Below are positions 1-64,000 of a DNA stretch of 64,000 nt, piece after piece. The notes beneath the pieces are model-generated. The model made no database searches, was not told where the DNA came from, and saw only the letters and a list, made by a program, of their open reading frames with translations. Position 1 is the stretch's first letter, and each line of letters begins with the position of its first letter. Position numbers and translations under genes: made by a program. This stretch comes from Mycobacterium sp. E3251 (lineage in GTDB: Bacteria > Actinomycetota > Actinomycetes > Mycobacteriales > Mycobacteriaceae), in NCBI RefSeq assembly GCF_001666835.1, contig NZ_LZJF01000067.1, positions 1-64,000 of the forward strand. The letters are read 5' to 3'.

Positions 1-80
1 ATCAACGACCCCGACCCCGGACCGGCATAAATCCGCGCCGAATTAACCTCCGGCGGAAGCGCCCCAAAATCAAACACCAT
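1..80 (-). CDS. PPE family protein, 5' end only (runs off the window)
   Basis: Only the first 26 or so codons are present, reading [18 protein letters not shown] and on; the gene continues past base 1. The PPE signature sits in the normal place near the N-terminus. It starts 8 bases after the stop of the PE gene, with an AGGAG ribosome site inside that gap, so PE and PPE are co-transcribed, as expected for a secreted PE-PPE heterodimer. The N-terminus is nearly identical to that of the PPE gene ending at 556, so the two are recent duplicates. By order in ESX-5 loci it matches the PPE26 position; that assignment is inferred from synteny. Confidence 0.9.
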
Positions 81-88
81 TGACTCCT

Positions 89-388
89 TTAACCCGTCGC
101 GGCCGCGTTGGCCGCCTCAGTCACCGCGTACGATCCCGAGCTCATGCCCAGGGTGTTGACGAACATCTCGTGAATCGCCGTGGCTTGGGCGCTCACGGCC
201 TGGTACATCTGGGCGTGCGCGGAGAACTGCGCCGCGGTCAGTGCCGACACCTCGTCCGCGGCGGCTGGCACCACCCCCGTCGTTGGGGCCACCGCCGCCG
301 CGTTCTGCGCGCTCAGCGTCGAGCCAATGCTTTGTAGGTTGCTCGCCGCCACAGCCAACGCCTCGGGCTGCGTCGTGACAAACGACAT
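89..388 (-). CDS. PE family protein (ESX-5 locus)
   Basis: This 99-residue protein consists of the PE domain alone, starting [18 protein letters not shown], with no PGRS or other C-terminal extension. PE proteins pair with a PPE partner as a four-helix bundle and leave the cell through a type VII system, probably ESX-5 here. The family secretion motif YxxxD/E is not clear: the C-terminal half has [15 protein letters not shown] ribosome site precedes the ATG. The gene lies between two PPE genes and matches the PE18 position of M. tuberculosis by synteny. Confidence 0.92.
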
Positions 389-471
389 TCGGATTCCCTC
401 CCTATTCTCTAGGCCCGCTGGCCGTCGAGGAACGGTTTGCCGGTGGGCTTACCGCAGGCATGGCTTACTCG

Positions 472-543
472 TGAGATTAATGGGGTCACGCCTTGGCTCG
501 CCTCCCTAGTGCCGACTGTTCATTCGTGTACAACTCCCGTTCA
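472..543. repeat. Two GTTCA boxes 21 bp apart downstream of the PPE gene
   Basis: The gap between the PE gene and the PPE stop contains TGAGATTA at 472, then CTGTTCATTC at 516-525 and a second GTTCA at 539, 21 bp after the first GTTCA (518). The same spacing from TGAGATTA to CTGTTCATTC (44 bp) recurs at 2127-2180 on the other side of the PPE gene, in the same orientation. It may be one end of a decayed mobile element or a duplicated intergenic segment; no transposase is present. Confidence 0.5.
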
Positions 544-555
544 CCTCGGCTTTCC

Positions 556-1800
556 CTATCCGGCTGAGGGTGGGCGGGTTAGGACGCTGTAGCGGAAGCC
601 GTATTTGTGGGAGTAGCCCGCGGCGGCGCCGGCGCGTCGGCCCATGACGCCGGTGGGCATGCCGCGCAGCAGGGCGTTGCCCGGCGGGCTGGCGGTGGCC
701 CCGGCGGTCTGCACGGGAAGGGCCTCGGCCTCGGCGTTGGCCGGGCTGACCGCCGAGGTCAGCGTGGCCCACTGCTGGGGCACCGACAAACCCCCGACTT
801 GGGCGGCCTGCCCGGCACCGGCCGAAACGCTGCTGCTCAGGCTGCCCAGGTTGCCCAGGCCCAACTGGGCGAACTGCGGCGTGGGATACCACGCACCACC
901 GGCACCGGCCGTGCTACCACCCGGACCCGACACCAACTGCTGCGCCAGCTGCGACCAAAACGCCGGGATACCGTTGGAGAAATAGGCCAGACCCGAGGTC
1001 TGCTTGAGGATCACCGTGTACAAGGTCGGATTGAGCCCCAGATAGTTGTTGGTCGGCGTGGGCAACCCCGTCTGCAGGCCCTGAATCGCGTTGGTCAGCC
1101 AGGTCAACGGACCCGGCTGGGTCGACGTCGCGGTCACCTGGGGCGCCGCGGTGGTGACCAGCTGCGTGCTCGCCAGCTGCGAGGTGCTCGAGGCCACGGT
1201 CTGGGCGGTGTTGCCCGCGGGCTGCTGGGCGGCCTGGGTCAGCGCCAACGCCTGATCGGCCACCCCCTCAGGGGTAGTGGTATTCGGCGCGGGCTCAAAG
1301 GGCGCCAACGCCGACGCCGTCGCCGAGGCCGCCGCATAGCCATACATCGCCGCCGCGTCTTGGGCCCACATCTCCATGTACTGGGCCTCCGTCGCCATGA
1401 TCGCCGGGGTGTTCTGGCCAAAGAAATTCGTCGCGATCAACGTCGCCAACAACACCCGATTAGCCGCAATCACCGGCGGGGGCACCGTCATCGCAAACGC
1501 CGCCTCAAACGCCGCCGCCGCCGCGCGCCCCTGACTGGCCGTGTCCTCGGCCAACCCCGCCACCGCACCCAACCAATTCACATACGGCACCACCGCCGAC
1601 ACCATCGACGACGCCGCCGGACCCACCCACGGCCCCGACGTCAACTCCGAAACCACCGAGCTATACCCACTGGCCGCCGCAGCCACCTCAGCAGCAATCT
1701 CATCCCACGCCGCCGCCGCCGCCATCAACGGCCCCGAACCCGGACCCGCATACATCCGACCGGAATTAACCTCCGGCGGTAACGCCCCGAAGTCAAACAC
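556..1800 (-). CDS. PPE family protein, SVP subgroup
   Basis: A 414-residue PPE protein starting at a GTG ([17 protein letters not shown]), with GAGGAG just upstream. The PPE domain covers about residues 1-180, including the SGPWVGPAA segment. The C-terminal half carries GLSVPQQW near residue 340, the GxxSVPxxW motif that defines the PPE-SVP subgroup. Such proteins are ESX-5 substrates exported with a PE partner to the cell surface or medium. It matches the PPE25 position between ferredoxin Rv1786 and PE18. It differs from the neighbouring partial PPE mainly beyond the near-identical N-terminus. Confidence 0.92.
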   Translation of the reverse strand: MFDFGALPPEVNSGRMYAGPGSGPLMAAAAAWDEIAAEVAAAASGYSSVVSELTSGPWVGPAASSMVSAVVPYVNWLGAVAGLAEDTASQGRAAAAAFEAAFAMTVPPPVIAANRVLLATLIATNFFGQNTPAIMATEAQYMEMWAQDAAAMYGYAAASATASALAPFEPAPNTTTPEGVADQALALTQAAQQPAGNTAQTVASSTSQLASTQLVTTAAPQVTATSTQPGPLTWLTNAIQGLQTGLPTPTNNYLGLNPTLYTVILKQTSGLAYFSNGIPAFWSQLAQQLVSGPGGSTAGAGGAWYPTPQFAQLGLGNLGSLSSSVSAGAGQAAQVGGLSVPQQWATLTSAVSPANAEAEALPVQTAGATASPPGNALLRGMPTGVMGRRAGAAAGYSHKYGFRYSVLTRPPSAG

Positions 1801-2085
1801 CTGTTCTCCTCAGTTGGCCGCGATCGCTGGCGGTCGCGGCAGTCGCATCGGATCAGTGGTGGCCGTGGTCACGGCTTCGTAAGCAATTGCCACCCGTAGG
1901 TCGCTGACGGCCCGGAATCACCGACTCAGACCTCACGGTCTGCCACCCCAGTCGGCGGGCTGGCCGGCGCATCCCGCCGATCCCTTGTCCGGCGTCCAAA
2001 TGTGGTCTCGTACCACGCTTCTCGGACACCCGGGTCAGGAACAACGTGCACCTTTAGCCTCGATTGATCCCCTGCTGTCAGCAAC

Positions 2086-2122
2086 CGAGCGACAGTTCAC
2101 GGTCTTCCCGAACTGTCGCTCG
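2086..2122. terminator. Perfect 13-bp inverted repeat, candidate terminator or attenuator
   Basis: Arms CGAGCGACAGTTC (2086-2098) and GAACTGTCGCTCG (2110-2122) are exactly complementary, with an 11-base loop. It lies about 150 bases downstream of the ferredoxin stop and 290 bases upstream of the PPE start. No T-run follows on either strand, so it is either a U-less mycobacterial terminator isolating PPE from ferredoxin transcription or a regulatory or mobile-element structure. Confidence 0.55.
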
Positions 2123-2126
2123 TCCA

Positions 2127-2242
2127 TGAGATTAGTTCGTTATCGTGGGCACGCCGATACGCGACGCCAACTGTTCATTCCAGGCCAGCCACTGTTCACT
2201 CCCAGTCGACTGCCGTTCATTTCGACGAACTAATTGTTCATC
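2127..2242. repeat. Four GTTCA boxes with exact 21-bp period
   Basis: Octamers of the form YGTTCAYY start at 2172, 2193, 2214 and 2235, each exactly 21 bp apart (two helical turns). GTTCA is invariant and flanking bases are partly conserved. TGAGATTA at 2127 lies 44 bp before the first CTGTTCATTC, exactly as in the array at 472-543. Evenly phased end repeats of this kind occur in some transposon ends (for example IS21-like), or they could bind a regulator. Confidence 0.55.
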
Positions 2243-2271
2243 CGCGGTTTGCTTTCAACGCGGGTCGGATG

Positions 2272-2478
<207 letters not shown>

Positions 2479-2495
2479 CTACCCGGCTCGGCTGA

Positions 2496-3886
<1,391 letters not shown>

Positions 3887-3895
3887 CGTTCCGTC

Positions 3896-6800
3896 TTACT
3901 TGCGCAACTCCGTCGCGGCCACCTGTACGAACACGCCGGTGTCCTCGGCCATCAGTAGGCCTCGACCACGGGGCAGCGGGCCACCCTTCATCTTTCCGCG
4001 GATGAATCCCTCGTCCGGGTCGGCGTCCATCACCAGCAACGGCGCGTTCGCCTGGGCCAGGGCCCGCAACATCGGATCGCTGCCCGCCGAAGACCAGCCA
4101 CCGAAGGTGCGGGTCACCAGGACGTGCAGCCCGACGTCGGCGGCCCGGGTCACCCACGGCGCGGCCTTGTGCAGCGGCGAATCGAATCCGGCTGGCAGCT
4201 GCTGGATGTCGTCGACGATCAGGAAGATCTCCGGGCCGCTCCACCACGACCGCGACAACAACTCCTCCGCGGACAGGCCGGGCGGCGGCTCGCGTCCGGC
4301 CAGGACGGCGGCCAGCTCGCCCATCATCGCCTGGACGCCGTCGAGGTTGTACGCGAACTTCTCGACGTAGTCCGAACCCAGGGTGGTCAGCAGCTGACGG
4401 CGTGGGTCGACCAGCCACACCTGTGCCGACGGCTGGCCGGCCGGTGGCGGTGGTGCGCTGCTGGCTCCCGGTGCGTACAGCCGGCCGATTTCGCTCATGA
4501 TGGTGGCCAGCGTGGTGGTACGCCCACATTCGCGTCGACCCGTCACCATCAGGTGCGCATTCTCGGCGAAGTTGAGGTACACCGGCGACAAATCCAATTC
4601 GGAGATGGCCCAGGCGATTCCGCCCGCGCCGACACCCTGCCGGGTGTCCCGCGCCGCCAGTTCCCGCAACTGCTCCACGTCGAACCGGGCGGGGAGCCGG
4701 CGCACCGGCGGGGCCTGGCCGCTGGTGAGACGGCTGACCGCGTCGATGACGCTGTCGGACTCGAAGACGTAGTCGGGCGTGGTGGCGAGCGCGGGCCGGG
4801 CCACCAAGGTGTGCAGACCGGCCTGCGGGTCGGAGTCCAGCCGGACGTAGTTGACCGCGACCATGCCGCGACCCGGCTTGACCGGAACGTCCTTGGCGAA
4901 CCGGGACCGCACCAGCTTGGCGTCTTCCACGGCCGCCAGCCGCAATTCGACCCGGGAGCCGAAGCCGCTGCGCACCGGGGGCCGCAGCTCGGATTCGCGG
5001 TCGGCGGTGACGATCACGTGCACACCGAACGACGGGCCCTGGTTGATGATCAGGTTCACCTGCTCGATCAGCACCTCGTTCTCTTCGGCCAGCGCCCGGT
5101 AGTTGTCGACCACCAGGTAGACGTCGCCGAACCCGTCGTTGGGGACGGGGCCGGGCTCGCCGCCGAACTTGCGGCGCCGGAAGACCTCCATTGAGGCGAT
5201 CCCGTACTCGAGGAAGGTGCTCTTGCGCTGACGCACCAGCGCCAGCAGCTCGGCCACCGTGCGGCGCACACCGTACGGGTCCGTCGGACCGGCCACCTCA
5301 CCCACGTGCGGCAGCCGGGCGACGGTGGTCAGCGCGGTGCTGCTGTAGGCCAGGCAGTAGAACTGGACCTGCTCGGGGGTGTGGGTCAGCGCGGCCGAGC
5401 AGATCAGGGTCTGCAGGGCCGTGGTCTTACCCGAACCGCCGGCGCCCAGGATCAGCACGTTGGCGCCCGGACCCGAGGTGTCGACCGTCCACGGCGGCTG
5501 GTCGTGCTTGAACGGACGGTCGATGATCCCGATCGGGAAGACCAGGTCGCGCGCCGTGCCGTAATCCTCCTGCCACGGGTGGCCGAGGAACCGGTTGACC
5601 AATTCGTCGATCGGGATCGGCTGGTTGAGCGGCGGTTGCCACAACCGGTACGGCTCGAAGTCGATCTTGCGCAGCTGATCGATGATGACCGTGCCGACCT
5701 TCGGAACCCGGATGCCCTCGACGTCGTCGTCTTCGCGCGGCAGGCCGTCGGCCTCCAGCGTCTCGCCATTCGTGATGGCGGCCGGCGTGAGCTCCGGTCC
5801 GCCAACGCTCACCTCGAGCGGGGTGAACGAGTTGGTAAACAGTTGCGGGCGAACGTAATCGATGCTGTGCACCAACGCGGGTGCTTCCTCGCCGTCATCG
5901 GTGAGCCCGCGGGGGAAGTAGTCCCGCCACAGGAACTCGGCCTGGAACCGGACGATGTCCTCCAGGCTGCGTCGGAAGTAGCCCAGACCCGCCTGCGCCG
6001 GCAGGTTCACGGCGTTCGGCACACCGGCGGCCTGCGCCGCACCGGCGGTGCGCGCCTTCAGCACCAGCCGGTAACCCATGTTCTCCATGAGCTTTTCGGC
6101 ACGGCTCTCGATGGTCTGCGACGCCATCATCAGGTGGATCCAGTAGGCGCGGCCCTGCCGGCCGATCGAGTCGAGCACGTCGACCGCGGTCGGCATGATG
6201 CGGAACCATTCGTAGAACTCGTCGATGACCACCACCAGCATCGGCAGCGGCGCCATGTCCTGGCCGCGCGCCCGCATCCTGAGGCGGACGGAGTTGTACT
6301 CCTTGGCGTCGTCGACACCGGCGCTGTCGCAGATCGCCTTGCGCCGGGCGATCTCGCCCCAGAGGGCGTCGAGGAAGCGCTCCATGAGCGCCTGGTCCTC
6401 TTCCAGGTCGGTGATGATCCGCGACACGTGCGGCACCCCGGCGAACGGCTTGACCGCCGATCCACCCTTGAGGTCGGCCAGCACGAACTGCAGCTCTTCC
6501 GGCGGGTGGCTGAGCATCAGCGACTCGATCACGGTTCGCACCAGGGTCGATTTACCCGAACCGGTCGTACCGGACATGACGCCGTGCGGGCCGTCACCGC
6601 CCTCGTCGAGCGACTTCATGTCCAAGAACAGCAGCTCGCCGTTGTCGGAACGAACACCGAACGGTGCCCGCAACCGCGACCGGCCCATCGAGTCGTTGCG
6701 GCTGCCCCACAACGACTCGAAGTCGATGCGGCCCGGATCGTCGATTCCGTAGTAGGCCATGATGTCTCGGGCGCCGATGTGGGCGACCCGCTGACCGATC

Positions 6801-8065
6801 TCTTCGTACGCCTCGGCGAGCCGCCAGCGGGCCAGCGCCTGAGCGAATTCCTCGGCCTCCGCGATGCTGATGTGGTCCGTGAGCGCGAAGAACCACGGCT
6901 TCTCGTCGATCACCATCCAGGTGTCGCGGTCGCGGGGCAGCGCCTCGATCACGCCCTTCTCGTCGAACCGCAAGGTGCGCTCGGGGACCGCCGTCCACAT
7001 CGAGGCGCCGGTCAGGTCGAAGAACGTCACCCCGTCGACGCCCTCGGAGCTGATCACGTACTCCCACTGGGGGTCGACGACATCGGCGACGATCACCGTG
7101 TGGGGCGTCGGAGTCTGCGCCGACGAACTCGCGTGCCGCGGCGTGAAAGAGCCACGGCCGGCGAACAATTCGGCCTGCTCGGCGGCGAACTCGCGCACCG
7201 AGCTGTAGACCATCCGCGCGTTCCCCGCCGCGTCCTGACGTCGCGGGTCGCCGAAGTGCGGAAGCCACTTCACCCAGTCCCACTCGTCCAGATCCGAGGT
7301 GACGACGACCATCTGCACGTGGTCCGGGCCGTGCGAAAACGCCAGCTGGCAGATGATCGCCCGCATCAGTCCCAGGACCTGCTCCCGCTCCCCGTCGAGC
7401 GAGTACCAGGGTTCGACGAGCAGCGAGATCATCTTGGGCAGGTTGTAGACGACGCTTTGGTAGCGCCCGAATTCCTGCAGCGCCTTACCCGTCACCGGCT
7501 CCAGCTCGATGTCGGTCGGCATGTTCTGGGGCTCACCCCAGGTCACCTCGGGGCGCGTCATGCCGACGCCCACTCGCACCACACCGAAGTTGAGGTCCTT
7601 GCCGTCGGGCTTGCGTTCCCACATCCGCGACGACCCCACCGCGGCGGACAGCGTGGTGGGCGCCGGGTGGAACCACCGGTAGTTGGCGTCCATGCTGTCG
7701 GCCGACTCGTGGGCGGTCTCGCGCAGCATGTCCAGCATCAGCATGAACTGCGCGCGCATCGCGTCCAGCTTCGGCCGGCTCATCTGCTGCTGACCGCCGA
7801 ACCGGCCGCCGAACATCATCATCGCGACGCCACCGATCATGAAGATCGGGAAGATGGCGCCGGCGCCGCCGAACACGTGCGAGCCGCTGGCGAAGGTCAT
7901 GCCGACCATGCCGATCAGCAGGCCGACGACCAGGACGCCGACCACCACCAGCCACCAGGGCTTGCCCTCCGGCGGCGGAATGCTCAGGGGCGTCGGGAGG
8001 ACGATGTTCTCCGGCTTGATGACCGGAGGCTTCTCCGGTGTCGGCCGAGCAAACCCGCGTTTCAC
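3896..8065 (-). CDS. eccC5: Type VII secretion ATPase EccC5
   Basis: A 1389-residue membrane-anchored FtsK/SpoIIIE ATPase, the motor that recognises and drives substrates through the ESX-5 membrane complex. Two membrane helices lie within about residues 36-80 (VVVGVLVVGLLIGMVGMTF, then IFPIFMIGGVAMMMF). Three nucleotide-binding domains follow: a canonical P-loop GTTGSGKST near 495, GAGGSGKTT near 870, and a third, GRRECGRTTT near 1173, in which Arg replaces the P-loop Lys. The GTG start overlaps the eccB5 stop by 4 bases (GTGA), so the two are translationally coupled. Length matches Rv1783 of M. tuberculosis (about 1391). Confidence 0.97.
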   Translation of the reverse strand: MKRGFARPTPEKPPVIKPENIVLPTPLSIPPPEGKPWWLVVVGVLVVGLLIGMVGMTFASGSHVFGGAGAIFPIFMIGGVAMMMFGGRFGGQQQMSRPKLDAMRAQFMLMLDMLRETAHESADSMDANYRWFHPAPTTLSAAVGSSRMWERKPDGKDLNFGVVRVGVGMTRPEVTWGEPQNMPTDIELEPVTGKALQEFGRYQSVVYNLPKMISLLVEPWYSLDGEREQVLGLMRAIICQLAFSHGPDHVQMVVVTSDLDEWDWVKWLPHFGDPRRQDAAGNARMVYSSVREFAAEQAELFAGRGSFTPRHASSSAQTPTPHTVIVADVVDPQWEYVISSEGVDGVTFFDLTGASMWTAVPERTLRFDEKGVIEALPRDRDTWMVIDEKPWFFALTDHISIAEAEEFAQALARWRLAEAYEEIGQRVAHIGARDIMAYYGIDDPGRIDFESLWGSRNDSMGRSRLRAPFGVRSDNGELLFLDMKSLDEGGDGPHGVMSGTTGSGKSTLVRTVIESLMLSHPPEELQFVLADLKGGSAVKPFAGVPHVSRIITDLEEDQALMERFLDALWGEIARRKAICDSAGVDDAKEYNSVRLRMRARGQDMAPLPMLVVVIDEFYEWFRIMPTAVDVLDSIGRQGRAYWIHLMMASQTIESRAEKLMENMGYRLVLKARTAGAAQAAGVPNAVNLPAQAGLGYFRRSLEDIVRFQAEFLWRDYFPRGLTDDGEEAPALVHSIDYVRPQLFTNSFTPLEVSVGGPELTPAAITNGETLEADGLPREDDDVEGIRVPKVGTVIIDQLRKIDFEPYRLWQPPLNQPIPIDELVNRFLGHPWQEDYGTARDLVFPIGIIDRPFKHDQPPWTVDTSGPGANVLILGAGGSGKTTALQTLICSAALTHTPEQVQFYCLAYSSTALTTVARLPHVGEVAGPTDPYGVRRTVAELLALVRQRKSTFLEYGIASMEVFRRRKFGGEPGPVPNDGFGDVYLVVDNYRALAEENEVLIEQVNLIINQGPSFGVHVIVTADRESELRPPVRSGFGSRVELRLAAVEDAKLVRSRFAKDVPVKPGRGMVAVNYVRLDSDPQAGLHTLVARPALATTPDYVFESDSVIDAVSRLTSGQAPPVRRLPARFDVEQLRELAARDTRQGVGAGGIAWAISELDLSPVYLNFAENAHLMVTGRRECGRTTTLATIMSEIGRLYAPGASSAPPPPAGQPSAQVWLVDPRRQLLTTLGSDYVEKFAYNLDGVQAMMGELAAVLAGREPPPGLSAEELLSRSWWSGPEIFLIVDDIQQLPAGFDSPLHKAAPWVTRAADVGLHVLVTRTFGGWSSAGSDPMLRALAQANAPLLVMDADPDEGFIRGKMKGGPLPRGRGLLMAEDTGVFVQVAATELRK

Positions 8066-9579
8066 TTAGGTACCGCCAATTCTCCTGGGGACATATCCAT
8101 CGGTAGGGTGTCGTGCTCCACGAGCGCGTCCGCGCGCGACAGGGTCGGGCCTTGCGGGAGCAACCGCAGCGCCACCCACGGCGCCAGGCTCGGTTTCGTC
8201 TTCAGGCCCAACGCCTCGCGCACGTCCCGGGTGTCGTCGACCCCGAACCGGGCGCCCGCGTCACTCAGCCACCACAGCGACTCCGTCGTCTTGGCCCCGG
8301 GGTCGTTGCCGGTGACGGCCACGAAGTTCCCGTAGTCGGGACCGAAGAAGACCTGGTCGGCCTCGCGGCCGGTGGTGTCCGCCTTGACCAGCGACACCAC
8401 CCTGTTCTCGTCCTTGGCCGCGACCGGAATGGTCGCGCCGGACACAACCTGGATGCGGGCCCGGTTCTCCCCGGACGTCTTCTGCCACCACCAGCAGGTC
8501 GAGGGGTTCTCGCGGATGTCCGCCACGTTGAGCGGGGCGTCCGGGTAGGAGGACAGGTCGAGCTTGTTGACCACGGGCATCTTGGCCAGGGCCGACGGTT
8601 CGACGGTCACCGGCTTGGTGTTGCCGGGCCCGGCGTTCTGCAGGATCTGCGCCACCAACGGGGGCAGCGTCTGCACACCGTCAGCCAGCACCAGCGAATA
8701 CTGCTGCGGCCCACTGATTTGCGGCGTGACGATCACGGTGCCGATCGGACCGGGCGCATTCGGGAACGACGCGCCGGAGCCCGCGTTCTGCACCTGCGGC
8801 ACGGTCAGCTCGGGGCCCACCGGCAACGCGTCGAACAGGGCGCGGCTCATGGGCTTCGCCTGGCCCACCTGCTCGGGCGTCAGGCCCAGCGGCAGCAGCA
8901 CCGAACGGTTCGTCGCGTCGATGCGCGACCGGCGTCCCTCGCGGATCACCCACGCGTCCCCGCCGTAGCTCAGCACCACGGCGTCCGACCCGGTCAGCAC
9001 GTGCCGGTGGTTGCTGAGGTCGGGGTTTCCGTCGATGACGGTTACCGTCACCCCGGACGGCGCGCTCACCCCGGTCGAGGTGCCGACGGTGTCGCACACC
9101 AGCCACGACGACGTGGACGGGCTCGAGGGATGGAAGTTCGACGGCGCGCCCGGGATGCCCACCAGCGGGCCGCGCGGCAGCGTGGCGATCTGGTTGGACT
9201 TGACCAGGTGCGGGTTGTCGGGGCGCCCGGTGATCAGCCGCGCCGACGCCAGGTTCAGCGCCGGGTACAGCTTGTCGCCGACGCGGACGTACAGCGCGCC
9301 GGAGTCACGGTCGGCGATGATCGGCGAGTCACCGACCTGGCCCGCCGGGCTGAGGAACGAGTAGAGCAGCGCGCCCAGGCAGATCACCAGGGCCGCCGAC
9401 ACCGACGCCACGACGGCCAGGGTCTGGCGCCGTCCCGGCTCGACCTCCATGCGGACGCGCCACCGGGTGAGCGCCATTGCGGTGCGGCGAGCGAGGAACT
9501 GGTAGCCGGTCACCTGGGTCCGCGTCGACAACCCGAGGCCATACCCCGACCCGCGTTGCCCGCGACTCTCTTCCGCCAC
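8062..9579 (-). CDS. eccB5: ESX-5 membrane complex protein EccB5
   Basis: A 505-residue single-pass protein of the ESX-5 core complex. A short cytoplasmic N-terminus containing QVTGYQFLARRTAMALTRW is followed by one membrane helix near residues 54-76 and a large periplasmic domain. The length fits Rv1782 (506). The GTG start has no strong ribosome site. It is the first gene of the minus-strand eccB5-eccC5 operon in this window; eccD5, mycP5 and eccE5 are not in view. Confidence 0.96.
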   Translation of the reverse strand: MAEESRGQRGSGYGLGLSTRTQVTGYQFLARRTAMALTRWRVRMEVEPGRRQTLAVVASVSAALVICLGALLYSFLSPAGQVGDSPIIADRDSGALYVRVGDKLYPALNLASARLITGRPDNPHLVKSNQIATLPRGPLVGIPGAPSNFHPSSPSTSSWLVCDTVGTSTGVSAPSGVTVTVIDGNPDLSNHRHVLTGSDAVVLSYGGDAWVIREGRRSRIDATNRSVLLPLGLTPEQVGQAKPMSRALFDALPVGPELTVPQVQNAGSGASFPNAPGPIGTVIVTPQISGPQQYSLVLADGVQTLPPLVAQILQNAGPGNTKPVTVEPSALAKMPVVNKLDLSSYPDAPLNVADIRENPSTCWWWQKTSGENRARIQVVSGATIPVAAKDENRVVSLVKADTTGREADQVFFGPDYGNFVAVTGNDPGAKTTESLWWLSDAGARFGVDDTRDVREALGLKTKPSLAPWVALRLLPQGPTLSRADALVEHDTLPMDMSPGELAVPK

Positions 9580-9981
9580 GTTTATTCACCATCCGGTCTG
9601 CTAGAACGCCTGGATATTGTCCCTGAACATATCCGCAGCGCGAATTACATCGACAACGGTAAGTCACCCGTAGCGACCTCGCCACGCGACGACGTGCGTT
9701 CACATCTACATCACTTTGCGTACATCTATGCGGACGCCCTCGCCTCGCCGCGTGGGCCGACGCAGGCAACGCCCCAAGCGCCGTTGAACTGGCACTTTCA
9801 GGTTCCCCCGCCGATCCCGCCCGGACACTCACGTCTCCTCAGGGCATCGTAATGGCGAAAGGCCGGCTCGTCCTGTCGAGCGGGTGCGCTCAGCGAACGG
9901 AAGAGCGACGAAACGGGCGACGGCGCGCGCCGCCTCTCCCCGATTGGTCGGCCGTTGAATTCTGGCAGCAAGATGAGCGGT
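9580..9981. promoter_or_regulatory. Divergent promoter region between eccB5 and malQ
   Basis: These 400 bases contain no convincing gene. They must carry the promoters for eccB5 (minus) and malQ (plus). An inverted repeat GGATAT (9612-9617) and ATATCC (9629-9634) with an 11-base spacer lies 33-55 bp upstream of the eccB5 start and may be an operator or 5'-UTR hairpin. Confidence 0.45.
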
Positions 9982-12153
9982 ATGAGTGAGCTCGCGCCGT
10001 CGCTGGTCGAACTTGCCAGGAGGTACGGCATCGCGACCGAGTACGACGACTGGACCGGGCGGCGGGTGCCGGTCTCGGCAACCACGCTGGTGGCGGTGTT
10101 GGCCGCGCTCGGCGTGGCGGCCGGCACGGAGCAGGAGCGCAACATCGCGCTGACCGCGAAGCTCCGGTCGTATTGGGCGCGGCGATTGCCGGCGACCATC
10201 GTCGGCCGCACGGGTGAGCCGACGCGGTTCTGGGTGCACGTGACCCACGGCGATCCCGCGGAGGTCTGGTTGCAGCTCGAGGACGGCGCGGTACGCGGCG
10301 GGATCCAACAGGTGGACAACTTCACCCCGCCGTTCGATTTGGACGGGCGCTGGGTCGGCGAGGCCAGCTTCATGCTGCCGGCCGATCTGCCCCTCGGTTA
10401 TCACCGGGTGCACCTGCGTTCCGGTGGCACTGAGACCAGCAGCGCCGTGATCGTGACGCCGGATTGGCTCGGGCTGCCGGAGCGGCTCGGCGCCCGGCGG
10501 GGCTGGGGCCTGGCCGCCCAGCTCTACAGCGTGCGCTCCAGACAATCGTGGGGGGTCGGCGACCTGACGGACCTGGCCGACCTAGCCGTCTGGTCGGCGT
10601 CGCGGCACGGCGCCGACTACTTGTTGGTCAATCCGCTGCACGCGGCGCAGTTTTGCGGACCGACGGGCCATATGGAGCCCTCGCCCTACCTGCCGACATC
10701 GCGGCGCTTCGTCAACCCCATTTACCTTCACGTCGAGGCGATTCCCGAGTTCGCCGAGCTGCCCAAGCGCAGCCGGGTGCGGCGGCTGCGATTCGACGTG
10801 CAACAGCGAGCCGCTCGGCTCGACGCCATCGATCGCGACAGCGCTTGGGCCGCGAAGTGCGCGGCGCTCCAGCTCTTGCACCGAGTGCCGCGGTCCGCGG
10901 GCCGCGAGTTGTCCTACGAAGCCTTCCGCGCCCGCGAGGGCAGCGCGCTGGACGACTTCGCCACCTGGTGCGCCCTGGCCGAGAAGTACGGCGACGATTG
11001 GCATTCGTGGCCGAAGTCGCTACAGCATCCCCGCGCGCCCGGCGTCGACCGATTCGTCGAGAAGCATGCGGAGGCAGTCGATTTCCATCGCTGGCTGCAG
11101 TGGCAACTCGACGAGCAACTCGCCTCGGCGCAGTCGCAGGCGATCCGGGCCGGGATGGCGCTGGGCGTGATGCACGACCTCGCCGTCGGCGTGCATCCCA
11201 ACGGCGCCGACGCGTGGGCCCTGCAGGACGTGTTGGCGCTGGGTGTCACCGCCGGCGCACCGCCGGACGAGTTCAATCAACTCGGCCAGAACTGGTCCCA
11301 GCCGCCCTGGCGGCCCGATCGGCTCGATGCCGAGGAGTACCGGCCGTTTCGGGCACTGATAAGGGCGGTGCTGCGGCACGCCGGCGGCGTGCGCATCGAC
11401 CACATCATCGGGTTGTTCCGCCTGTGGTGGATCCCGGACGGTACCGCGCCCACCGAGGGCACGTACGTGCGTTACGACCACGAAGCGATGATCGGCATCG
11501 TCGCCCTGGAGGCATACCGCGCCGGCGCGCTGGTCGTGGGCGAGGATTTGGGCACGGTCGAACCGTGGGTGCGCGACTACCTGCTGTTGCGCGGCTTGCT
11601 CGGCACCTCGATCCTGTGGTTCGAATTGGATCGGGACGGAAACGGCGGGCCGCTGCCGGCCGAGCGCTGGCGCGAGTACTGCCTGTCCTCGGTGACCACC
11701 CACGATCTGCCGCCGACCGCCGGCTACCTGGCCGGCGACCACGTGCGGCTGCGCGAAGCTCTCGGGTTGCTGACCCGCCCCGCCGAGGACGAGCTCGCCA
11801 CCGACCGGGCCGAGCTGGCGGCGTGGCTGGCCGAGTTGCGCCGGGTGGGGTTGCTCGACGACGGCGAAGACGACGCGGAGAAAGTCGTCATCGCCCTTTA
11901 TCGCTACCTGGGCCGGACGCCGTCGCGGCTGGTGGGCGTGGCGCTGGCCGATGCGGTGGGTGACCGCCGGACCCAGAATCAGCCCGGCACCACCGACGAA
12001 TACCCCAACTGGCGGATTCCGCTGACCGACCCCGCCGGGCGCCCGGTGCTGCTCGAGGACCTGTTCACCGATGCCCGCGCGGCAACCCTGGCCGAGGCCG
12101 TGCGCGGTGCGATCGCGCCGGCGGCGGTCGAGAGCGCGCCTGTTAGCTTCTGA
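9982..12153 (+). CDS. malQ: 4-alpha-glucanotransferase (amylomaltase, GH77)
   Basis: A 723-residue cytoplasmic glucanotransferase that moves maltosyl or longer alpha-1,4-glucan segments between chains. It has a mycobacterial N-terminal extension (about residues 1-165) before the GH77 barrel. The nucleophile is the Asp of VRIDHIIG (about D473) and the acid/base is the Glu of GEDLG (about E521). The ATG at 9982 (MSELAPSLVELARRYG) is chosen over frames starting up to 27 bases earlier because it matches the known M. tuberculosis start. In M. tuberculosis malQ (Rv1781c) also borders eccB5. Four bases separate its stop from the next gene. Confidence 0.95.
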   Translation: MSELAPSLVELARRYGIATEYDDWTGRRVPVSATTLVAVLAALGVAAGTEQERNIALTAKLRSYWARRLPATIVGRTGEPTRFWVHVTHGDPAEVWLQLEDGAVRGGIQQVDNFTPPFDLDGRWVGEASFMLPADLPLGYHRVHLRSGGTETSSAVIVTPDWLGLPERLGARRGWGLAAQLYSVRSRQSWGVGDLTDLADLAVWSASRHGADYLLVNPLHAAQFCGPTGHMEPSPYLPTSRRFVNPIYLHVEAIPEFAELPKRSRVRRLRFDVQQRAARLDAIDRDSAWAAKCAALQLLHRVPRSAGRELSYEAFRAREGSALDDFATWCALAEKYGDDWHSWPKSLQHPRAPGVDRFVEKHAEAVDFHRWLQWQLDEQLASAQSQAIRAGMALGVMHDLAVGVHPNGADAWALQDVLALGVTAGAPPDEFNQLGQNWSQPPWRPDRLDAEEYRPFRALIRAVLRHAGGVRIDHIIGLFRLWWIPDGTAPTEGTYVRYDHEAMIGIVALEAYRAGALVVGEDLGTVEPWVRDYLLLRGLLGTSILWFELDRDGNGGPLPAERWREYCLSSVTTHDLPPTAGYLAGDHVRLREALGLLTRPAEDELATDRAELAAWLAELRRVGLLDDGEDDAEKVVIALYRYLGRTPSRLVGVALADAVGDRRTQNQPGTTDEYPNWRIPLTDPAGRPVLLEDLFTDARAATLAEAVRGAIAPAAVESAPVSF

Positions 12154-12157
12154 GGCC

Positions 12158-13039
12158 ATGAAGGTTTCAGTCGTGGCGCCGGTGGCCGACGGCGTCACCG
12201 CGGATCCCGAATGGATGGCGGCCTTCGCCGGCCACCTCGAGCAGTGCGGGTTCGAATCGATCGTTGTGGTCGAGCACACCGTGCTGGTCACCCGCTACGA
12301 CAGCGTCTACCCATATGACAGTTCGGGACGCGTGGGGCTGGCGGCCGACTGCCCCATCCCCGACCCGCTCGATCTGCTGGCGTTCTTGGCCGGCCGCACC
12401 ACCACCCTCGGGCTGGCCACCGGCGTCCTGGTGCTGCCCAACCACCATCCGGTGGTCCTCGCCAAGCGCGCCGCAAGCGTGGACGCGTTGTCGGGCGGAC
12501 GGCTGCGGCTGTGTGTGGGCGTTGGATGGCTCAGGGAGGAGCTGGAGGCGTGCGGCGCGGACTTCGAGAACCGCGGCAGACGCGCCGACGAGCAGTTGGC
12601 CGTCTTACGGGCACTGTGGGCCGACGAACCGCAGGGGGCTTCGCACCACGGTGAGTTCTTCAGCTTCGACAACGTCATGTGTTATCCCAAACCCATTGCC
12701 GGAGAGCGGCTTCCCGTTCATATCGGCGGGCACAGCCGGGCGGCGGCCCGCCGCGCCGGCCGCTTGGCGGACGGCTTCCAGCCGCTCGGGGTGGCGGGTC
12801 CGCAGCTGGCGTCATTGATCGCGCTCATGCGCGACGAGGCGGCGGCGGCGGGCCGTGATCCGGCGGCCCTGGAAGTGTCATTGGGCCACGCGGTCAACAA
12901 GATTGACGCCGAACGGGCGGGCAGTCTGGTCGATCAGGGCGCCGACCGGCTCGTGCTGTCGATGCCGTCGACGGTCGACATCGAGCAGGCCAGGGACGTG
13001 CTCTCGGCGTGCGCGCAGCGGCTGTCGCTGATCGCGTGA
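12158..13039 (+). CDS. LLM-class F420-dependent oxidoreductase (TIGR03619-like)
   Basis: A 293-residue bacterial-luciferase-fold protein starting MKVSVVAPVADGVTADPEW. It shows the family features LATGVLVLPNHHPVVLAKRAASVDALSGGRL and VGVGWLREELEACG. Mycobacterial members mostly use cofactor F420, but FMN cannot be excluded. The ATG lies 4 bases after the malQ stop, so it is in the malQ transcript. Substrate unknown. Confidence 0.85.
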   Translation: MKVSVVAPVADGVTADPEWMAAFAGHLEQCGFESIVVVEHTVLVTRYDSVYPYDSSGRVGLAADCPIPDPLDLLAFLAGRTTTLGLATGVLVLPNHHPVVLAKRAASVDALSGGRLRLCVGVGWLREELEACGADFENRGRRADEQLAVLRALWADEPQGASHHGEFFSFDNVMCYPKPIAGERLPVHIGGHSRAAARRAGRLADGFQPLGVAGPQLASLIALMRDEAAAAGRDPAALEVSLGHAVNKIDAERAGSLVDQGADRLVLSMPSTVDIEQARDVLSACAQRLSLIA

Positions 13040-13044
13040 TCCCG

Positions 13045-13509
13045 ATGAGCCTGTCAGCCGACGACCGATCAGCACTCAGCGACTTGGTGCACAGATACGC
13101 GGCATACGTGGACGGGCGTCGGTTCGATTCCGTCGCAACACTTTTCACTGACACCGCCATGCTGGTGGTGCCCGAACCGCCCACGGCGCTGGAGCCGATC
13201 CACTCGCATCGTGGGCGAGGCGCCATCACCGCCGCGGTCGCTACCGTCGCGGCCGTCGCCCGCACCGAGCACGCCATCGTCGGCGAGGTCTACGAGGCCA
13301 CCGGGCCTGGCACGGCCAGTGGGCGCATTGCGTGCATCGCGCACCACTGGGACCGACGCGGCGACGAATTCGTCGACATCGTCTGGCATTTGCGCTACGA
13401 CGACGAATACGAGCTGACCGACGGATGGCTGATCGGCCGCCGCGCGTTGACCATCAACGCCCTTGAGACCCGTCCGGCCCGCCGGGTGCGGCCACACGAC
13501 GCGAATTAG
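13045..13509 (+). CDS. SnoaL-like (NTF2-fold) protein
   Basis: A 154-residue protein with the nuclear-transport-factor-2-like pattern of SnoaL_4 proteins: DRSALSDLVHRYAAYVDGRRFDSVATLFTDTA at the N-terminus and HHWDRRGDEFVDIVWHLRYDDEY in the middle. Relatives include polyketide cyclases, isomerases and dioxygenase beta subunits. An alternative GTG at 13036 overlaps the previous stop as GTGA and would add three residues. It ends the malQ-LLM-SnoaL run. Role unknown. Confidence 0.75.
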   Translation: MSLSADDRSALSDLVHRYAAYVDGRRFDSVATLFTDTAMLVVPEPPTALEPIHSHRGRGAITAAVATVAAVARTEHAIVGEVYEATGPGTASGRIACIAHHWDRRGDEFVDIVWHLRYDDEYELTDGWLIGRRALTINALETRPARRVRPHDAN

Positions 13510-13726
13510 CGAGCTTCCAGAAGACTTTGCGCAAACTCACAGCGACCCCCCATGAACCGAATCTGCGGCGCAAAAGGGCGCATCCTTAAGCAGGTGCGGC
13601 TATTGCTTCCGGCAGTGCGGTGGATTTTGCCCGCACCGGGCGCGAGCCGGCGGCCCCGCGCCCGGACGAGGCCGCGAGCCGCGCGCGTCTTCCTGATCGG
13701 GTCCAATTTTTACAAGTCGATCCGTG

Positions 13727-13732
13727 TATTTT
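13727..13732 (+). promoter_or_regulatory. Candidate -10 element of a leaderless promoter
   Basis: TATTTT fits the mycobacterial TANNNT -10 pattern and ends 7 bases before the GTG at 13740, the arrangement of leaderless transcripts whose first base is the start codon. It supports that start over an ATG in the same frame at 13620. Confidence 0.4.
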
Positions 13733-13739
13733 CGGCCGC

Positions 13740-15575
13740 GTGACGAACACCGAACATCGGAACCTGAACGTCAATACCGCCGGAGCCACCGGAGGACGGG
13801 AAGCGCCGAACGGCAACGTATCGACACTGGCAGTGGGCACGCCGCTGGACTCGTCCCCGGACTACCGCAACGAGATTCACACCGCCGAAGACATCATCGA
13901 TGTCGAGACCTACGGCGGCGGTTTCGATCTCACCAGGCGGGCGACCGCACCGAAGCTGCGCATCGGCCGCGACCGGTGGTTCAACCTGCTCTGGCTGATC
14001 CCCATCGGCTTTGCCCTGCTGATCGCCGGGGTGGCGGTTGGCAAAGGCCTGCACAACATGCCGGCCGTCCAGTCGTTCATTCAGCGTCACCCCGGGACGG
14101 ACAGCGCCAATGTCACCCCCGGCCTGCCGGCCTGGATCGGGTGGACGCATTTCTTCAACCTGTTCATGATGATGTTCATCATCAGGACCGGGATCCAGAT
14201 CCTCTGCGACCATCCCCGGCTCTACTTCAGCCGCAACGCCACCCCGGGTAAGGACGAGTGGCTGCGCGTCGGCCCACCCGTACCGGACGACGAGCTGTGG
14301 ACCGCCAACGCCGACACCGTCGCTCTGCCACCTCAATTGGGCTTGCCGGGATTCCGGCACTCCATCGGGCTGGCCCGGTGGTGGCACCTGGGCGTGGACG
14401 TGCTGTGGCTCGTCAACGGTGCGGTCTTCTACGTCTTGCTCTTCGCCACCGGACAGTGGCGGCACATCGTCCCCACCAGTTGGGACGTCTTCCCCAACGC
14501 CGCATCGGTGGCCATCCAGTACCTGTCGCTGGACTGGCCGACCGACAACGGCTGGGTCGCCTACAACGGCCTGCAGTTGTTGTCCTACTTCACCACCGTG
14601 TTCATTGCCGCGCCCGCGGCGTTGATCACCGGGCTGGGCATGTCGCCCGCGCTGTCGCAGCGCGTGCACTGGCTCAGCAAGCGGCTGAGCATTCAGCACG
14701 CGCGGTCACTGCATTTCGTGGTGCTGGTCTACTTCCTGTTCTTCATCCTGGTGCACGTCACGATGGTGTTGACGACCAGCGCGCTGCGCAACCTCAACCA
14801 CATGTTCGCTTCCCGCGACGACAACAGCTGGGTGGGCTTCGGAATCTTCGCCGCGGCCATGGTGTTCACGGCGATCGCGTGGGTTTGGGCCACGCCCTTC
14901 ACCATTCGCCATCCGCGGGTGATTCAGCGGGTCGGATACGCGCTCGTCGGCCCGTTCCAGCGGATGCTGGAACAGCTCGACCCCAAGCCCGGCGCCTTCA
15001 CCGAGAAGGACATCTCGCCGCACCACTGGCGCAACGGCAGGCTGCCGGAGACCGTCGAGTACAAAGAGCTGGAAGCAAACGACTTCCGCGACTGGCGGCT
15101 CAAGGTCTACGGTCTGGTCGAGCATCCGATGGAGTTTTCGCTCGAGGACTTGATGGCGCTGCCGTACCACGAGCAGATCAGCCAGCACTTCTGCATCCAA
15201 GCCTGGTCGGGTGTCGCCAAATGGGGTGGCGTGCAGATGAAGACGATCATGGACATCGTCAAACCGCTGCCCGAAGCCAAGTGGGCGGTGTTCTATTCGA
15301 TGGGCCTCGGCGCGACGGGCGGCATCTATTACAACGCCCATCACATCGGCCAGATGGACCACCACATGACGATGCTCGCGTACAAGATGAACGACCAGCC
15401 CCTCCCCTACATGCATGGCAGGCCGCTGCGGCTGCGCAACGAACTGCAGCATGGCTTCAAACTCGTCAAGTGGATCAAGGGCATCGAATTCGTCGCCGAC
15501 TACCGCGACATCGGCAGCGGCTACGGCGGTTACAGCGAGGACCACAAATACTTTGGGCGGCACCAGACGCTGTAG
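13740..15575 (+). CDS. Membrane b-type/molybdopterin oxidoreductase fusion
   Basis: A 611-residue two-part protein. Residues about 75-385 carry five or six membrane helices of cytochrome-b561-like type with internal His residues (for example WTHFFNLFMMMFIIRTG, ARWWHLGVDVLW, ARSLHFVVLVYF). The C-terminal part (about 430-600) is a sulfite-oxidase-type molybdopterin domain, with HFCIQAWSGVAKWGGV placing the likely Mo-ligand Cys near residue 485. It probably oxidises or reduces a small substrate and exchanges electrons with the membrane. Substrate unknown. GTG start chosen from the leaderless -10 element upstream. Confidence 0.82.
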   Translation: MTNTEHRNLNVNTAGATGGREAPNGNVSTLAVGTPLDSSPDYRNEIHTAEDIIDVETYGGGFDLTRRATAPKLRIGRDRWFNLLWLIPIGFALLIAGVAVGKGLHNMPAVQSFIQRHPGTDSANVTPGLPAWIGWTHFFNLFMMMFIIRTGIQILCDHPRLYFSRNATPGKDEWLRVGPPVPDDELWTANADTVALPPQLGLPGFRHSIGLARWWHLGVDVLWLVNGAVFYVLLFATGQWRHIVPTSWDVFPNAASVAIQYLSLDWPTDNGWVAYNGLQLLSYFTTVFIAAPAALITGLGMSPALSQRVHWLSKRLSIQHARSLHFVVLVYFLFFILVHVTMVLTTSALRNLNHMFASRDDNSWVGFGIFAAAMVFTAIAWVWATPFTIRHPRVIQRVGYALVGPFQRMLEQLDPKPGAFTEKDISPHHWRNGRLPETVEYKELEANDFRDWRLKVYGLVEHPMEFSLEDLMALPYHEQISQHFCIQAWSGVAKWGGVQMKTIMDIVKPLPEAKWAVFYSMGLGATGGIYYNAHHIGQMDHHMTMLAYKMNDQPLPYMHGRPLRLRNELQHGFKLVKWIKGIEFVADYRDIGSGYGGYSEDHKYFGRHQTL

Positions 15576-15684
15576 GGCGTAGCGCCGAACCCTCGGCACC
15601 GACGCCTCAGGTCGTTTGTCCCGACGGCAATCCGGGTAGCTCCACGGAAGCAGCCGAACGGAAGTGACCAGAGGAGAGACACCC

Positions 15685-15966
15685 ATGCGCCACAGCGCTG
15701 TCGACCATGATCGGGAACTCCGCACGGGTAACGCCGAGCCGCCGCATGACTTGGCGCGCACGCCCGGGCTGGTGATCGTCGGGGCCGCCGTGTTGGCGCT
15801 CGTGATGTGCGTTGCCACCTTCGCCCTCGGGGACGCCGGCGCGGGTGTCGCCGCCGCGATCGTCGCCATGCTCGCGTTCGGCGCCGGGCTGGCGTGGCTT
15901 GGCATGGACCGCAGGCGGATTCGGCAGGCGGAACGAGACTGGCCTATCGGCCACGCGGCGCGGTAG
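15685..15966 (+). CDS. Small membrane protein
   Basis: A 93-residue protein with two adjacent hydrophobic segments, LVIVGAAVLALVMCVATFAL and an Ala/Gly-rich helix after DAGAG, followed by a basic tail DRRRIRQAERDW. The ATG is preceded by GAGGAGAG. It follows the molybdopterin oxidoreductase by about 110 bases on the same strand and may be co-transcribed. No family recognised. Confidence 0.65.
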   Translation: MRHSAVDHDRELRTGNAEPPHDLARTPGLVIVGAAVLALVMCVATFALGDAGAGVAAAIVAMLAFGAGLAWLGMDRRRIRQAERDWPIGHAAR

Positions 15967-15984
15967 CGCCGCCGGTTCCAACGC

Positions 15985-16413
15985 CTACTGCAACGAGGCG
16001 AGGTTTTTCACCGACTTCTCCACATCGGAGCGCAACACCCGGGCGACCAACCCGCCGATCGGGCCGCTGAGCAACCCGCCCCGGAGGTCGGCGGTGAGGT
16101 GGAAATCGGTTCCCGGCTCGCGGTCCGTGACGGTCATCGCCACCCCGAGGCGGATCCCGCCGCGGCCGCGGCCCTGCAGTTCAATCGATTTCGGCTCGTC
16201 ATACCGGGTGACCGTCCAATGGATGACATTGCGGAAGCCCTTGACCTTCACGCACGACGACACGCACGTGCCCTCCTCGATCTTGTCGGGGACGGGTCCG
16301 CGCCATCCGGCGAATATGGTCATCCACTCGTCGAATCGGCTCAGGTCGGACGCCAGCTTCCAGGCGGCCTCCGGGTCGACCTCCGAGGACACCGAAACAT
16401 CTACTCGTGCCAC
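15985..16413 (-). CDS. SRPBCC (polyketide-cyclase/START-like) protein
   Basis: A 142-residue SRPBCC-fold protein starting VARVDVSVSSEVDPEAAWKL, with the typical opening strand, helix and FDEWMTIFAGW segment and a C-terminal long helix. The fold makes a hydrophobic cavity for lipids or aromatic molecules. The GTG start at 16413 is chosen because TGGGGAGGAG precedes it; the longer frame to 16479 has no ribosome site. Convergent with the small membrane protein gene. Confidence 0.8.
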   Translation of the reverse strand: MARVDVSVSSEVDPEAAWKLASDLSRFDEWMTIFAGWRGPVPDKIEEGTCVSSCVKVKGFRNVIHWTVTRYDEPKSIELQGRGRGGIRLGVAMTVTDREPGTDFHLTADLRGGLLSGPIGGLVARVLRSDVEKSVKNLASLQ

Positions 16414-16528
16414 GCCCTGTCGCTCCTCCCCATGATTGCGGCTAGCGTCGGCTCGGCAGCACAGACGTCCAACGCGCAACGCGCACTGAGTACCCCGGCG
16501 GGGCCGGGCTTACGCGTTAGCGGCGCCT

Positions 16529-17086
16529 TTAGGGCCAGGCTTCCTGTAGTTGCTTCGCCACGTCGATGATTTGCGCGGCCTGCGACTGGGGCGCGTCGAT
16601 TTCCTCGGCGACGTACTGCGCGACGAACCGGCGGATCTCGCCATCGACGCCGGCGAGGATCCGCAGCACCTCGCCGCGGAAGGACTTCGACGACACGTTG
16701 ACGGTGATATCGGAGGGCCGCGGTTTCGCGACATCGACGATCAGCAGTAGCGGTTCGGCGGCGCGCGCCGTGGCCCGTAACGCGATGTCCCCGGACACGA
16801 CGAACCGCTGCTTGTCGAGCCGAAGGTCGAGCAGCAGATCGATCGACAAGGGGATGTGGATGACGAACGTGATGCTGTCGCCCAGGCGGCGGGTGACCTT
16901 GGGTTCGTGGATCTTGACGTTGGCGCTGACCTTGGCGATCCCGCCGGGCCCCTGCGCGATGGGCTCCATGGCGAACTCGTTGCCGGCGATGTCGGCAAAC
17001 GCGGCGGCGACACGCTCCGGGGTGACAGCGACCTCGAAGAATCTGCGTCCGAACTCTTCGTAGGTGACATAATCGTGAGTCTCCAT
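16529..17086 (-). CDS. Conserved hypothetical protein
   Basis: A 185-residue soluble protein starting METHDYVTYEEFGRRFFEVAV; an ATG six codons earlier (17104) is also possible. The pattern of an N-terminal helix, amphipathic strands (FVIHIPLSIDLLLDLRL, FVVSGDIALRATARAAEPLLLIVDV) and a long C-terminal helix resembles ligand-binding or lipid-transfer folds, possibly SRPBCC-like, but no family is firmly recognised. It lies behind the SRPBCC gene in the same orientation. Confidence 0.7.
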   Translation of the reverse strand: METHDYVTYEEFGRRFFEVAVTPERVAAAFADIAGNEFAMEPIAQGPGGIAKVSANVKIHEPKVTRRLGDSITFVIHIPLSIDLLLDLRLDKQRFVVSGDIALRATARAAEPLLLIVDVAKPRPSDITVNVSSKSFRGEVLRILAGVDGEIRRFVAQYVAEEIDAPQSQAAQIIDVAKQLQEAWP

Positions 17087-17281
17087 AGGCTTATACCGTC
17101 TCATGTCGGCCGCCGGAACCGACGCTGATCTGCTCGCGTCGCAGAAATCCGCGTTCGTCGCACCCTCCCGGGATCACCGGTGATCCCGGGCGGGTGCTGT
17201 GAAGCACGCCACAGGCCGGGCGCTTCGATTCGATCCGGCGGGTGGTGGCCTGGGAGGCTTGATCACTTGGGAGGTGTTTTG

Positions 17282-19036
17282 ATGTGCGCCCAGAAAATTC
17301 CCGAGCGGCGCTCGGACTTCTCGCCCGCGGGCCTACTCACCTGGCTTGGCGGCGGCCATCGGCTGGAGCTGAGTGAGCGCGACGAGCGGTCCACGCACGC
17401 CATCACGGGCGCGGTGGTGTTGTTCGGAGGGCTGCTGGCGTGGCTCGTCGCGGCCCTGGCGGTGAGCGAGTCGGCTCGCTGGCCGCTCTATTCGGTCGCG
17501 CCGCTGACGTTGCTCTTCGGTCTGCTGGTCGGCGCGGTCACCCGCGCCATCACGACCGGGACGGGCCGCGGTCGGGCCGGCCTCGCCGCACGCGCGCTGG
17601 TCGCGGCCGCCCTCGGGGTCACGGTGGGTGAATTGGCCGCAGTCGTCCTGCTCTCCGGCTCGATCGATCACCGTCTCGACGAGCGCGCCCTGCACAACGC
17701 TGGCTCCACGCCGGCGGTCGCGCAGGCGACGGCGTCCCTGCAACAAAGCCGGGACGCACGCACCGCGCTCGACACGGCCGTCGACCGCGCTCACCAGCAG
17801 CAGGACCAGGCCCTGGTCATCGCGCGCTGCGAATACCATCCCACCCCCACCTGCCCGCAAACCCGGATCACCGGTGTGCCCGGCGCCGGACCCGAAACGC
17901 GCACGGCGAACGAGATCCTCGCGGACGCCCAGCGTGAACTGGACGACGCGCTGGCGGCCCGGGATCGCCAGGCGCCGGGGTTGGACGCCGAGATCTCCCG
18001 CGAGGCGCGCGCGGTGGGCGAGGCACGCCACGGCGTCATCGCGGGCGCCGATCGTGGCCTGGGCGCGCGCTGGGTCGCGATGAACGACCTGACCTCCGCC
18101 GACCTCGGGGCGCTGACGTTGCGGCTGCTGACCATCGCGTTCTGCGTCCTGGTCTACCTGCTACCGCTGATCCTGGGGCGGTGGCGCGGCGAGACCAGCC
18201 ACGATCGCCATGCGGCGGCGCGGGCGGAGCGGGAACGCGCGGAACTCGAGGCGGACACGGCGATCGCGATCAAGCGGGCCGAGGTTCGCCGGGAGGCCGA
18301 AATCATGTGGGCCGAGCACCAGCTCACCCAGGCCCGGCTTGCCATCGAGGCCCAGACCGAGATCGACCGCGAGCAGCAGCGCCGACGCATCGTGGACGCC
18401 TTCGATTCCCCGGTGCTGGCGCCGTCACAACGCACCTTCGAGCCGGCCGACGAAGACATCTACCTGCCAATCGCCGCCGAAGCCGAGGCCGCCACCCGCG
18501 CGGCCCTCGCCCCGCCCGTCCCGGCTGAGAGTGCCGGCGTGGAGAACCTGCCGGCGCCCGTCGGACGAGAGTTGGAGCCGCACCAAGAGCGTGGCACCCC
18601 GTCGATTCCGTCGATTCCGGACGCCACCAAGGCCGCGGCGCGCTGGATCCGCCCGCTGGTGCCGCCTTTCGTCGCCCGGGTGATCGACACCACGACCGCA
18701 CCGTTGCGCACCGCGCGGCAGGTGTTCGAGGAGGTCGAGGAGATCACGTTCGCGTTCAGGCGCACCCACAGAGTGACGGTCGACTCCGAAAGCTCCGACC
18801 CCGGCGGCGGCGGCAGCCGGCCCGCCGATGCGAACGAATCCCCTTCCGGCACCGCGGGATTCATCGACTCGTCACGTGTTGACCGCGCGCCGGTGACCAG
18901 CCGGCAGGGCAGCCGAGGGCGGCACGGCCCGTCGCTGGGCGCATCGGAGCGCGGCACCGACCCGGAATTGACGCAGCGCGAGGGGCCGGCCGAACTGGAT
19001 TCGCCCTCCGGACCGCGTCAGCTCCCGCCGGCTTGA
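17282..19036 (+). CDS. DUF4407 membrane protein with coiled coil
   Basis: A 584-residue protein of the DUF4407 type. Three membrane helices lie in about residues 38-130, then a roughly 150-residue Ala/Arg/Asp-rich extramembrane region rich in predicted helix, then a fourth helix near 280-300 (LTLRLLTIAFCVLVYLLPLILG). A strongly charged stretch with ERERAELEADTAIAIKRAE follows, likely coiled coil. The tail is Pro/Ser-rich and low complexity. The start has GGGAGG upstream. The last 19 bases overlap the CGNR gene end to end. Function unknown. Confidence 0.82.
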   Translation: MCAQKIPERRSDFSPAGLLTWLGGGHRLELSERDERSTHAITGAVVLFGGLLAWLVAALAVSESARWPLYSVAPLTLLFGLLVGAVTRAITTGTGRGRAGLAARALVAAALGVTVGELAAVVLLSGSIDHRLDERALHNAGSTPAVAQATASLQQSRDARTALDTAVDRAHQQQDQALVIARCEYHPTPTCPQTRITGVPGAGPETRTANEILADAQRELDDALAARDRQAPGLDAEISREARAVGEARHGVIAGADRGLGARWVAMNDLTSADLGALTLRLLTIAFCVLVYLLPLILGRWRGETSHDRHAAARAERERAELEADTAIAIKRAEVRREAEIMWAEHQLTQARLAIEAQTEIDREQQRRRIVDAFDSPVLAPSQRTFEPADEDIYLPIAAEAEAATRAALAPPVPAESAGVENLPAPVGRELEPHQERGTPSIPSIPDATKAAARWIRPLVPPFVARVIDTTTAPLRTARQVFEEVEEITFAFRRTHRVTVDSESSDPGGGGSRPADANESPSGTAGFIDSSRVDRAPVTSRQGSRGRHGPSLGASERGTDPELTQREGPAELDSPSGPRQLPPA

Positions 19037-19641
19037 CGATCTGAGCCGTCCCTGGTGCGCTCGTAGTACCGACGGACCCGGGCCCTGTTGCCGCAGTCGG
19101 CCGTACTGCACCAGCGGCGGTTCTGCCGGTGGCTGGTGTCGAGGAACAGCCATCCGCACTGGTCGTCGCCACATCGCTTGATGCGCGAGCCCGGGACCTC
19201 GGTCAGGAAGGTCACCGCTTCGACCGCGAGCCGGTGCAGTGGGGTTTGCGCCGTCAGCGCGGACTCCTCCCAGTTCGCGGCATCCTGACCGACGACCAGG
19301 CGGCTGGCCCGCAGCGCGGATCGGTAGGCGTCGGCGACTTTCCCGGAATCTCCGGCCGAAGCGCACCCCGTCCAGATGCGGTGCAGGGCCTCCCTGAGCA
19401 GCTTCGTCCGATGCAGCGCTCCGGTGGCGGCAACGCGGTCCAAGACGACGTCCGCGGCGAGGGTGCGCGCCTCGCGAAGCGACAACACCCCTGCGTGATG
19501 CGCCCAAGCCACCAGGTCCGGATAGTCCGATAAATAGTCCGCACGGCGCTGTGGGTCACCTCGCCATGCCACCGTGTTGACCAAATCGACTGCGGGATGG
19601 CCTCCGCGCAGATCGAGATTGGCCGCTTCCGACCGCGCCAT
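19018..19641 (-). CDS. CGNR zinc-finger regulator (ABATE domain)
   Basis: A 207-residue likely transcription regulator. The N-terminus (LDLRGGHPAVDLVNTVAW) is the ABATE stress-response domain; the C-terminus has RCGDDQCGWLFLDTSHRQNRRWCSTADCGNRARVRRYYER, a zinc finger with two Cys pairs ending in CGNR, used for DNA binding. It is divergent from an EamA exporter, with a 13-bp palindrome between the starts, suggesting it controls that gene and itself. A start at 19650, three codons earlier and touching the palindrome, is also possible. The 3' end overlaps the DUF4407 gene by 19 bases. Confidence 0.88.
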   Translation of the reverse strand: MARSEAANLDLRGGHPAVDLVNTVAWRGDPQRRADYLSDYPDLVAWAHHAGVLSLREARTLAADVVLDRVAATGALHRTKLLREALHRIWTGCASAGDSGKVADAYRSALRASRLVVGQDAANWEESALTAQTPLHRLAVEAVTFLTEVPGSRIKRCGDDQCGWLFLDTSHRQNRRWCSTADCGNRARVRRYYERTRDGSDRQAGGS

Positions 19642-19650
19642 CAGGAACAT

Positions 19651-19682
19651 GCTAATGGGTAAAGAATGATTTAACCATTAGC
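19651..19682. promoter_or_regulatory. Palindromic operator between CGNR regulator and EamA exporter
   Basis: Arms GCTAATGGGTAAA (19651-19663) and TTTAACCATTAGC (19670-19682) pair at 12 of 13 positions around a 6-base spacer. It is the most AT-rich stretch in the region and fills most of the 60-bp divergent gap. A possible -10 for the regulator (TAGCAT on the minus strand) overlaps the left end. Confidence 0.75.
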
Positions 19683-19703
19683 ACGACGGGTATCCGCCCG
19701 ACC

Positions 19704-20666
19704 ATGAGCCGGATTCCCGCACACTCACTGGACCGGGCCGGGTTGGCAATCGGCGCCTTGTCCGTGTCGGCGTCAGCGGTGCTGCTCAAGCTGGCCGCCG
19801 CTACGCCGGCCACCGCCACGGCCGCGCGCTGTCTGATCGCGTTGCCCGTGGTCGTGATCCTTGCGATCCCCGAATGGCAACACCGCGGTGGCTTGCCACG
19901 GCGCGGGCTGCTGTCGGCGATCGTGTGTGGCGTGTTGTTCGCCGGCGACATGTTGCTGTGGACGCAGGCCATCCCGGAAGTCGGCGCCGGCTTGTCCACG
20001 GTCATCGTCAATGCCCAAGTCGCTATTGTCCCGGTGCTCAGCTGGCTGGCCGATCGGGAGCGGATTTCGCGCCGATTCCTGCTGACGCTGCCCGCCCTGC
20101 TGGTTGGCGTGCTGCTCGCCGGTGGCGTACTCGAGCAAGGACTTTCGGGCTCCGATCCGACCCGCGGAACGGTGCACGCTGTGGGCGCAGCGGTCTGCTA
20201 CTCCGGTTTCCTGTTCCTGCTGCGGCGCGGCGGGCAAGCCGGCAGGCCCATTCAGACTTATGGCGTCGTGCTCGCGACGTCCGGGATCGTGGCGGTGGCC
20301 GTCGGCCCGTGGTGGCATGGTCTGGACATCTGGCCGGGCTGGCGCGCCCTCGCGTGGTTGACACTGGTTGCCATCACCGGGCAATTGTTCGGCTGGCTGC
20401 TTGTCGCGTTCTGCTCGGGCCGGCTACCCAGCACGGTGAGCTCCGCCCTCCTGTTGCTCACCCCGGTGGGCGCTGTCGCGCTCGGCGCGGTCGCGCTCGG
20501 CGAGCGCCCGTCTCCCCTTCAGCTTGCCGGTTGCGCACTCGTGCTGCTGGCGGGATATCTCGGAAGCACACGAATTGCCATGCCGGCCAACGCATCACAG
20601 GACGTGGATGCGCCCGATCGTTCCGCGGTTCGCGCAGTGCGTCCGCCGTCGGGCGCCCAGCGCTAG
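19704..20666 (+). CDS. EamA/DMT-family transporter
   Basis: A 320-residue integral membrane protein with about ten hydrophobic segments in two EamA repeats, for example LAIGALSVSASAVLLKLAA at the start and LLLLTPVGAVALGAVALGERPSPLQLAGCALVLLAG (repeat-two signature) near the C-terminus. Members export or import small metabolites. The divergent CGNR regulator and shared palindrome suggest substrate-responsive control. Substrate unknown. Confidence 0.88.
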   Translation: MSRIPAHSLDRAGLAIGALSVSASAVLLKLAAATPATATAARCLIALPVVVILAIPEWQHRGGLPRRGLLSAIVCGVLFAGDMLLWTQAIPEVGAGLSTVIVNAQVAIVPVLSWLADRERISRRFLLTLPALLVGVLLAGGVLEQGLSGSDPTRGTVHAVGAAVCYSGFLFLLRRGGQAGRPIQTYGVVLATSGIVAVAVGPWWHGLDIWPGWRALAWLTLVAITGQLFGWLLVAFCSGRLPSTVSSALLLLTPVGAVALGAVALGERPSPLQLAGCALVLLAGYLGSTRIAMPANASQDVDAPDRSAVRAVRPPSGAQR

Positions 20667-20673
20667 GATCCGC

Positions 20674-21492
20674 CTATTCGTCGCCGAAGGCGGCATAGAG
20701 TTCCGGCAGGAAGGCCGCCAGGTGATTCATCTCCTGGGCGCAGTGGACCATCAGATTGCGAGCGCCGGCTTCCGCGTTACCGAGCACCCGCGAGGCGATC
20801 GGGCGCACCGCGCGTGATGCGACACCGGGGACGTTGCGCACTTCGATGTGCCGTCCGCCCATCCAGAATCGTGACCGCATCTCGGCCCCGTTCGGCGTCG
20901 ACCGGACGTGGTGAATGAACCATCCGACGTCCACCGGGGCCTCGCTGGATCCCAAGCGGGCGCAGATCGCCACCGCACCGGCGCCGTCGGGCGGGCAGCC
21001 CATCGCCGCCGGATCGACGAATTGGATTGCGCCGTTGAGCATTGTCGAGCCGATGTACTCGCTGATCAGTGACCAGCGGCCGACGTAGCGTTCGGCGCCC
21101 CGGCGGCCGTCGTCTTCAACGCCCGAGCCGTCTTTCCAGGCGGCGTGCAGATGGGCCCGGGGATGCCACAGCTTGTAACGGCGGGTGTCGCAGCCGTGCC
21201 AGCCGAACCACCACGACCACATCTGCGGCGTGACGCCCGGCATGTCGGTGCGGACCGACACCTGGTAGCCACCGTCGTCGAGGACCCCATAACCGTTCTC
21301 GGTCCGCTGGTATCCGTCGTCGGCGACGCGCGCGGCCTCGTCGAACGACGACAGCGCCATGGCGCCTTGTGGGCCGTGTTCGAGTGCCTCGACGACATGG
21401 CGTGGCAGCGGGGCCATCTCGGGCGTGAAGAACTTGCCGAACGGGGTCTTCGCGTCGTCACCGCGATACCCCAGATACAGGTCGCCGGCCAT
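20674..21492 (-). CDS. DAPG hydrolase-like (PhlG family) C-C bond hydrolase
   Basis: A 272-residue protein starting MAGDLYLGYRGDDAKTPFG that resembles zinc-dependent PhlG/PhlG-like hydrolases, which cleave an acyl group from phloroglucinol-type rings by retro-Claisen hydrolysis. Candidate metal-binding His residues are in FGWHGCDTRRYKLWHPRAHLH, in GWFIHHVR, and in HCAQEMNHLAAFLPELY. The ATG overlaps the oxidase stop by one base (TGATG). The open frame continues upstream through the oxidase gene, but that part is a shadow. The assignment is from pattern memory and not a search. Confidence 0.7.
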   Translation of the reverse strand: MAGDLYLGYRGDDAKTPFGKFFTPEMAPLPRHVVEALEHGPQGAMALSSFDEAARVADDGYQRTENGYGVLDDGGYQVSVRTDMPGVTPQMWSWWFGWHGCDTRRYKLWHPRAHLHAAWKDGSGVEDDGRRGAERYVGRWSLISEYIGSTMLNGAIQFVDPAAMGCPPDGAGAVAICARLGSSEAPVDVGWFIHHVRSTPNGAEMRSRFWMGGRHIEVRNVPGVASRAVRPIASRVLGNAEAGARNLMVHCAQEMNHLAAFLPELYAAFGDE

Positions 21493-22832
21493 CAGAGCCG
21501 CCCCATCCAGCTGTTGAACACTCCGTCGGGGTCGTACTCGGCGCGCACGCGGTCGAGTTTGGCCATCGCGGCGTCGCTGGCGAACCGCGCCGGACGCTGG
21601 CCGAGGTTCTCGTCGGCGAGCTGAATCCCGATGGCGAATTCGGACATCGCGGCCATGTTGGACCGCGCCCAGTCGGCGTACTTCGCCTCGTCGGCCGGGT
21701 CCTTCCACGAACCGTAGAGGGCCAGGTAGATGTCGCCCTCGATGCTGTAGGCCATGTCCTGGCGGGGAGGGCACGGGCCCCAGTTCAGCCACAGGAAATG
21801 CGCCGGGTGCGGGGGCATGGTGTCCAGGATCGTCCGGATGCCCGGAAGCAGGTCCTCGGCCGGCGCCGACGTCCACATGTTGTCGACCGCGTAGTAATGA
21901 TCGGACAGATAGTGGCTCATCGCGACGTCGTACCAGGTCGCCAGATCGGTTGGCATATAAGGGATTTTGACCAGCGCCTGATCGGCGACCGGGCAGGTGC
22001 CGAACAGGGCGAGCGCCTTTTCCGCCTCCGCATCGGAGTCCGCGAAGGCGGGTGACGCCAGCGAGATGACCGGGGTGTCGATGCCCATGTTCGGTTCGCC
22101 GCGGGATGCCACGGCCTGCAGCTCGACTCGGGGGTCCACTTCGGCACTGACCGCGCGGGTCCACGTGAAGACCTCGTCGGCGAGCTCGAACGGATAGACA
22201 TAGACGCTGGTGCCGCAGGCGGCGGGGCGCGGATAAAGCTTCAGATAGAACGACGTGACCACGGCGAAGAATCCGGGTCCGGCACCACGGGCAGCCCAGT
22301 AGAGATCGGCGTTGTTGCTGGCGTCGCAGTGAATCCGTTCGCCTTCGGCGGTGACGACATCGAGGCCCACGACACTCTCGCAGGCCGGGCCCCAAATGCG
22401 GCTGTTCCAGCCGTATCCGCCCTGCAAGAGGTAGCCACCGAGGCAGACCCCTTTGCAGTGACCCCCGGGAAAGAACAGGCCCTGCGCCTCGAGGTCGGCC
22501 ATGAGCAGGCTGCCGCCCTTGCCCGGACCCACTCGGGCGAGCCCCTTTTCGGCGTCGATGGAAACGTGGTCGAGACGGCTGACGTCGAGCAGCACGGAGC
22601 CGTCGCGCAGGTGGCTGGCCGCGAAGCTGTGGCCGCCCGAGACGATGCTGACCTTCAGCCCGTGGGCCTTCGCATGGCGGATACCGGCGACGATGTCGTC
22701 GGTGTCAACGGCCTGCACGATCACTTCGGGGTAGCGTTCGGGCACCCGCTGGTGCCAGACGGTGCCACGACGGGCCGCCTCGTAGCCGTCGTCGCCGCGG
22801 AAATAGTGCCGCCCGGCCGGTAGCCCGCTCAT
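21492..22832 (-). CDS. BBE-like FAD-dependent oxidase (VAO/PCMH family)
   Basis: A 446-residue flavoprotein with the FAD-binding PCMH domain at about residues 35-210. SGGHSFAASHL gives the His for 8-alpha-histidyl FAD linkage, and GGHCKGVCLGGYLLQGGYG offers a Cys for the second (6-S-cysteinyl) link typical of berberine-bridge-type enzymes. The C-terminus FNSWMGRL follows a DPDGVFN motif, the usual BBE tail. It oxidises an alcohol or aromatic substrate with O2 as acceptor. It is coupled to the PhlG-like hydrolase and divergent from IclR, so the pair probably degrades a phenolic or polyketide-like compound. Confidence 0.88.
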   Translation of the reverse strand: MSGLPAGRHYFRGDDGYEAARRGTVWHQRVPERYPEVIVQAVDTDDIVAGIRHAKAHGLKVSIVSGGHSFAASHLRDGSVLLDVSRLDHVSIDAEKGLARVGPGKGGSLLMADLEAQGLFFPGGHCKGVCLGGYLLQGGYGWNSRIWGPACESVVGLDVVTAEGERIHCDASNNADLYWAARGAGPGFFAVVTSFYLKLYPRPAACGTSVYVYPFELADEVFTWTRAVSAEVDPRVELQAVASRGEPNMGIDTPVISLASPAFADSDAEAEKALALFGTCPVADQALVKIPYMPTDLATWYDVAMSHYLSDHYYAVDNMWTSAPAEDLLPGIRTILDTMPPHPAHFLWLNWGPCPPRQDMAYSIEGDIYLALYGSWKDPADEAKYADWARSNMAAMSEFAIGIQLADENLGQRPARFASDAAMAKLDRVRAEYDPDGVFNSWMGRL

Positions 22833-22846
22833 CTGGAATCTCCTCT

Positions 22847-22883
22847 GATTCGCATTACGGATCTTTACGATTCGCGATGCGGA
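22847..22883. promoter_or_regulatory. Direct repeats 22 bp apart, candidate IclR operator
   Basis: GATTCGCATTACGGA (22847-22861) and GATTCGCGATGCGGA (22869-22883) match at 12 of 15 positions and start 22 bp apart, on the same helix face. They fill the 67-bp divergent gap between the oxidase and the IclR regulator, ending just before the regulator's -10. Confidence 0.6.
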
Positions 22884-22887
22884 ACAC

Positions 22888-22893
22888 TATAGT
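22888..22893 (+). promoter_or_regulatory. -10 element of leaderless iclR-type promoter
   Basis: TATAGT fits TANNNT and is followed by exactly six bases and then the ATG at 22900, the standard mycobacterial leaderless layout. No ribosome site precedes the ATG. Confidence 0.65.
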
Positions 22894-22899
22894 AGACGA

Positions 22900-23646
22900 A
22901 TGCCGTCCTCGGGGGAAAACTTTGCAGCGGGACGCGACGAGGGGATCCAGGTATTGCGGCGCGCCGCCGCCGCGCTGGACGAGATCGCCGCCGAGCCAGG
23001 ACGGTTGCGTCTGGTCGACCTCGGTGAGCGACTCGGGCTGGCCAAGTCGACGGTCCGTCGGCTGCTGGTGGGCCTGGTCGAGGTCGGACTCGCCAGTGTC
23101 GATCCACAGGGCCGTTTCTCCCTCGGCGACCGATTGCTGGCGTTCGGCAATTCCGACGGCGCGCACATCGCGGCGGTGTTCCGGCCAACGATCGAACGGG
23201 TAGCGCGCGCGACCGACGGCGAGACGGTCGACCTCTCGGTATTGCGTGGCCGGCGAATGTGGTTCGTCGACCAGATCGAATCGTCGCATCGGCTTCGCGC
23301 CGTGTCGGCTGTCGGCGTCCGGTTCCCCCTGGAGTCGACCGCCAACGGCAAAGCGGCCCTGGCGGCGCTCGACGGCGCCGACGCCGAGGCGGTGATCTCT
23401 CGCTTGGATCCCGGGTCCGCCGACCGACTCCGCGCCGAGGTGGCCGAGATCCGGCGCACCGGAATCGCTTTCGATCGAGACGAACACACACCGGGAATTT
23501 CGGCGGCCGCGATCGCACGACGCGCGTTGGGCGACAATCTGGTTGCTATCTCGGTGCCGGCACCTACGGAGCGCTTCCGGGAAAAGGAACAGCGCATCGT
23601 GGCGGCATTGCGCGCGGCCGGCGAATCGGCGGCCTGGCCGCGCTAG
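22900..23646 (+). CDS. IclR-family transcriptional regulator
   Basis: A 248-residue regulator. The N-terminal winged helix-turn-helix is seen in LRLVDLGERLGLAKSTVRRLLVGLVEVGLASVDPQGRFSLGD (about residues 34-75), followed by the effector domain with GETVDLSVLRGRRMWFVDQIES and the conserved PLESTANGKAALAAL and GISAAAIA segments. It likely controls the divergent oxidase and hydrolase genes, binding a related aromatic effector. The start is fixed by the leaderless -10. Confidence 0.93.
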   Translation: MPSSGENFAAGRDEGIQVLRRAAAALDEIAAEPGRLRLVDLGERLGLAKSTVRRLLVGLVEVGLASVDPQGRFSLGDRLLAFGNSDGAHIAAVFRPTIERVARATDGETVDLSVLRGRRMWFVDQIESSHRLRAVSAVGVRFPLESTANGKAALAALDGADAEAVISRLDPGSADRLRAEVAEIRRTGIAFDRDEHTPGISAAAIARRALGDNLVAISVPAPTERFREKEQRIVAALRAAGESAAWPR

Positions 23647-23735
23647 GGTCGGCCGAGCACGGTGACGCCGACTGGAGTTGGAGACGGCCGGGTTACCCCT
23701 CGAAAGCTCGGCCGTCCCAACGTCTTGATGCCCGC

Positions 23736-24023
23736 TCAGCAGGGCAATGCGGCGGAGGAGAACAGCGTTCCCCACTCGTGCCGGGCCGCCGATTGCGCGT
23801 CGGTGAAGCTCGGTGTCTTTTCGCCGTCGCCGGCCAGGTGTACCAGCGCCCACGCCATCGCGAATACCGGCACCTTGTGCCGCAATGCCGCGCTGTGCAA
23901 TTCGTCCAAGGCAGCTTCCGACGGGCATCGGCGAAGGCCGATGAGAATGCCGCGCGCGGTGTCGAGGATGCGACCAGAGTGTGGGCCGCACGAGGTCTGG
24001 GCGGGAACCCAGTTCGTCGTCAT
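23736..24023 (-). CDS. Small ANTAR-domain protein
   Basis: A 95-residue protein whose core, ARGILIGLRRCPSEAALDELHSAALRHKVPVFAMAWALVHLAG, follows the three-helix ANTAR pattern that binds paired RNA hairpins to prevent transcription termination. No sensor domain is attached. A strong AGGAGGT ribosome site lies 11 bases before the ATG, which supports a real gene. It sits alone between iclR and the WS/DGAT gene. The usual ANTAR target, a two-hairpin leader, was not identified nearby. Confidence 0.72.
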   Translation of the reverse strand: MTTNWVPAQTSCGPHSGRILDTARGILIGLRRCPSEAALDELHSAALRHKVPVFAMAWALVHLAGDGEKTPSFTDAQSAARHEWGTLFSSAALPC

Positions 24024-24267
24024 GTTGTGGATACCTCCTGCGGCGCCGTCACGAATCCGCTACTCGCAAAGCGGACGAGGAATTCCTGCGCAACGCATCA
24101 TCGCGGCCGCAAACCTCAAAGGCGCCCTGTGCCATGATTTGTCGATATTTCGCGTTGTGCCAGACAACCGCCGAGATCGATACCTGCCTGTGACCGTTCC
24201 GGGATCGGTTGCTAATCAACCAATCCGGTGAAGTGCCTGCCCGGTGCCGTAATCCATGAACTTCGGA

Positions 24268-25632
24268 TCAGGTTGCCAAAGACAATAATTCGTCGAAGCC
24301 GGCGACCATAGCGTCATGGAAGACGTCGTAGTCGGGTATCGCGGTGGTATCGACGTTCAACCCGAGACCACACGTGTCGACATAGGTGAGAAGCGTGACG
24401 TTGACCGCCGCACCGATGGTGGGCCCGAACGCGTACTGCGCCCGCACCGCAGCGCCGCCGAGGTAGACGGGCACCGGAACGCCCGGCACATCGCTGGCCA
24501 CGAAATCGACATGGCGCAGCACCGAACCGATGTACCACCGGGGCACCAGGTTGAGCACCCCGGCGATCAATTGCGTGTAGGGCAGCGATCTTTCGTTCCG
24601 TACCGCCGCGGTGCGCTGCCGTATCGCCGCGATGCGCCTCGCCGGATCCGCCTCGCCGACGGGCACGTCGAAGCGCATCAGCGTGATCCGGTTCCCGCCA
24701 ATGCCATCGGCTTCGGTCCGCAGACTGATCGGCATGGTGATGTGCAAGTCGTTCACCGCCACGCCGTGCTTCTCGTGGTAGAGGCGAAGCCCGCCCGCCA
24801 CCCCGGCGACGAACGCGTCGTTCAGCGCCCCACCGCAACGGTGCGCCGCTTCCCGAAGCGGACGCGTCGGCACCTGATGCACCCCGAGACGCCGGATCAG
24901 GCCACGGTCCGTCGCAAGCGGTGACCCGGTTCGGCTGATCGGCCGGACGGTTCGGTAGACCGATGCCGCGGTGGTCGCCGCGGACCGGATGGTGGCGACG
25001 GGGCGCCGGACGCCGTCGTACATCAAACGTGGCACCAGGGAAACTGCCCCCGTCAGGGCGCTGTTGAGCAAGCCGGTGTCGTACCGCACGGCGTCGCGGT
25101 AGGGCCCGAGCAGCGCTGGGCCCACGACCTGCGGCTCGGGCGGCATGGGTTCCACGGGATACGGGTCTTCCGAGAGGTCGAACAGGTGCATCGCGATCTG
25201 GACCCCGCCGACCCCGTCGGTGAGCGCGTGGTGAAACTTGCAGATCACGGCCGCGCCGCCGTTTTCCAGACCCTCGACGAACGTCGTTTCCCACAGCGCG
25301 CGGGCCCGATCGAAGTCCTGCATCTCGGCCAATCGGGCCATCTCGAGCACGTCGTCGAGCGTTCCGGGGGCGGAGACCGTTGCTCGCCGCAGGTGGTAAT
25401 CGAGGTCGAAGTCCCGGTAATACTCCCATCGCGGCGGGACCGGCGGAGGCGACTGCACCACCCGCTGCCGGAACATGGGCAACGTGCGGCTGATCAGGTC
25501 GAACCGCTTCCGCACCTCCCCCCAGTCCGGGGTCCGGTCCAGAAGTACGACGCTGACCACCGTCGATCGCAGCCGTGGGTCAGTCTCCATCGCCCAGGTG
25601 AACGCGTCGGTGGCGCGCATGAATGCAGTCAT
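24268..25632 (-). CDS. WS/DGAT wax ester synthase/diacylglycerol acyltransferase
   Basis: A 454-residue acyltransferase starting MTAFMRATDAFTWAMETDP. The active-site motif HHALTDGVGG (HHxxxDG) is near residue 139. The C-terminal DUF1298-type region includes the conserved SDVPGVPVPVYLGGA stretch. Such enzymes join acyl-CoA to alcohols or diacylglycerol to make storage lipid. Mycobacteria carry many copies. An AAGGAG ribosome site lies before the ATG. Confidence 0.93.
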   Translation of the reverse strand: MTAFMRATDAFTWAMETDPRLRSTVVSVVLLDRTPDWGEVRKRFDLISRTLPMFRQRVVQSPPPVPPRWEYYRDFDLDYHLRRATVSAPGTLDDVLEMARLAEMQDFDRARALWETTFVEGLENGGAAVICKFHHALTDGVGGVQIAMHLFDLSEDPYPVEPMPPEPQVVGPALLGPYRDAVRYDTGLLNSALTGAVSLVPRLMYDGVRRPVATIRSAATTAASVYRTVRPISRTGSPLATDRGLIRRLGVHQVPTRPLREAAHRCGGALNDAFVAGVAGGLRLYHEKHGVAVNDLHITMPISLRTEADGIGGNRITLMRFDVPVGEADPARRIAAIRQRTAAVRNERSLPYTQLIAGVLNLVPRWYIGSVLRHVDFVASDVPGVPVPVYLGGAAVRAQYAFGPTIGAAVNVTLLTYVDTCGLGLNVDTTAIPDYDVFHDAMVAGFDELLSLAT

Positions 25633-25745
25633 GTCGGTGCTCCTTGCACCGAACGTACGACTGCGGGCGCCCTAGGTCACCGGGTTATCGGCAGCCGATG
25701 ACTTTGGTCCCCACAGTTAGCGCCTTTCGTCGACTGCCCGGCGCC

Positions 25746-26978
25746 CTACAGAATCGCCTTCCGATCCTTCGCCCTGGCGATGTCGTCCCAATCGACGTCG
25801 AGCTCGAGCAGGATCTCTTCCGTGTGCTGGCCGTGTTCGGGCGCACGCGCGGGCGCCGGCGGAGTCTCGTCGAACTGGACGGGCGCGGCGACAATGCGGT
25901 ACTTCTCGCCGTGGTCGTCGACGTTGGTCACCACGTACCCGTTCGGTTCGACCTGCGGATCGTTGAGCGTTTCCCGCGGCGTCGCCAGGGCGCCCCACAC
26001 GCCCGGCTCCTCCTCGAGCGCCTTCTGCCAGTGGGCGAGATCGTGGCGGGCGAACGCGTTGGTCAGGATCTCCGTGGCCTCCGCGGCGTTGGCGATCAGG
26101 TTGCTCGACGGCACGAATCGCTGATCGGTGGCCAGCTCGGCCAGGCCGACTCGCTCACAGAACCCTGCCCAGAACTTGTCCGGCTGCAAGAACACCAACT
26201 GGATCCACCTGCCGTCGCGGGTCTTGTACCTGTTCACCAGCGGGTTGATGGCCAGCCCCGGCGGTGCGCCCGGGATCCCGTCGATGTCGAAGAAATCGGC
26301 CGCCGAGATGGACGGCGCTATCGCCCACATCGCCTGCGCCAGCAGCGAGGAGTCGACGATCGTCGGTTCGCCGGTGCGTTCGCGGTGGAACAGCGCGGCG
26401 CAAACGCCACCGGCGAGCGTCGCCCCACCTTGAAGATCACCGAACCCCGGACCCTGCACCGCGGGCGTGTCCGTGCCGAACGGCGTGAGCGTGTACGCGA
26501 CCCCGCCGCGCGCCAGGTAGGTGGCCGCGTCGAACCCGCCACGGTCGCGGTCCGGCCCCCGCACCCCCAGACCGGTGCCTCGCGCGATGATGATCTTCGG
26601 GTTGAACGAGCGGATGTCGTCCACGGTCAGCCGGGCCCGCTCGAGCGCACCCGGCAGCCAATTGGTAAGGAACACATCGGCACTGGCCAACAGGCGGCCG
26701 AACAGCTCGCGACCCGTGTCGGATTTGATGTCGATGGCGATGCTGCGCTTACCGCGGTTGCCCAGCTCGAGGATGAAGTCGGCGTCCGGGCGCGCCGCCT
26801 GCCGGGTGAAGCCGCCGACGACCAGCGCGCGCCCGGGGTCACCCGAGGCGACACCCTCGACCTTGATCACGTCGGCGCCCCAGTCCGACAGGGCCGCACC
26901 GGCCGATGGCACGTAGGTCCACGATGCCAATTCGACCACCCGCACCCCGTGCAGGACACCACCGCGCACGCCAGACAT
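25746..26978 (-). CDS. CaiB/BaiF family III CoA transferase
   Basis: A 410-residue protein starting MSGVRGGVLHGVRVVELASW, with the family opening GVRVVELASWTYVPSAGAALSDWGADVIKVE and the middle block YLARGGVAYTLTPFGT. Family III transferases move CoA between acids through an aspartyl-CoA intermediate. It is divergent from the SDR-E1-lipoyl operon and probably activates the same substrate. The ATG at 26978, with GAGGGAG upstream, is preferred to an in-frame TTG two codons earlier. Confidence 0.9.
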   Translation of the reverse strand: MSGVRGGVLHGVRVVELASWTYVPSAGAALSDWGADVIKVEGVASGDPGRALVVGGFTRQAARPDADFILELGNRGKRSIAIDIKSDTGRELFGRLLASADVFLTNWLPGALERARLTVDDIRSFNPKIIIARGTGLGVRGPDRDRGGFDAATYLARGGVAYTLTPFGTDTPAVQGPGFGDLQGGATLAGGVCAALFHRERTGEPTIVDSSLLAQAMWAIAPSISAADFFDIDGIPGAPPGLAINPLVNRYKTRDGRWIQLVFLQPDKFWAGFCERVGLAELATDQRFVPSSNLIANAAEATEILTNAFARHDLAHWQKALEEEPGVWGALATPRETLNDPQVEPNGYVVTNVDDHGEKYRIVAAPVQFDETPPAPARAPEHGQHTEEILLELDVDWDDIARAKDRKAIL

Positions 26979-27018
26979 CGCCAACTCCCTCGGTCGACCC
27001 GTTCATTCCTTGCTATTT

Positions 27019-27040
27019 TAGATATTCTAGCTAGTCTAGG
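27019..27040. promoter_or_regulatory. AT-rich candidate promoter/operator of the divergent clusters
   Basis: The sequence TAGATATTCTA (palindromic TAGA/TCTA arms) is followed by GCTAGTCTAGG, giving three TCTA/TAGA half sites within about 20 bases. It is the only AT-rich patch in the 273-bp gap between the CoA transferase and the SDR operon, about 40 bp from the CoA transferase start. Assignment is tentative. Confidence 0.4.
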
Positions 27041-27251
27041 GCGTAGTGGTAGCCCAACCGCAGGTCAGAGCAGTTTTTCGTGGAAGAGATGCGATGGATC
27101 CGACCGTTGGCACGATTCCGACGCCCCCCGCATATCCCCGCGAAAACGTGCGGCCGACGGAGTCGTTGCGGCCGCACCGGCGGCGACGCAAACCAATGCC
27201 GTTGGGCCCCAACGAGAGTTGCGATGCAGATACACGGACGAAGGACGGGCG

Positions 27252-28115
27252 ATGGGCAGGGTAACCGGCAAGGTGGCCGTGATCAGTGGCGCCGCGCGAG
27301 GCCAAGGCCGTTCGCACGCGCGGATGCTGGCTGCCGAAGGCGCGGACATCATTGCGGTGGACCTGTGCGCCGACATCGAGACCAACGAGTATCCCCTGGC
27401 CCGGCGGGAAGACCTCGACGAGACGGCCCGGCTGGTCGAGAAGGAGGGCCAGCGCGCGTTCACCGCGGTCGCGGACGTTCGCGACCGGGTGGCCCTGTCC
27501 ACCGCGATCGATGAGGGCGTCGCCGAGTTGGGGCATCTCGACGTCGTCGTCGCCAACGCGGGCATCTGCCCGCTCACCGCGGGCCTGCCGCCGCAGGCCT
27601 TCGCCGACGCCGTGGACGTGGACCTGGTCGGAGTGCTGAACCTGGTGCACGCGAGCCTCAAACATCTGCAGGCCGGCGCGTCGATCATCGTGATCGGTTC
27701 CAATGCGGCGTTCATGTCGTCGATGAACACCACCGGCATCGACGGGGGCCCCGGCGGCGCGGGGTATGCCTTCGCGAAATTGGCTGCCGCGCACTACGTC
27801 AACGACTTCGCCCTGGCGCTCGCCCGATTCTCCATCCGGATGAACGCGGTGCACCCCACCAATGTCAACACCGACATGCTGCACAGCCCTCCCATGTATC
27901 GGGCCTTCCGGCCGGACCTGAAGGATCCGACGCGCGAGGACGCCGAACCGGTTTTCCCGCTCGTGCAGGCGATGCCGATCCCCTACGTCGAGCCCGAGGA
28001 CATCAGCGAGGCAGTGTTGTTCCTGGCCTCCGACGCGGCGCGCTACATCACCGGGCAGCAGCTCCGTGTCGACGGCGGCGGCTTCCTCAAGGTCAAGCCG
28101 TGGTCGGGTGCGTGA
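27252..28115 (+). CDS. Mycofactocin-coupled SDR oxidoreductase
   Basis: A 287-residue short-chain dehydrogenase. GAARGQGRSHARMLAAEGADIIAVD is the glycine-rich nucleotide loop in the version seen in mycofactocin-associated (carveol-dehydrogenase-like) SDRs, which hold NAD tightly and pass electrons to the peptide cofactor mycofactocin. The catalytic Tyr-Lys pair is in GYAFAKLAAAHY. The ATG at 27252 is well inside a longer open frame whose upstream part is non-coding. It begins the catabolic operon and its stop overlaps a possible GTG of the next gene. Likely oxidises a secondary alcohol. Confidence 0.9.
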   Translation: MGRVTGKVAVISGAARGQGRSHARMLAAEGADIIAVDLCADIETNEYPLARREDLDETARLVEKEGQRAFTAVADVRDRVALSTAIDEGVAELGHLDVVVANAGICPLTAGLPPQAFADAVDVDLVGVLNLVHASLKHLQAGASIIVIGSNAAFMSSMNTTGIDGGPGGAGYAFAKLAAAHYVNDFALALARFSIRMNAVHPTNVNTDMLHSPPMYRAFRPDLKDPTREDAEPVFPLVQAMPIPYVEPEDISEAVLFLASDAARYITGQQLRVDGGGFLKVKPWSGA

Positions 28116-28120
28116 CATCG

Positions 28121-29101
28121 ATGACCGACTCCCCCGACGTCGAGCGCCGGCTGTACGAGCTGATGGTGCTGATGAAGGCGGCCGATGACCGGCTGTTCAA
28201 AGGCATCGGCACGGGCGAGTTCATGTGCGTCTACTGGCCCTCGCGCGGCCAGGAGGCCATTGCCGCCGCGATGGGCGTGGCGCTGCGCCCCGACGATCAG
28301 CTGGTGACCACCTACCGCGGCCTGCACGACCTCATCGGCAAGGGCGTCCCGCTCGAGGAGATCTACGGCGAGATGATGGGCCGCACCGTCGGCGCCAGCC
28401 GGGGCAAGGGCGGCACCATGCACATCGCCAATCCCGTTATGGGCGTGATGCTTTCGACCGGGATCGTCGGGGCCGGGCCACCGGTGGCGGTGGGACTGGC
28501 GATGGCGGCCAAACGCAAGGGCTCCGATCGCGTCACGGTGGTCAGCTTCGGTGACGGCGCCACCAACACCGGGTCGTTCCACGAGGCGGCGAACATGGCG
28601 GCGCTGTGGGACCTGCCGATGGTCTTCGTCTGCCAGAACAACCAGTACGCGGAGATGACGCCCACGGCCGACACCATGAAGCTCGAACGCGTCGCCGACC
28701 GGGCGGCCGGCTATGGCATGCCCGGGGTGCGGGTCGACGGAAACGACCCGCTGGCGGTCAAATCCGCACTCGAGGACGCGCTGCGGCGGGCCCGCGCCGG
28801 TGACGGCCCCAGCTTCATCGAATGCGTCACGTTCCGCTTTAGAGGCCATTACTTCGGCGACCGGATGCCCTACATTCCCAAGGATCAACTTGCCGCCGCG
28901 ATGGAAGCCGACCCGGTCCCCCGGTTCCGCAGCCACCTCGCCGCCACCGGCATCTGCGCTTCCGACGAACTCGACCGCATCGACGGCGAGGCGCTGGCGG
29001 CGGTGGAAGCGGCGCTGCAAACCGTGATGGGCGCCGATTCCCCGTCCATCGACGAGCTGGACCGGGATGTGTACGCGACCCCGATCGGGTTCCCGGTATG
29101 A
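28121..29101 (+). CDS. TPP-dependent dehydrogenase E1 component, alpha subunit
   Basis: A 326-residue protein of the PDH/acetoin dehydrogenase E1-alpha family. The TPP-binding motif is visible as SFGDGATNTGSFHEAANMA...CQNNQYA (GDG to NN), with the earlier GASRGKGGTMHIA stretch. With E1-beta it would bind thiamine diphosphate and decarboxylate or cleave a 2-oxo compound, transferring the acyl unit to a lipoyl group. A GTG at 28112 (GTGA overlap with the SDR stop) is an alternative start. Confidence 0.93.
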   Translation: MTDSPDVERRLYELMVLMKAADDRLFKGIGTGEFMCVYWPSRGQEAIAAAMGVALRPDDQLVTTYRGLHDLIGKGVPLEEIYGEMMGRTVGASRGKGGTMHIANPVMGVMLSTGIVGAGPPVAVGLAMAAKRKGSDRVTVVSFGDGATNTGSFHEAANMAALWDLPMVFVCQNNQYAEMTPTADTMKLERVADRAAGYGMPGVRVDGNDPLAVKSALEDALRRARAGDGPSFIECVTFRFRGHYFGDRMPYIPKDQLAAAMEADPVPRFRSHLAATGICASDELDRIDGEALAAVEAALQTVMGADSPSIDELDRDVYATPIGFPV

Positions 29102-30114
29102 ACACGCAGGAGCGGGAGATGACGATGCGCGAGGCGCTCAACCTCGCGCTGGATCAAGCGCTTGCCGCCGACGACCGGGTGTTCCTGCTCGGTGAGGACA
29201 TCGCCGATCCGGGTGCGTCCGGACCGACCGCGGGCCTGTCGACGAAGTACGGTCACGACCGTGTCCTGGACACACCGATCTCCGAGGCGGCGATCGTCGG
29301 CGCGGCCATCGGCGCCGCCATCGACGGGCTGCTGCCGGTGGCCGAGATCATGATCATGGACTTCATCGGCATCGCGGCCGACCAGCTGATCAACAACGCG
29401 GCCAAGCTGAGGTTCATGACCGCCGGACGCACAACGGCACCGATCACCATCCGCACCCAGGTCTACGCCGGGCTGGCCACCGGTGCCACGCATTCGCAAA
29501 GCCTCGAGGCATGGTTCATGCACATCCCGGGCATGAAGGTGATCGTGCCGTCCACACCCCGCGACGGGAAGGGCCTCCTGACATCGGCGATTTTCGACGA
29601 GGATCCCTGCCTGTTCGTCGAAACCATTCGGCTGCAAGGCAAGAAAGGTCCCGTCCCCGTCGATCCCGCGTTCTCGATCCCGCTGGGCCGAGCCGACATC
29701 AAGCGGCCGGGCACCGACGTGAGCCTGATCGCCTACGGACGGTGCGTGCACGACGCCCTCACCGCCGCGGACACGCTGGACGAACAGGGCGTGAGCGCCG
29801 AGGTCGTCGATCTGCGCACCCTGGTGCCGCTCGACGTCGAGACCATCGTCGACTCCGCCCGCCGTACCCGCCGTGCCGTCATCATCCATGACGCGGTCCA
29901 ATTCGCCGGCCCCGGAGCCGAACTCGCCGCGATCCTGCACTCGGAGCTGTTCTCCGAGCTGGCCGCGCCCGTCGAACGAGTGGCCGCCCGATTCGTCCCC
30001 AACCCGGCCGCGGCGGCGCTCGAGGCGCAGGTATACCCCTCGCCGGCACGAATCGTCGCGGCGGCGCTGAAGACCTTCGGGAGGACGCTGGCGGAGGCGA
30101 AAGCGCGTGGCTGA
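29098..30114 (+). CDS. TPP-dependent dehydrogenase E1 component, beta subunit
   Basis: A 338-residue E1-beta. It has the pyrimidine-domain pattern MTMREALNLALDQALAADDRVFLLGEDIA and the transketolase C-terminal domain with VVDLRTLVPLDVETIVDSARRTRRAVIIHDAVQFAG. Its ATG overlaps the alpha stop by 4 bases (ATGA), so the subunits are made in step. The family-typical Glu for cofactor activation lies in the GEDIA or SEAAIVGAAIGAA blocks. Confidence 0.93.
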   Translation: MNTQEREMTMREALNLALDQALAADDRVFLLGEDIADPGASGPTAGLSTKYGHDRVLDTPISEAAIVGAAIGAAIDGLLPVAEIMIMDFIGIAADQLINNAAKLRFMTAGRTTAPITIRTQVYAGLATGATHSQSLEAWFMHIPGMKVIVPSTPRDGKGLLTSAIFDEDPCLFVETIRLQGKKGPVPVDPAFSIPLGRADIKRPGTDVSLIAYGRCVHDALTAADTLDEQGVSAEVVDLRTLVPLDVETIVDSARRTRRAVIIHDAVQFAGPGAELAAILHSELFSELAAPVERVAARFVPNPAAAALEAQVYPSPARIVAAALKTFGRTLAEAKARG

Positions 30115-30343
30115 CTTCATCATTCGCATTCCGCGCGTCTCGGTGGCCGTGTCGGAGGCCGAGCTCACCGGGCTCCTCGTCGACGCCGGCCAGCACGTGG
30201 ACGCGGGCACACCCCTCTACGTGATCGCCACCGAGAAGGTGGAACAGGAGATCGAAGCGGGGGCCTCGGGCACCGTGCAATGGACGGGCCGGGTCGGGAC
30301 CACCTACGACATCGGCGCCGAAATCGGCGTCATCACTTCTTGA
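30107..30343 (+). CDS. Stand-alone lipoyl-domain protein
   Basis: A 78-residue protein that is a single biotinyl/lipoyl-attachment domain. The lipoylation site is the Lys in ATEKVEQEIEA, at the tip of the beta-hairpin. Unlike normal E2 proteins there is no peripheral-subunit-binding domain and no acyltransferase domain. The GTG start overlaps the E1-beta stop by 8 bases, so it is made with E1. It should carry the acyl or reducing equivalents produced by E1; the partner acyltransferase and E3 are not encoded nearby. Confidence 0.88.
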   Translation: MADFIIRIPRVSVAVSEAELTGLLVDAGQHVDAGTPLYVIATEKVEQEIEAGASGTVQWTGRVGTTYDIGAEIGVITS

Positions 30344-30363
30344 ACCAACGAAAGGTGAAACGC

Positions 30364-31236
30364 ATGGATCTCAACGAGACTCGCGAGAGAATCATCTACC
30401 AAAAAGAGGGGCCCATCGCCCGCGTCACGCTCAACTGGCCGGAGAAGGCGAATGCCCAGGACCAGAAGCTGGCCGAAGAGGTCGACGCCGCCCTGCTGGA
30501 CGCCGACCGCGACTACGACATCAAGGTGCTCGTCCTCAAGGCCAACGGCAAGGGCTTCTGCTCGGGACACGCCATCGGTAACAACGCCGTCGACTACCCG
30601 TCGTTCGTGGAGAACGCCATGGTGACGGGCCACCCGTGGAAGGCGCAATCCGATCTGTTCGTCAAGCCAACCCTGAACCTGTGGGAGTTCTCCAAGCCAA
30701 CGATCGCTCAGGTGCACGGCTACTGCGTCGGTGGCGGCACGCACATGGGCCTGACCACCGACATCGTCATCGCCGCCGAGGATGCCTACTTCTCGTATCC
30801 GCCGCTGCAGGGTTTCGGCATGCCTTCCGGCGAATGTTCCATTGAGCCTTGGGTTTTCATGAACTGGCGGCGGGCCGCCTACTACCTGTTCACCGCGGAG
30901 GTGATCGACGCCAAAAAGGCGCTGGAGGTTGGCCTCGTCAACGAAGTGGTCCCGCGCGACCAGCTCGACGATCGTGTCGAGGCGATCGCCCGGCATATCG
31001 CCCAGGCGCCGTTGACGACGCTGATGCTCACCAAGGCCAATCTGAAGCGGGCCTGGGAGCTGATGGGCATGCGGGTGCACTGGCAGAGCTCGAACGACCT
31101 CGTCGCCCTGGCTTCCATTAGCAAGGACGTCCAGGAGCTGATCCAGACGGTGTTCAGGGACAAGGTGCTGCCGTCCGAGCACGCACGGCGCCAGGCCGCG
31201 GCGGCCGCAACGACCGATGGCGCGTCACCTTCATAG
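30364..31236 (+). CDS. Enoyl-CoA hydratase/isomerase family protein
   Basis: A 290-residue crotonase-fold protein. The CoA oxyanion-hole segments are KANGKGFCSGHAIGN and VHGYCVGGGTHMGL. Of the two usual catalytic Glu residues, the first position is not Glu (SYPPLQGFG) and a Glu is seen in PSGECS, so hydratase activity is uncertain; related folds also do C-C cleavage. It shares LKRAWELMGMRVH with the hydratase at 35885-36730 and is its paralog. It starts 20 bases after the lipoyl gene with AAAGG upstream. Confidence 0.9.
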   Translation: MDLNETRERIIYQKEGPIARVTLNWPEKANAQDQKLAEEVDAALLDADRDYDIKVLVLKANGKGFCSGHAIGNNAVDYPSFVENAMVTGHPWKAQSDLFVKPTLNLWEFSKPTIAQVHGYCVGGGTHMGLTTDIVIAAEDAYFSYPPLQGFGMPSGECSIEPWVFMNWRRAAYYLFTAEVIDAKKALEVGLVNEVVPRDQLDDRVEAIARHIAQAPLTTLMLTKANLKRAWELMGMRVHWQSSNDLVALASISKDVQELIQTVFRDKVLPSEHARRQAAAAATTDGASPS

Positions 31237-31245
31237 GCGCCGCCA

Positions 31246-32781
31246 GTGAACCTCGCCGATCACGCCAAGAGGGCCGGACAGGCGCCGGCCCTCATCGTCG
31301 CGGACGGTGGCACGATCTCGCACTCCGAGCTGTACGCCCGCAGCCGGCGCGTCGCGGCGGTGTTGCACGAGGCTGGACTGCGCCCCGGCGACGGCGTGGC
31401 CCTGATCTCGCCGAACCGGCCTGAGTTCCTCGAAATCACCTGGGCCTGTCAGCTTTCCGGCCTGTATTACACCGCGGTCAACACCCACTTCACCGCGGAC
31501 GAGGTCGCCTACGTCATCGGGGACTCCGATGCGCGGGCGGTCTTCGTCGACGCGACCATGCCCGAGCTTGCCGCCCACGTCCGCGCGGCCAACCCTGCCG
31601 TCACCATTCGCCTCGCGGTGGGGGGAGCCCTGCCCGGCTGGCGGGATTACGAGGAGGCGCTCGCGACGGCCGGTGCCGCGCCGCCCGCGTCGGACGGGTC
31701 GGAAATGCTGTACTCGTCGGGCACCACGGGTCGGCCCAAGGCGGTCCGCCGGCCCCTTCCGACCGACGGCAACGGCTCCTGGGCTCAGGCGGTGCTGGAG
31801 CTAGCGCTGACTCACAAGTACGGAATGAGCATGTCCAGCGTGTACCTCTCCCCCGCACCGCTGTACCACGCCGCCGGAGTGAACTACACCATGGCGGTCA
31901 ACCGCGTCGGCGCCGCGGCGATTCTCATGCGCAAGTTCGACGCCGAGACCGTCTTGCGATTGATCGAGACCCACCGCGTGACGCACGCCCAGTTCGTGCC
32001 CACCATGTTCGTGCGGATGCTCAAGCTGCCCAGGGCGGTTCGGGAAAAGTATGACGTGTCGAGCCTGCGATGTGTGATCCACGCGGCCGCGCCCTGCCCG
32101 GTCGACGTCAAGCACCACATGATGAAGTGGTTCGGGCCGATCATCCACGAATACTACGGCGGCACCGAGGGATTCGCGGGGACGACCATCGGTCCCGAGG
32201 AATGGCTGGCCCACCCCGGTTCGGTGGGCAGACCGATGACACCGGTGCACGTGATCGGAGAAGACGGCGCCGAGTTGCCCGCCAGGCACGCCGGTGAGCT
32301 CTTCTTCGAAGGCGGACCCGACTTCGAATACTTCAAGGACCCCGCCAAGACCGCCTCGGTGTACAACGACCGCGGCTGGCGCACCCTGGGCGACATGGGG
32401 TACGTCGACGACGACGGCTACCTCTATCTCACCGACCGGTCCACGTTCATGATCGTTTCCGGCGGGGTGAACATCTACCCCCAGGAGGTCGAGAACCTGC
32501 TGATCATGCATCCCAAGCTCGTTGACGCGGCCGTCTTCGGCGTCCCGAACGACGAGTTCGGCGAGGAGGTCAAGGCCGTCGTACAGCCGGTCGACGGCGT
32601 CCGTCCAGGGCCCGACCTCGAGGCGGAGCTCATCGAGTACTGCCGAGCGCACCTGGCCGGCTACAAGTGCCCGCGCACCGTCGAATTCGTTCCGGAATTG
32701 CCACGGGACCCGAACGGAAAGCTGTACAAGAGACGCATTCGCGAGCGTTACTGGCAGGGGCGGACAACGCGAATCGTGTAA
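31246..32781 (+). CDS. Acyl-CoA synthetase (AMP-binding, FadD-like)
   Basis: A 511-residue ATP-dependent acid:CoA ligase of the ANL family. The phosphate loop is LYSSGTTGRPKAVRRP (about residue 155), then YYGGTEG, GWRTLGDMGYVDDDGYLYLTDR, and the C-terminal catalytic Lys in NGKLYKRRIRERY. It would activate a carboxylic acid intermediate of the operon's pathway. GTG start 9 bases after the hydratase gene. Confidence 0.92.
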   Translation: MNLADHAKRAGQAPALIVADGGTISHSELYARSRRVAAVLHEAGLRPGDGVALISPNRPEFLEITWACQLSGLYYTAVNTHFTADEVAYVIGDSDARAVFVDATMPELAAHVRAANPAVTIRLAVGGALPGWRDYEEALATAGAAPPASDGSEMLYSSGTTGRPKAVRRPLPTDGNGSWAQAVLELALTHKYGMSMSSVYLSPAPLYHAAGVNYTMAVNRVGAAAILMRKFDAETVLRLIETHRVTHAQFVPTMFVRMLKLPRAVREKYDVSSLRCVIHAAAPCPVDVKHHMMKWFGPIIHEYYGGTEGFAGTTIGPEEWLAHPGSVGRPMTPVHVIGEDGAELPARHAGELFFEGGPDFEYFKDPAKTASVYNDRGWRTLGDMGYVDDDGYLYLTDRSTFMIVSGGVNIYPQEVENLLIMHPKLVDAAVFGVPNDEFGEEVKAVVQPVDGVRPGPDLEAELIEYCRAHLAGYKCPRTVEFVPELPRDPNGKLYKRRIRERYWQGRTTRIV

Positions 32782-32799
32782 CCGAAGAGGGATGGCGAG

Positions 32800-34194
32800 A
32801 TGGCTTCCAAGACAGACTCAGCGACAAGCCCGGTGGGCACGGACAGGACCTGGACACCGCTGCCGGTGCCGTGGGCGGTCCAGACCGTCGATCGCATTCC
32901 CAAGCAGCGCTACTACGACGCCGAGTTCTTCGCGCTGGAAGCGGCGGCCTTCTGGCCGCGCGTCTGGCAGATGGCATGCCGGCTCGAGGAGATTCCCAAA
33001 CCCGGCGACTTCGTCGAATACGAGATCCTCGACCAGTCGATCATCGTGGTGCGTGTCGACGCGGACACGGTGCGGGCCTACCACAACGCGTGCCGCCATC
33101 GCGGGGTGAAACTCGTGGAAGGCGGGGGTTCCCGGCGAACTTTCGTTTGCCCCTTCCACGGCTGGTGCTGGGGCCTCGACGGGCGCAGCACATTCGTGTT
33201 GCGGCCCGAGGCGTTCGCCGACGAAAACATGAATCCGCAAGACCTGCAGCTGGTTTCGGTGCGATGTGAGACCTGGGGCGGGTGCGCGTGGATCAACCTC
33301 GACGACGGGGCCCCCGCGCTGCGTGACTGCCTGGAGCCCTTCGCGTCGACCTACGACGCCTGGCAGGTGGAATCGCTGCGGGTCGAGTGGTGGCAGTCCT
33401 GCCGGCTGCCGGTGAACTGGAAGCTGGCGGCGGCGGCGTTCATGGAGGGCTACCACGTCCCCCAGACCCATCCGCAGCTGCTGCCCTCCGCGCAGAACGG
33501 CGGCCCCGTCAAATCGGTGCACCCCGTCGTCGCGAGCAGCCTGTACTTCATGCGTACCCTCGGCACCGGCATGGGCGGCATGACGCACGACAACGACATC
33601 CGAATCGCCGAGGGACTGCAGAACATTGAGCTCCCCGCCGATCCCGCCGCGGCGATGAATGCCTGGCGCGGCGCCCTCAACGACGCCGTCGTCAGCTGGC
33701 ACCGGGCCCGGGGCAGCACCATGCCCGACCTCAACGAGCTGGTCCGCCGCGGGATCACCGACGCGATCGGGTTCTGCTTCCCGCACTACTTCATCCTGCC
33801 CACCTACAGCAGCGCGTCGTCCTACCGCATCCGCCCGCTGGGCCCCGAGGACACCCTGTTCGAGATCTGGTCCCTCACCCGGTTCCCCGACGATGTTTCC
33901 GCGGGCAGGCCCCAGCCCCCGGAGCCGATGGCGCCCGACGACCCGCGCTGGCCACCGATCCCAGCGCAAGACTTCTCCAATCTGCCGAGGCAGCAGAAAG
34001 GGTTGCACTCCAAGGGCTTCGAGTACATGCGCCTGTCGGACCAGATCGAGGGCCTGATCTCCAACTTCGAACGCGTCGTCGACGGCTTTCTCGCCGGCCT
34101 GCCGCACGAGGCGTTGGTTCCCGCGATCCAGAAGACCAACACCACCATCGACGTACCGGTCGCCGACCTGGCCTTGCGCGCGGAGGCACGATGA
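32800..34194 (+). CDS. Rieske non-heme iron oxygenase, alpha subunit
   Basis: A 464-residue ring-hydroxylating oxygenase subunit. The Rieske 2Fe-2S site is C-R-H-R ... C-P-F-H-G-W (CxH-x17-CxxH), near residues 98-120. The catalytic domain contains EGYHVPQTHPQLL, which supplies the two His of the mononuclear iron site. No beta subunit, ferredoxin or reductase gene is adjacent, so electrons must come from elsewhere. GAGGGATGGCGAG precedes the ATG. Confidence 0.93.
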   Translation: MASKTDSATSPVGTDRTWTPLPVPWAVQTVDRIPKQRYYDAEFFALEAAAFWPRVWQMACRLEEIPKPGDFVEYEILDQSIIVVRVDADTVRAYHNACRHRGVKLVEGGGSRRTFVCPFHGWCWGLDGRSTFVLRPEAFADENMNPQDLQLVSVRCETWGGCAWINLDDGAPALRDCLEPFASTYDAWQVESLRVEWWQSCRLPVNWKLAAAAFMEGYHVPQTHPQLLPSAQNGGPVKSVHPVVASSLYFMRTLGTGMGGMTHDNDIRIAEGLQNIELPADPAAAMNAWRGALNDAVVSWHRARGSTMPDLNELVRRGITDAIGFCFPHYFILPTYSSASSYRIRPLGPEDTLFEIWSLTRFPDDVSAGRPQPPEPMAPDDPRWPPIPAQDFSNLPRQQKGLHSKGFEYMRLSDQIEGLISNFERVVDGFLAGLPHEALVPAIQKTNTTIDVPVADLALRAEAR

Positions 34195-35888
34195 CCACCC
34201 GGTGGGACCGCTCCGTGGATCTGCTCATTGCGGGCAGCGGCGGGGGCGGCATGGTCGCGGCGCTGGCGGCGCTCGACTCCGGCATCGAGCCGCTGGTGAT
34301 CGAAAAGCAGGCCCTGGTCGGCGGTTCCACCGGCCTCTCGGGCGGCATGGTGTGGCTGCCGAACAACCCGCTCATGCGCGCCGCGGGCATCCCGGACTCG
34401 CACGAGGACGGTCTGGCCTATTTCGACGACGTCGTCGGTGACATCGGTCCGGCCTCCTCGCCGGCGCGCCGCGAGATGTTCCTCAGCGCGGGCTACGAAA
34501 TGATCGACTTCCTCACCCGCAAGGGTGTTCGGTTCGTGCGGTGCCCCGGCTGGAGCGATTATTACCCGAACCACAAGGGGGGCAACGAAGCCGGTCGTGC
34601 TATCGAGTGCGTCCCGTACGATGCCGCCGCTCTGGGGACCTGGCGGGACAGGGTCCAGCCTTCGATGGCCAAGGCGTATGGCGGGTTCGTGCTCAAGACC
34701 AACGAGCTGCGTTCGGTGCAGTACTTCAATCGGTCGCCGCGAGCCTTCGCGGTGGCGATGCGAGTGTTCGCGCGCACCAGGGCCGCCCGGCTGCGCCGTC
34801 GGGAGATCCTCACCAACGGAGCGTCGCTCATCGGTCAGATGCTCAAGGTGCTGATCGATCTGCGCGGCGAGCCGCCGATCTGGACGGGCGCGGCGATGGA
34901 TGACCTGATCGTCGAGGATGGCCGGGTCGTAGGCGCGCGCGTCTCACGGCACGGCGAGGCGCTGAACATCGAGGCGCGGAAGGGCGTCCTGCTGGCCGCG
35001 GGCGGGTTCAGCCGCAACGCGGACATGCGCCGCCGCTACAGCGGGGACCAGCCGAACGAGGGGCTCTGGTCGATCGCGAACGCCGGCGACACCGGCGAGG
35101 TGTTGCAGACCGCGATCCGGCTGGGCGCCAAGACCGACCTGATGGACGAGGCCTGGTGGCTGCCGTCGGTTTTCATCGCCGACGGGGGCGACGCCGCGAA
35201 GGCGCTGGGCAGCGGGCGGCAGCGCCCCGGCGCCATCTACGTCGACGGAACCGGCAGGCGGTTCTGCAACGAGTCCAACTCGTACGTCGAAGTCGGCAAG
35301 GCGATGTATGCGAACAAGGCGGTGCCGTGCTGGATGGTCTTCGACGAGGGCTACATCGGCCGGTACGTTTCGGGGGCGAACCCGTTCAAGAAGCGTCGCC
35401 TCCCCGAAGAACTCATCACACGGGGCGCGGTGATGCGCGGTGAGACCATCGGCGAGCTGGCGCACCAGATGGGGGTCCCGGCCGACGCGCTGGAGCAGAC
35501 GATCAGGCGCTTCAACGGTTTTGCGGCCAAGGGCCTCGATCCCGACTTCGGGCGCGGTCAGTCGGCGTACAACGACTGCCTGGGTGATCCCGGGCATCGC
35601 CCCAACGCCGCGCTCGGTCCGCTCGAGCGGTCACCGTTCTATGCCACCAAAGTCGTTCCGGCCGATGTCGGCACGTGCGGCGGCGTGATCACGAACGAGC
35701 ACGCCCAGGTGCTCGACGAGGACGACCGCGTGATCGGCGGACTGTACGCGACCGGCAACATCACCGCGACGGTGATGGGCCGCAACTATCTGGGCGCCGG
35801 CGGAAGCATCGCGTACACAATGGTGTTCGGCTACGTCGCGGCTCGGCACGCCGGGCGCCGGGGTGGCGCCGGCGAGCCAGGCGGCTAG
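34191..35888 (+). CDS. KstD-like FAD-dependent dehydrogenase
   Basis: A 565-residue flavoprotein of the fumarate reductase/3-ketosteroid dehydrogenase family. The FAD Rossmann motif DLLIAGSGGGGMVAALAALDSG is at residues 10-31, followed by VIEKQALVGGSTGLSGG. The C-terminus LYATGNITATVMGRNYLGAGGSIAYTMVFGYVAARH keeps a Tyr and a Gly four residues later as in the YPGPG motif of KstD enzymes, supporting ring 1,2-desaturation-type chemistry. The ATG overlaps the Rieske stop (ATGA). Its stop overlaps that of the convergent hydratase gene. Confidence 0.88.
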   Translation: MTTRWDRSVDLLIAGSGGGGMVAALAALDSGIEPLVIEKQALVGGSTGLSGGMVWLPNNPLMRAAGIPDSHEDGLAYFDDVVGDIGPASSPARREMFLSAGYEMIDFLTRKGVRFVRCPGWSDYYPNHKGGNEAGRAIECVPYDAAALGTWRDRVQPSMAKAYGGFVLKTNELRSVQYFNRSPRAFAVAMRVFARTRAARLRRREILTNGASLIGQMLKVLIDLRGEPPIWTGAAMDDLIVEDGRVVGARVSRHGEALNIEARKGVLLAAGGFSRNADMRRRYSGDQPNEGLWSIANAGDTGEVLQTAIRLGAKTDLMDEAWWLPSVFIADGGDAAKALGSGRQRPGAIYVDGTGRRFCNESNSYVEVGKAMYANKAVPCWMVFDEGYIGRYVSGANPFKKRRLPEELITRGAVMRGETIGELAHQMGVPADALEQTIRRFNGFAAKGLDPDFGRGQSAYNDCLGDPGHRPNAALGPLERSPFYATKVVPADVGTCGGVITNEHAQVLDEDDRVIGGLYATGNITATVMGRNYLGAGGSIAYTMVFGYVAARHAGRRGGAGEPGG

Positions 35889-36730
35889 GCCCCGGCATCC
35901 TTCTCGTCGCGGCCGATGAATTCGCGTGGCTTCATGCCCGATTGCTTCAGCTCGGCCCGCCGCGCCTGGACGTCGGAGGCGGCGCCGACCATGTTCGTCA
36001 GGATGTGGCTGACCTGCAGGTGCACCCGCATGCCCATCAGTTCCCACGCGCGCTTCACGTTGTTCTTCACCGCCATCAGTGTGGTCAATGGGATTTGAGC
36101 GATCTTGCGCGCCATCTCCTCGACGACTTCGTCGAGGTCTTCGCGCGGCACCACCTTGTTGAGCAGGCCCCAGTCGAGGGCTTCCTGCGCGGAGAGCGTC
36201 GGGGCGAGCAGCAGCCAGTCCATGGTCCGATGCCAGTTCATCAGCAACCACGGCTCGATCATGGTGTGCCCGCCGGGCTCGCCAAGGCTTTGAGCAAGCG
36301 GCATTTGAAAATACGCATCCTCGGACGCGACGCAAAAGTCGGTCAGCAGACCGAGATAGATCCCGCCCCCCATGCAATAGCCGTGAATCGCGGAAATCGT
36401 CGGCTTCGGAAACTCCCACAGGTACAGCGTCGGCCACAGGAACAAGTCGGCCGTGCCCTTGTACAGGTCCTCGAACGTCTCACCGAAGTCCGGATACGGG
36501 TTTTCGTCAGGGCCCCAGCGGGCCACATGCCCGCCGCAGAACCCTTTTCCGTTGGCCTTTAGGATGACGACCTTGATCTCTTTATCCCGGTCGGCTTCGT
36601 GCAGGCATTCGTCGACTTCGGTGACCAGGACCGCGTCCTTGGTGTTGGCCTTGTCCACCCGGTTCAGGATGATCCGCGCGATCGGCGGTTCGCGCTCGTA
36701 GATGACCGCTTCGAGAACGCGCCGCTCCAT
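35885..36730 (-). CDS. Enoyl-CoA hydratase/isomerase family protein
   Basis: A 281-residue crotonase starting MERRVLEAVIYEREPPIAR. Oxyanion segments are KANGKGFCGGHVARWG and IHGYCMGGGIYLGL. A Glu is present in SLGEPGGHTMIEPW. It is a paralog of the hydratase at 30364, sharing VKRAWELMGMRVH. It is convergent with the KstD-like gene, the two stop codons overlapping. It likely serves the same pathway from its own promoter. Confidence 0.9.
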   Translation of the reverse strand: MERRVLEAVIYEREPPIARIILNRVDKANTKDAVLVTEVDECLHEADRDKEIKVVILKANGKGFCGGHVARWGPDENPYPDFGETFEDLYKGTADLFLWPTLYLWEFPKPTISAIHGYCMGGGIYLGLLTDFCVASEDAYFQMPLAQSLGEPGGHTMIEPWLLMNWHRTMDWLLLAPTLSAQEALDWGLLNKVVPREDLDEVVEEMARKIAQIPLTTLMAVKNNVKRAWELMGMRVHLQVSHILTNMVGAASDVQARRAELKQSGMKPREFIGRDEKDAGA

Positions 36731-36820
36731 CTGCGTGACATTACCCGGCTGGGAGCCGAAATGGCAGCGCCAAACGCCATTTCGGTGAGCACCGATTCAC
36801 GCGGTGAAAACGCTTGCCGT

Positions 36821-37381
36821 TCAGCGGCCTTCGCGTCCCGCGCGCGCAAGCAGCCAGGCCTGACCCTCGCCTTCGCCGGCGGCCAGCTGCTCGAGTTCGG
36901 CGAACGCCGCGGGTAGCTCGCCGGCGGCCGCGCGATACGGGCCTGGGGCGGCTCCCACTTCGCTCAGCACGGTGATCGCGAGCAGCCCGCCGGGCGCCAG
37001 GCGTTCGATGATCAACCGGTCGAGGCGGCGGTCCCGGAATCGATGGCACAGGACGAGGTCCACGGGCGGCCCGGCCGGCAGGCCGTCATCGAGGTCAGCG
37101 ACCTCGAAACGGCACCGATCGCTCACGCCGGCGCGCTGAGCCAGCTCCCGCGCCTGACCGACCGCCACCGGCGAGACGTCCACGCCCACCACCTCGAGCC
37201 CGCGCAGCGCGAGCCACACCGCGCTCGGTCCGGGTCCGCATGCGACATCGAGAGCCCTTCCCGCAGTGGGCAGTACGTCCAGGTGGGGCGCCAAGAAGTC
37301 GGGTGGTCCCACCGCGTCCATCGATGGCGGTGCTTTGGTCGCGTACCGCTCGTCCCAGCGCTGCCGGTCCGCTTCGGCCAT
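36821..37381 (-). CDS. Class I SAM-dependent methyltransferase
   Basis: A 186-residue small methyltransferase of the TehB/thiopurine-methyltransferase-like kind. Motif I is RALDVACGPGPSAVWLALRG, then VVGVDVSPVAV (acidic end of strand 2) and VADLDDGLPAGPPVDLVLCHRF. The ATG (MAEADRQRWDERYATK) is chosen over an open frame continuing 37 codons upstream, because WDERY is the usual start of this family. Substrate unknown. Confidence 0.88.
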   Translation of the reverse strand: MAEADRQRWDERYATKAPPSMDAVGPPDFLAPHLDVLPTAGRALDVACGPGPSAVWLALRGLEVVGVDVSPVAVGQARELAQRAGVSDRCRFEVADLDDGLPAGPPVDLVLCHRFRDRRLDRLIIERLAPGGLLAITVLSEVGAAPGPYRAAAGELPAAFAELEQLAAGEGEGQAWLLARAGREGR

Positions 37382-37546
37382 AGCCGCCACTCTAGGGGCG
37401 CCCAGCTGTTCTGGACAGCTGTCTGTAAATCGCCGTCGGCGGGTACCGGACCGCCGTTCGGCGGTGACGCGAAACAACAGCGCGTAGCGCAAATCCGCCG
37501 CCGGGCAAGATTCGGAAGACGGTTGTTCGCGCTCTCGGCGCCTTCC

Positions 37547-37552
37547 TACACT
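37547..37552 (+). promoter_or_regulatory. -10 element of leaderless tetR promoter
   Basis: TACACT (TANNNT) is followed by six bases and then the GTG at 37559, the leaderless arrangement. It fixes the start of the TetR gene inside a much longer open frame. Confidence 0.6.
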
Positions 37553-37558
37553 GGACCG

Positions 37559-38122
37559 GTGTCCAAAGATGCGGCTCGTCGGTCCGACCGCCGGCCCGGA
37601 CAGACGATCCGCAAGGTCCTCGACGCCGGGCTCGAGGAGCTGCGCGCGTCGTCGTACGCCAATCTGACGATGCGTTCGGTGGCGAGTCGTGCCGGAGTGT
37701 CACCGGCCAGCGCCTACACCTACTTTCCGTCGAAAAGCGCACTGGTCGCGGCGGTGTACCTGCGCTTTCTCCGCGAGCTGCCGCTGCATACCGATGTCAA
37801 CGACACCACCAAGACCCGGGTCAGCTCAACCCTGCGAGACATGGCCGTCGTGGTAGCCGACGAGCCCGAACTGACCGCGGCGTGCGGCGCGGCCCTGATG
37901 GCAGATGACCCGGCGGTGAAGCCGATTCGTGAGCAGATCGGCCAAGAGGTCGGCACCCGGATCGGTGCCGCGCTGGGACCGGGCTGGCCGCGCGCCGTGA
38001 AATCGACGCTGCAGATGACTTTCTCCGGCGCGCTGATGACCGCCCGGTTCGTCAGCTTCGATGAGATCGCGGGACAACTCGACGAGGCCGTCAACCTGAT
38101 TTTGGGTGCATCCGTGGCGTAA
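37559..38122 (+). CDS. TetR-family regulator
   Basis: A 187-residue repressor. The helix-turn-helix is seen as LTMRSVASRAGVSPASAYTYFPSKSALVAAVY (about residues 36-68). The C-terminal ligand domain has no assigned effector. The start is a leaderless GTG. It is divergent from the methyltransferase (178 bp) and convergent with the amidohydrolase, 18 bp away. Confidence 0.92.
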   Translation: MSKDAARRSDRRPGQTIRKVLDAGLEELRASSYANLTMRSVASRAGVSPASAYTYFPSKSALVAAVYLRFLRELPLHTDVNDTTKTRVSSTLRDMAVVVADEPELTAACGAALMADDPAVKPIREQIGQEVGTRIGAALGPGWPRAVKSTLQMTFSGALMTARFVSFDEIAGQLDEAVNLILGASVA

Positions 38123-38140
38123 GCCGCTGCCCGGCAACGG

Positions 38141-39955
38141 TTAAGCGACCGGCGTCAAGTTCCTGGATGTCTGGTCCGCCCGCAGGAAGCGGCCGAATTT
38201 CTGCTTGCCCAGCGCCGGTGCGGCCTCGCCGGCACCGAACGCCAACCGTCCGCCCACCAACACGGCGCTGACGGTGTCGTCGTTACGGTTGACCATCCGG
38301 GACAAGCCGCCGTAGGACTGCACCGGATGCTCGGCGTAGCGATCCAGCGAATCGTCGAGCTTGTCCGGGTTGATCACGACGATGTCGGCACGGTCCCCTT
38401 CGCGCAGGGTGCCGGCGTCGATTCCGTACCAGGACCCGAGCTCGCCGGTGAGCCGGTGCACGGCACGCTCGATCGACATGAACGGGGAGCCGTGCTTGTC
38501 CGCCTCGTGCACGTGCCGCAGCAGACGCAATCCGGAGTTGTAGAAGGCCATGTTGCGCAGGTGTGCGCCGGCGTCCGAGAAGCCCATCTGGACGGTTTCG
38601 TTCCGCGCCAGTTTCTTGAGCACCTCGGGGCGATGATTGGAGATCGTGGTCCGCCAGCGCAGGCTTTCGCCGTGCTCCACCACCAGGTCGAGGAAGGCGT
38701 CGACCGGATGCAGCCCGCCGCGGTCCAGGCCCACTTGGCCGAAGGACTTGCCGACCACCGACGCATCCGGGCAGGCGACGATCTCGGCGTCGAAGAAGTC
38801 CCGGTGCCACACCCGGGGCCCGAACCTCTTGTCGTAGTCCTCGCGGAACCACCGGCGGTAGTCCTGGTCGCGCATCAGCTGATTGCGCTCGATCTCGCCC
38901 TGCAGGTGCAGCGCCGCCGCGCCTGCGCCGAACTCTTCGAACACCACCAGCGAGATCCCGTCGGCGTAGACCTCGAACGGGACCGGCAGATGCTGCCACC
39001 GGAAGTCACCGCCCAGGGCGTTCACCGCTCGGGCCAGGGAGTCCATCAGGTGGATCACCGGCGGTATGGCCTTGATGTCGGCCGCCGAGAGCAGGCTGGT
39101 CTTCAACCGGGGCCGGCCGAATCCCAGCGACGTCGCCAGCTGGGACACCACCGACAGCGGGTTTTTGATGTCGGGCCCCGACTGCAGAATCTTGTTGCGC
39201 CGCCGCAAGATAGCGTTCAGCCGGCGCAGTTCGCGGGACGTCGCGTACGTCGACGGCAGGGTTCGCGACCGGCAGACCTCGCCGTCGAGTTTGTCGAACA
39301 GCAGTTGCTGCGATGACATCCCAACGAAGCCTTCGTCGAGCGCCTCGTTCAGCATCGACTCCATCCGCGCCAGCTCGGCGGCCGACGGCCGGACGTCCTT
39401 GCGGGTTGCGCGGTCCAGCCCCATCGTTGCGGCACGCATGTCGGAGTGGCCCATGAAGGCGGCGACGTTGGGCCCCAGGTTTCGCCGCTCGAGTTCGGCG
39501 ACATACTCCGCAGGATTGGTCCATGAGCGGGCCGTGTCCAGGTGCTCGATGACGTAGCGGCGGGGAATCGCCTCGACGCGGCCGAAGATATCGCCCGCGT
39601 CCACGTTGTCCAGGTAAACCGTGGACAACGAACACGATCCCAGCATCACGGTGGTCACGCCATGCCGCAGCGATTCGGAAAGCTCGGGCTCACAGAGTAT
39701 TTCGACGTCGTAATGCGTGTGGATGTCGATGATCCCTGGGATCACCCACTGGCCCGTCGCGTCGATGACATCGGCACCCGCCGTGTCGAGTGGTTCTGGC
39801 GTGATGGTGGCGACCCGGCCGTCGCGCACACCGATGTTTCTGCGCGCCGACGGCGCACCCGTCCCGTCGAACCAGCGACCGTTGGTGATCACGGTGTCGT
39901 AGTGCAAAGTTCGGCCTTCCTGCCGCGCGGCACCCCCATGGTCCGCAGTGAGCAT
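38141..39955 (-). CDS. N-acyl-D-amino-acid deacylase-like amidohydrolase
   Basis: A 604-residue metal-dependent amidohydrolase. VIPGIIDIHTHYDVEI gives the HxH metal site, GHSDMR and related His residues the rest, and GFSDAGAHLRNMAFYNSG the conserved catalytic Asp. The C-terminal composite domain ends with VSAVLVGGRLAFGAG. It hydrolyses an N-acyl or cyclic amide bond. The ATG is divergent from the TetR gene at 40063, which may regulate it. Confidence 0.9.
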   Translation of the reverse strand: MLTADHGGAARQEGRTLHYDTVITNGRWFDGTGAPSARRNIGVRDGRVATITPEPLDTAGADVIDATGQWVIPGIIDIHTHYDVEILCEPELSESLRHGVTTVMLGSCSLSTVYLDNVDAGDIFGRVEAIPRRYVIEHLDTARSWTNPAEYVAELERRNLGPNVAAFMGHSDMRAATMGLDRATRKDVRPSAAELARMESMLNEALDEGFVGMSSQQLLFDKLDGEVCRSRTLPSTYATSRELRRLNAILRRRNKILQSGPDIKNPLSVVSQLATSLGFGRPRLKTSLLSAADIKAIPPVIHLMDSLARAVNALGGDFRWQHLPVPFEVYADGISLVVFEEFGAGAAALHLQGEIERNQLMRDQDYRRWFREDYDKRFGPRVWHRDFFDAEIVACPDASVVGKSFGQVGLDRGGLHPVDAFLDLVVEHGESLRWRTTISNHRPEVLKKLARNETVQMGFSDAGAHLRNMAFYNSGLRLLRHVHEADKHGSPFMSIERAVHRLTGELGSWYGIDAGTLREGDRADIVVINPDKLDDSLDRYAEHPVQSYGGLSRMVNRNDDTVSAVLVGGRLAFGAGEAAPALGKQKFGRFLRADQTSRNLTPVA

Positions 39956-40014
39956 ACATAATCGCGGAAGTGTCCGCCCGTGTTAACCAGCCACGATCGC
40001 CTGCTCCCAGCCGC

Positions 40015-40020
40015 TATGAT
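40015..40020 (+). promoter_or_regulatory. -10 element of a leaderless promoter
   Basis: TATGAT is followed by six bases and then GTG at 40027, which opens an 11-codon frame ending exactly at the tetR ATG. The promoter therefore seems to drive a leaderless mRNA that starts with the short frame. Confidence 0.55.
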
Positions 40021-40026
40021 CCGGCT

Positions 40027-40062
40027 GTGGGGATCACCGACTACGGGTTTGCCGCCCGCTAA
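40027..40062 (+). CDS. Leaderless 11-residue leader peptide abutting tetR
   Basis: The frame reads VGITDYGFAAR and a TAA that directly touches the ATG of the TetR gene (TAAATG). TATGAT-N6-GTG upstream fits a leaderless start. Translation of this peptide would deliver ribosomes to the tetR start, which has no ribosome site. It may be a coupling or sensing leader, or a chance frame. Confidence 0.4.
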   Translation: MGITDYGFAAR

Positions 40063-40734
40063 ATGCGCAGTCACGGTTGGGCAGGGAACACGCCCGCCTC
40101 CGACGAGGAGGCGATCGGGCGCATCCTTGATGCCGCCGACAAGATCATTGCCGAGCCCGGCTCGGCGCTGCGGATCGCCGACGTGGCGCGGGCGCTCGGG
40201 GTCACCCGGCAGACCGTGTATCGATACTTCCCCGGGACGCAGGCGCTGCTGGTGGCCTCGGCGATGCGATCGGCCGACGGCTTCCTGGATCGGATGGCGG
40301 CCCACCTCGAGGGGGTCACCGACCCCGTCGTGGCGATCACCGAAGGAATTGCGTACGCCATCGAAGAGCTGGCCTCGGACAACCAGGTCGAATTCGTGCT
40401 CAACCAACGCCATCGCGGCGGGCAGAAGGTCTCCATCATCTCCGACACCGCCCTGGCGTTCGGCCGCTCGATGCTGCATCGCTACGACATCGATTGGGAG
40501 AGGTACGGTTTCGACGAAGCCGGCCTCGATGAATTGAACGAATTCAGCCTGCGGGTGCTGCATTCGTTCCTCGCCGACCCGGGACGCCCGGCGCGCAGCG
40601 GTGCCGATCTGCGGCGCTATCTCACGCGTTGGCTCGGACCGGCGATCGCCTACCCGCAGATGATGCGTGCGATGGACGCGCTGCACAGCCCCGAGCCCCC
40701 GCGAACGCGACGGCGCCCGTTCAAGGCATCCTGA
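40063..40734 (+). CDS. TetR-family regulator
   Basis: A 223-residue repressor. The DNA-binding domain is ALRIADVARALGVTRQTVYRYFPGTQALLVASAM (about residues 35-70). Ligand domain of unknown specificity. It is divergent from the amidohydrolase across about 107 bp, so it may control that gene. The ATG follows a leaderless micro-ORF without a gap. Confidence 0.92.
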   Translation: MRSHGWAGNTPASDEEAIGRILDAADKIIAEPGSALRIADVARALGVTRQTVYRYFPGTQALLVASAMRSADGFLDRMAAHLEGVTDPVVAITEGIAYAIEELASDNQVEFVLNQRHRGGQKVSIISDTALAFGRSMLHRYDIDWERYGFDEAGLDELNEFSLRVLHSFLADPGRPARSGADLRRYLTRWLGPAIAYPQMMRAMDALHSPEPPRTRRRPFKAS

Positions 40735-40771
40735 CCCCGCCGACGTTGACCACGACCGTTAAGGAGCGGGC

Positions 40772-41224
40772 ATGACGGGTCTCGGACAGATCGCTCTGAA
40801 CAGCGCGCCCGTGTTCGGCGGCGCGATGCTTGCCGTGGCCGCCGGGCAATTCCGGGGCCCGGATTATCGGGGGCTGATCAAACAGGACATGGACTTGCTC
40901 GACCGGCTGCCGCCGGAGGCCGCCGAGAGGCGCGCCGAGCTGCAACGCACCATCGACGCCCGCATCGACGACCTGATCGACACCGCGGACCGGGGCCGGG
41001 CGCTGCGCAAGGCGGCGCTGTCTTACCGGGGCAACTGGCGGGACGTGGTGCTGCTGCTCTGTGTCGTGCTGTTCACCATCATCTGGTGGGAGGTCGACCA
41101 CAGTCGGGGCAACTGGCTGCCCATGTTCGTGCTCCTCATCATCTTGACCGTGGTGACCGCCGCCTACGCGTTTCGCGGCGTGCTCCGGGCCGCCGGTTCG
41201 TTGGTGCACCGGCAAGCGCGGTAG
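40772..41224 (+). CDS. Two-helix membrane protein
   Basis: A 150-residue protein. The soluble N-terminal part is charged and helical (YRGLIKQDMDLLDRLPPEAAERRAEL), followed by two membrane helices near residues 88-108 (DVVLLLCVVLFTIIWWEV) and 113-135 (WLPMFVLLIILTVVTAAYAF). AAGGAG precedes the ATG. It follows tetR by 37 bases and may be co-transcribed. No family recognised. Confidence 0.75.
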   Translation: MTGLGQIALNSAPVFGGAMLAVAAGQFRGPDYRGLIKQDMDLLDRLPPEAAERRAELQRTIDARIDDLIDTADRGRALRKAALSYRGNWRDVVLLLCVVLFTIIWWEVDHSRGNWLPMFVLLIILTVVTAAYAFRGVLRAAGSLVHRQAR

Positions 41225-41285
41225 CACGCCGGCGGCCGCGACCGCATAACGCGCGCACTTCGTCACCCTGTGACAAGATCGCGAT

Positions 41286-41948
41286 GTGAAGGCACATCGT
41301 CTCGGCGGTTTGATTTGTGCTGTGCTGGCACCCTTTTGGGCGTTCGCGGCCGTTCCGGTCGCGGCGGCCGAGCCGTGCCCCGACGTCGAGGTGGTGTTCG
41401 CGCGGGGCACCAATGAGCCGCCCGGCGTCGGCCGGATCGGACAGAGCTTTGTCGACAGCCTGCGCCCGCGCGTCGGCGGCAGGTCCCTTGGCGTGTATCC
41501 CGTCGACTATCCGGCGACCACGGACTTCCCCAGGGCCGTGGATGGCATCAGCGACGCGGGCGCGCACGTCGAACACATGGCGGTCTCGTGCCCCCGAACC
41601 AGGATGGTGTTGGGCGGATACTCCCAGGGCGCGGCCGTGATTGGTTTCGTCACCGAAAGCGCGGTGCCGGAGGGGGTGCACCTGGTCCAGGCGCTGCAGC
41701 CGATGCCGGCCGAGGTTTCCAAACACGTGGCCGCGCTCGCGCTCTTTGGCAAGCCGTCGAACCAGTTCATGAGCATCCTCAACGAACCGCCCGTGACGAT
41801 CGGCCCACCTTATTCGGCCAAAACCATCGAGTTGTGCGTGCCCGGCGACCCGGTCTGTTCGGACGGGGGCAACCCCGTCGCGCACCGCCAGTACGTCGAG
41901 GCCGGCTTGGTGGACCAGGCGGCCGATTTCGCCGCCGGACGCGTGTAG
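41286..41948 (+). CDS. Secreted cutinase-family esterase
   Basis: A 220-residue serine esterase with a Sec signal peptide cut after about VAAA-E. The nucleophile is Ser113 in GYSQG; Asp in VPGDPVCSDGG and His in VAHRQYVEAG complete the triad; Cys residues in EPCPD and VSCPR can pair as in cutinases. Mycobacterial cutinase-like proteins hydrolyse lipid esters, phospholipids or polyesters at the cell surface or outside. GTG start. Confidence 0.93.
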   Translation: MKAHRLGGLICAVLAPFWAFAAVPVAAAEPCPDVEVVFARGTNEPPGVGRIGQSFVDSLRPRVGGRSLGVYPVDYPATTDFPRAVDGISDAGAHVEHMAVSCPRTRMVLGGYSQGAAVIGFVTESAVPEGVHLVQALQPMPAEVSKHVAALALFGKPSNQFMSILNEPPVTIGPPYSAKTIELCVPGDPVCSDGGNPVAHRQYVEAGLVDQAADFAAGRV

Positions 41949-41994
41949 ACCGGCGCTCGAACCGGGCCCCGAGGCATCCGGCGAGCGGGCGGCG

Positions 41995-42375
41995 TCAGCG
42001 CGGTCCGGCCCCGGCATCGAGGACCTCGATGGCCGCATCGATGTTCGGGATGATCGTCGGGCCGTAGCCGGTCACCAGCTGCCCGAGGGCGCGGGCGATG
42101 TGCGGTCCGACGGCTCCCGCGGCGAGGACCTCCTCGCCCAGAACGATGCCGTTCACCAGGTGGGAGGCGCTCAGGCGGCCGTCGGGGGTGACTTCATAAC
42201 GCCAGTGGCCGATCTGCACCCGTTCCGGCTGCGACCGGAAGAAGCCGCGGCGCGCGGGAGTGAAAATCACCCCCGGAACGCCGGAGAACACCCGAAGGAC
42301 CAGCCCAACTCCCCCGGGACCCGACAAGGCCGCTCCGATGGACTGGCCGACCCGCTCGTGATCGAGGCTCGTCAT
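41995..42375 (-). CDS. Conserved hypothetical protein
   Basis: A 126-residue protein with HWRYEVTPDGRLSASHLVNGIVLGEEVLAAGAVGPHIARAL in the middle, a pattern found in small mycobacterial proteins of unknown role. No signal peptide or membrane segment. Its ATG overlaps the stop of the tandem-YbjQ gene by one base (TGATG), so the two are co-translated and may act together. Confidence 0.75.
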   Translation of the reverse strand: MTSLDHERVGQSIGAALSGPGGVGLVLRVFSGVPGVIFTPARRGFFRSQPERVQIGHWRYEVTPDGRLSASHLVNGIVLGEEVLAAGAVGPHIARALGQLVTGYGPTIIPNIDAAIEVLDAGAGPR

Positions 42376-43160
42376 CAATCGCTCATGGGCAGGACGAACG
42401 ACGGCGTCACCGGCTGCGCCGCACCGCCGCGACGCACCGCGGTTCCCGCGACGTAGAACTCCACGGTGTGATGCCCCCAGGCGTAGTTGGAGATGGCGAA
42501 GTGCACCCCGACGACGCCGCTTCCGCCATCGCGCTCGGCCTCACTCTGCATGCGCGACATCGCCAGCTCTCTGGCCTGGTAGCTGCCTTGCGTCCACTGG
42601 GGCATCTCGGCGTTGCGCCCCACCTGGCCGAGCGTGCGCAGGAACCCTTGCACGGCGATGTGGAACACGCAGTTGCCCATCACGAACGCGACCGGGACGA
42701 ATCCCGATCGCAGGAGGGTGGTCAGGTCCTGCCCGGACAGGTGACTGGTGAACGCCTGCCCGTTGGGACGGCGATAGGCTCCGGGCTTCTCCGTGTATCG
42801 CACCGCGGTGCCGACCGCGATGAACTCGAGATGCTCGCCCTCGCCCTGATGGCGCCATTCGAGGCGGACACCCACCACGCCGTCCGCGCCCAGCGAATCG
42901 GCCTCCGCCTGCATCCGCGACATCGCGTTCCAGCGCGCCCGGTAGGTCGCGTCGGTGAGCACGGGCAGCTCGGATTGTTGCCGGATCCCGGTGAACTGAT
43001 AACCGACGTGGTAGACCGAGACGCCCATCACCAGCTCGATCGGCTCGAACCCGGCCCCATGCAACAAGGCGAATTCGTTGATCGAGAGATCAGAGGTGAA
43101 CACTTTGCCTGCGTGCGACAGCCGTTCGCTGGCAACTGGGTCGAGCGGGTTCGGTTGCAT
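42375..43160 (-). CDS. Protein with two YbjQ-type (heavy-metal-binding) domains
   Basis: A 261-residue protein made of two homologous halves. Both contain an opening FTSDLSINEFALLHGAGFEPIELVMG or FTSHLSGQDLTTLLRSGFVPVAFVMG, then AMSRMQAEADSLGADGVVGVRLEW or AMSRMQSEAERDGGSGVVGVHFAI, and close on a strand ending FIAVGTAVR or FYVAGTAVR. YbjQ/DUF74 domains form pentamers and are linked to metal binding, though no Cys/His cluster stands out. The ATG at 43160 has GGAGGG upstream; a longer open frame to 43304 is not supported. Confidence 0.82.
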   Translation of the reverse strand: MQPNPLDPVASERLSHAGKVFTSDLSINEFALLHGAGFEPIELVMGVSVYHVGYQFTGIRQQSELPVLTDATYRARWNAMSRMQAEADSLGADGVVGVRLEWRHQGEGEHLEFIAVGTAVRYTEKPGAYRRPNGQAFTSHLSGQDLTTLLRSGFVPVAFVMGNCVFHIAVQGFLRTLGQVGRNAEMPQWTQGSYQARELAMSRMQSEAERDGGSGVVGVHFAISNYAWGHHTVEFYVAGTAVRRGGAAQPVTPSFVLPMSD

Positions 43161-43341
43161 TGTCAAAACACCCTCCTGCGGTTCGCAGGACAGCGTAGGC
43201 CGCCGGGCCGCCCCGCACACCCACAACGTGCGACTTTCCCGTGCACCGGTGGTGAAATCAGGGCGCCCGGGGGTGCCGCTCCCGGCCCGTGGCGACACCG
43301 CCACGGCGTCGACCAGATCAATTTGCTGCCGCCCGGGTCGA

Positions 43342-44235
43342 TCAGTGCGCGGCTTGCGCGGCGCCGATCATCGCGTGCAGATCGTCGAGCGACCAGGGTT
43401 CGCCGTCGCGGTGGTCGCGGTAGCCCAGCACCCGCGGCGTCGGCCGGTCGAAGCCGCCGACGAATCCGCCTGCCGCGACGAAGATCTGGCCCGTGACGGC
43501 CCGCGCCAGGTCGCTCACGAGATACGCGTAGAGCGGAGCCACGAAGGCCGGCGGCGCGCTGTCGAGCGAGGCGCGCATGGTGATCTCGTCCAGCAGCCCG
43601 CGCCGGTGCAGGTCTTCGATGTGCTTCTCGTACTCGGCACCCGTGGACAGCCGGGTCCGGGCGCCGGGACACACCACGTTGGCTCGCACGCCGTGGCCTT
43701 TCAGTTCGGCGGCGATGGCCATGGTCAGCGCGTTCACGGCGCCCTTGCCCGCGGGATAGCCGGTGCCGCCGTAGTCGCCCAGAAACGCGACCGAACTGGT
43801 GTTGACGATGGCGCCGTGCCCCTGCGCGGCCATGACGGGAGCCGCCGCCCGGCAGGTGTGAAAAGCGGTGCCGAGGTGAGCGCTGATCAAGCGGTCGAAG
43901 TCGCCCGGCGAGATGTTCAGAATCGAGGAGCCGGGGGGTTCGGCGATCCCCGCGCAGTTGATCAGCGCATTTAGTCGTCCATACCTGCGCACGCAGTCAT
44001 CGATAAGGACGCCGGCGATGCGCTCGTCGTCCGCGGGTCCGATCACCGCGCTGGCGTGCCCGCCGGACGCCGTGACCGCGGCGACGGTCTCCTCCACCGC
44101 CTCCGCGTCGCGCCCGTTGACGATCACGCCCGCGCCCAGGCCGCAGAGCAGCTCGACGACCGCCCGCCCGATCCCCCGGCTGCCGCCGGCCACCACCACG
44201 CCGCGCCCGTCCAGCGAGCGCCCGCCGGCATTCAT
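43342..44235 (-). CDS. SDR-family oxidoreductase
   Basis: A 297-residue short-chain dehydrogenase. The cofactor loop is AGGSRGIGRAVVELL, NCAGIAEPP is the NAG-type motif, and catalysis uses Ser in NTSSVAFLGDYG and Tyr-Lys in GYPAGKGAVNAL. The C-terminus is extended by about 40 residues (GFVGGFDRPTPRVLGYRDH...) compared with a basic SDR, as in multifunctional-enzyme-type SDRs. Substrate unknown. Transcribed alone. Confidence 0.9.
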   Translation of the reverse strand: MNAGGRSLDGRGVVVAGGSRGIGRAVVELLCGLGAGVIVNGRDAEAVEETVAAVTASGGHASAVIGPADDERIAGVLIDDCVRRYGRLNALINCAGIAEPPGSSILNISPGDFDRLISAHLGTAFHTCRAAAPVMAAQGHGAIVNTSSVAFLGDYGGTGYPAGKGAVNALTMAIAAELKGHGVRANVVCPGARTRLSTGAEYEKHIEDLHRRGLLDEITMRASLDSAPPAFVAPLYAYLVSDLARAVTGQIFVAAGGFVGGFDRPTPRVLGYRDHRDGEPWSLDDLHAMIGAAQAAH

Positions 44236-44840
44236 CGCCGTCGTAATGCGTTGTGCGCGAACGGCTCTCGGCTAGGGTCGAGAGCAAGTCGCGGGAAATC
44301 GGTCACGAACATTAGGCGAACAGTACCCAGCCGGGCCAGAAATGAGAACCGTGGCCGGCACCTTCCGACACGCGCGGAATGTGATGGGCGCGTCGACTCC
44401 GGTTAACCTGAGAAATGCCGCTCCGCTTTGCCAGCGGCCGCCGGTTCGAACCGGAGTAATCCCGACGGTCCATTTCGCGCGGTGAAAGTACTGGCCCGGG
44501 CAAGCGTCAGGAGGTTTGCTGCGATGCGGTTCGTTTATTCGGTGCAAACGGTCGGGACAAGGGCCGGGGCCGACTCGGGGTGACCGATCGCGGGCGCACG
44601 CAACGGGGCGTATAGTCGTAAACGAAGTCCGTTCTGGACGTGTCGCCGTTTAGCTCAAAGCGGCCAGTCAGCCGCATGGCTACTGAGCTTGGCATGGCTC
44701 CGGCGACAAGCACCTGAGTCATCTCCCGCCGGTAACCCGCGCGTTCGATTACCGACCAGTCCTGCGGATACAGGTGCAGTGAGGCGACGTGCGCATAGCT
44801 GCCAGTCTCGTTGCACACGACTCAGAGGAGTGAGTCAGTA
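44236..44840. other. 600-bp region with no firm gene
   Basis: Between the SDR and the sigma-factor transcript there is no convincing gene. A 103-codon frame on the minus strand at 44507-44818 has no ribosome site, no family resemblance and an irregular composition; it could be a small unknown protein but is more likely chance. The right part should hold the sigma-factor promoter, but no SigF-type GTTT/GGGTA promoter was found. Confidence 0.5.
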
Positions 44841-44909
44841 ATGCAGAAATGTTTGTGCACCAAAGTTTTCAGGATCAGCCGCGCCGCGAACGGGCGCGTG
44901 CGCCTATGA
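44841..44909 (+). CDS. 22-residue upstream ORF coupled to the sigma-factor gene
   Basis: An ATG with GAGGAG 10 bases upstream opens a 22-codon frame beginning MQKCLCTKVF and ending in TGA at 44907-44909, which overlaps the ATG at 44906 of the sigma gene (ATGA). Two Cys codons occur early. The ribosome site belongs to this frame, and the sigma start has none of its own, which suggests translational coupling. An alternative sigma start at 44849 would lie inside it in another frame. Confidence 0.5.
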   Translation: MQKCLCTKVFRISRAANGRVRL

Positions 44910-45724
44910 CCAATGTGATTGCTCCCGCCCGTCCTGCGTCCACCCCGCCGTGCCGTGACAAGAAAGCCGACGATTCGTACGACGACGTGGTCGAGATGTT
45001 CGTGCTGCTGCGCCGGATGCCGGCCGAGTCGCACGAATACCGTCGCCAGCGCGAACGGATCGTGACCCGATGCCTGCCCCTGGCCGACCACGTGGCCAGC
45101 CACTTCGCCCGCCGCGGCGAGGGGCTCGATGACCTCATCCAGGTAGCGCGACTGGGCCTGATGAACGCCATCAACAGGTTCGATCCCGATAAGGGCCCGA
45201 GCTTCATCGGCTTCGCGGTGCCGACCATGATGGGCGAGGTTCGGCGTTACTTCCGCGACTACAGCTGGGGCATGCGGGTCCCGCGGAGATTACGTGAACT
45301 GCACGTGCAGATCAGCAGGACGACCGGCGATCTGGCCCAGAAACTGGGACGCGCACCCACCGCGGGCGAGTTGTCGCAGGAGCTGGAAGTCCCGCGCGAG
45401 GAGATCGTGGAATGCCTGGTGGCGGGCGACGCCTACCGGCTGGATTCCCTGGACGCGCCGGTGGGCACCGACAGCTCGGGCACACCGCGACTGGTCGCGG
45501 ACGCGGTCGGCGGCATCGACCCGCAGATCGAACACATCACCAACCGGGAAGCGCTGCGCGTCCTGGTTGCCGGACTCCCCGAGCGCGAACGCGAGGTCTT
45601 GCGCATGCGATTCTTCGAATCGATGACGCAGAGCCAGATCGCCGAGTGCATCGGGGTGTCGCAGATGCAGGTCTCGCGCATTCTGGCCAGCACCCTGCGC
45701 TGCCTACGCGACCAACTGGATTAG
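44906..45724 (+). CDS. SigF-like (SigB/F/G subfamily) RNA polymerase sigma factor
   Basis: A 272-residue group 3 sigma factor. Region 2 is CLPLADHVASHFARRGEGLDDLIQVARLGLMNAINRFDPDKGPSFIGFAVPTMMGEVRRYFRD, region 3 starts WGMRVPRRLRELHVQI, and region 4 is LPEREREVLRMRFFESMTQSQIAECIGVSQMQVSRILASTLRCLRDQL. It is close to M. tuberculosis SigF but lacks an adjacent anti-sigma (RsbW/UsfX) gene. The ATG at 44906 is coupled to a short upstream frame; an ATG at 44849 would add 19 residues. Confidence 0.92.
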   Translation: MTNVIAPARPASTPPCRDKKADDSYDDVVEMFVLLRRMPAESHEYRRQRERIVTRCLPLADHVASHFARRGEGLDDLIQVARLGLMNAINRFDPDKGPSFIGFAVPTMMGEVRRYFRDYSWGMRVPRRLRELHVQISRTTGDLAQKLGRAPTAGELSQELEVPREEIVECLVAGDAYRLDSLDAPVGTDSSGTPRLVADAVGGIDPQIEHITNREALRVLVAGLPEREREVLRMRFFESMTQSQIAECIGVSQMQVSRILASTLRCLRDQLD

Positions 45725-45747
45725 CCCCTCATCTCTTCCGGGGCCTT

Positions 45748-45766
45748 CGGCGCCACGGTGGCGCCG
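45748..45766 (+). terminator. GC hairpin downstream of the sigma-factor gene
   Basis: CGGCGCCA (45748-45755) and TGGCGCCG (45759-45766) are exact complements around a CGG loop, 23 bases after the sigma stop. There is no T-tract. It could end the sigma transcript or fold in the lipoprotein 5'-UTR. Confidence 0.4.
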
Positions 45767-45841
45767 CGCCGCAATGTACTGTGCGATTCGGGAACGAACT
45801 CGACGGTGGCGCCGAAGGCGGCCTGGAAGGGAGCTCGAGCG

Positions 45842-46465
45842 ATGAGGACTTCACGGACGGTGGCCGCGGGCGTCGCGGTGACGGCGGCGCTGGCGGTGGC
45901 GATAGCGGGGTGCGGCAAGAATTCGACGACCTCGACGCCGTCGAAGTCGGGGTCGTCCAGCTCGGCCACCAGTGCGCACAGCTCGGCTCCGACGTCGTCG
46001 GCCGCCGCGCAGCCGAGCGAGTACACCGGACTGCTGATCCAGGCGAGCGACATCAACGCGCCGATACCGTTCACCGCCACCCCACCGACCCCGAACCCGA
46101 ATGGCCAGCCGGGCGTCGCGACGACGTTCAAGGACGAGGACGGCAGCCACGTCATCAAGGACACCATCCAGGTGTTCGCGGACCCCGGTGCCGCCACCGA
46201 CGCGTTGAACACGGCCAAGGGCGCCCAGGGTGACGTGATCAAGAACCCGACGACGCAAGCTGCCAACGTCGGAACCGGCGGAACGACCTTATTGGGCAAC
46301 AATCCGGACAAGAGCAAGGGCGTGACGATACTGCTGTTCACCGAGGGCAGGGCCTTCGTCACGCTGCAGTTCGACGGCCCGCCCGACACCCTGGCCCCCG
46401 CGGATTTCGTCAACGACGTTGGTCAGAAACAAGATGCCGCCATCAAGAAGGGCCTCGGCGGCTGA
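45842..46465 (+). CDS. Lipoprotein of unknown function (LpqN/LppX-like length)
   Basis: A 207-residue exported lipoprotein. The signal peptide MRTSRTVAAGVAVTAALAVAIAGC ends in the lipobox IAGC, then a Ser/Thr-rich linker and a folded domain (SEYTGLLIQASDINAPIPF to the end) that resembles the sensor-like PknH/LpqN type of mycobacterial extracytoplasmic domains. The ATG at 45842 is preferred to a longer frame from 45758 because it starts the signal peptide. Confidence 0.85.
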   Translation: MRTSRTVAAGVAVTAALAVAIAGCGKNSTTSTPSKSGSSSSATSAHSSAPTSSAAAQPSEYTGLLIQASDINAPIPFTATPPTPNPNGQPGVATTFKDEDGSHVIKDTIQVFADPGAATDALNTAKGAQGDVIKNPTTQAANVGTGGTTLLGNNPDKSKGVTILLFTEGRAFVTLQFDGPPDTLAPADFVNDVGQKQDAAIKKGLGG

Positions 46466-46498
46466 GCGCGAACTGACCGCCCACCACCAAGGAGCCCG

Positions 46499-46990
46499 AT
46501 GACCATCATCAACGGCATGCCAGCCCATGCCCTGCTGCTGCACTTCGTGGTCGTGCTGGTACCGCTGACCGCCCTGCTGGAGATCGTCTGCGTGTTTTGG
46601 CCGACGGCGCGTCGGGGCCCGCTGTTGTGGCTCGCTCTGATATTCGCGGTCGTCACCATGGTGTTGACACCGATCACGGTGAACGCCGGGGAATGGCTTT
46701 ACGACCTGAGGGCCAAACCCAGCGCCATCCTGCAGAAGCACGCCACTCTGGGCGCGACGATGACCTACTTCGCCGCCGCACTGCTGGCGGCCGCGCTGGT
46801 GCTAGTGGTGATGCGCGTGATCGAACGCCGCTCGGACAAGAGCCGCGTGGTCGTCCGGGCGACCATCGCGATACTCGTTCTTGCCGCCGCCATCGGGTCG
46901 ACGGTCCAGATCTATCGCGTGGGTGATGCTGGTGCGCAGTCGGTTTGGGGCGACGAGATCGCGAAGCTGAAAAAGTCGCATCCGGGTTAG
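46499..46990 (+). CDS. DUF2231-type membrane protein
   Basis: A 163-residue membrane protein with four hydrophobic helices. The opening INGMPAHALLLHFVVVLVPLTAL has the conserved His-rich start of the DUF2231 family (PxHxxLxHFP-like), a group suspected to bind heme. It follows the lipoprotein by 33 bases with AAGGAG before the ATG, so the two are likely co-transcribed. Confidence 0.82.
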   Translation: MTIINGMPAHALLLHFVVVLVPLTALLEIVCVFWPTARRGPLLWLALIFAVVTMVLTPITVNAGEWLYDLRAKPSAILQKHATLGATMTYFAAALLAAALVLVVMRVIERRSDKSRVVVRATIAILVLAAAIGSTVQIYRVGDAGAQSVWGDEIAKLKKSHPG

Positions 46991-47484
46991 TCCCCGCCGC
47001 GTCGCGATGGGATCTGCGGCGTGAGGAGAAACAGGCGGAACTGGCGCCCGCCCGCGCGGTCTTGGGCTAATTGATAGTTCGGCCAGTGCGCCAGCGCCTC
47101 TGACCACGCTTTGTCCCGCTCCTCGCCGGTGAGTAACCGTACCGCCGCGACGAAGCGCTGCCCGCGCCTGCGGACGGTAACCCGCTGCGTGGCTTTCAGA
47201 TTCGCCGACCACGACGGGTGGTGGGTCCGGCCCCAGTTGGAGCCCACCAGCAACAGCCCATTGTCGACGGGCACGTACTGCACCGTCGCCGTGCGGGCGA
47301 GGCCCGTTTTGCGTCCCGACGTCGTGATCCGGACGTTCGGCAGGCCGGCCAGGTCCAGCACGCCGAGCCGCCCACCCGTCACGAACCGCATCAGCGCCTC
47401 AACGGCTTCCGCGACAGGCCGGCCATTGAGGACGAGCCGGCGGTAGGCCGTCGGATTGGCGGCCAGCCGCTGGAGCGGATTCAT
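46987..47484 (-). CDS. Deazaflavin (F420)-dependent nitroreductase-family protein
   Basis: A 165-residue protein of the Ddn/F420H2-dependent reductase family. It has VRITTSGRKTGLARTATVQYVPVDNGLLLVGSNWGRTHHPSWSANLKATQRVTV, which includes the family GRKTG-type binding loop and the NWG...HPSWSANL segment. It would reduce quinones or other substrates with F420H2. The ATG (MNPLQRLAANPTAYRRL) is chosen inside a longer open frame. It overlaps the DUF2231 gene by 4 bases at the stops. Confidence 0.88.
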   Translation of the reverse strand: MNPLQRLAANPTAYRRLVLNGRPVAEAVEALMRFVTGGRLGVLDLAGLPNVRITTSGRKTGLARTATVQYVPVDNGLLLVGSNWGRTHHPSWSANLKATQRVTVRRRGQRFVAAVRLLTGEERDKAWSEALAHWPNYQLAQDRAGGRQFRLFLLTPQIPSRRGGD

Positions 47485-47594
47485 ACGGCGACTGTATTCC
47501 GGTGCGGGCCGGCCCGGGCGTCGCAGCGATGAAATCACCTTGACGGAACGGGATTCCAATGCGGACGCGTAGCACAGCGCCGCGGCGGCCAAGC

Positions 47595-47620
47595 CATTAA
47601 ATAAACTGCTTGATTTAATC
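47595..47620. promoter_or_regulatory. Palindromic operator upstream of tetR
   Basis: CATTAAATAAA (47595-47605) and TTGATTTAATC (47610-47620) pair at 9 of 11 positions around CTGC. It is sharply AT-rich in a GC-rich setting and lies 25 bp before the tetR ATG; TAAACT inside it could be the -10. This fits autorepression of the tetR-P450 run. Confidence 0.65.
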
Positions 47621-47644
47621 AGGCACGCGGTGTTCACTGAGGCG

Positions 47645-48307
47645 ATGACCGCCGAGCGGATGGCCCGGTCCGTCCGATCGACGGGCACGCGGGACGCGAT
47701 CCTGTCGGCCGCGGAGGTGCTGTTCGCCGAACGCGGCATGTACGCCGTATCGAATCGGCAGATCAGCGAGGCGGCAGGGCAGGGCAACAACGCCGCGCCT
47801 TGTTATCACTTCGGCACCAGGACCGACCTGCTCCGGGCGATCGAGAGCAGGCATCGGGAACCCATCGAGGAGCTCCGCGCGCAGATGTTGGGCGCCATCG
47901 ACGAGTCGACCGACCTGCGCGACTGGGTGGGCGCGTTGGTGCGACCCCTCACCGATCACCTGCACGCGCTGGGTACGCCCAGCTGGTACGCGCGGTTCGC
48001 CGCTCAAGCCATGGCCGACCCCGCCTGCCGCCACGTCGTCACCAAAGACGCGCTCACGTCGCCGCTGCTGGTGCGGACCATCGACGGCATCAATCGTTGC
48101 CTCCCCGACCTGCCCAAGCGGGTGCGTTCCGAGCGCATGGTCATGGTGCGCAACCTCCTCATGCACACCTGCGCCGAGCACGAAGGCGCCCTTGCCGAAC
48201 ACGGGCCACGGTCGCGTTCGGCCTGGCCGGTCGCCGGCGAAGGCCTGATCGACGCCATCGTCGGCCTGTGGCGCGCACCGGTCCACGTGGGTGCGGCATC
48301 CGGCTAG
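47645..48307 (+). CDS. TetR-family regulator
   Basis: A 220-residue repressor starting MTAERMARSVRSTGTRDAI; a GTG five codons earlier (47630) is possible. The DNA-binding domain reads AAEVLFAERGMYAVSNRQISEAAGQGNNAAPCYHFGTRTDLLRAIE. The NNAAxxYHFGTR turn is the version seen in mycobacterial TetRs next to P450 or lipid genes. It lies 39 bases before the P450 gene and is likely to control it through the upstream palindrome. Confidence 0.92.
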   Translation: MTAERMARSVRSTGTRDAILSAAEVLFAERGMYAVSNRQISEAAGQGNNAAPCYHFGTRTDLLRAIESRHREPIEELRAQMLGAIDESTDLRDWVGALVRPLTDHLHALGTPSWYARFAAQAMADPACRHVVTKDALTSPLLVRTIDGINRCLPDLPKRVRSERMVMVRNLLMHTCAEHEGALAEHGPRSRSAWPVAGEGLIDAIVGLWRAPVHVGAASG

Positions 48308-48346
48308 TCCGGCGAAAACCGAAGCAGGCCAGCAGCAAGGAGAACG

Positions 48347-49570
48347 ATGACCGACGTCTCGACCACCACCGATATCCCGGAGTTCCCGATGTCGCGGGCG
48401 CCGGGCTGCCCGTTCGCCCCGCCGCCAAAGGTGTTGGAGCTCAACGCCGACAAGCAGCTGAGCCGGGTCCGAATTTGGGACGACAGCACGCCGTGGCTGA
48501 TCCACGGCTATGAGGCGATCCGGGCGTTGTTCACCGACTCGCGCGCCAGCGTCGACGACCGGCTGCCGGGATATCCACATTGGAACGAGGGCATGCTCGC
48601 GACGGTGCACAAGCGCCCGCGATCGGTGTTCACCTCCGACGCCGAGGAACACACCCGATTCCGGCGGATGCTGTCAAAGCCCTTCACGTTCAAGCGGGTT
48701 GAGGCGCTGCGCCCGGCGGTGCAGCAGATCACCGACGATCACATCGACGCGCTGTTGGCCGGCCCCAAGCCGGGCGACATCGTCAGCAGGTTGGCGCTGC
48801 CCGTCCCATCGCTGGTGATCAGCCAATTGCTGGGTGTGCCCTACGAGGACGCCGACTTCTTCCAGGCCCAAGCCCAACGGGGCATGGGCCGCTACGCGAC
48901 GGAGGAGGACACGGCCCAGGGCGCTGCATCGTTGGCGAAGTACCTGACCGATCTGGTGCGGGCGAAAATGCAAAGCCCCTCGGAGGATTTGGTGTCCGAC
49001 CTCGCCGAGCGGGTCAACGCCGAAGAGCTCAGCGTCCGCGAGGCCGCGCAGTTGGCCACCGGCGTCCTCATCGCCGGTCACGAAACCACCGCCAACATGA
49101 TCAGCCTGAGCGTCGCGGCCCTGCTCGACCATCCCGACCAGCTGGCGTGGATGCGCGACAGCGACGATCCGAAGGAGATTGCCGTCGCGGTCGAGGAATT
49201 GATGCGCTACCTGAGCATCATTCAGACGGGCCAGCGCCGCATCGCGGTCGAGGACATCGACGTGGGCGGCGAGACCATCCGCGCCGGCGAGGGCATCATC
49301 CTCGACGTGGCGCCGGCGAACTGGGACACCCGCCAATTCCCCGAGCCCGAGCGGCTCGACCTGCGCCGGGAGGACGGCCCGCACGTCGGCTTCGGCTACG
49401 GCCGCCACCAGTGCGTCGGGCAGCAGCTGGCCCGGATGGAGCTGCAGATCGTCTTGCCCACGTTGCTGCGTCGCGTCCCGAGCCTGCGGCTCGCGGTGCC
49501 GGTGGAAGAGCTGCCGTTCAAACACGACGCGCTGGCCTATGGCCTATACGAGCTTCCGGTGACATGGTGA
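48347..49570 (+). CDS. Cytochrome P450
   Basis: A 407-residue P450 of the actinobacterial CYP105/107-like layout. I-helix motif LIAGHETTANMISL, K-helix EELMRYL (ExxR), and heme loop FGYGRHQCVGQQLARMEL with the Cys ligand near residue 356. AAGGAG precedes the ATG. No ferredoxin gene is adjacent. It is followed by two M24-family genes on the same strand. Confidence 0.92.
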   Translation: MTDVSTTTDIPEFPMSRAPGCPFAPPPKVLELNADKQLSRVRIWDDSTPWLIHGYEAIRALFTDSRASVDDRLPGYPHWNEGMLATVHKRPRSVFTSDAEEHTRFRRMLSKPFTFKRVEALRPAVQQITDDHIDALLAGPKPGDIVSRLALPVPSLVISQLLGVPYEDADFFQAQAQRGMGRYATEEDTAQGAASLAKYLTDLVRAKMQSPSEDLVSDLAERVNAEELSVREAAQLATGVLIAGHETTANMISLSVAALLDHPDQLAWMRDSDDPKEIAVAVEELMRYLSIIQTGQRRIAVEDIDVGGETIRAGEGIILDVAPANWDTRQFPEPERLDLRREDGPHVGFGYGRHQCVGQQLARMELQIVLPTLLRRVPSLRLAVPVEELPFKHDALAYGLYELPVTW

Positions 49571-49663
49571 GTAAACGATGATGTCGTCGCAAACCCGCAC
49601 CCTTGAGATCGGAATCAACAAGGTGACGTGGTCGTCCGACTGCCCGCACAACTTGGGTATCTG

Positions 49664-50896
49664 ATGACGAATTCACTCACCCACGACTCGGTGATCGACA
49701 TACCCGACGAACCGGACCGGGCACGCATGCGTACGGAAATCGGGGCGCGCCTGCGGTCCGCGATGGCCGACCATGGTGTCGACGCGCTGATCCTGTCGAT
49801 GAACGGCTACGTCGGGTATGCGACGGGCGCCAGCTGGCCGCTGCTGGACGCGGGCCTGTCGCATGTGGAGCGCCCGGTCGCGGTCGTGCTCGCCGACGAC
49901 GAACATCCGCACCTGTTCATGCCGTTCCGCGGCGGAGCGTCGGCGGCACCCCCGGTGCCCGGCGACCACCTGCACGGCCCGGTCTACCTCGAATTCGACC
50001 ATGGCGTAGAGCAATTCGCGCGCGAGCTGGCCGGGCTGATTCCGCCGGGCGCGAACATCGCCGTCGACGAGCTGACCGGGGCGATGCGCAGGGCAGGCCC
50101 CAACCTGTTCCCCGCGGGCGCGCCGACGGACGCGGCGATCGTGGTTGGTGCCGCGCAGTTGGTGAAGACGCGAGATGAGCTGTCCTGCCTTCGCCGGGCG
50201 GCCCGCATCACCGAAGAGGCGATGGTGGACGTGCAGGCGGCCCTGGCGCCGGGCGTGCGTCAGACCGAGCTTTCGGCCACGTTGGTGCGTCGCGCCTTCG
50301 AGCTGGGCGCCACCACCAACATGCTGGAGGCCATCTGGCAGGTCATGCCCAGCTCGCGCGAAACCGGAGTCTGGACGACCCACGGTGACCTTGCGTTGCC
50401 GCTGCTGCCCACGGATCGTGAACTCGCCGCCGGTGATGTGCTCTGGACCGATATCAGCATGACGTACCTCGGTTACTGCTCCGATTTCGGCCGAACCTGG
50501 GTTGTCGGCGAGCAGCCCACGCCCCGGCAACAGGATCAGTTCCGGCAATGGCGGGCCATCATGGATGCGGTGCTCGCCGCGACCAAAGCCGGTGTCACTT
50601 CCGGTGATCTGGCGCGGGCGGCGATCGCCGCCAACGGTGGCCGCAAACCGTGGTTACCGCATTTCTACCTGGGCCACGGCATCGGCACCTACCCCGCCGA
50701 AGCGCCCATGATCGGAACGGATCTCGGCGAAGAATTCGACGACAACTTCGTCTTTGCGCCCGGGATGGTTCTGGTTCTGGAACCCGTGGTGTGGGAGGAC
50801 GGGACAGGCGGCTACCGCAGTGAAGAGATCGTGGTGATCACCGAAGACGGCTACCTGCCGATCACCGACTACCCCTACTCCCCTTATGGCGACTGA
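49664..50896 (+). CDS. M24-family metallopeptidase (Xaa-Pro dipeptidase-like)
   Basis: A 410-residue pita-bread-fold hydrolase. All five metal ligands are seen: Asp in WTDISMT, Asp in CSDFGRTWVVG, His in GHGIGTYPAE, Glu in LEPVVWEDG and Glu in SEEIVVITEDG. It has a creatinase-type N-terminal domain. It would cleave an X-Pro or C-N bond in a small molecule. The ATG (MTNSLTHDSVID) is preferred to an upstream frame from 49628. It overlaps the next M24 gene by 11 bases. Confidence 0.9.
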   Translation: MTNSLTHDSVIDIPDEPDRARMRTEIGARLRSAMADHGVDALILSMNGYVGYATGASWPLLDAGLSHVERPVAVVLADDEHPHLFMPFRGGASAAPPVPGDHLHGPVYLEFDHGVEQFARELAGLIPPGANIAVDELTGAMRRAGPNLFPAGAPTDAAIVVGAAQLVKTRDELSCLRRAARITEEAMVDVQAALAPGVRQTELSATLVRRAFELGATTNMLEAIWQVMPSSRETGVWTTHGDLALPLLPTDRELAAGDVLWTDISMTYLGYCSDFGRTWVVGEQPTPRQQDQFRQWRAIMDAVLAATKAGVTSGDLARAAIAANGGRKPWLPHFYLGHGIGTYPAEAPMIGTDLGEEFDDNFVFAPGMVLVLEPVVWEDGTGGYRSEEIVVITEDGYLPITDYPYSPYGD

Positions 50897-51995
50897 GGTT
50901 GTGCCCGACCCCCACCCATTGCGGATGGGCCGTCGGGAACGCGCACTGGCCCAAATGGACGCCCACGGGCTCGACGTCCTGGTGCTCGGGCGGCAGGCCA
51001 ACATTCGTTATGTCACCGGCGCACCGCAGCTCTGGATCGCCGGGACGCGGCCGTTCGGTCCCATGTGTGTGGTGGTGCGCGCTTCCAGGGACATCTACCT
51101 CAACAGCACTGACGACGAGGGGGTTCCGGAGGAGATCGGGCACGATCACCTCTACGGACTGGCGTGGAACCCGATGACGCTCATCGCCGTGCTGAAGAAG
51201 ATCGACGGTGCCGAGACGGCGCGCCGCGTCGGATCCGATGCGATCACACCCACTTTCGCCGCGCTGCTGCCCGAGGCGTTCCCCAATGCCGAGCTCGTCG
51301 ACGCGGAGCCGGCGATGCGCGCGGCGCGGCGCATCAAGACACCTGACGAAATCGCGGCCATGGACACCGCCCTGCGCGTCGCCGAACGCGGACTCGCCGC
51401 GGCTTTGTCCGAATTCGCGCCGGGAGTCTCTGAGCGGACACTGGCCGCTGCCATGATGGAGGCCATGGCCGCGGGCGGGGTGAGCACGCCGGCCACTCAG
51501 GACGCCGCCTGGGTGACGTCGAAGGAACAGCCTTGGCGCCGTGCCGATTCCGGCGAGGCTCGGCCGGGCGACCTGGTGGCGTTCGCCGCCGGGGCACTGG
51601 CGAATGGCTATGTCGCCGAGGTGGGCTGCACCCGGCCGGTCGGTGACGCTCCCCGTGAGCTCTTCCGACGGTCGGACGCGTTGCACGACAGCATGCTTGG
51701 GGCCTGCCGCCCCGGCGCACCCACCTCCGATCTGCTCGCCGCCTATCAGTCGGCCGGCGAGCCAATACCGCCGATGCCGATCGCGCACGGATTGGGGTTG
51801 GGTTTCGATCCGCCGGTGGTGTCCGAGCCTTTGCTCGCCGCGGGCGAATACGACGAGCTGGAGGCCGGCATGGTGTTGGCGATCACCGGCTACGTGTGGC
51901 AGGAGGGAATCGGCGCGGTATTCCGGCGGGACACCGTGCACATCACCGAGGACGGCGTCGATGTGATGACTACCAGCCCGCCGTGGACTGGCTGA
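50886..51995 (+). CDS. M24-family protein with degenerate metal site
   Basis: A 369-residue homolog of the upstream M24 protein. The fold motifs remain, but the ligand positions read FAAGA (Asp to Ala), VAEVGCTR (Asp to Glu), HGLGLG (His kept), LAITGYV (Glu to Thr) and FRRDTVHITEDG (Glu to Arg), so four of five metal ligands are changed. It is either a metal-free enzyme like creatinase or a partner of the active M24 protein encoded just before it, with an 11-base overlap. Confidence 0.88.
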   Translation: MATEVVPDPHPLRMGRRERALAQMDAHGLDVLVLGRQANIRYVTGAPQLWIAGTRPFGPMCVVVRASRDIYLNSTDDEGVPEEIGHDHLYGLAWNPMTLIAVLKKIDGAETARRVGSDAITPTFAALLPEAFPNAELVDAEPAMRAARRIKTPDEIAAMDTALRVAERGLAAALSEFAPGVSERTLAAAMMEAMAAGGVSTPATQDAAWVTSKEQPWRRADSGEARPGDLVAFAAGALANGYVAEVGCTRPVGDAPRELFRRSDALHDSMLGACRPGAPTSDLLAAYQSAGEPIPPMPIAHGLGLGFDPPVVSEPLLAAGEYDELEAGMVLAITGYVWQEGIGAVFRRDTVHITEDGVDVMTTSPPWTG

Positions 51996-52021
51996 TTAAG
52001 ATTTGACCTTCTGCAGCCGCG

Positions 52022-52051
52022 GATGCCGATGCCGATGCCGATGCCGATGCC
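52022..52051. repeat. (GATGCC)5 hexanucleotide tandem repeat
   Basis: Five exact copies of GATGCC lie between the second M24 gene and the 13E12 gene, about 100 bp upstream of the latter's start. Copy number of such repeats can vary by slippage. Confidence 0.9.
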
Positions 52052-52154
52052 GCAGTAAAGAAGGCGCGCCCTCTGCTGAAACCACTTGTGTCACTTTAGC
52101 TTCAGCGGTCTCAACGGCGGGTTTTTTGTCGGTGGGTGCCGATAGTTTCGCAGT

Positions 52155-53516
52155 GTGGCTATTGACCGCGAGGCTGTGCTGGCAGCATTCGACACCATCG
52201 ACGCTGCCATGGGCGACCTGGTCGGCTACGACGGTGACGATCTGGCCACTCCCGAGCAATTAGCGATGTTGAAGCGCTGCGAGAAGGTGCGCCGCCAGCT
52301 CCCGGCTATCGAGCATCCGCTGATCAACAACTTGGCCCGCCAGGCCACGGCAGAGGAGTTGGGCGGCAAGCTCTCCCATGCGATCGCCGAATCGACTTCG
52401 ATCAGCCGCGCCGAAGCGTCGAGGCGCATCCAGGAGGCGGCCGACCTGGGGCCGCGGCGCGGGCTAACCGGCGAGCCCCTGGCGCCGATCCTTGCCGCAA
52501 CCGCCGACGCCCAACGAGACGGAAAGCTGGGCACCGGGCAGGTGGCGGTGATCCGCAGGTTTTTCCGTCAGCTGCCCGGGTGGGTGGACTTCGCGACGCG
52601 TCAAGCCGTCGAAGCCGACCTCGTTACCCACGGAATGAACTATCGCCCCGAACAATTGGCCCAGCTCGCCGATCACGTCGCCGATTGCCTGAACCCCGAC
52701 GGCACCTACACCGACGAGGACCGCGCGCGGCGGCGTGGACTGACCCTGGGCAAGCAGCAAGCCGACGGCATGTCGGAGTTGCGCGGCGTGATCAGCCCGG
52801 AGCTGCGGGCCACCATTGAGGCAGTTCTCGCGAAGCTGGCCGCACCCGGCATGTGCAACCCGCTCGACGACGTGCCATGCGTAGACGGCGCACCAAGCCA
52901 GGATGCCATCGATGCCGACGCCCGGTCGGCGGCCCAACGCAATCACGACGGGCTGAATGCGGGCCTCAGAGCCCTCCTGGCCTCGGGAAAACTGGGTCAG
53001 CACAACGGCTTACCCGCCTCCATCGTCGTCACCACGACGCTGCAAGAGCTGGAGGCCGCCGCCGGGCGCGGCCTGACCGGCGGCGGCACCATCCTTCCGA
53101 TGAGCGATGTGATCCGCTTGAGCCGCCACGCGCGTCATTATCTGGCGATCTTCGACAAAGGCAAAGCCCTGGCCCTGTACCACACCAAACGACTCGCCTC
53201 CCCCGGCCAGCGAATCGTGCTGTACGCCAAGCATCGCGGGTGTTCCGCACCGGGTTGCACCGTGCCGGGTTACTACGCGGAGGTCCATCACGTCATAGAG
53301 TGGGCCAAGTGCCGGCGCACCGACGTCAACGACCTCACCTTCGCGCGCGGACCGCATCACCACCTGCTGAAGCCCGGCGGTTGGACGACACGTAAGAACG
53401 CCAAGGGCGACACGGAATGGATACCGCCACCGCATTTGGACCGCGGTCAGCCGCGCACCAACACTTTTCATCATCCCGAGAAGCTGCTCCGAGACGAGGA
53501 CGACGAAGAGCCTTAG
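52155..53516 (+). CDS. 13E12-repeat (DUF222) HNH endonuclease-like protein
   Basis: A 453-residue protein with an N-terminal DUF222 domain (about residues 25-310) and a C-terminal HNH domain: [51 protein letters not shown], with the CxxxxC pair and catalytic HH and H residues. Such 13E12 proteins occur in multiple copies in mycobacteria and are linked to mobile or repeated DNA. GTG start. The upstream hexanucleotide repeat may mark a past insertion point. Confidence 0.92.
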
Positions 53517-53526
53517 CTCAGGTGTC

Positions 53527-54798
53527 TCATTCCGCGAGCGCGGCGTCAAGCAGCTCCCCCACGCGATGCCGATCCCACAGGAACAGCAGGTTCGACAGCA
53601 TCTGCAGCGGCGCCCGCACGCTCTCGTCGTCCCGGATCAGTGGATGCAGCCGGCTGTCCGGTATGGCTTCGAATCGCTTGCGGATCAACGCCGGTACCCC
53701 CAGCAGCCAGGCGACGCCCATCGCCGCCGCGTACAGCAGTGTGTGTCGGCGCAACCGAACCGGATCGAGCTCCGGACCGCCGCAACAATGGAATTCGGTG
53801 ACGAACAGCTGCAACAGCTCGTCGAAATGCAAGTCCCACAAGTCGGTTTCGGCGCCAGACATGGCTCCCCAGACCGCCATCCCGAGGTTCATCTGGCCGA
53901 CGCAGCCCCAGTCCATCAGGCCGCAGCGCAGAACGCCTCCGGGGTCGCGCCAGAACCATGCGTTGTCGATGTTCGCGTTCCAATGGCACAGCGCAACGTA
54001 GTCGGAGTCCGTCGACAAGAGGGCCGCGACAGCCTGCTCATAATGCGCGAACCGGGGCACGTCCGCACGCAGGCGCGCCACCAACTCGGGTGAACAAGCG
54101 GGCAGCAGCCCGGGGCGGGTCTCGGCGAAGTCGGCCAGTTGGTCAACGCGGCGCTCGAGCTTGGCCGGGGACAGCGCCGCCCGATCCCCCACCGTCGCGG
54201 TCGCCACGTCCAGCGGGAAGGGCGCGGTCAGCTCGGCCGGCAGCCGGCCGGATCGATGGGTGCCGGCGAGCCGGGCCAGCGCGGTGATCAGCGCTCGGTA
54301 GTGCTCGAGGGGTTCGGGCATCTCGTAGTCCAGGCATTTGTGATACTTCGGTTCGATCCCGTTGCCGCCGAATCGGATCCGCTCGGTGACCAGTATCCCG
54401 GTGCCGGTCCGGCGGTGATAGTCGGCGAACAGCACCCGGGGTACGGCGATCGGAAATCCCGCCGCACCGGACAGCGCGGCGAATCGCACTTCGGGTTCCA
54501 TCTGGGTTCTGCCGCGGTCGCGCGCGGGGTCGTCGAAATCGCGCGAGAACTTGACGAACAAGTCGGCGGGCAGACCCGGGGCCGGATGAGCGTATTCGAC
54601 CGAGAGCATCGCCTTGCGTCCCGTGCTGCCGCCGGCAACCTCAGCGAACCCGGTGACGCGGGCGATACCGTTGTCCCACAACGCACCAGAGGCGACAAGC
54701 GCCTCCGTGAGGAATGGCGCCGCACCGCTTTTGAGCGCCGCGGGGTCGGCCGGAAACGCCAACCCGTACCGGTCGCCCACGGCCCAATGTGAAGTCAA
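53527..54798 (-). CDS. APH-like phosphotransferase-family protein, atypical catalytic loop
   Basis: A 423-residue protein with the fold of aminoglycoside/choline phosphotransferases. A small N-lobe is followed by the catalytic loop ALCHWNANIDNAWF, where the usual HGD...N has become HWN...N, so the catalytic Asp is Asn unless the later Asp acts. GLMDWGCVG gives the metal Asp. It starts with TTG four bases after the SDR stop; a GTG at 54780 is an alternative. It is the last gene of the P450-SDR-hydratase-CoA-transferase operon, and may phosphorylate or bind a pathway compound. Confidence 0.8.
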   Translation of the reverse strand: MTSHWAVGDRYGLAFPADPAALKSGAAPFLTEALVASGALWDNGIARVTGFAEVAGGSTGRKAMLSVEYAHPAPGLPADLFVKFSRDFDDPARDRGRTQMEPEVRFAALSGAAGFPIAVPRVLFADYHRRTGTGILVTERIRFGGNGIEPKYHKCLDYEMPEPLEHYRALITALARLAGTHRSGRLPAELTAPFPLDVATATVGDRAALSPAKLERRVDQLADFAETRPGLLPACSPELVARLRADVPRFAHYEQAVAALLSTDSDYVALCHWNANIDNAWFWRDPGGVLRCGLMDWGCVGQMNLGMAVWGAMSGAETDLWDLHFDELLQLFVTEFHCCGGPELDPVRLRRHTLLYAAAMGVAWLLGVPALIRKRFEAIPDSRLHPLIRDDESVRAPLQMLSNLLFLWDRHRVGELLDAALAE

Positions 54799-54802
54799 TT
54801 GC

Positions 54803-55567
54803 TTACCAGGTTTGTTCGGCCGCGCGCACCAGCATGTGGTTGACGGCCACCCGGCGGTCCCGGGTCACCATGAACAGCACCGCGTCGGCGATGTCTTCGG
54901 GACGCAACTTGACCATGCCGGCGGTCTGGCGCTCGATCGCCTCCCGCGACGATTCGGCGAGGTTGGTGAAGATTTCGGTATCGACCGTTCCCGGGCCCAC
55001 CACGCCGACCCGGACCCGCTGCCCGAGCACCTCCTGCCGGATGCCCTCGCTGAAGGCGTTCACGCCGAACTTGGTCAGCGAGTAGACCGCGGTGTTCGGC
55101 CGGGCCACCCACCCGGCGGTCGAACTGATGGTGACCAGGTCGGCGATACCGCGCGGCGAGTCGGCGGCGGCGGCGATCAGGTGCGGGAGCGCCGCCCGCG
55201 TGACGTACAGGACCCCTTGCACGTTGACCGTCACCATGGCGTCCCAATCCTGCAGCGACGCCTCGACCGCCGGTCCGGATTGCATCAGCCCCGCGTTGTT
55301 CACCACGGTGTCGAGCCGGCCGAAATGCGCGACGGCGCGCTGCACGGCCGCCGATACCTGCTCGGCGTCGGTGACGTCGGCCGCCACCACCAGCGCTGTG
55401 CCACCGGCGGATTCGATATCGGCTTGCAATTCGGCGAGCCGGTCCGCGCGGCGCGCGAGCAGGGCCACGGCCGCGCCCTCCGCGGCGAGCGCTTTCGCCG
55501 TCGCGGCCCCGATTCCGCTGCTGGCACCGGTGACCAGGGCCGCGGTGTGTGCAAGTTTCCCCGTCAT
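54803..55567 (-). CDS. SDR-family oxidoreductase
   Basis: A 254-residue classical short-chain dehydrogenase: TGASSGIG cofactor loop, NNAG motif in VVNNAGLMQSG, Ser in ISSTAGWV and Tyr-Lys in VYSLTKFGVNAF. The ATG overlaps the CoA transferase stop (ATGA), so it is co-translated with it. It most likely oxidises a hydroxy intermediate of the operon's pathway. Confidence 0.92.
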   Translation of the reverse strand: MTGKLAHTAALVTGASSGIGAATAKALAAEGAAVALLARRADRLAELQADIESAGGTALVVAADVTDAEQVSAAVQRAVAHFGRLDTVVNNAGLMQSGPAVEASLQDWDAMVTVNVQGVLYVTRAALPHLIAAAADSPRGIADLVTISSTAGWVARPNTAVYSLTKFGVNAFSEGIRQEVLGQRVRVGVVGPGTVDTEIFTNLAESSREAIERQTAGMVKLRPEDIADAVLFMVTRDRRVAVNHMLVRAAEQTW

Positions 55568-57879
55568 GCGCCCAGTATCTCGTGTAGCACGTAGCCGGTG
55601 TGCTCGCCCAGGTCCGGCGCGCCGCGGGCGATACGTGCCTGGCCGCGAGCCATCCGCCAGGAGGGCCCGACAATCGGGCGCTGGCCCTCACGATGGTCGC
55701 TGACGAACCGATAGAGCTCGCGGTCCCACAGCCGTTGATCACCGATCACGTCGAGAGCGGTCGCACTCTTGCCGGCCGGGACGCCCGCCGCGCGCAGGCG
55801 GTCCGCGAGTTGCTCGGCTTCATGGCACCGGGTGAGTTGCGTGAGGCAGGCGTCGAGCGTCTCGGCATCGCACCGTCGCCCCTGCATGGTGGCGTAGCAG
55901 CGTTCTCGGGCCAGCGATCCCGCGCCCAGCACGTCGCACAACCGACGCCACTGCGCGTCGTCGGCGACGGCCACCGAGATCCAGCCACCGTCCGCGCAGG
56001 GATAGCAGCCATGCGGGCAGAGATCCGGATGGTCATTTCCGTTTGGCCCGAAAGCTCTTCCGGTCAGGGCATGCTCGAGCAGGCAGTCGCCGATCATCGA
56101 TGACAGGGTTTCCACGGCCGACAAGTCGATGAACTGCCCGGCGCCGCTGACCTCGCGATGCAACAACGCGACCACGGCGGCGTATGCGGCCGCCGCGCCG
56201 ACGGTCGAATCGCCGTAGCGCATGCTCGTCCCGAGCGGCGGCCCACCGCGATAGCCGACCAGCGAAGCGAGCCCCGCGAGCGCGGCGAAGCATGGCGCGT
56301 AGCCGGTTTGGTGACCCAGCGGTCCGTCGTTGCCCCACATCTTGATCGACACGGAGATGATGTCCGCCTTGATCTCGGTCAGCTGATCATGGCCGAGACC
56401 TTGGCGTTCCATCGCGCCCGGGCGCAGGTTGTTGATCACGATGTCGCTGCGGGCGATCAGCTCACGCAGCCGCGCCATGCCGTCGCTGGACTTGATATCG
56501 AGGTCCACGCTGAGGATCTCGGGGTTGATGCTGAGGAAGTAGGGCGCGTGGTTGATGTCGGTGCCGCCGTAGGCGCGCATCTCCTCGGGGCTGCCCGCGG
56601 TTTCGACCTTGATGACCTCGGCGCCCAGCATCGCCAGCAGCTTGCCCGCGTAGGGCCCGGCCCACACCTTGGTGAGTTCGACGACCCGAACCCCCTGCAG
56701 CGGTCCACCGCGCGGATCCTTGGGCGGCTTGAGTTGCGCCGACCTGACTCGGGGCCGCGGGCGCGGGGCATCGATGTTGCCCAGGACCTGTCCGGTGTGC
56801 TCGCCGAGGGCCGGTGCGGCGGAGGCGATTCGCGCCGGGGACGCGCTGAAGGCGTATGGCACCGTCGGATACGCCGCGTCACCCAACACGGGGTGCCGCA
56901 CCTGCTGGAAGAAACCGCGATGCCGGTACTGCGGCGAATCACGCAGGTCCGCGGCACCGTTCACCGGCACCAGCGGCACACCCAGGCGTTGGGCTCGATC
57001 GGACACTTCGTCCTTGGTGAGGTCCCGGATCCACGCCGCAAAGCCACGATGGAACGCGGCCACCTTCTGCGGGGTGACGGAAAACTCCAGCCAGTCGTCG
57101 TCGAACTCGTCCAGCCAAGCCGGGTGGCCAACAAGTTCTTCCAGGCCAAGCCAGTGCGTTCGGCTCGTCATGTACAGGTACACGAAGCCGTCGGCGCACG
57201 CGAAAAACGCTGCCGGGCCTGCCTGGTCGTAGTCGCTGCGGTGGCCTTCGGCGGTCACCTCACCGGTGATGAACCGGCCGATGATGCAGTCGGCGCGGGA
57301 GGCCAGCACGGCGTGCGCGGAGATGTCGATGGAATCGCCGTGGCCGCTGTGCAGGCGCCCGAAGAGCGCCGCCGTCACGCACAGCGCGGCGTCGAGTCCC
57401 GCTTCGTAGTCGGCCAGGAACCGGCCGGGCCCCTGCAGTGGCGGCTTGGCGGGGTCGGGGTGGCTGGGCGTGTGGTATCCCCAACCGCTGGCATGGAAAA
57501 CGTTGATGCTCTGGGCATTGCCGAACTCGGCGGGCGTGTCCCGCCCGAACGGTGTGATAGAACAGAAAACGACGGACGGATGCCGATCGGACCCGCCCGA
57601 GTCGCGATCTTCGATGACCGCGTCGGCCGAAGCGATCAGCTCCTGCAGGCGGTCGGGATCCAGCACGACGGACTGCTTGTTGGTGTTGAGGTACGCGAAC
57701 AACCCGCTGCCCTCGGGACCGTCGGCGAGGATGGGAGCCATCGCGCGCGTCCGGCTCCCGCGCCCCGGCTCCTCGATCTTGAGGACCTCGGCACCGAAGT
57801 CGGCCAACAACTTTCCGCAGTACTCCCCCGCCACGGACCCGGCCAGCTCGACGACCCGGAAACCCGCCAGCGCCGACAT
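55564..57879 (-). CDS. Double-domain CaiB/BaiF CoA transferase (fusion)
   Basis: A 771-residue protein with two family III CoA transferase domains in tandem. The first opens LAGFRVVELAGSVAGEYCGKLLADFGAEVLKIE and the second, near residue 395, opens LQGVRVVELTKVWAGPYAGKLLAMLGAEVIKVE. Normal members are about 400 residues and form interlocked dimers, so the fusion likely makes the dimer in one chain. It would attach CoA to a pathway acid. It follows the hydratase gene by 14 bases and is coupled to the next SDR by ATGA. Confidence 0.92.
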   Translation of the reverse strand: MSALAGFRVVELAGSVAGEYCGKLLADFGAEVLKIEEPGRGSRTRAMAPILADGPEGSGLFAYLNTNKQSVVLDPDRLQELIASADAVIEDRDSGGSDRHPSVVFCSITPFGRDTPAEFGNAQSINVFHASGWGYHTPSHPDPAKPPLQGPGRFLADYEAGLDAALCVTAALFGRLHSGHGDSIDISAHAVLASRADCIIGRFITGEVTAEGHRSDYDQAGPAAFFACADGFVYLYMTSRTHWLGLEELVGHPAWLDEFDDDWLEFSVTPQKVAAFHRGFAAWIRDLTKDEVSDRAQRLGVPLVPVNGAADLRDSPQYRHRGFFQQVRHPVLGDAAYPTVPYAFSASPARIASAAPALGEHTGQVLGNIDAPRPRPRVRSAQLKPPKDPRGGPLQGVRVVELTKVWAGPYAGKLLAMLGAEVIKVETAGSPEEMRAYGGTDINHAPYFLSINPEILSVDLDIKSSDGMARLRELIARSDIVINNLRPGAMERQGLGHDQLTEIKADIISVSIKMWGNDGPLGHQTGYAPCFAALAGLASLVGYRGGPPLGTSMRYGDSTVGAAAAYAAVVALLHREVSGAGQFIDLSAVETLSSMIGDCLLEHALTGRAFGPNGNDHPDLCPHGCYPCADGGWISVAVADDAQWRRLCDVLGAGSLARERCYATMQGRRCDAETLDACLTQLTRCHEAEQLADRLRAAGVPAGKSATALDVIGDQRLWDRELYRFVSDHREGQRPIVGPSWRMARGQARIARGAPDLGEHTGYVLHEILGA

Positions 57880-57893
57880 GCGAGATCAGACGG

Positions 57894-58862
57894 TCAGGGC
57901 TTCGCACGTCCCGAGCGGCTCAGGCGCCACTCCGGCGGGAAGTTCAGGTCATTGTCCTTCACCACGTTGTTGAGGCCCTTCTCGAAGGTGCCCGCGGTCA
58001 GGTCCACTTCCTCGGCGTCGTTTTGGATCATCGGCAGCATGCCCTCGACCATGCCGGTGAGCAGGCTGCCGAAGTATTCACCCTTGTGCTGTTTGTAGAG
58101 CTCCAGGAAGGTCTTCTGCACCGCGACGGTGTCGGTCGGGCGGGAGCGGGAGCACGCCATCGCGTACTTCAGGGTCTCTTCTTCCAGCTTCTCCCGGGGC
58201 ACCACGCTGTTGACGAAGCCGCATTCATACATCTCCTTGGCGCTGAACGGCCTTCCAGTGAACAGCATTTCGGAGAACTTACGCAGCCCCATCGTCTCGG
58301 CCCACCACCACAGCCGTGGTCCCCAGCCCACGTACCGAAAGGCCGGGTGCCCGAACAGCGCATCGTCCGAGGCGACCACCAGGTCGGCGTCGCCGGCCTG
58401 ATAGAAGTGCCAGCCGTAGCAGTAGCCCTTGGCCTCGATGATGCTGATCTTCCGCAGCTCCTGAAGCGGGCGGTTGCCCGCTCGGGCCTTGGCATAGAAA
58501 TCTGTGACGGTCGACAGGTAGCGATACGATCCGCCGGGCGGGTACTTGACGTCATCATCGTTGATCGCCAGCTCGTGCAGCAGCGGCATCCCTGGGTTCT
58601 CCAGCATTCCCCGCTGCTCGGGCAAGTCGCCCCCGCTGCCGAAATCCTCGCCCTCGCCCCGGATCACGACGACCTTGACGTCGTCGTCGACGTTGCACTT
58701 GTGGATCAGGTCGGCGTAGTTCTGCCGCATGCCCAGGGTGGTGGAGTTGAGCTCCTCGGGGCGATTGAAGGTGATGTAGGCGATCCGGTTCTTCTTGTCC
58801 TTCTCGAACTTGATGTACTGCTCGGCTTCCTTTTTCATTTCTTCGTAGTCGTATTCGGGCAT
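57894..58862 (-). CDS. Enoyl-CoA hydratase/isomerase family protein
   Basis: A 322-residue crotonase-like protein with a longer N-terminus rich in charged residues (MPEYDYEEMKKEAEQYIKFEK). The oxyanion segments are IRGEGEDFGSGGDLPEQRG and EAKGYCYGWHFYQAGDADL. The usual catalytic Glu positions read FGHPAFRYVGWGPRLWWW, with no Glu, so it may be an isomerase or C-C bond enzyme and not a simple hydratase. The ATG at 58862 is preferred over one four codons earlier because GGAGA sits before it. Confidence 0.88.
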   Translation of the reverse strand: MPEYDYEEMKKEAEQYIKFEKDKKNRIAYITFNRPEELNSTTLGMRQNYADLIHKCNVDDDVKVVVIRGEGEDFGSGGDLPEQRGMLENPGMPLLHELAINDDDVKYPPGGSYRYLSTVTDFYAKARAGNRPLQELRKISIIEAKGYCYGWHFYQAGDADLVVASDDALFGHPAFRYVGWGPRLWWWAETMGLRKFSEMLFTGRPFSAKEMYECGFVNSVVPREKLEEETLKYAMACSRSRPTDTVAVQKTFLELYKQHKGEYFGSLLTGMVEGMLPMIQNDAEEVDLTAGTFEKGLNNVVKDNDLNFPPEWRLSRSGRAKP

Positions 58863-58891
58863 CGTCGTCTCCAACTTCTCTTGAGATAGCG

Positions 58892-59728
58892 TTATTTGAG
58901 CAAGCTGCCCGCGTCGACGGGAAGCGAAACGCCAGTGACATAACGAGATTCGTCAGAGGCGAGGAACAGGACCGCGTTGCTGATGTCCACCGCGTCCACC
59001 CACGGCACCGGCAGGGTGTGCATCATCTGGGAGATGGGAGCGAAGTCGTCCGGGCCCGGATTGTCGAGGTCCGGGCGGAACAGCCGGAACGTGTTGTCGT
59101 TCATCACCATCGTGGTGCTCACCTGGGTGGGTAGCACGGCGTTGACGCGGATCATGTGCTGACCGAGCTCGACGGCGAATGCACGCATCAGGCCGATGAC
59201 GCCGTGCTTGGCGGCGACGTAATGGCCGGTGTTCGGGTAGGCCTTGCGCCCGCCGACCGAGCTGGTGAGCACGATCGATCCGCCGCGACCACCGGAAAGC
59301 AGGTGTGGAACGCCCGCTTTGACCGTGTGCCAGACGCCGCTCAGGTTGATGTCGATCATGTCCTGCCAGACGTCCTCCCGGATCTTGTGCAGCTTCCGGC
59401 CGTCGGTACCCACGCCCGCGTTCGCGACGATGACGTCCAGCCGCCCGAGTTGTTCCACGCCGGCGTCCACGGCGGATTTCAGCGCGTCGTAGTCGCGGAC
59501 GTCGACCTGCGCGGTGACGATGCGACGATCCTGAGCTTTGACCAGGTCGGCCGTCTCGGCCAGGTCCTCCGGCGTCGAGTGCGGATAGGCCAGGTTCTCG
59601 ATGGGTCCGCAGACGTCGATCGCGATGATGTCGGCGCCCTCCTGCGCCAAGCGCACCGCGTGGCTGCGGCCCTGACCACGGGCGGCGCCGCTGATGAACG
59701 CGACCTTGCCCTCGACGCGTCCGGCCAT
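58892..59728 (-). CDS. Mycofactocin-coupled SDR oxidoreductase
   Basis: A 278-residue short-chain dehydrogenase with GAARGQGRSHAVRLAQEGADIIAID, the cofactor loop typical of mycofactocin-associated SDRs, and Tyr-Lys in GHYVAAKHGVIG. It is a homolog of the SDR at 27252. The ATG overlaps the P450 stop by one base (TGATG). An alcohol made by the P450 would be its natural substrate, with electrons passed to mycofactocin. Confidence 0.92.
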   Translation of the reverse strand: MAGRVEGKVAFISGAARGQGRSHAVRLAQEGADIIAIDVCGPIENLAYPHSTPEDLAETADLVKAQDRRIVTAQVDVRDYDALKSAVDAGVEQLGRLDVIVANAGVGTDGRKLHKIREDVWQDMIDINLSGVWHTVKAGVPHLLSGGRGGSIVLTSSVGGRKAYPNTGHYVAAKHGVIGLMRAFAVELGQHMIRVNAVLPTQVSTTMVMNDNTFRLFRPDLDNPGPDDFAPISQMMHTLPVPWVDAVDISNAVLFLASDESRYVTGVSLPVDAGSLLK

Positions 59729-60930
59729 CAGGGCACCACGGTGGGCAGCGTTTCCCAGCCGCGCACCGACGACGTCGGGCTGAGCGTGGCGCTGGCCAGG
59801 TCGGGCTCCCACTCCGGGAAGCGCTTGAGGATCTCCTCGAGGGCAACGCGGCCTTCCAGCCGGGCCAGCGCCGAACCCAGGCAGAAGTGGGCACCAACGC
59901 TGAAGGTGAGGTGCGGGCGTGCGGGGCGGTGGATGTTGAATTCGCCCGCGTCGGGACCGAACTGCCGCTCGTCGCGGCAGGCCGACCCGAGCAGCATGAG
60001 CATCACGCTGCCTTCCGGCACCGTCTGGTCGTAGAGGCTGACGTCGCGCGTCACATAGCGCGCCATGTGCGGCGCGGGCGGCTCGAAGCGCAGCAACTCC
60101 TCGATTGCCTGCGGGATCAGTCCGGGGTTTTCCACTAGCTCGCGACGCTGGTCGGGGTGCTCGGCGAGAACCTTTCCGGCCCAACCGATCAAGCGCGTCG
60201 TCGTCTCGTTGCCCGCCCCGGCCACCACGTTGAGGTAGACCAGGATCTCCTCGCGCCTCAGGCGCCGCGTCGTGCCGGTTTCGTCGACGAATTCGACGTT
60301 CAGCAACTCGGTCATGATGTCGTCGGACGGATTGTCGGCACGCCAATCGATGTAGGCCTCGAACTGCTCGCCCACTGACAAGCCATGCTCGGCGGCACTC
60401 ATCGGCTTGCCGGGTTCGGTGCGCAGTTGGGCGTTGCCGCGATCGCGGATGTACTCCTGGTCTTCTTCGGGAATCCCCAGCAGTGCGCTGATGACCTTCA
60501 TCGGCATGATGGCGCCCAGGTCGGTGACGAAGTCGAACCGCCCCGACCCCACCAATGGATCCAGCGCCTGCGCGCAGAACTCGCGGATCATCGGCTCCAG
60601 CGCGGCGATCTTGCGAGGGGTGAACATGCGCGACAGCAGTTTGCGATGCACGTCGTGTATCGGCGGGTCTTCGAAGATCAGCATGCCCGAAGGGATCTCG
60701 AGGTTGGCCTTGATCAGTTCCATGATCACGCCCCGCGCGGAACTGTAGGTGCCGTAGTCAAGAATTCCCTTGTTCACATCGGCGAAGCGGCTCAGCGCGT
60801 AAAAGTCGTATTCGGAGTTGTAGTACAGCGGCGCCTCGTCACGCATGCGCTTGAACATCGGGTACGGATCGGCGATCAGCTCGACGTCGTACGGGTCGAA
60901 TCGCACATGGCTATCGGTGCTCGTGGTCAC
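59728..60930 (-). CDS. Cytochrome P450
   Basis: A 400-residue P450, first gene of the minus-strand catabolic operon. I-helix motif VVAGAGNETTTRLIG (Asn-Glu-Thr-Thr version), K-helix EELLRFE (ExxR), heme loop FSVGAHFCLGSALARLEGR with the Cys ligand at about residue 350. The GTG start is chosen because AGGAGGG lies just before it. Its promoter shares a 21-bp box with the upstream tetR. Likely hydroxylates an aliphatic or isoprenoid compound. Confidence 0.93.
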   Translation of the reverse strand: MTTSTDSHVRFDPYDVELIADPYPMFKRMRDEAPLYYNSEYDFYALSRFADVNKGILDYGTYSSARGVIMELIKANLEIPSGMLIFEDPPIHDVHRKLLSRMFTPRKIAALEPMIREFCAQALDPLVGSGRFDFVTDLGAIMPMKVISALLGIPEEDQEYIRDRGNAQLRTEPGKPMSAAEHGLSVGEQFEAYIDWRADNPSDDIMTELLNVEFVDETGTTRRLRREEILVYLNVVAGAGNETTTRLIGWAGKVLAEHPDQRRELVENPGLIPQAIEELLRFEPPAPHMARYVTRDVSLYDQTVPEGSVMLMLLGSACRDERQFGPDAGEFNIHRPARPHLTFSVGAHFCLGSALARLEGRVALEEILKRFPEWEPDLASATLSPTSSVRGWETLPTVVP

Positions 60931-61072
60931 GAAATCCCTCCTACCGCTGCCTTTTACCGGCATCCGTACGATTTGGCAGCGCTGGATCCGGTTCGGGCAA
61001 TTTATACACTCCGCTTAAATGCGTTGCTGTGACATGCGCATGGGCTGGGCTGAAATCGGCCCGTCATCACGG

Positions 61073-61093
61073 CCTAACTCTATTCTCGTAGAG
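61073..61093. promoter_or_regulatory. TetR box upstream of the P450 operon
   Basis: CCTAACTCTATTCTCGTAGAG matches the box upstream of tetR at 18 of 21 positions. It holds the palindrome CTCTA-N6-TAGAG and, on the minus strand, a TAGAGT -10-like hexamer, so repressor binding would cover the promoter. It is 143 bp upstream of the P450 start. Confidence 0.7.
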
Positions 61094-61166
61094 AACCATA
61101 CGGCGAATGGTCTGGCAAGACCCCATGCCGCATAAGCCGTCACCGATTCACGCATGTTCAGCCCGC

Positions 61167-61853
61167 TCAGCCGAGCGCCGTCGCCCGGCCCCGGCCCGTG
61201 GCGCGCCGGCCGGCCGTGTCGGTCAGCCGGCCCTGCTGCGGGCTCCGCAGAATGCCGGCGGCGATGGCCGACAAGATGCCGTCCAGCTGCTCGGGACTGT
61301 CGACGATCCGGTCGCCGTGCGCGTACCGGACCAGCAGGCCGTTGATGAACGTCAACGTCACATTGCTGAGGTCCTCGACCACGGCGGGCTCCAGGTCCGC
61401 GCCGTGCGGCATGAGCTGGACCAGGATTTCGCGGTGCAGTTTGGTGAATTCGTCCGTGGCCCGCTGCAGGATTGCGGCCAGCGCCGGGTCGCGGGCGGCC
61501 TGCATGGTCAGCTCGTAGCGCGCCTTGGTACGGAACAGCTGCGGCTCATTACCGGATTGAATGACCACCTGGGACAGTCGCGAGGGCGAGGGGTTGTCGC
61601 CCCGGCCGTCGGAGTCGTCGGCGACGGACCGTAGGTCGGCGAGGTCGAGCTCGGCCATCCGCTCGGCCACGGCGCGCAGCAGCGCCGAGCGGGTGCGGAA
61701 ATAAAAGGACGTGGTGCCGTCGGGCACGCCGGCCTTGCGATCGACCTTGAGGTGGCTTAACCCCTTGGCCCCGTCGTCGGCCAACAACTGGATCGCCACA
61801 TCGCATAAGTCGCGGCGACGCTCCCCGGGATTAGGCTTTCGGCGTTTGTCCAT
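61167..61853 (-). CDS. TetR-family regulator of the P450 operon
   Basis: A 228-residue repressor starting MDKRRKPNPGERRRDLCDVA. The DNA-binding domain includes GLSHLKVDRKAGVPDGTTSFYFRTRSALLRAVAERM. The C-terminal part is a TetR ligand domain. It sits upstream of, and on the same strand as, the P450-SDR-hydratase-CoA-transferase operon. The same box lies before both genes, supporting control of both. Confidence 0.92.
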   Translation of the reverse strand: MDKRRKPNPGERRRDLCDVAIQLLADDGAKGLSHLKVDRKAGVPDGTTSFYFRTRSALLRAVAERMAELDLADLRSVADDSDGRGDNPSPSRLSQVVIQSGNEPQLFRTKARYELTMQAARDPALAAILQRATDEFTKLHREILVQLMPHGADLEPAVVEDLSNVTLTFINGLLVRYAHGDRIVDSPEQLDGILSAIAAGILRSPQQGRLTDTAGRRATGRGRATALG

Positions 61854-61870
61854 GACGTCTCGGATCCAAA

Positions 61871-61891
61871 CCTTACTCTATTTTCGTAGTG
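61871..61891. promoter_or_regulatory. TetR box upstream of tetR (autoregulation)
   Basis: CCTTACTCTATTTTCGTAGTG is the second copy of the 21-bp box (18 of 21 identical to 61073-61093). It lies 18-38 bp upstream of the tetR start, overlapping a TAGAGT -10-like hexamer on the minus strand. Confidence 0.7.
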
Positions 61892-62023
61892 TCAGAAAGG
61901 GGTGGGGCGCAGGTTGCGGCCGCCCCGGTGGGCCATCATGTCGGCCGTGCGCGAACCCCCCTGCGCCGCAACGACTCACCACGCGTACCGCGGCACCGGG
62001 TTTTCGGCTGCAAGAATGATCGA

Positions 62024-62641
62024 ATGATTGGGCGTCGAGTAGGTGAGAATCTTGGTGCGGTCGGGCGCCGCGCGGCGTGCGTCGGCCTGCTGGCGACCCT
62101 GTTGTGCGGCTGCCACTCGGCGCGCCACCAGGCCGCACCCACCACGTCGAGCGCGGGCACCACCACCACCACCACGACGCCCAAGCCAATACCGCCGCCC
62201 CCGCCGATCGTGAAGATCGCACCGTTGCCCGTGCGCCCGGTGACCAAATCGCAGCCGGCCAGCGCGCAGAAGTGCCCCGCCACCGACCCGAATCGACCGG
62301 TGGTCCCGACGGACGCGATCACCGCGTGCGACATCGGCAAGACCACCGCGTACACCTTGGGCCCGGAGTCCATGCAGCTAGGGTTGTTGAACGTGGACCC
62401 GCCGAAGGCGCTGACGGCCGACTTCTACGAGGTGACCCTGATCCTGGACCCACCGTCGGCGGCGGCGTGGGCGTCATACACCGCCGCGCACCTGCAGGAC
62501 CACGTGGCGTTCGTCCGCGGCAATCTCGTCCTGGAGGCGCCGATCATCGAAGACCAGGTCACGTCCGGGCGCATCGCGCTGACAACCCAGACCACCCAGG
62601 GCGCCGCGCAATTGGCGCAACTAGCCGGCCGGCCATCCTGA
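62024..62641 (+). CDS. Lipoprotein with SecD-P1-like domain
   Basis: A 205-residue exported protein. The signal peptide ends in LLCGC, a lipobox-like site, followed by a Thr/Pro-rich linker and a folded domain from about residue 75. The folded domain (LLNVDPPKALTADFYEVTLILDPPSAAAWASYTAAHLQDHVAFVRGNLVLEAPIIEDQVTSGRIAL) resembles the P1 head subdomain of SecD. It is divergent from tetR and one base before the TIM-barrel gene. The ATG is set by the signal peptide. Confidence 0.8.
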   Translation: MIGRRVGENLGAVGRRAACVGLLATLLCGCHSARHQAAPTTSSAGTTTTTTTPKPIPPPPPIVKIAPLPVRPVTKSQPASAQKCPATDPNRPVVPTDAITACDIGKTTAYTLGPESMQLGLLNVDPPKALTADFYEVTLILDPPSAAAWASYTAAHLQDHVAFVRGNLVLEAPIIEDQVTSGRIALTTQTTQGAAQLAQLAGRPS

Positions 62642-62642
62642 G

Positions 62643-63470
62643 ATGACAACGGGCGCCGACCGGCTCGGCATTGGCATGCTCAGCGTGTTCGGCCTTCCGC
62701 CAGTGGAATTGGTCAACCTGGCGGCAGATCTGGGCTGCCGTTACATCTCCGCCGCGCTGCAGGGGATGCCGTTGTTGCCACTCGGCTATCCCCGCTTCTC
62801 GCTCAAGGATGACGCCGGCCTGCGGAAAACCCTGCTCGCCGCGATGCACGACCGCGGCGTGACGATCTCCCTCGGCGACGGCTTCCTCGTAGCGCCCGGC
62901 GCCGACACGAGCGCGTTCTGCACCGATCTCGACGTCCTGGCCAAACTGGGCGTCCCGCGGATCAATGTGGTCAGCCTGGACCCGGACTTACCGCGCAGCT
63001 TCGACCAGTTCGCCGCCCTGACCGAGATTGCCGCGCAACGGAATATCCAGACGCTCATCGAACCGGTGCCCGGCCTGACCGTCGGCGACCTGCCGACCGC
63101 GCTGGCCGCCTTGCGACATGTCGGACGCCCCGACTTCCGGTTACTGATCGACACCATGCACCTGGTGCGCTCCGGTTCCGGCGCCGCCGCTCTCGCCGCG
63201 ATCGACCCGGCGCAAGTGGCTTACGCCCAACTCAACGACACCACGCTGCGGCCGCGCATCGAAAACTACATGGAGGAAGCCATGTTCGAGCGCATGGTTC
63301 CCGGCGAGGGTGAACTGCCCCTGCGGGACATCCTCTCGGTGCTCCCGTCCGACATCGTGATCGAGATCGAGGTACCGCGACGGTCGTTGGCGTTGTCCGG
63401 GGTCAGCCCGATCGACCGGCTGCGACCATGCGTAGAAGCGGCGCGGCGGTTGCTGTCCGAGATGCCGTGA
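62643..63470 (+). CDS. Sugar phosphate isomerase/epimerase-like TIM-barrel protein
   Basis: A 275-residue protein of the AP-endonuclease-2/xylose-isomerase-like fold. Strand-end residues that could bind metal include Glu in IEPVPG, Asp-His in LLIDTMHLVRSG, Asp in QLNDTT, and Glu near the C-terminus in IEIEVPRRSL. It starts one base after the lipoprotein stop. Homologs act on keto-sugars, inositols or aromatic intermediates; the substrate here is unknown. Confidence 0.85.
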   Translation: MTTGADRLGIGMLSVFGLPPVELVNLAADLGCRYISAALQGMPLLPLGYPRFSLKDDAGLRKTLLAAMHDRGVTISLGDGFLVAPGADTSAFCTDLDVLAKLGVPRINVVSLDPDLPRSFDQFAALTEIAAQRNIQTLIEPVPGLTVGDLPTALAALRHVGRPDFRLLIDTMHLVRSGSGAAALAAIDPAQVAYAQLNDTTLRPRIENYMEEAMFERMVPGEGELPLRDILSVLPSDIVIEIEVPRRSLALSGVSPIDRLRPCVEAARRLLSEMP

Positions 63471-63613
63471 CACGGCGCCGTGACCATGATGGTGGCTACA
63501 GCGCGACCGGTGGGGTGCCGGTGTTCAACGCCTTCACGCAAAGCGGTGCAACAGAATTCGCCGCTCGCCAAGGTCGGCGATGTCCGTGTCAGTCCAGCGG
63601 TCAGATCCCTGAG

Positions 63614-64000
63614 TTAGTCCAGGGTGCAGGGCAGTGCCTTGACACCGTGGACGAACATCGAGCGCAGCGGATCGGGCGGAGCCGTCGCACGCAGTGTCGG
63701 GAACGCAGCTAGCAGTGTGCCCAGCACTACGCGTATCTCCATCCGCGCCAACCCCGCTCCGAGGCAAAAATGTGGTCCACCGGCTCCAAAAGCTTGATGA
63801 TCGCGGGCGTTGGAGCGCAGGATGTCGAAGCGCGACGGGTCGGGGAACACGCTCGGATCGTGATTGGCGGCCAGATACCACACCACGACCTTGTCTCCGG
63901 CAGCGATCTGAACGTCGCCGAGGACTGTGTCCGTCGTTGCAGTCCGCCGCATGTGCAGCACCGGTGATGACCAACGGAGCACCTCCTCGATGGCGTTGGA
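63614..64000 (-). CDS. Cytochrome P450, C-terminal part (5' end beyond window)
   Basis: The last 128 or so codons of a P450 gene that continues past base 64000. The heme loop FGAGGPHFCLGAGLARMEIR is intact, preceded by ANHDPSVFPDPSRFDILR, the usual meander. The ExxR helix appears at the very edge (EEVLRWSSPV). Convergent with the TIM-barrel gene. A 140-bp gap between them holds the perfect 12-bp palindrome CACGGCGCCGTG right after the TIM-barrel stop, with no spacer. Confidence 0.93.
   Translation of the reverse strand, partial: SNAIEEVLRWSSPVLHMRRTATTDTVLGDVQIAAGDKVVVWYLAANHDPSVFPDPSRFDILRSNARDHQAFGAGGPHFCLGAGLARMEIRVVLGTLLAAFPTLRATAPPDPLRSMFVHGVKALPCTLD

Follow-up and report, generated by a model that had tools for sequence, protein, structure and literature searches.

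The gene cluster at positions 27252 to 36730 of the window (the whole 64,000-nucleotide stretch of Mycobacterium sp. E3251 DNA that was analyzed) probably encodes a split 2-oxoacid-dehydrogenase-type enzyme, with a small lipoyl protein (LIP) as diffusible carrier and with the acyltransferase (CAT) domain, most likely that of DlaT, and E3 acting in trans. E1-alpha, E1-beta, and LIP would be the front half of such an enzyme, taken apart. The presumed substrate is a cyclic intermediate, probably of terpenoid or steroid type, in which E1 would cleave a C-C bond beside a carbonyl, putting the acyl piece on the lipoyl arm of LIP, a carrier free to diffuse. A general CAT domain from another locus would then move the acyl group from LIP to CoA, and a lipoamide dehydrogenase would reset the arm. 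We know of no acyl transfer between LIP and DlaT or KGD.

The genes run in the order SDR-E1a-E1b-LIP-ECH-FadD-Rieske-KstD-like on the plus strand. The first, unnamed in an earlier note on this DNA, encodes a mycofactocin-type SDR oxidoreductase (27252 to 28115; TIGR03971, 332.7 bits versus a cut-off of 300). It is followed by E1-alpha, a predicted TPP-dependent dehydrogenase subunit (28100 to 29101, with an alternative ATG start at 28121; PF00676, E = 7e-76), E1-beta (29098 to 30114; PF02779/PF02780), and LIP, a stand-alone lipoyl domain of 78 amino acids with a GTG start (30107 to 30343). The overlaps of 4 bases (ATGA) between E1-alpha and E1-beta and of 8 bases between E1-beta and LIP, both read by the earlier note, were confirmed from the coordinates. 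The crotonase, acyl-CoA ligase, Rieske oxygenase, and KstD-like flavoprotein that it placed after LIP were also borne out by Pfam and NCBIfam, and only the start of the crotonase-fold protein ECH1 had to be moved, from 30280 to the ATG at 30364 (30364 to 31236; PF00378, E = 3.7e-33). The ligase (31246 to 32781; PF00501/PF13193) is FadD4-like, its best NCBIfam match being FadD4 at 613 bits, under the cut-off of 850. The Rieske oxygenase alpha subunit (32800 to 34194; PF00355/PF00848) and the KstD-like flavoprotein (34191 to 35888; NF009478, above its cut-off) complete the run. The description of the locus as one strand run therefore holds from the SDR through the KstD-like gene but not for a second crotonase-fold gene, ECH2 (35885 to 36730; PF00378, E = 2.7e-30), which lies on the minus strand and is convergent with the KstD-like gene. 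Upstream, a divergent minus-strand gene encodes a CaiB-like family III CoA-transferase (25746 to 26984; PF02515, E = 4.9e-84), and the divergent promoter region holds a candidate operator/promoter, the conserved A+T-rich element TATTTTAGATATTCTAGCTAG (27014 to 27034, no strand assigned), whose TATTTTA is kept in 11 of 11 aligned intergenic regions. Downstream on the plus strand is a TetR-type regulator (37043 to 38122; PF00440; weak KstR match, 43 bits versus a cut-off of 280), the true start of which is probably further downstream because the HTH is at residues 193 to 238.

Of 198 genomes searched across the genus, 62 have a LIP ortholog (E ≤ 3e-31), the next group of matches beginning at E = 1.7e-18; a 35-residue LIP fragment in genome G191 was left out of the 62. 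Sixteen neighborhoods were compared, from 12 of the LIP-positive genomes, hand-picked for spread, plus four named loci. E1a and E1b lie beside LIP in 15 of the 16, the CoA-transferase III gene is present in 15, and ECH2 is present in all 16. With the E1a-E1b-LIP order kept in 15 of these neighborhoods and found again in other phyla, chance or an annotation artifact was rejected as an explanation. Genome G066 (locus L039) lacks E1a and E1b in an otherwise retained cluster that still includes LIP, and the best E1-beta in G066 shows only 44% identity.

LIP is a lipoyl-only protein, as the earlier note had claimed. PF00364 is its sole Pfam domain (E = 1.1e-9), no GcvH-type domain is reported, the chain stops at most 12 residues past the lipoyl domain, and the lysine in ATEKVEQEIEA is Lys44. 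An AF2 model (pLDDT 94.6), in which residues 42 to 45 lie between strands, predicts a lipoyl-type fold whose beta-hairpin turn bears Lys44 and agrees with solved lipoyl domains (Foldseek). The lysine is invariant in 86 of 86 aligned rows, two of which are AcoC lipoyl domains, and the best NCBIfam match of LIP is likewise the AcoC lipoyl domain. A biotin carrier identity was rejected: the LIP sequence has no AMKM-type biotin motif, and E2 lipoyl domains account for its NCBIfam match and its top two solved matches. A biotin carrier comes third among the solved matches, and biotin carriers, which share this fold, appear in the Foldseek results as well. LIP is a putative lipoylation substrate, as suggested indirectly by the invariant lysine and by LipB and LipA, both encoded in the window's genome. 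In genome G187, a second lipA (above the cut-off) lies ∼1.3 kb behind that genome's LIP relative, which is 44% identical to LIP. Position −3 from the lysine is Ala in 3 of 12 aligned LIPs, including that of the window, and Glu in the other 9, and this difference makes recognition of LIP by lipoylation enzymes uncertain.

As for the E1 subunits, E1-alpha contains GDG...NN, presumably the thiamine motif, and one Glu and one His of E1-beta, invariant in eight of eight sequences, are taken to correspond to the catalytic pair. E1-beta is ∼46% identical to an AcoB-type record (H34). In a tree built from 100 of 118 rows (18 judged redundant were left out by hand), the window-clade E1-beta is placed on a branch separate from the acetoin-type, branched-chain, and fused-E2 rows.

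The operon encodes no E2, subunit-binding domain, or E3 detectable by CAT, Pfam, and TIGR01350 scans, which agrees with the earlier note. More specifically, Pfam found no subunit-binding domain in the 10 proteins of the locus scanned, no CAT place was found in the window or on its contig, and lipoamide dehydrogenase (TIGR01350) had no match on that contig. Four CAT places occur in the window's genome, which also encodes, off the window's contig, two lipoamide dehydrogenases above the TIGR01350 cut-off, so that E3 is available from two loci elsewhere, as for a PDH-type complex. None of the 198 genus genomes searched is without a CAT, and the mean number is 3.6 in the 62 genomes with LIP versus 3.5 in the 136 without (p = 0.46). 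Ten of the 62 LIP-positive genomes have only two CATs, and one fragmented assembly has one. In five two-CAT genomes with LIP (G110 and G045, on one contig each, and G132, G164, and G108), the CAT frames are 616 to 643 and 951 to 1286 amino acids long, lengths that fit DlaT and KGD. The idea of a hidden E2 near the operon was rejected, because neither the window nor its contig holds one and these five genomes show no third CAT gene. Instead of DlaT, the partner of LIP could also be one of two other proteins of the window's genome, a fused branched-chain-type E2 or, on contig C151, a CAT joined to a subunit-binding domain. The C151 CAT was rejected as a stand-alone CAT because it carries the subunit-binding domain; its lipoyl part may be missing from the assembly because the contig end cuts the gene.

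The unit is not specific to mycobacteria: E1 with a stand-alone LIP is also found in other Actinomycetota, in Pseudomonadota, and in Thermus. The best 80 of at least 564 confirmed loci hold 81 E1-beta places (two of them in L117), several of these loci being cut by contig ends. Among these 81 places, LIP without a CAT behind it is the commonest state (40), followed by LIP with a separate CAT-only gene (16) and a fused E2 (6); at 11 places the locus is without LIP, and at 8 the sole LIP is a distant one, some of these places being cut by contig ends. Where at least 4 kb lies downstream of a LIP-only place in these best 80 loci, the locus is free of CAT in 34 of 35 cases, and in the part of the E1-beta tree around the window's sequence all 15 rows are CAT-less. 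An E2 gene in the operons of homologs, which the earlier note had named as a result that would refute its reading, occurs in distant relatives (16 of 81 places in the best 80 of at least 564 loci) and in none of the mycobacterial neighborhoods examined. The separate CAT gene is found in some species of one of the other phyla. For example, CAT is its own gene directly behind LIP in Paraburkholderia operons of very similar gene set, and the Paraburkholderia sprentiae operon (Rieske, FAD_binding_2 flavoprotein, E1a, E1b, LIP, CAT, CoA ligase, two crotonases, and SDR) is nearly the window's run plus a CAT-only gene. In Sphingobium TomTYG73, E1, CAT, and LIP are separated by kilobases, and a stand-alone CAT also follows LIP at three plasmid loci. 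The DHRV[IV][ND]G motif, which we take to be the CAT active-site motif, is present in all 19 stand-alone CATs (16 plus the 3 on plasmids), and the 11 scanned with Pfam all match PF00198 alone, with no lipoyl or subunit-binding domain.

Two of these CAT-only proteins were compared with known acyltransferases. Pyruvate-dehydrogenase acetyltransferase cores, presumably of the E. coli/Azotobacter type, came first at 255 and 234 bits, whereas the best succinyltransferase reached 109 and 115 bits and the best branched-chain E2 108 and 100 bits. However, extending this to mycobacterial DlaT is a weak step because other E2p entries, including 6zzi-6zzm (presumably actinobacterial E2p), score only 106 to 113 bits, no better than succinyltransferases. 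Because the pair recurs with CAT as a separate gene in some relatives, the mycobacterial step is likely carried out by a general enzyme encoded elsewhere. If DlaT serves, the arm's load is likely a small piece off the skeleton, since the CAT-only proteins compared are of the acetyl-transferring type, and we infer a small acetyl-like group on LIP. Borrowing of E2 and E3 in trans is therefore the best supported of the three options in the earlier note, as judged from the relatives with separate CATs and from the CATs and lipoamide dehydrogenases of the host.

It is rather unlikely that E2 is replaced instead of borrowed, with another enzyme of the operon opening the acyl-lipoyl bond in CAT-less lineages, either by hydrolysis and re-activation by FadD or by transfer through a crotonase-fold or CoA-transferase protein. 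The prevalence of CAT-less places (40 of 81) and the presence of FadD at 22 and of ECH at 16 of the 40 LIP-only places, all within the best 80 of at least 564 loci, fit such a replacement, as do the exclusively CAT-less state of the window's part of the tree and the CoA-transferase gene that accompanies the mycobacterial operon in 15 of 16 neighborhoods. AcoC-type E2s, moreover, bear an alpha/beta hydrolase domain in place of CAT, if the C-terminal part of AcoC has, as we assume, that fold. However, FadD does not look like a CAT substitute because split places, which do have a CAT, carry it just as often (12 of 16 in the best 80 of at least 564 loci). Moreover, none of the families looked for besides E1 and LIP is common to all 40 LIP-only places of that sample, and all 198 genomes searched in the genus have a CAT. 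A widespread E1/free-lipoyl-carrier family without any E2, in which diffusible LIP hands ring- or side-chain acyl groups to CoA via a non-CAT enzyme of the operon, seems comparably improbable. If true, it would mean oxidative thiamine-dependent opening or shortening of terpenoid- or steroid-like skeletons straight to CoA thioesters.

A non-oxidative transketolase-type lyase acting on an alpha-ketol, with LIP only a regulator, remnant, or electron acceptor, is improbable to a greater degree. The model would be the steroid-17,20-desmolase DesAB, also a two-subunit TPP enzyme, which in the accessible part of its description is proposed to cut the C-C bond beside a steroid carbonyl in an alpha-ketol side chain (PMC3735941). 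That part describes an annotated split transketolase of an anaerobe, with transketolation proposed and no lipoyl partner mentioned (PMC3735941), whereas LIP is present beside E1-alpha/beta here. The separation of the window-clade E1-beta from acetoin-type and branched-chain rows and the retention of LIP without E1 in G066 would suit a lyase. In contrast, reductive acylation is favored by the LIP lysine, which never varies (86 of 86 rows), by the placement of LIP after E1-beta across several phyla, by the 8-base overlap in the window, by the CAT that follows LIP at 16 of 81 places (best 80 of at least 564 loci), and by the lipA near the G187 LIP relative. Finally, reoxidation of dihydrolipoyl-LIP by the KstD-like flavoprotein instead of E3, as the earlier note had offered, is very improbable: although it shares an operon that holds no E3, it belongs to the 3-ketosteroid dehydrogenase family (316 bits with 3-oxosteroid 1-dehydrogenase 7p18) and has no Pfam match to a pyridine-nucleotide disulfide oxidoreductase domain, its family (relatives of the window's, L084's, or L088's flavoprotein) was found at 17 and not at 23 of the 40 LIP-only places (best 80 of at least 564 loci), and the genome has its two lipoamide dehydrogenases.

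The split enzyme proposed here resembles pyruvate and branched-chain 2-oxoacid dehydrogenases in its E1-alpha/E1-beta domains, thiamine motif, and lipoyl domain with a modeled hairpin lysine, and in the E2p type of the two CAT-only proteins compared. It differs in that the lipoyl domain is a protein of its own in a catabolic operon that is without subunit-binding domain, CAT, and E3. Acetoin dehydrogenase (AcoA/AcoB/AcoC) is similar in E1-beta (H34) and in the lipoyl domain nearest to LIP, but AcoC is one chain with 289 to 296 residues past this domain (two records), whereas LIP is tail-less. E1-type glycolyl-loading enzymes of natural-product pathways use E1-like and lipoyl domains to deliver a two-carbon unit without a normal E2; they differ in being biosynthetic and in having a carrier protein as acyl acceptor. 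GcvH and LbpA (Hdr-like sulfur oxidation) are related to each other and are not known to work with an E1, whereas LIP has PF00364 as its one match and follows E1-alpha/beta. Like LIP, they are single-domain lipoyl carriers serving separately encoded enzymes, according to the accessible part of one report (PMC6067878). OdhA/KGD, as described in the accessible part of another, contains E1 and CAT and uses lipoyl groups supplied by E2p, so that separately encoded parts share acyl transfer with the lipoyl group in trans (PMC10415282). The present case is its mirror image: KGD is E1 plus CAT without a lipoyl domain, and here there is E1 plus lipoyl without CAT.

With respect to the substrate, nothing in the operon points to acetoin, pyruvate, or branched-chain acids, and its gene content suggests a ring-type (terpenoid- or steroid-like) compound. 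The nearest solved relatives of the Rieske subunit are phthalate 3,4-dioxygenase and carnitine monooxygenase. A KshA-like 9-alpha-hydroxylase was rejected, and "steroid" is not claimed from this gene, because KshA matches only at E = 3e-4. A ring-type substrate is not general, since the E1/LIP relatives of Thermus and Rubrobacter, outside the main clades, adjoin transporters.

Among the papers listed by a literature search that covers few subscription papers, none was seen to describe an E1/stand-alone-LIP unit. In textbook 2-oxoacid dehydrogenases, lipoyl domain and acyltransferase are on one chain, so that the arm swings between active sites. Here the complex appears to have been taken apart and, in one lineage, to be without an acyltransferase gene of its own, and LIP is still kept in 62 of 198 genomes. 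With this split arrangement, one can test if a tethered arm for channeling is required in the first place and if DlaT in mycobacteria works with one more E1 in addition to its own and KGD. The surrounding Rieske, KstD-like, CoA ligase, crotonase, and mycofactocin-type SDR genes suggest that cyclic lipids or plant terpenoids are degraded through a step not yet described, possibly the new oxidative C-C cleavage route suggested by the earlier note, and such a step would concern mycobacteria, Paraburkholderia, sphingomonads, and others.

The catabolic run opens on the plus strand with an SDR gene (27252-28115), followed on the same strand by genes for E1-alpha (28100-29101), E1-beta (29098-30114), the 78-residue stand-alone lipoyl-domain protein LIP (30107-30343; PF00364 and nothing else), a crotonase (30364-31236), a FadD-type ligase (31246-32781), a Rieske oxygenase alpha subunit (32800-34194), and a KstD-like flavoprotein (34191-35888) that scores above the cut-off of the ketosteroid-dehydrogenase model. 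A second, convergent crotonase gene (35885-36730) lies on the minus strand, and a divergent CoA-transferase III gene (25746-26984) lies upstream of the run. The earlier note had described E1-alpha, E1-beta, and LIP without E2 or E3 in a one-strand catabolic operon. Its gene content held, but the last crotonase is on the minus strand and the first gene, the SDR, had been left unnamed. The thiamine motif is present in the window's E1 proteins, as are the Glu and His of the catalytic pair conserved in E1-beta. An A+T-rich element (27014-27034) in the gap that separates the SDR gene from the divergent CoA-transferase gene is kept in all 11 aligned intergenic regions and is a candidate operator. 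Elsewhere in the window are a cytochrome P450 gene (2550-3863) and two ESX secretion genes beside malQ, one FtsK/SpoIIIE-type (EccC-like; 3896-9579) and one EccB-type (9955-12153); the ESX genes and malQ flank one side of the catabolic region. A 771-residue CoA-transferase III protein (55564-57879) with two matched stretches is apparently a tandem fusion.

Several observations, taken together, support but do not prove that LIP is lipoylated. First, its predicted structure (modeled from a 20-sequence alignment) has a mean pLDDT of 94.6, and residues 42-45, including Lys44, sit between two strands. Second, the top solved Foldseek matches of this model include 2-oxoacid dehydrogenase lipoyl domains, along with biotin carriers, which have the common fold. 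Third, the lysine is invariant in 86 of 86 aligned rows, two of which are AcoC lipoyl domains. Fourth, LipB and LipA are both encoded in the window's genome. Finally, in genome G187 (locus L046), a LIP gene (at about 9429-9659; 44% identical) is followed about 1.3 kb behind by a second lipA-like gene (10689-11864) scoring above the family cut-off, the other lipA copy being some 70 kb off. Of 12 aligned LIPs, 9 have Glu three residues before the lysine and 3, the window's among them, have Ala. In Mycolicibacterium sp. P9-22 (L113), LIP has a second lipoyl synthase gene nearby, and an E1 pair is about 30 kb distant.

LIP orthologs (E <= 3e-31) occur in 62 of the 198 genomes of the genus, which the record names of the nearest LIP homologs give as Mycobacterium. 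At the looser threshold of E <= 1e-10, a sample of the order gave matches in 13 of 298 genomes and a sample of the phylum in 4 of 396; these counts include the window's own genome, and a single matching genome lies outside the genus. E1-alpha and E1-beta accompany LIP in 15 of the 16 neighborhoods compared (12 of the 62 LIP-positive genomes, chosen for spread, and 4 named ones). The sole exception (L039 in genome G066) is without both and retains LIP and the other cluster genes; the best remaining E1-beta of that genome is 44% identical. At this natural deletion, a 108-residue small ORF lies between SDR and LIP. The window's genome also holds a second related unit (L029; G000:C159:1-20000), in which E1-alpha and E1-beta form one chain in a single frame and the LIP (8848-9060, minus strand) shows 51% identity; similar units are found at L044, L045, and L048. 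The L048 version, from another genome, includes by Pfam crotonases, a nitronate-monooxygenase-type protein, a thiolase, and a ChsH2-type OB protein, and this set resembles that of sterol ring degradation. On another contig of the window's genome (G000:C64; L060:8940-9854), an E1-alpha-like gene (PF00676) is clustered with two KstD-like flavoproteins, a ligase, and acyl-CoA dehydrogenases, and no E1-beta was recognized behind it.

Outside the mycobacteria, plasmids carry comparable units: Rieske, ferredoxin-type protein, FAD-binding flavoprotein, E1-alpha, E1-beta, and LIP in Streptomyces; Rieske, E1-alpha, E1-beta, LIP, ligase, and FAD-binding flavoprotein in Azospirillum; and E1-alpha, E1-beta, and LIP with a transporter in Thermus. 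Three Burkholderiales plasmid records hold E1-alpha, E1-beta, LIP, and a gene for the E2 catalytic domain (CAT), and the Paraburkholderia sprentiae operon contains a close counterpart of the window's run together with CAT, ETF, and two acyl-CoA dehydrogenases. A named-genome scan by E1-beta alignment gave 81 E1-beta places in the best 80 of at least 564 confirmed loci, with LIP without CAT at 40, LIP plus a separate CAT gene at 16, LIP elsewhere in the locus at 8, no LIP at 11, and an ordinary fused E2 at 6. At 35 of the LIP-only places in these best 80 loci, the downstream sequence extends for 4 kb or more, and 34 of the 35 have no CAT in the whole locus. On a Sphingobium sp. TomTYG73 plasmid (L083, L090), the E1 pair, CAT, and LIP are kilobases apart within about 20 kb; the CAT-only gene is annotated as hypothetical, and CoA-thioester catabolism genes lie in the same region. 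The E1-alpha-E1-beta-LIP triads of Thermus (L086) and Rubrobacter (L092) stand beside TRAP or sugar ABC transporters, which suggests that the unit serves another purpose there.

In the E1-beta tree (100 rows), one group of 13 includes both acetoin-type rows, six of the seven rows with a fused E2, and three distant stand-alone units; the remaining fused-E2 row, which is the branched-chain type from the window's genome itself, forms the outgroup. The split state, with a separate CAT, is confined to one clade of 46 rows, Pseudomonadota by record title save one Actinomadura row, and no CAT accompanies any of the 15 rows in the window's group. The tree needs a minimum of eight state changes and does not tell their direction (gain versus loss of CAT).

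The motif DHRV[IV][ND]G is kept in all 19 CAT-only genes, and no lipoyl or subunit-binding domain was found in the 11 of these 19 proteins scanned. Against solved structures, two CAT-only proteins were nearest to pyruvate-dehydrogenase acetyltransferase (E2p) cores, more than 100 bits above the best succinyl- or branched-chain-type E2; certain E2p entries, presumably actinobacterial, reach only 106-113 bits. Four CAT places occur in the window's genome: DlaT, BkdC, and KGD, named from length and neighbors, and a CAT with a subunit-binding domain at a contig end. Five LIP-positive genomes have two CATs only, in frames of 616-643 and 951-1286 residues, which fit DlaT and KGD. CAT numbers are alike in LIP-positive and LIP-negative genomes (means of 3.6 and 3.5). 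Because no CAT-only gene was found in the mycobacteria checked (the window's genome and the five LIP-positive genomes), the ACYLTRANSFERASE question in mycobacteria becomes an either/or: LIP draws on a housekeeping CAT in trans, or its acyl group is released by some other route. The CAT at the contig end (G000:C151; L059:9252-10403) belongs to a truncated E2 that retains its subunit-binding and CAT domains; behind it comes a phosphopantetheine carrier protein, and the two may form a further atypical acyl-transfer unit.

Of the readings considered, the best supported is that the unit is a dismantled enzyme of the 2-oxoacid-dehydrogenase type. Judging from motifs and family, E1 would cut next to a carbonyl and reductively acylate LIP. 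A CAT in trans would then form the acyl-CoA, a step suggested by the operons with a separate CAT gene and by the E2p-type character of both CAT-only proteins tested, and lipoamide dehydrogenase (Lpd), with two candidates in the window's genome, would reoxidize LIP. In these bacteria, the sharing of lipoyl groups among complexes is established for OdhA/KGD, which draws on the lipoyl domains of E2p (PMC10415282). The window's unit is the mirror image of OdhA/KGD; it does not qualify as a classical 2-oxoacid dehydrogenase complex, having no E2, or as an acetoin dehydrogenase, having no AcoC. Judged by the company of genes, the substrate may be of a ring type. Families recognized by BLAST to chosen references at the 40 LIP-only places (best 80 of at least 564 loci) were Rieske at 27, acyl-CoA dehydrogenase at 23, FadD at 22, P450 at 19, and KstD at 17. 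For a thiamine enzyme that cleaves a steroid side chain, DesAB is a proposed precedent (PMC3735941). No description of E1-alpha, E1-beta, and a stand-alone LIP together was found in the literature searched; the parts of the unit are already known, and their combination is, as far as that literature shows, new.
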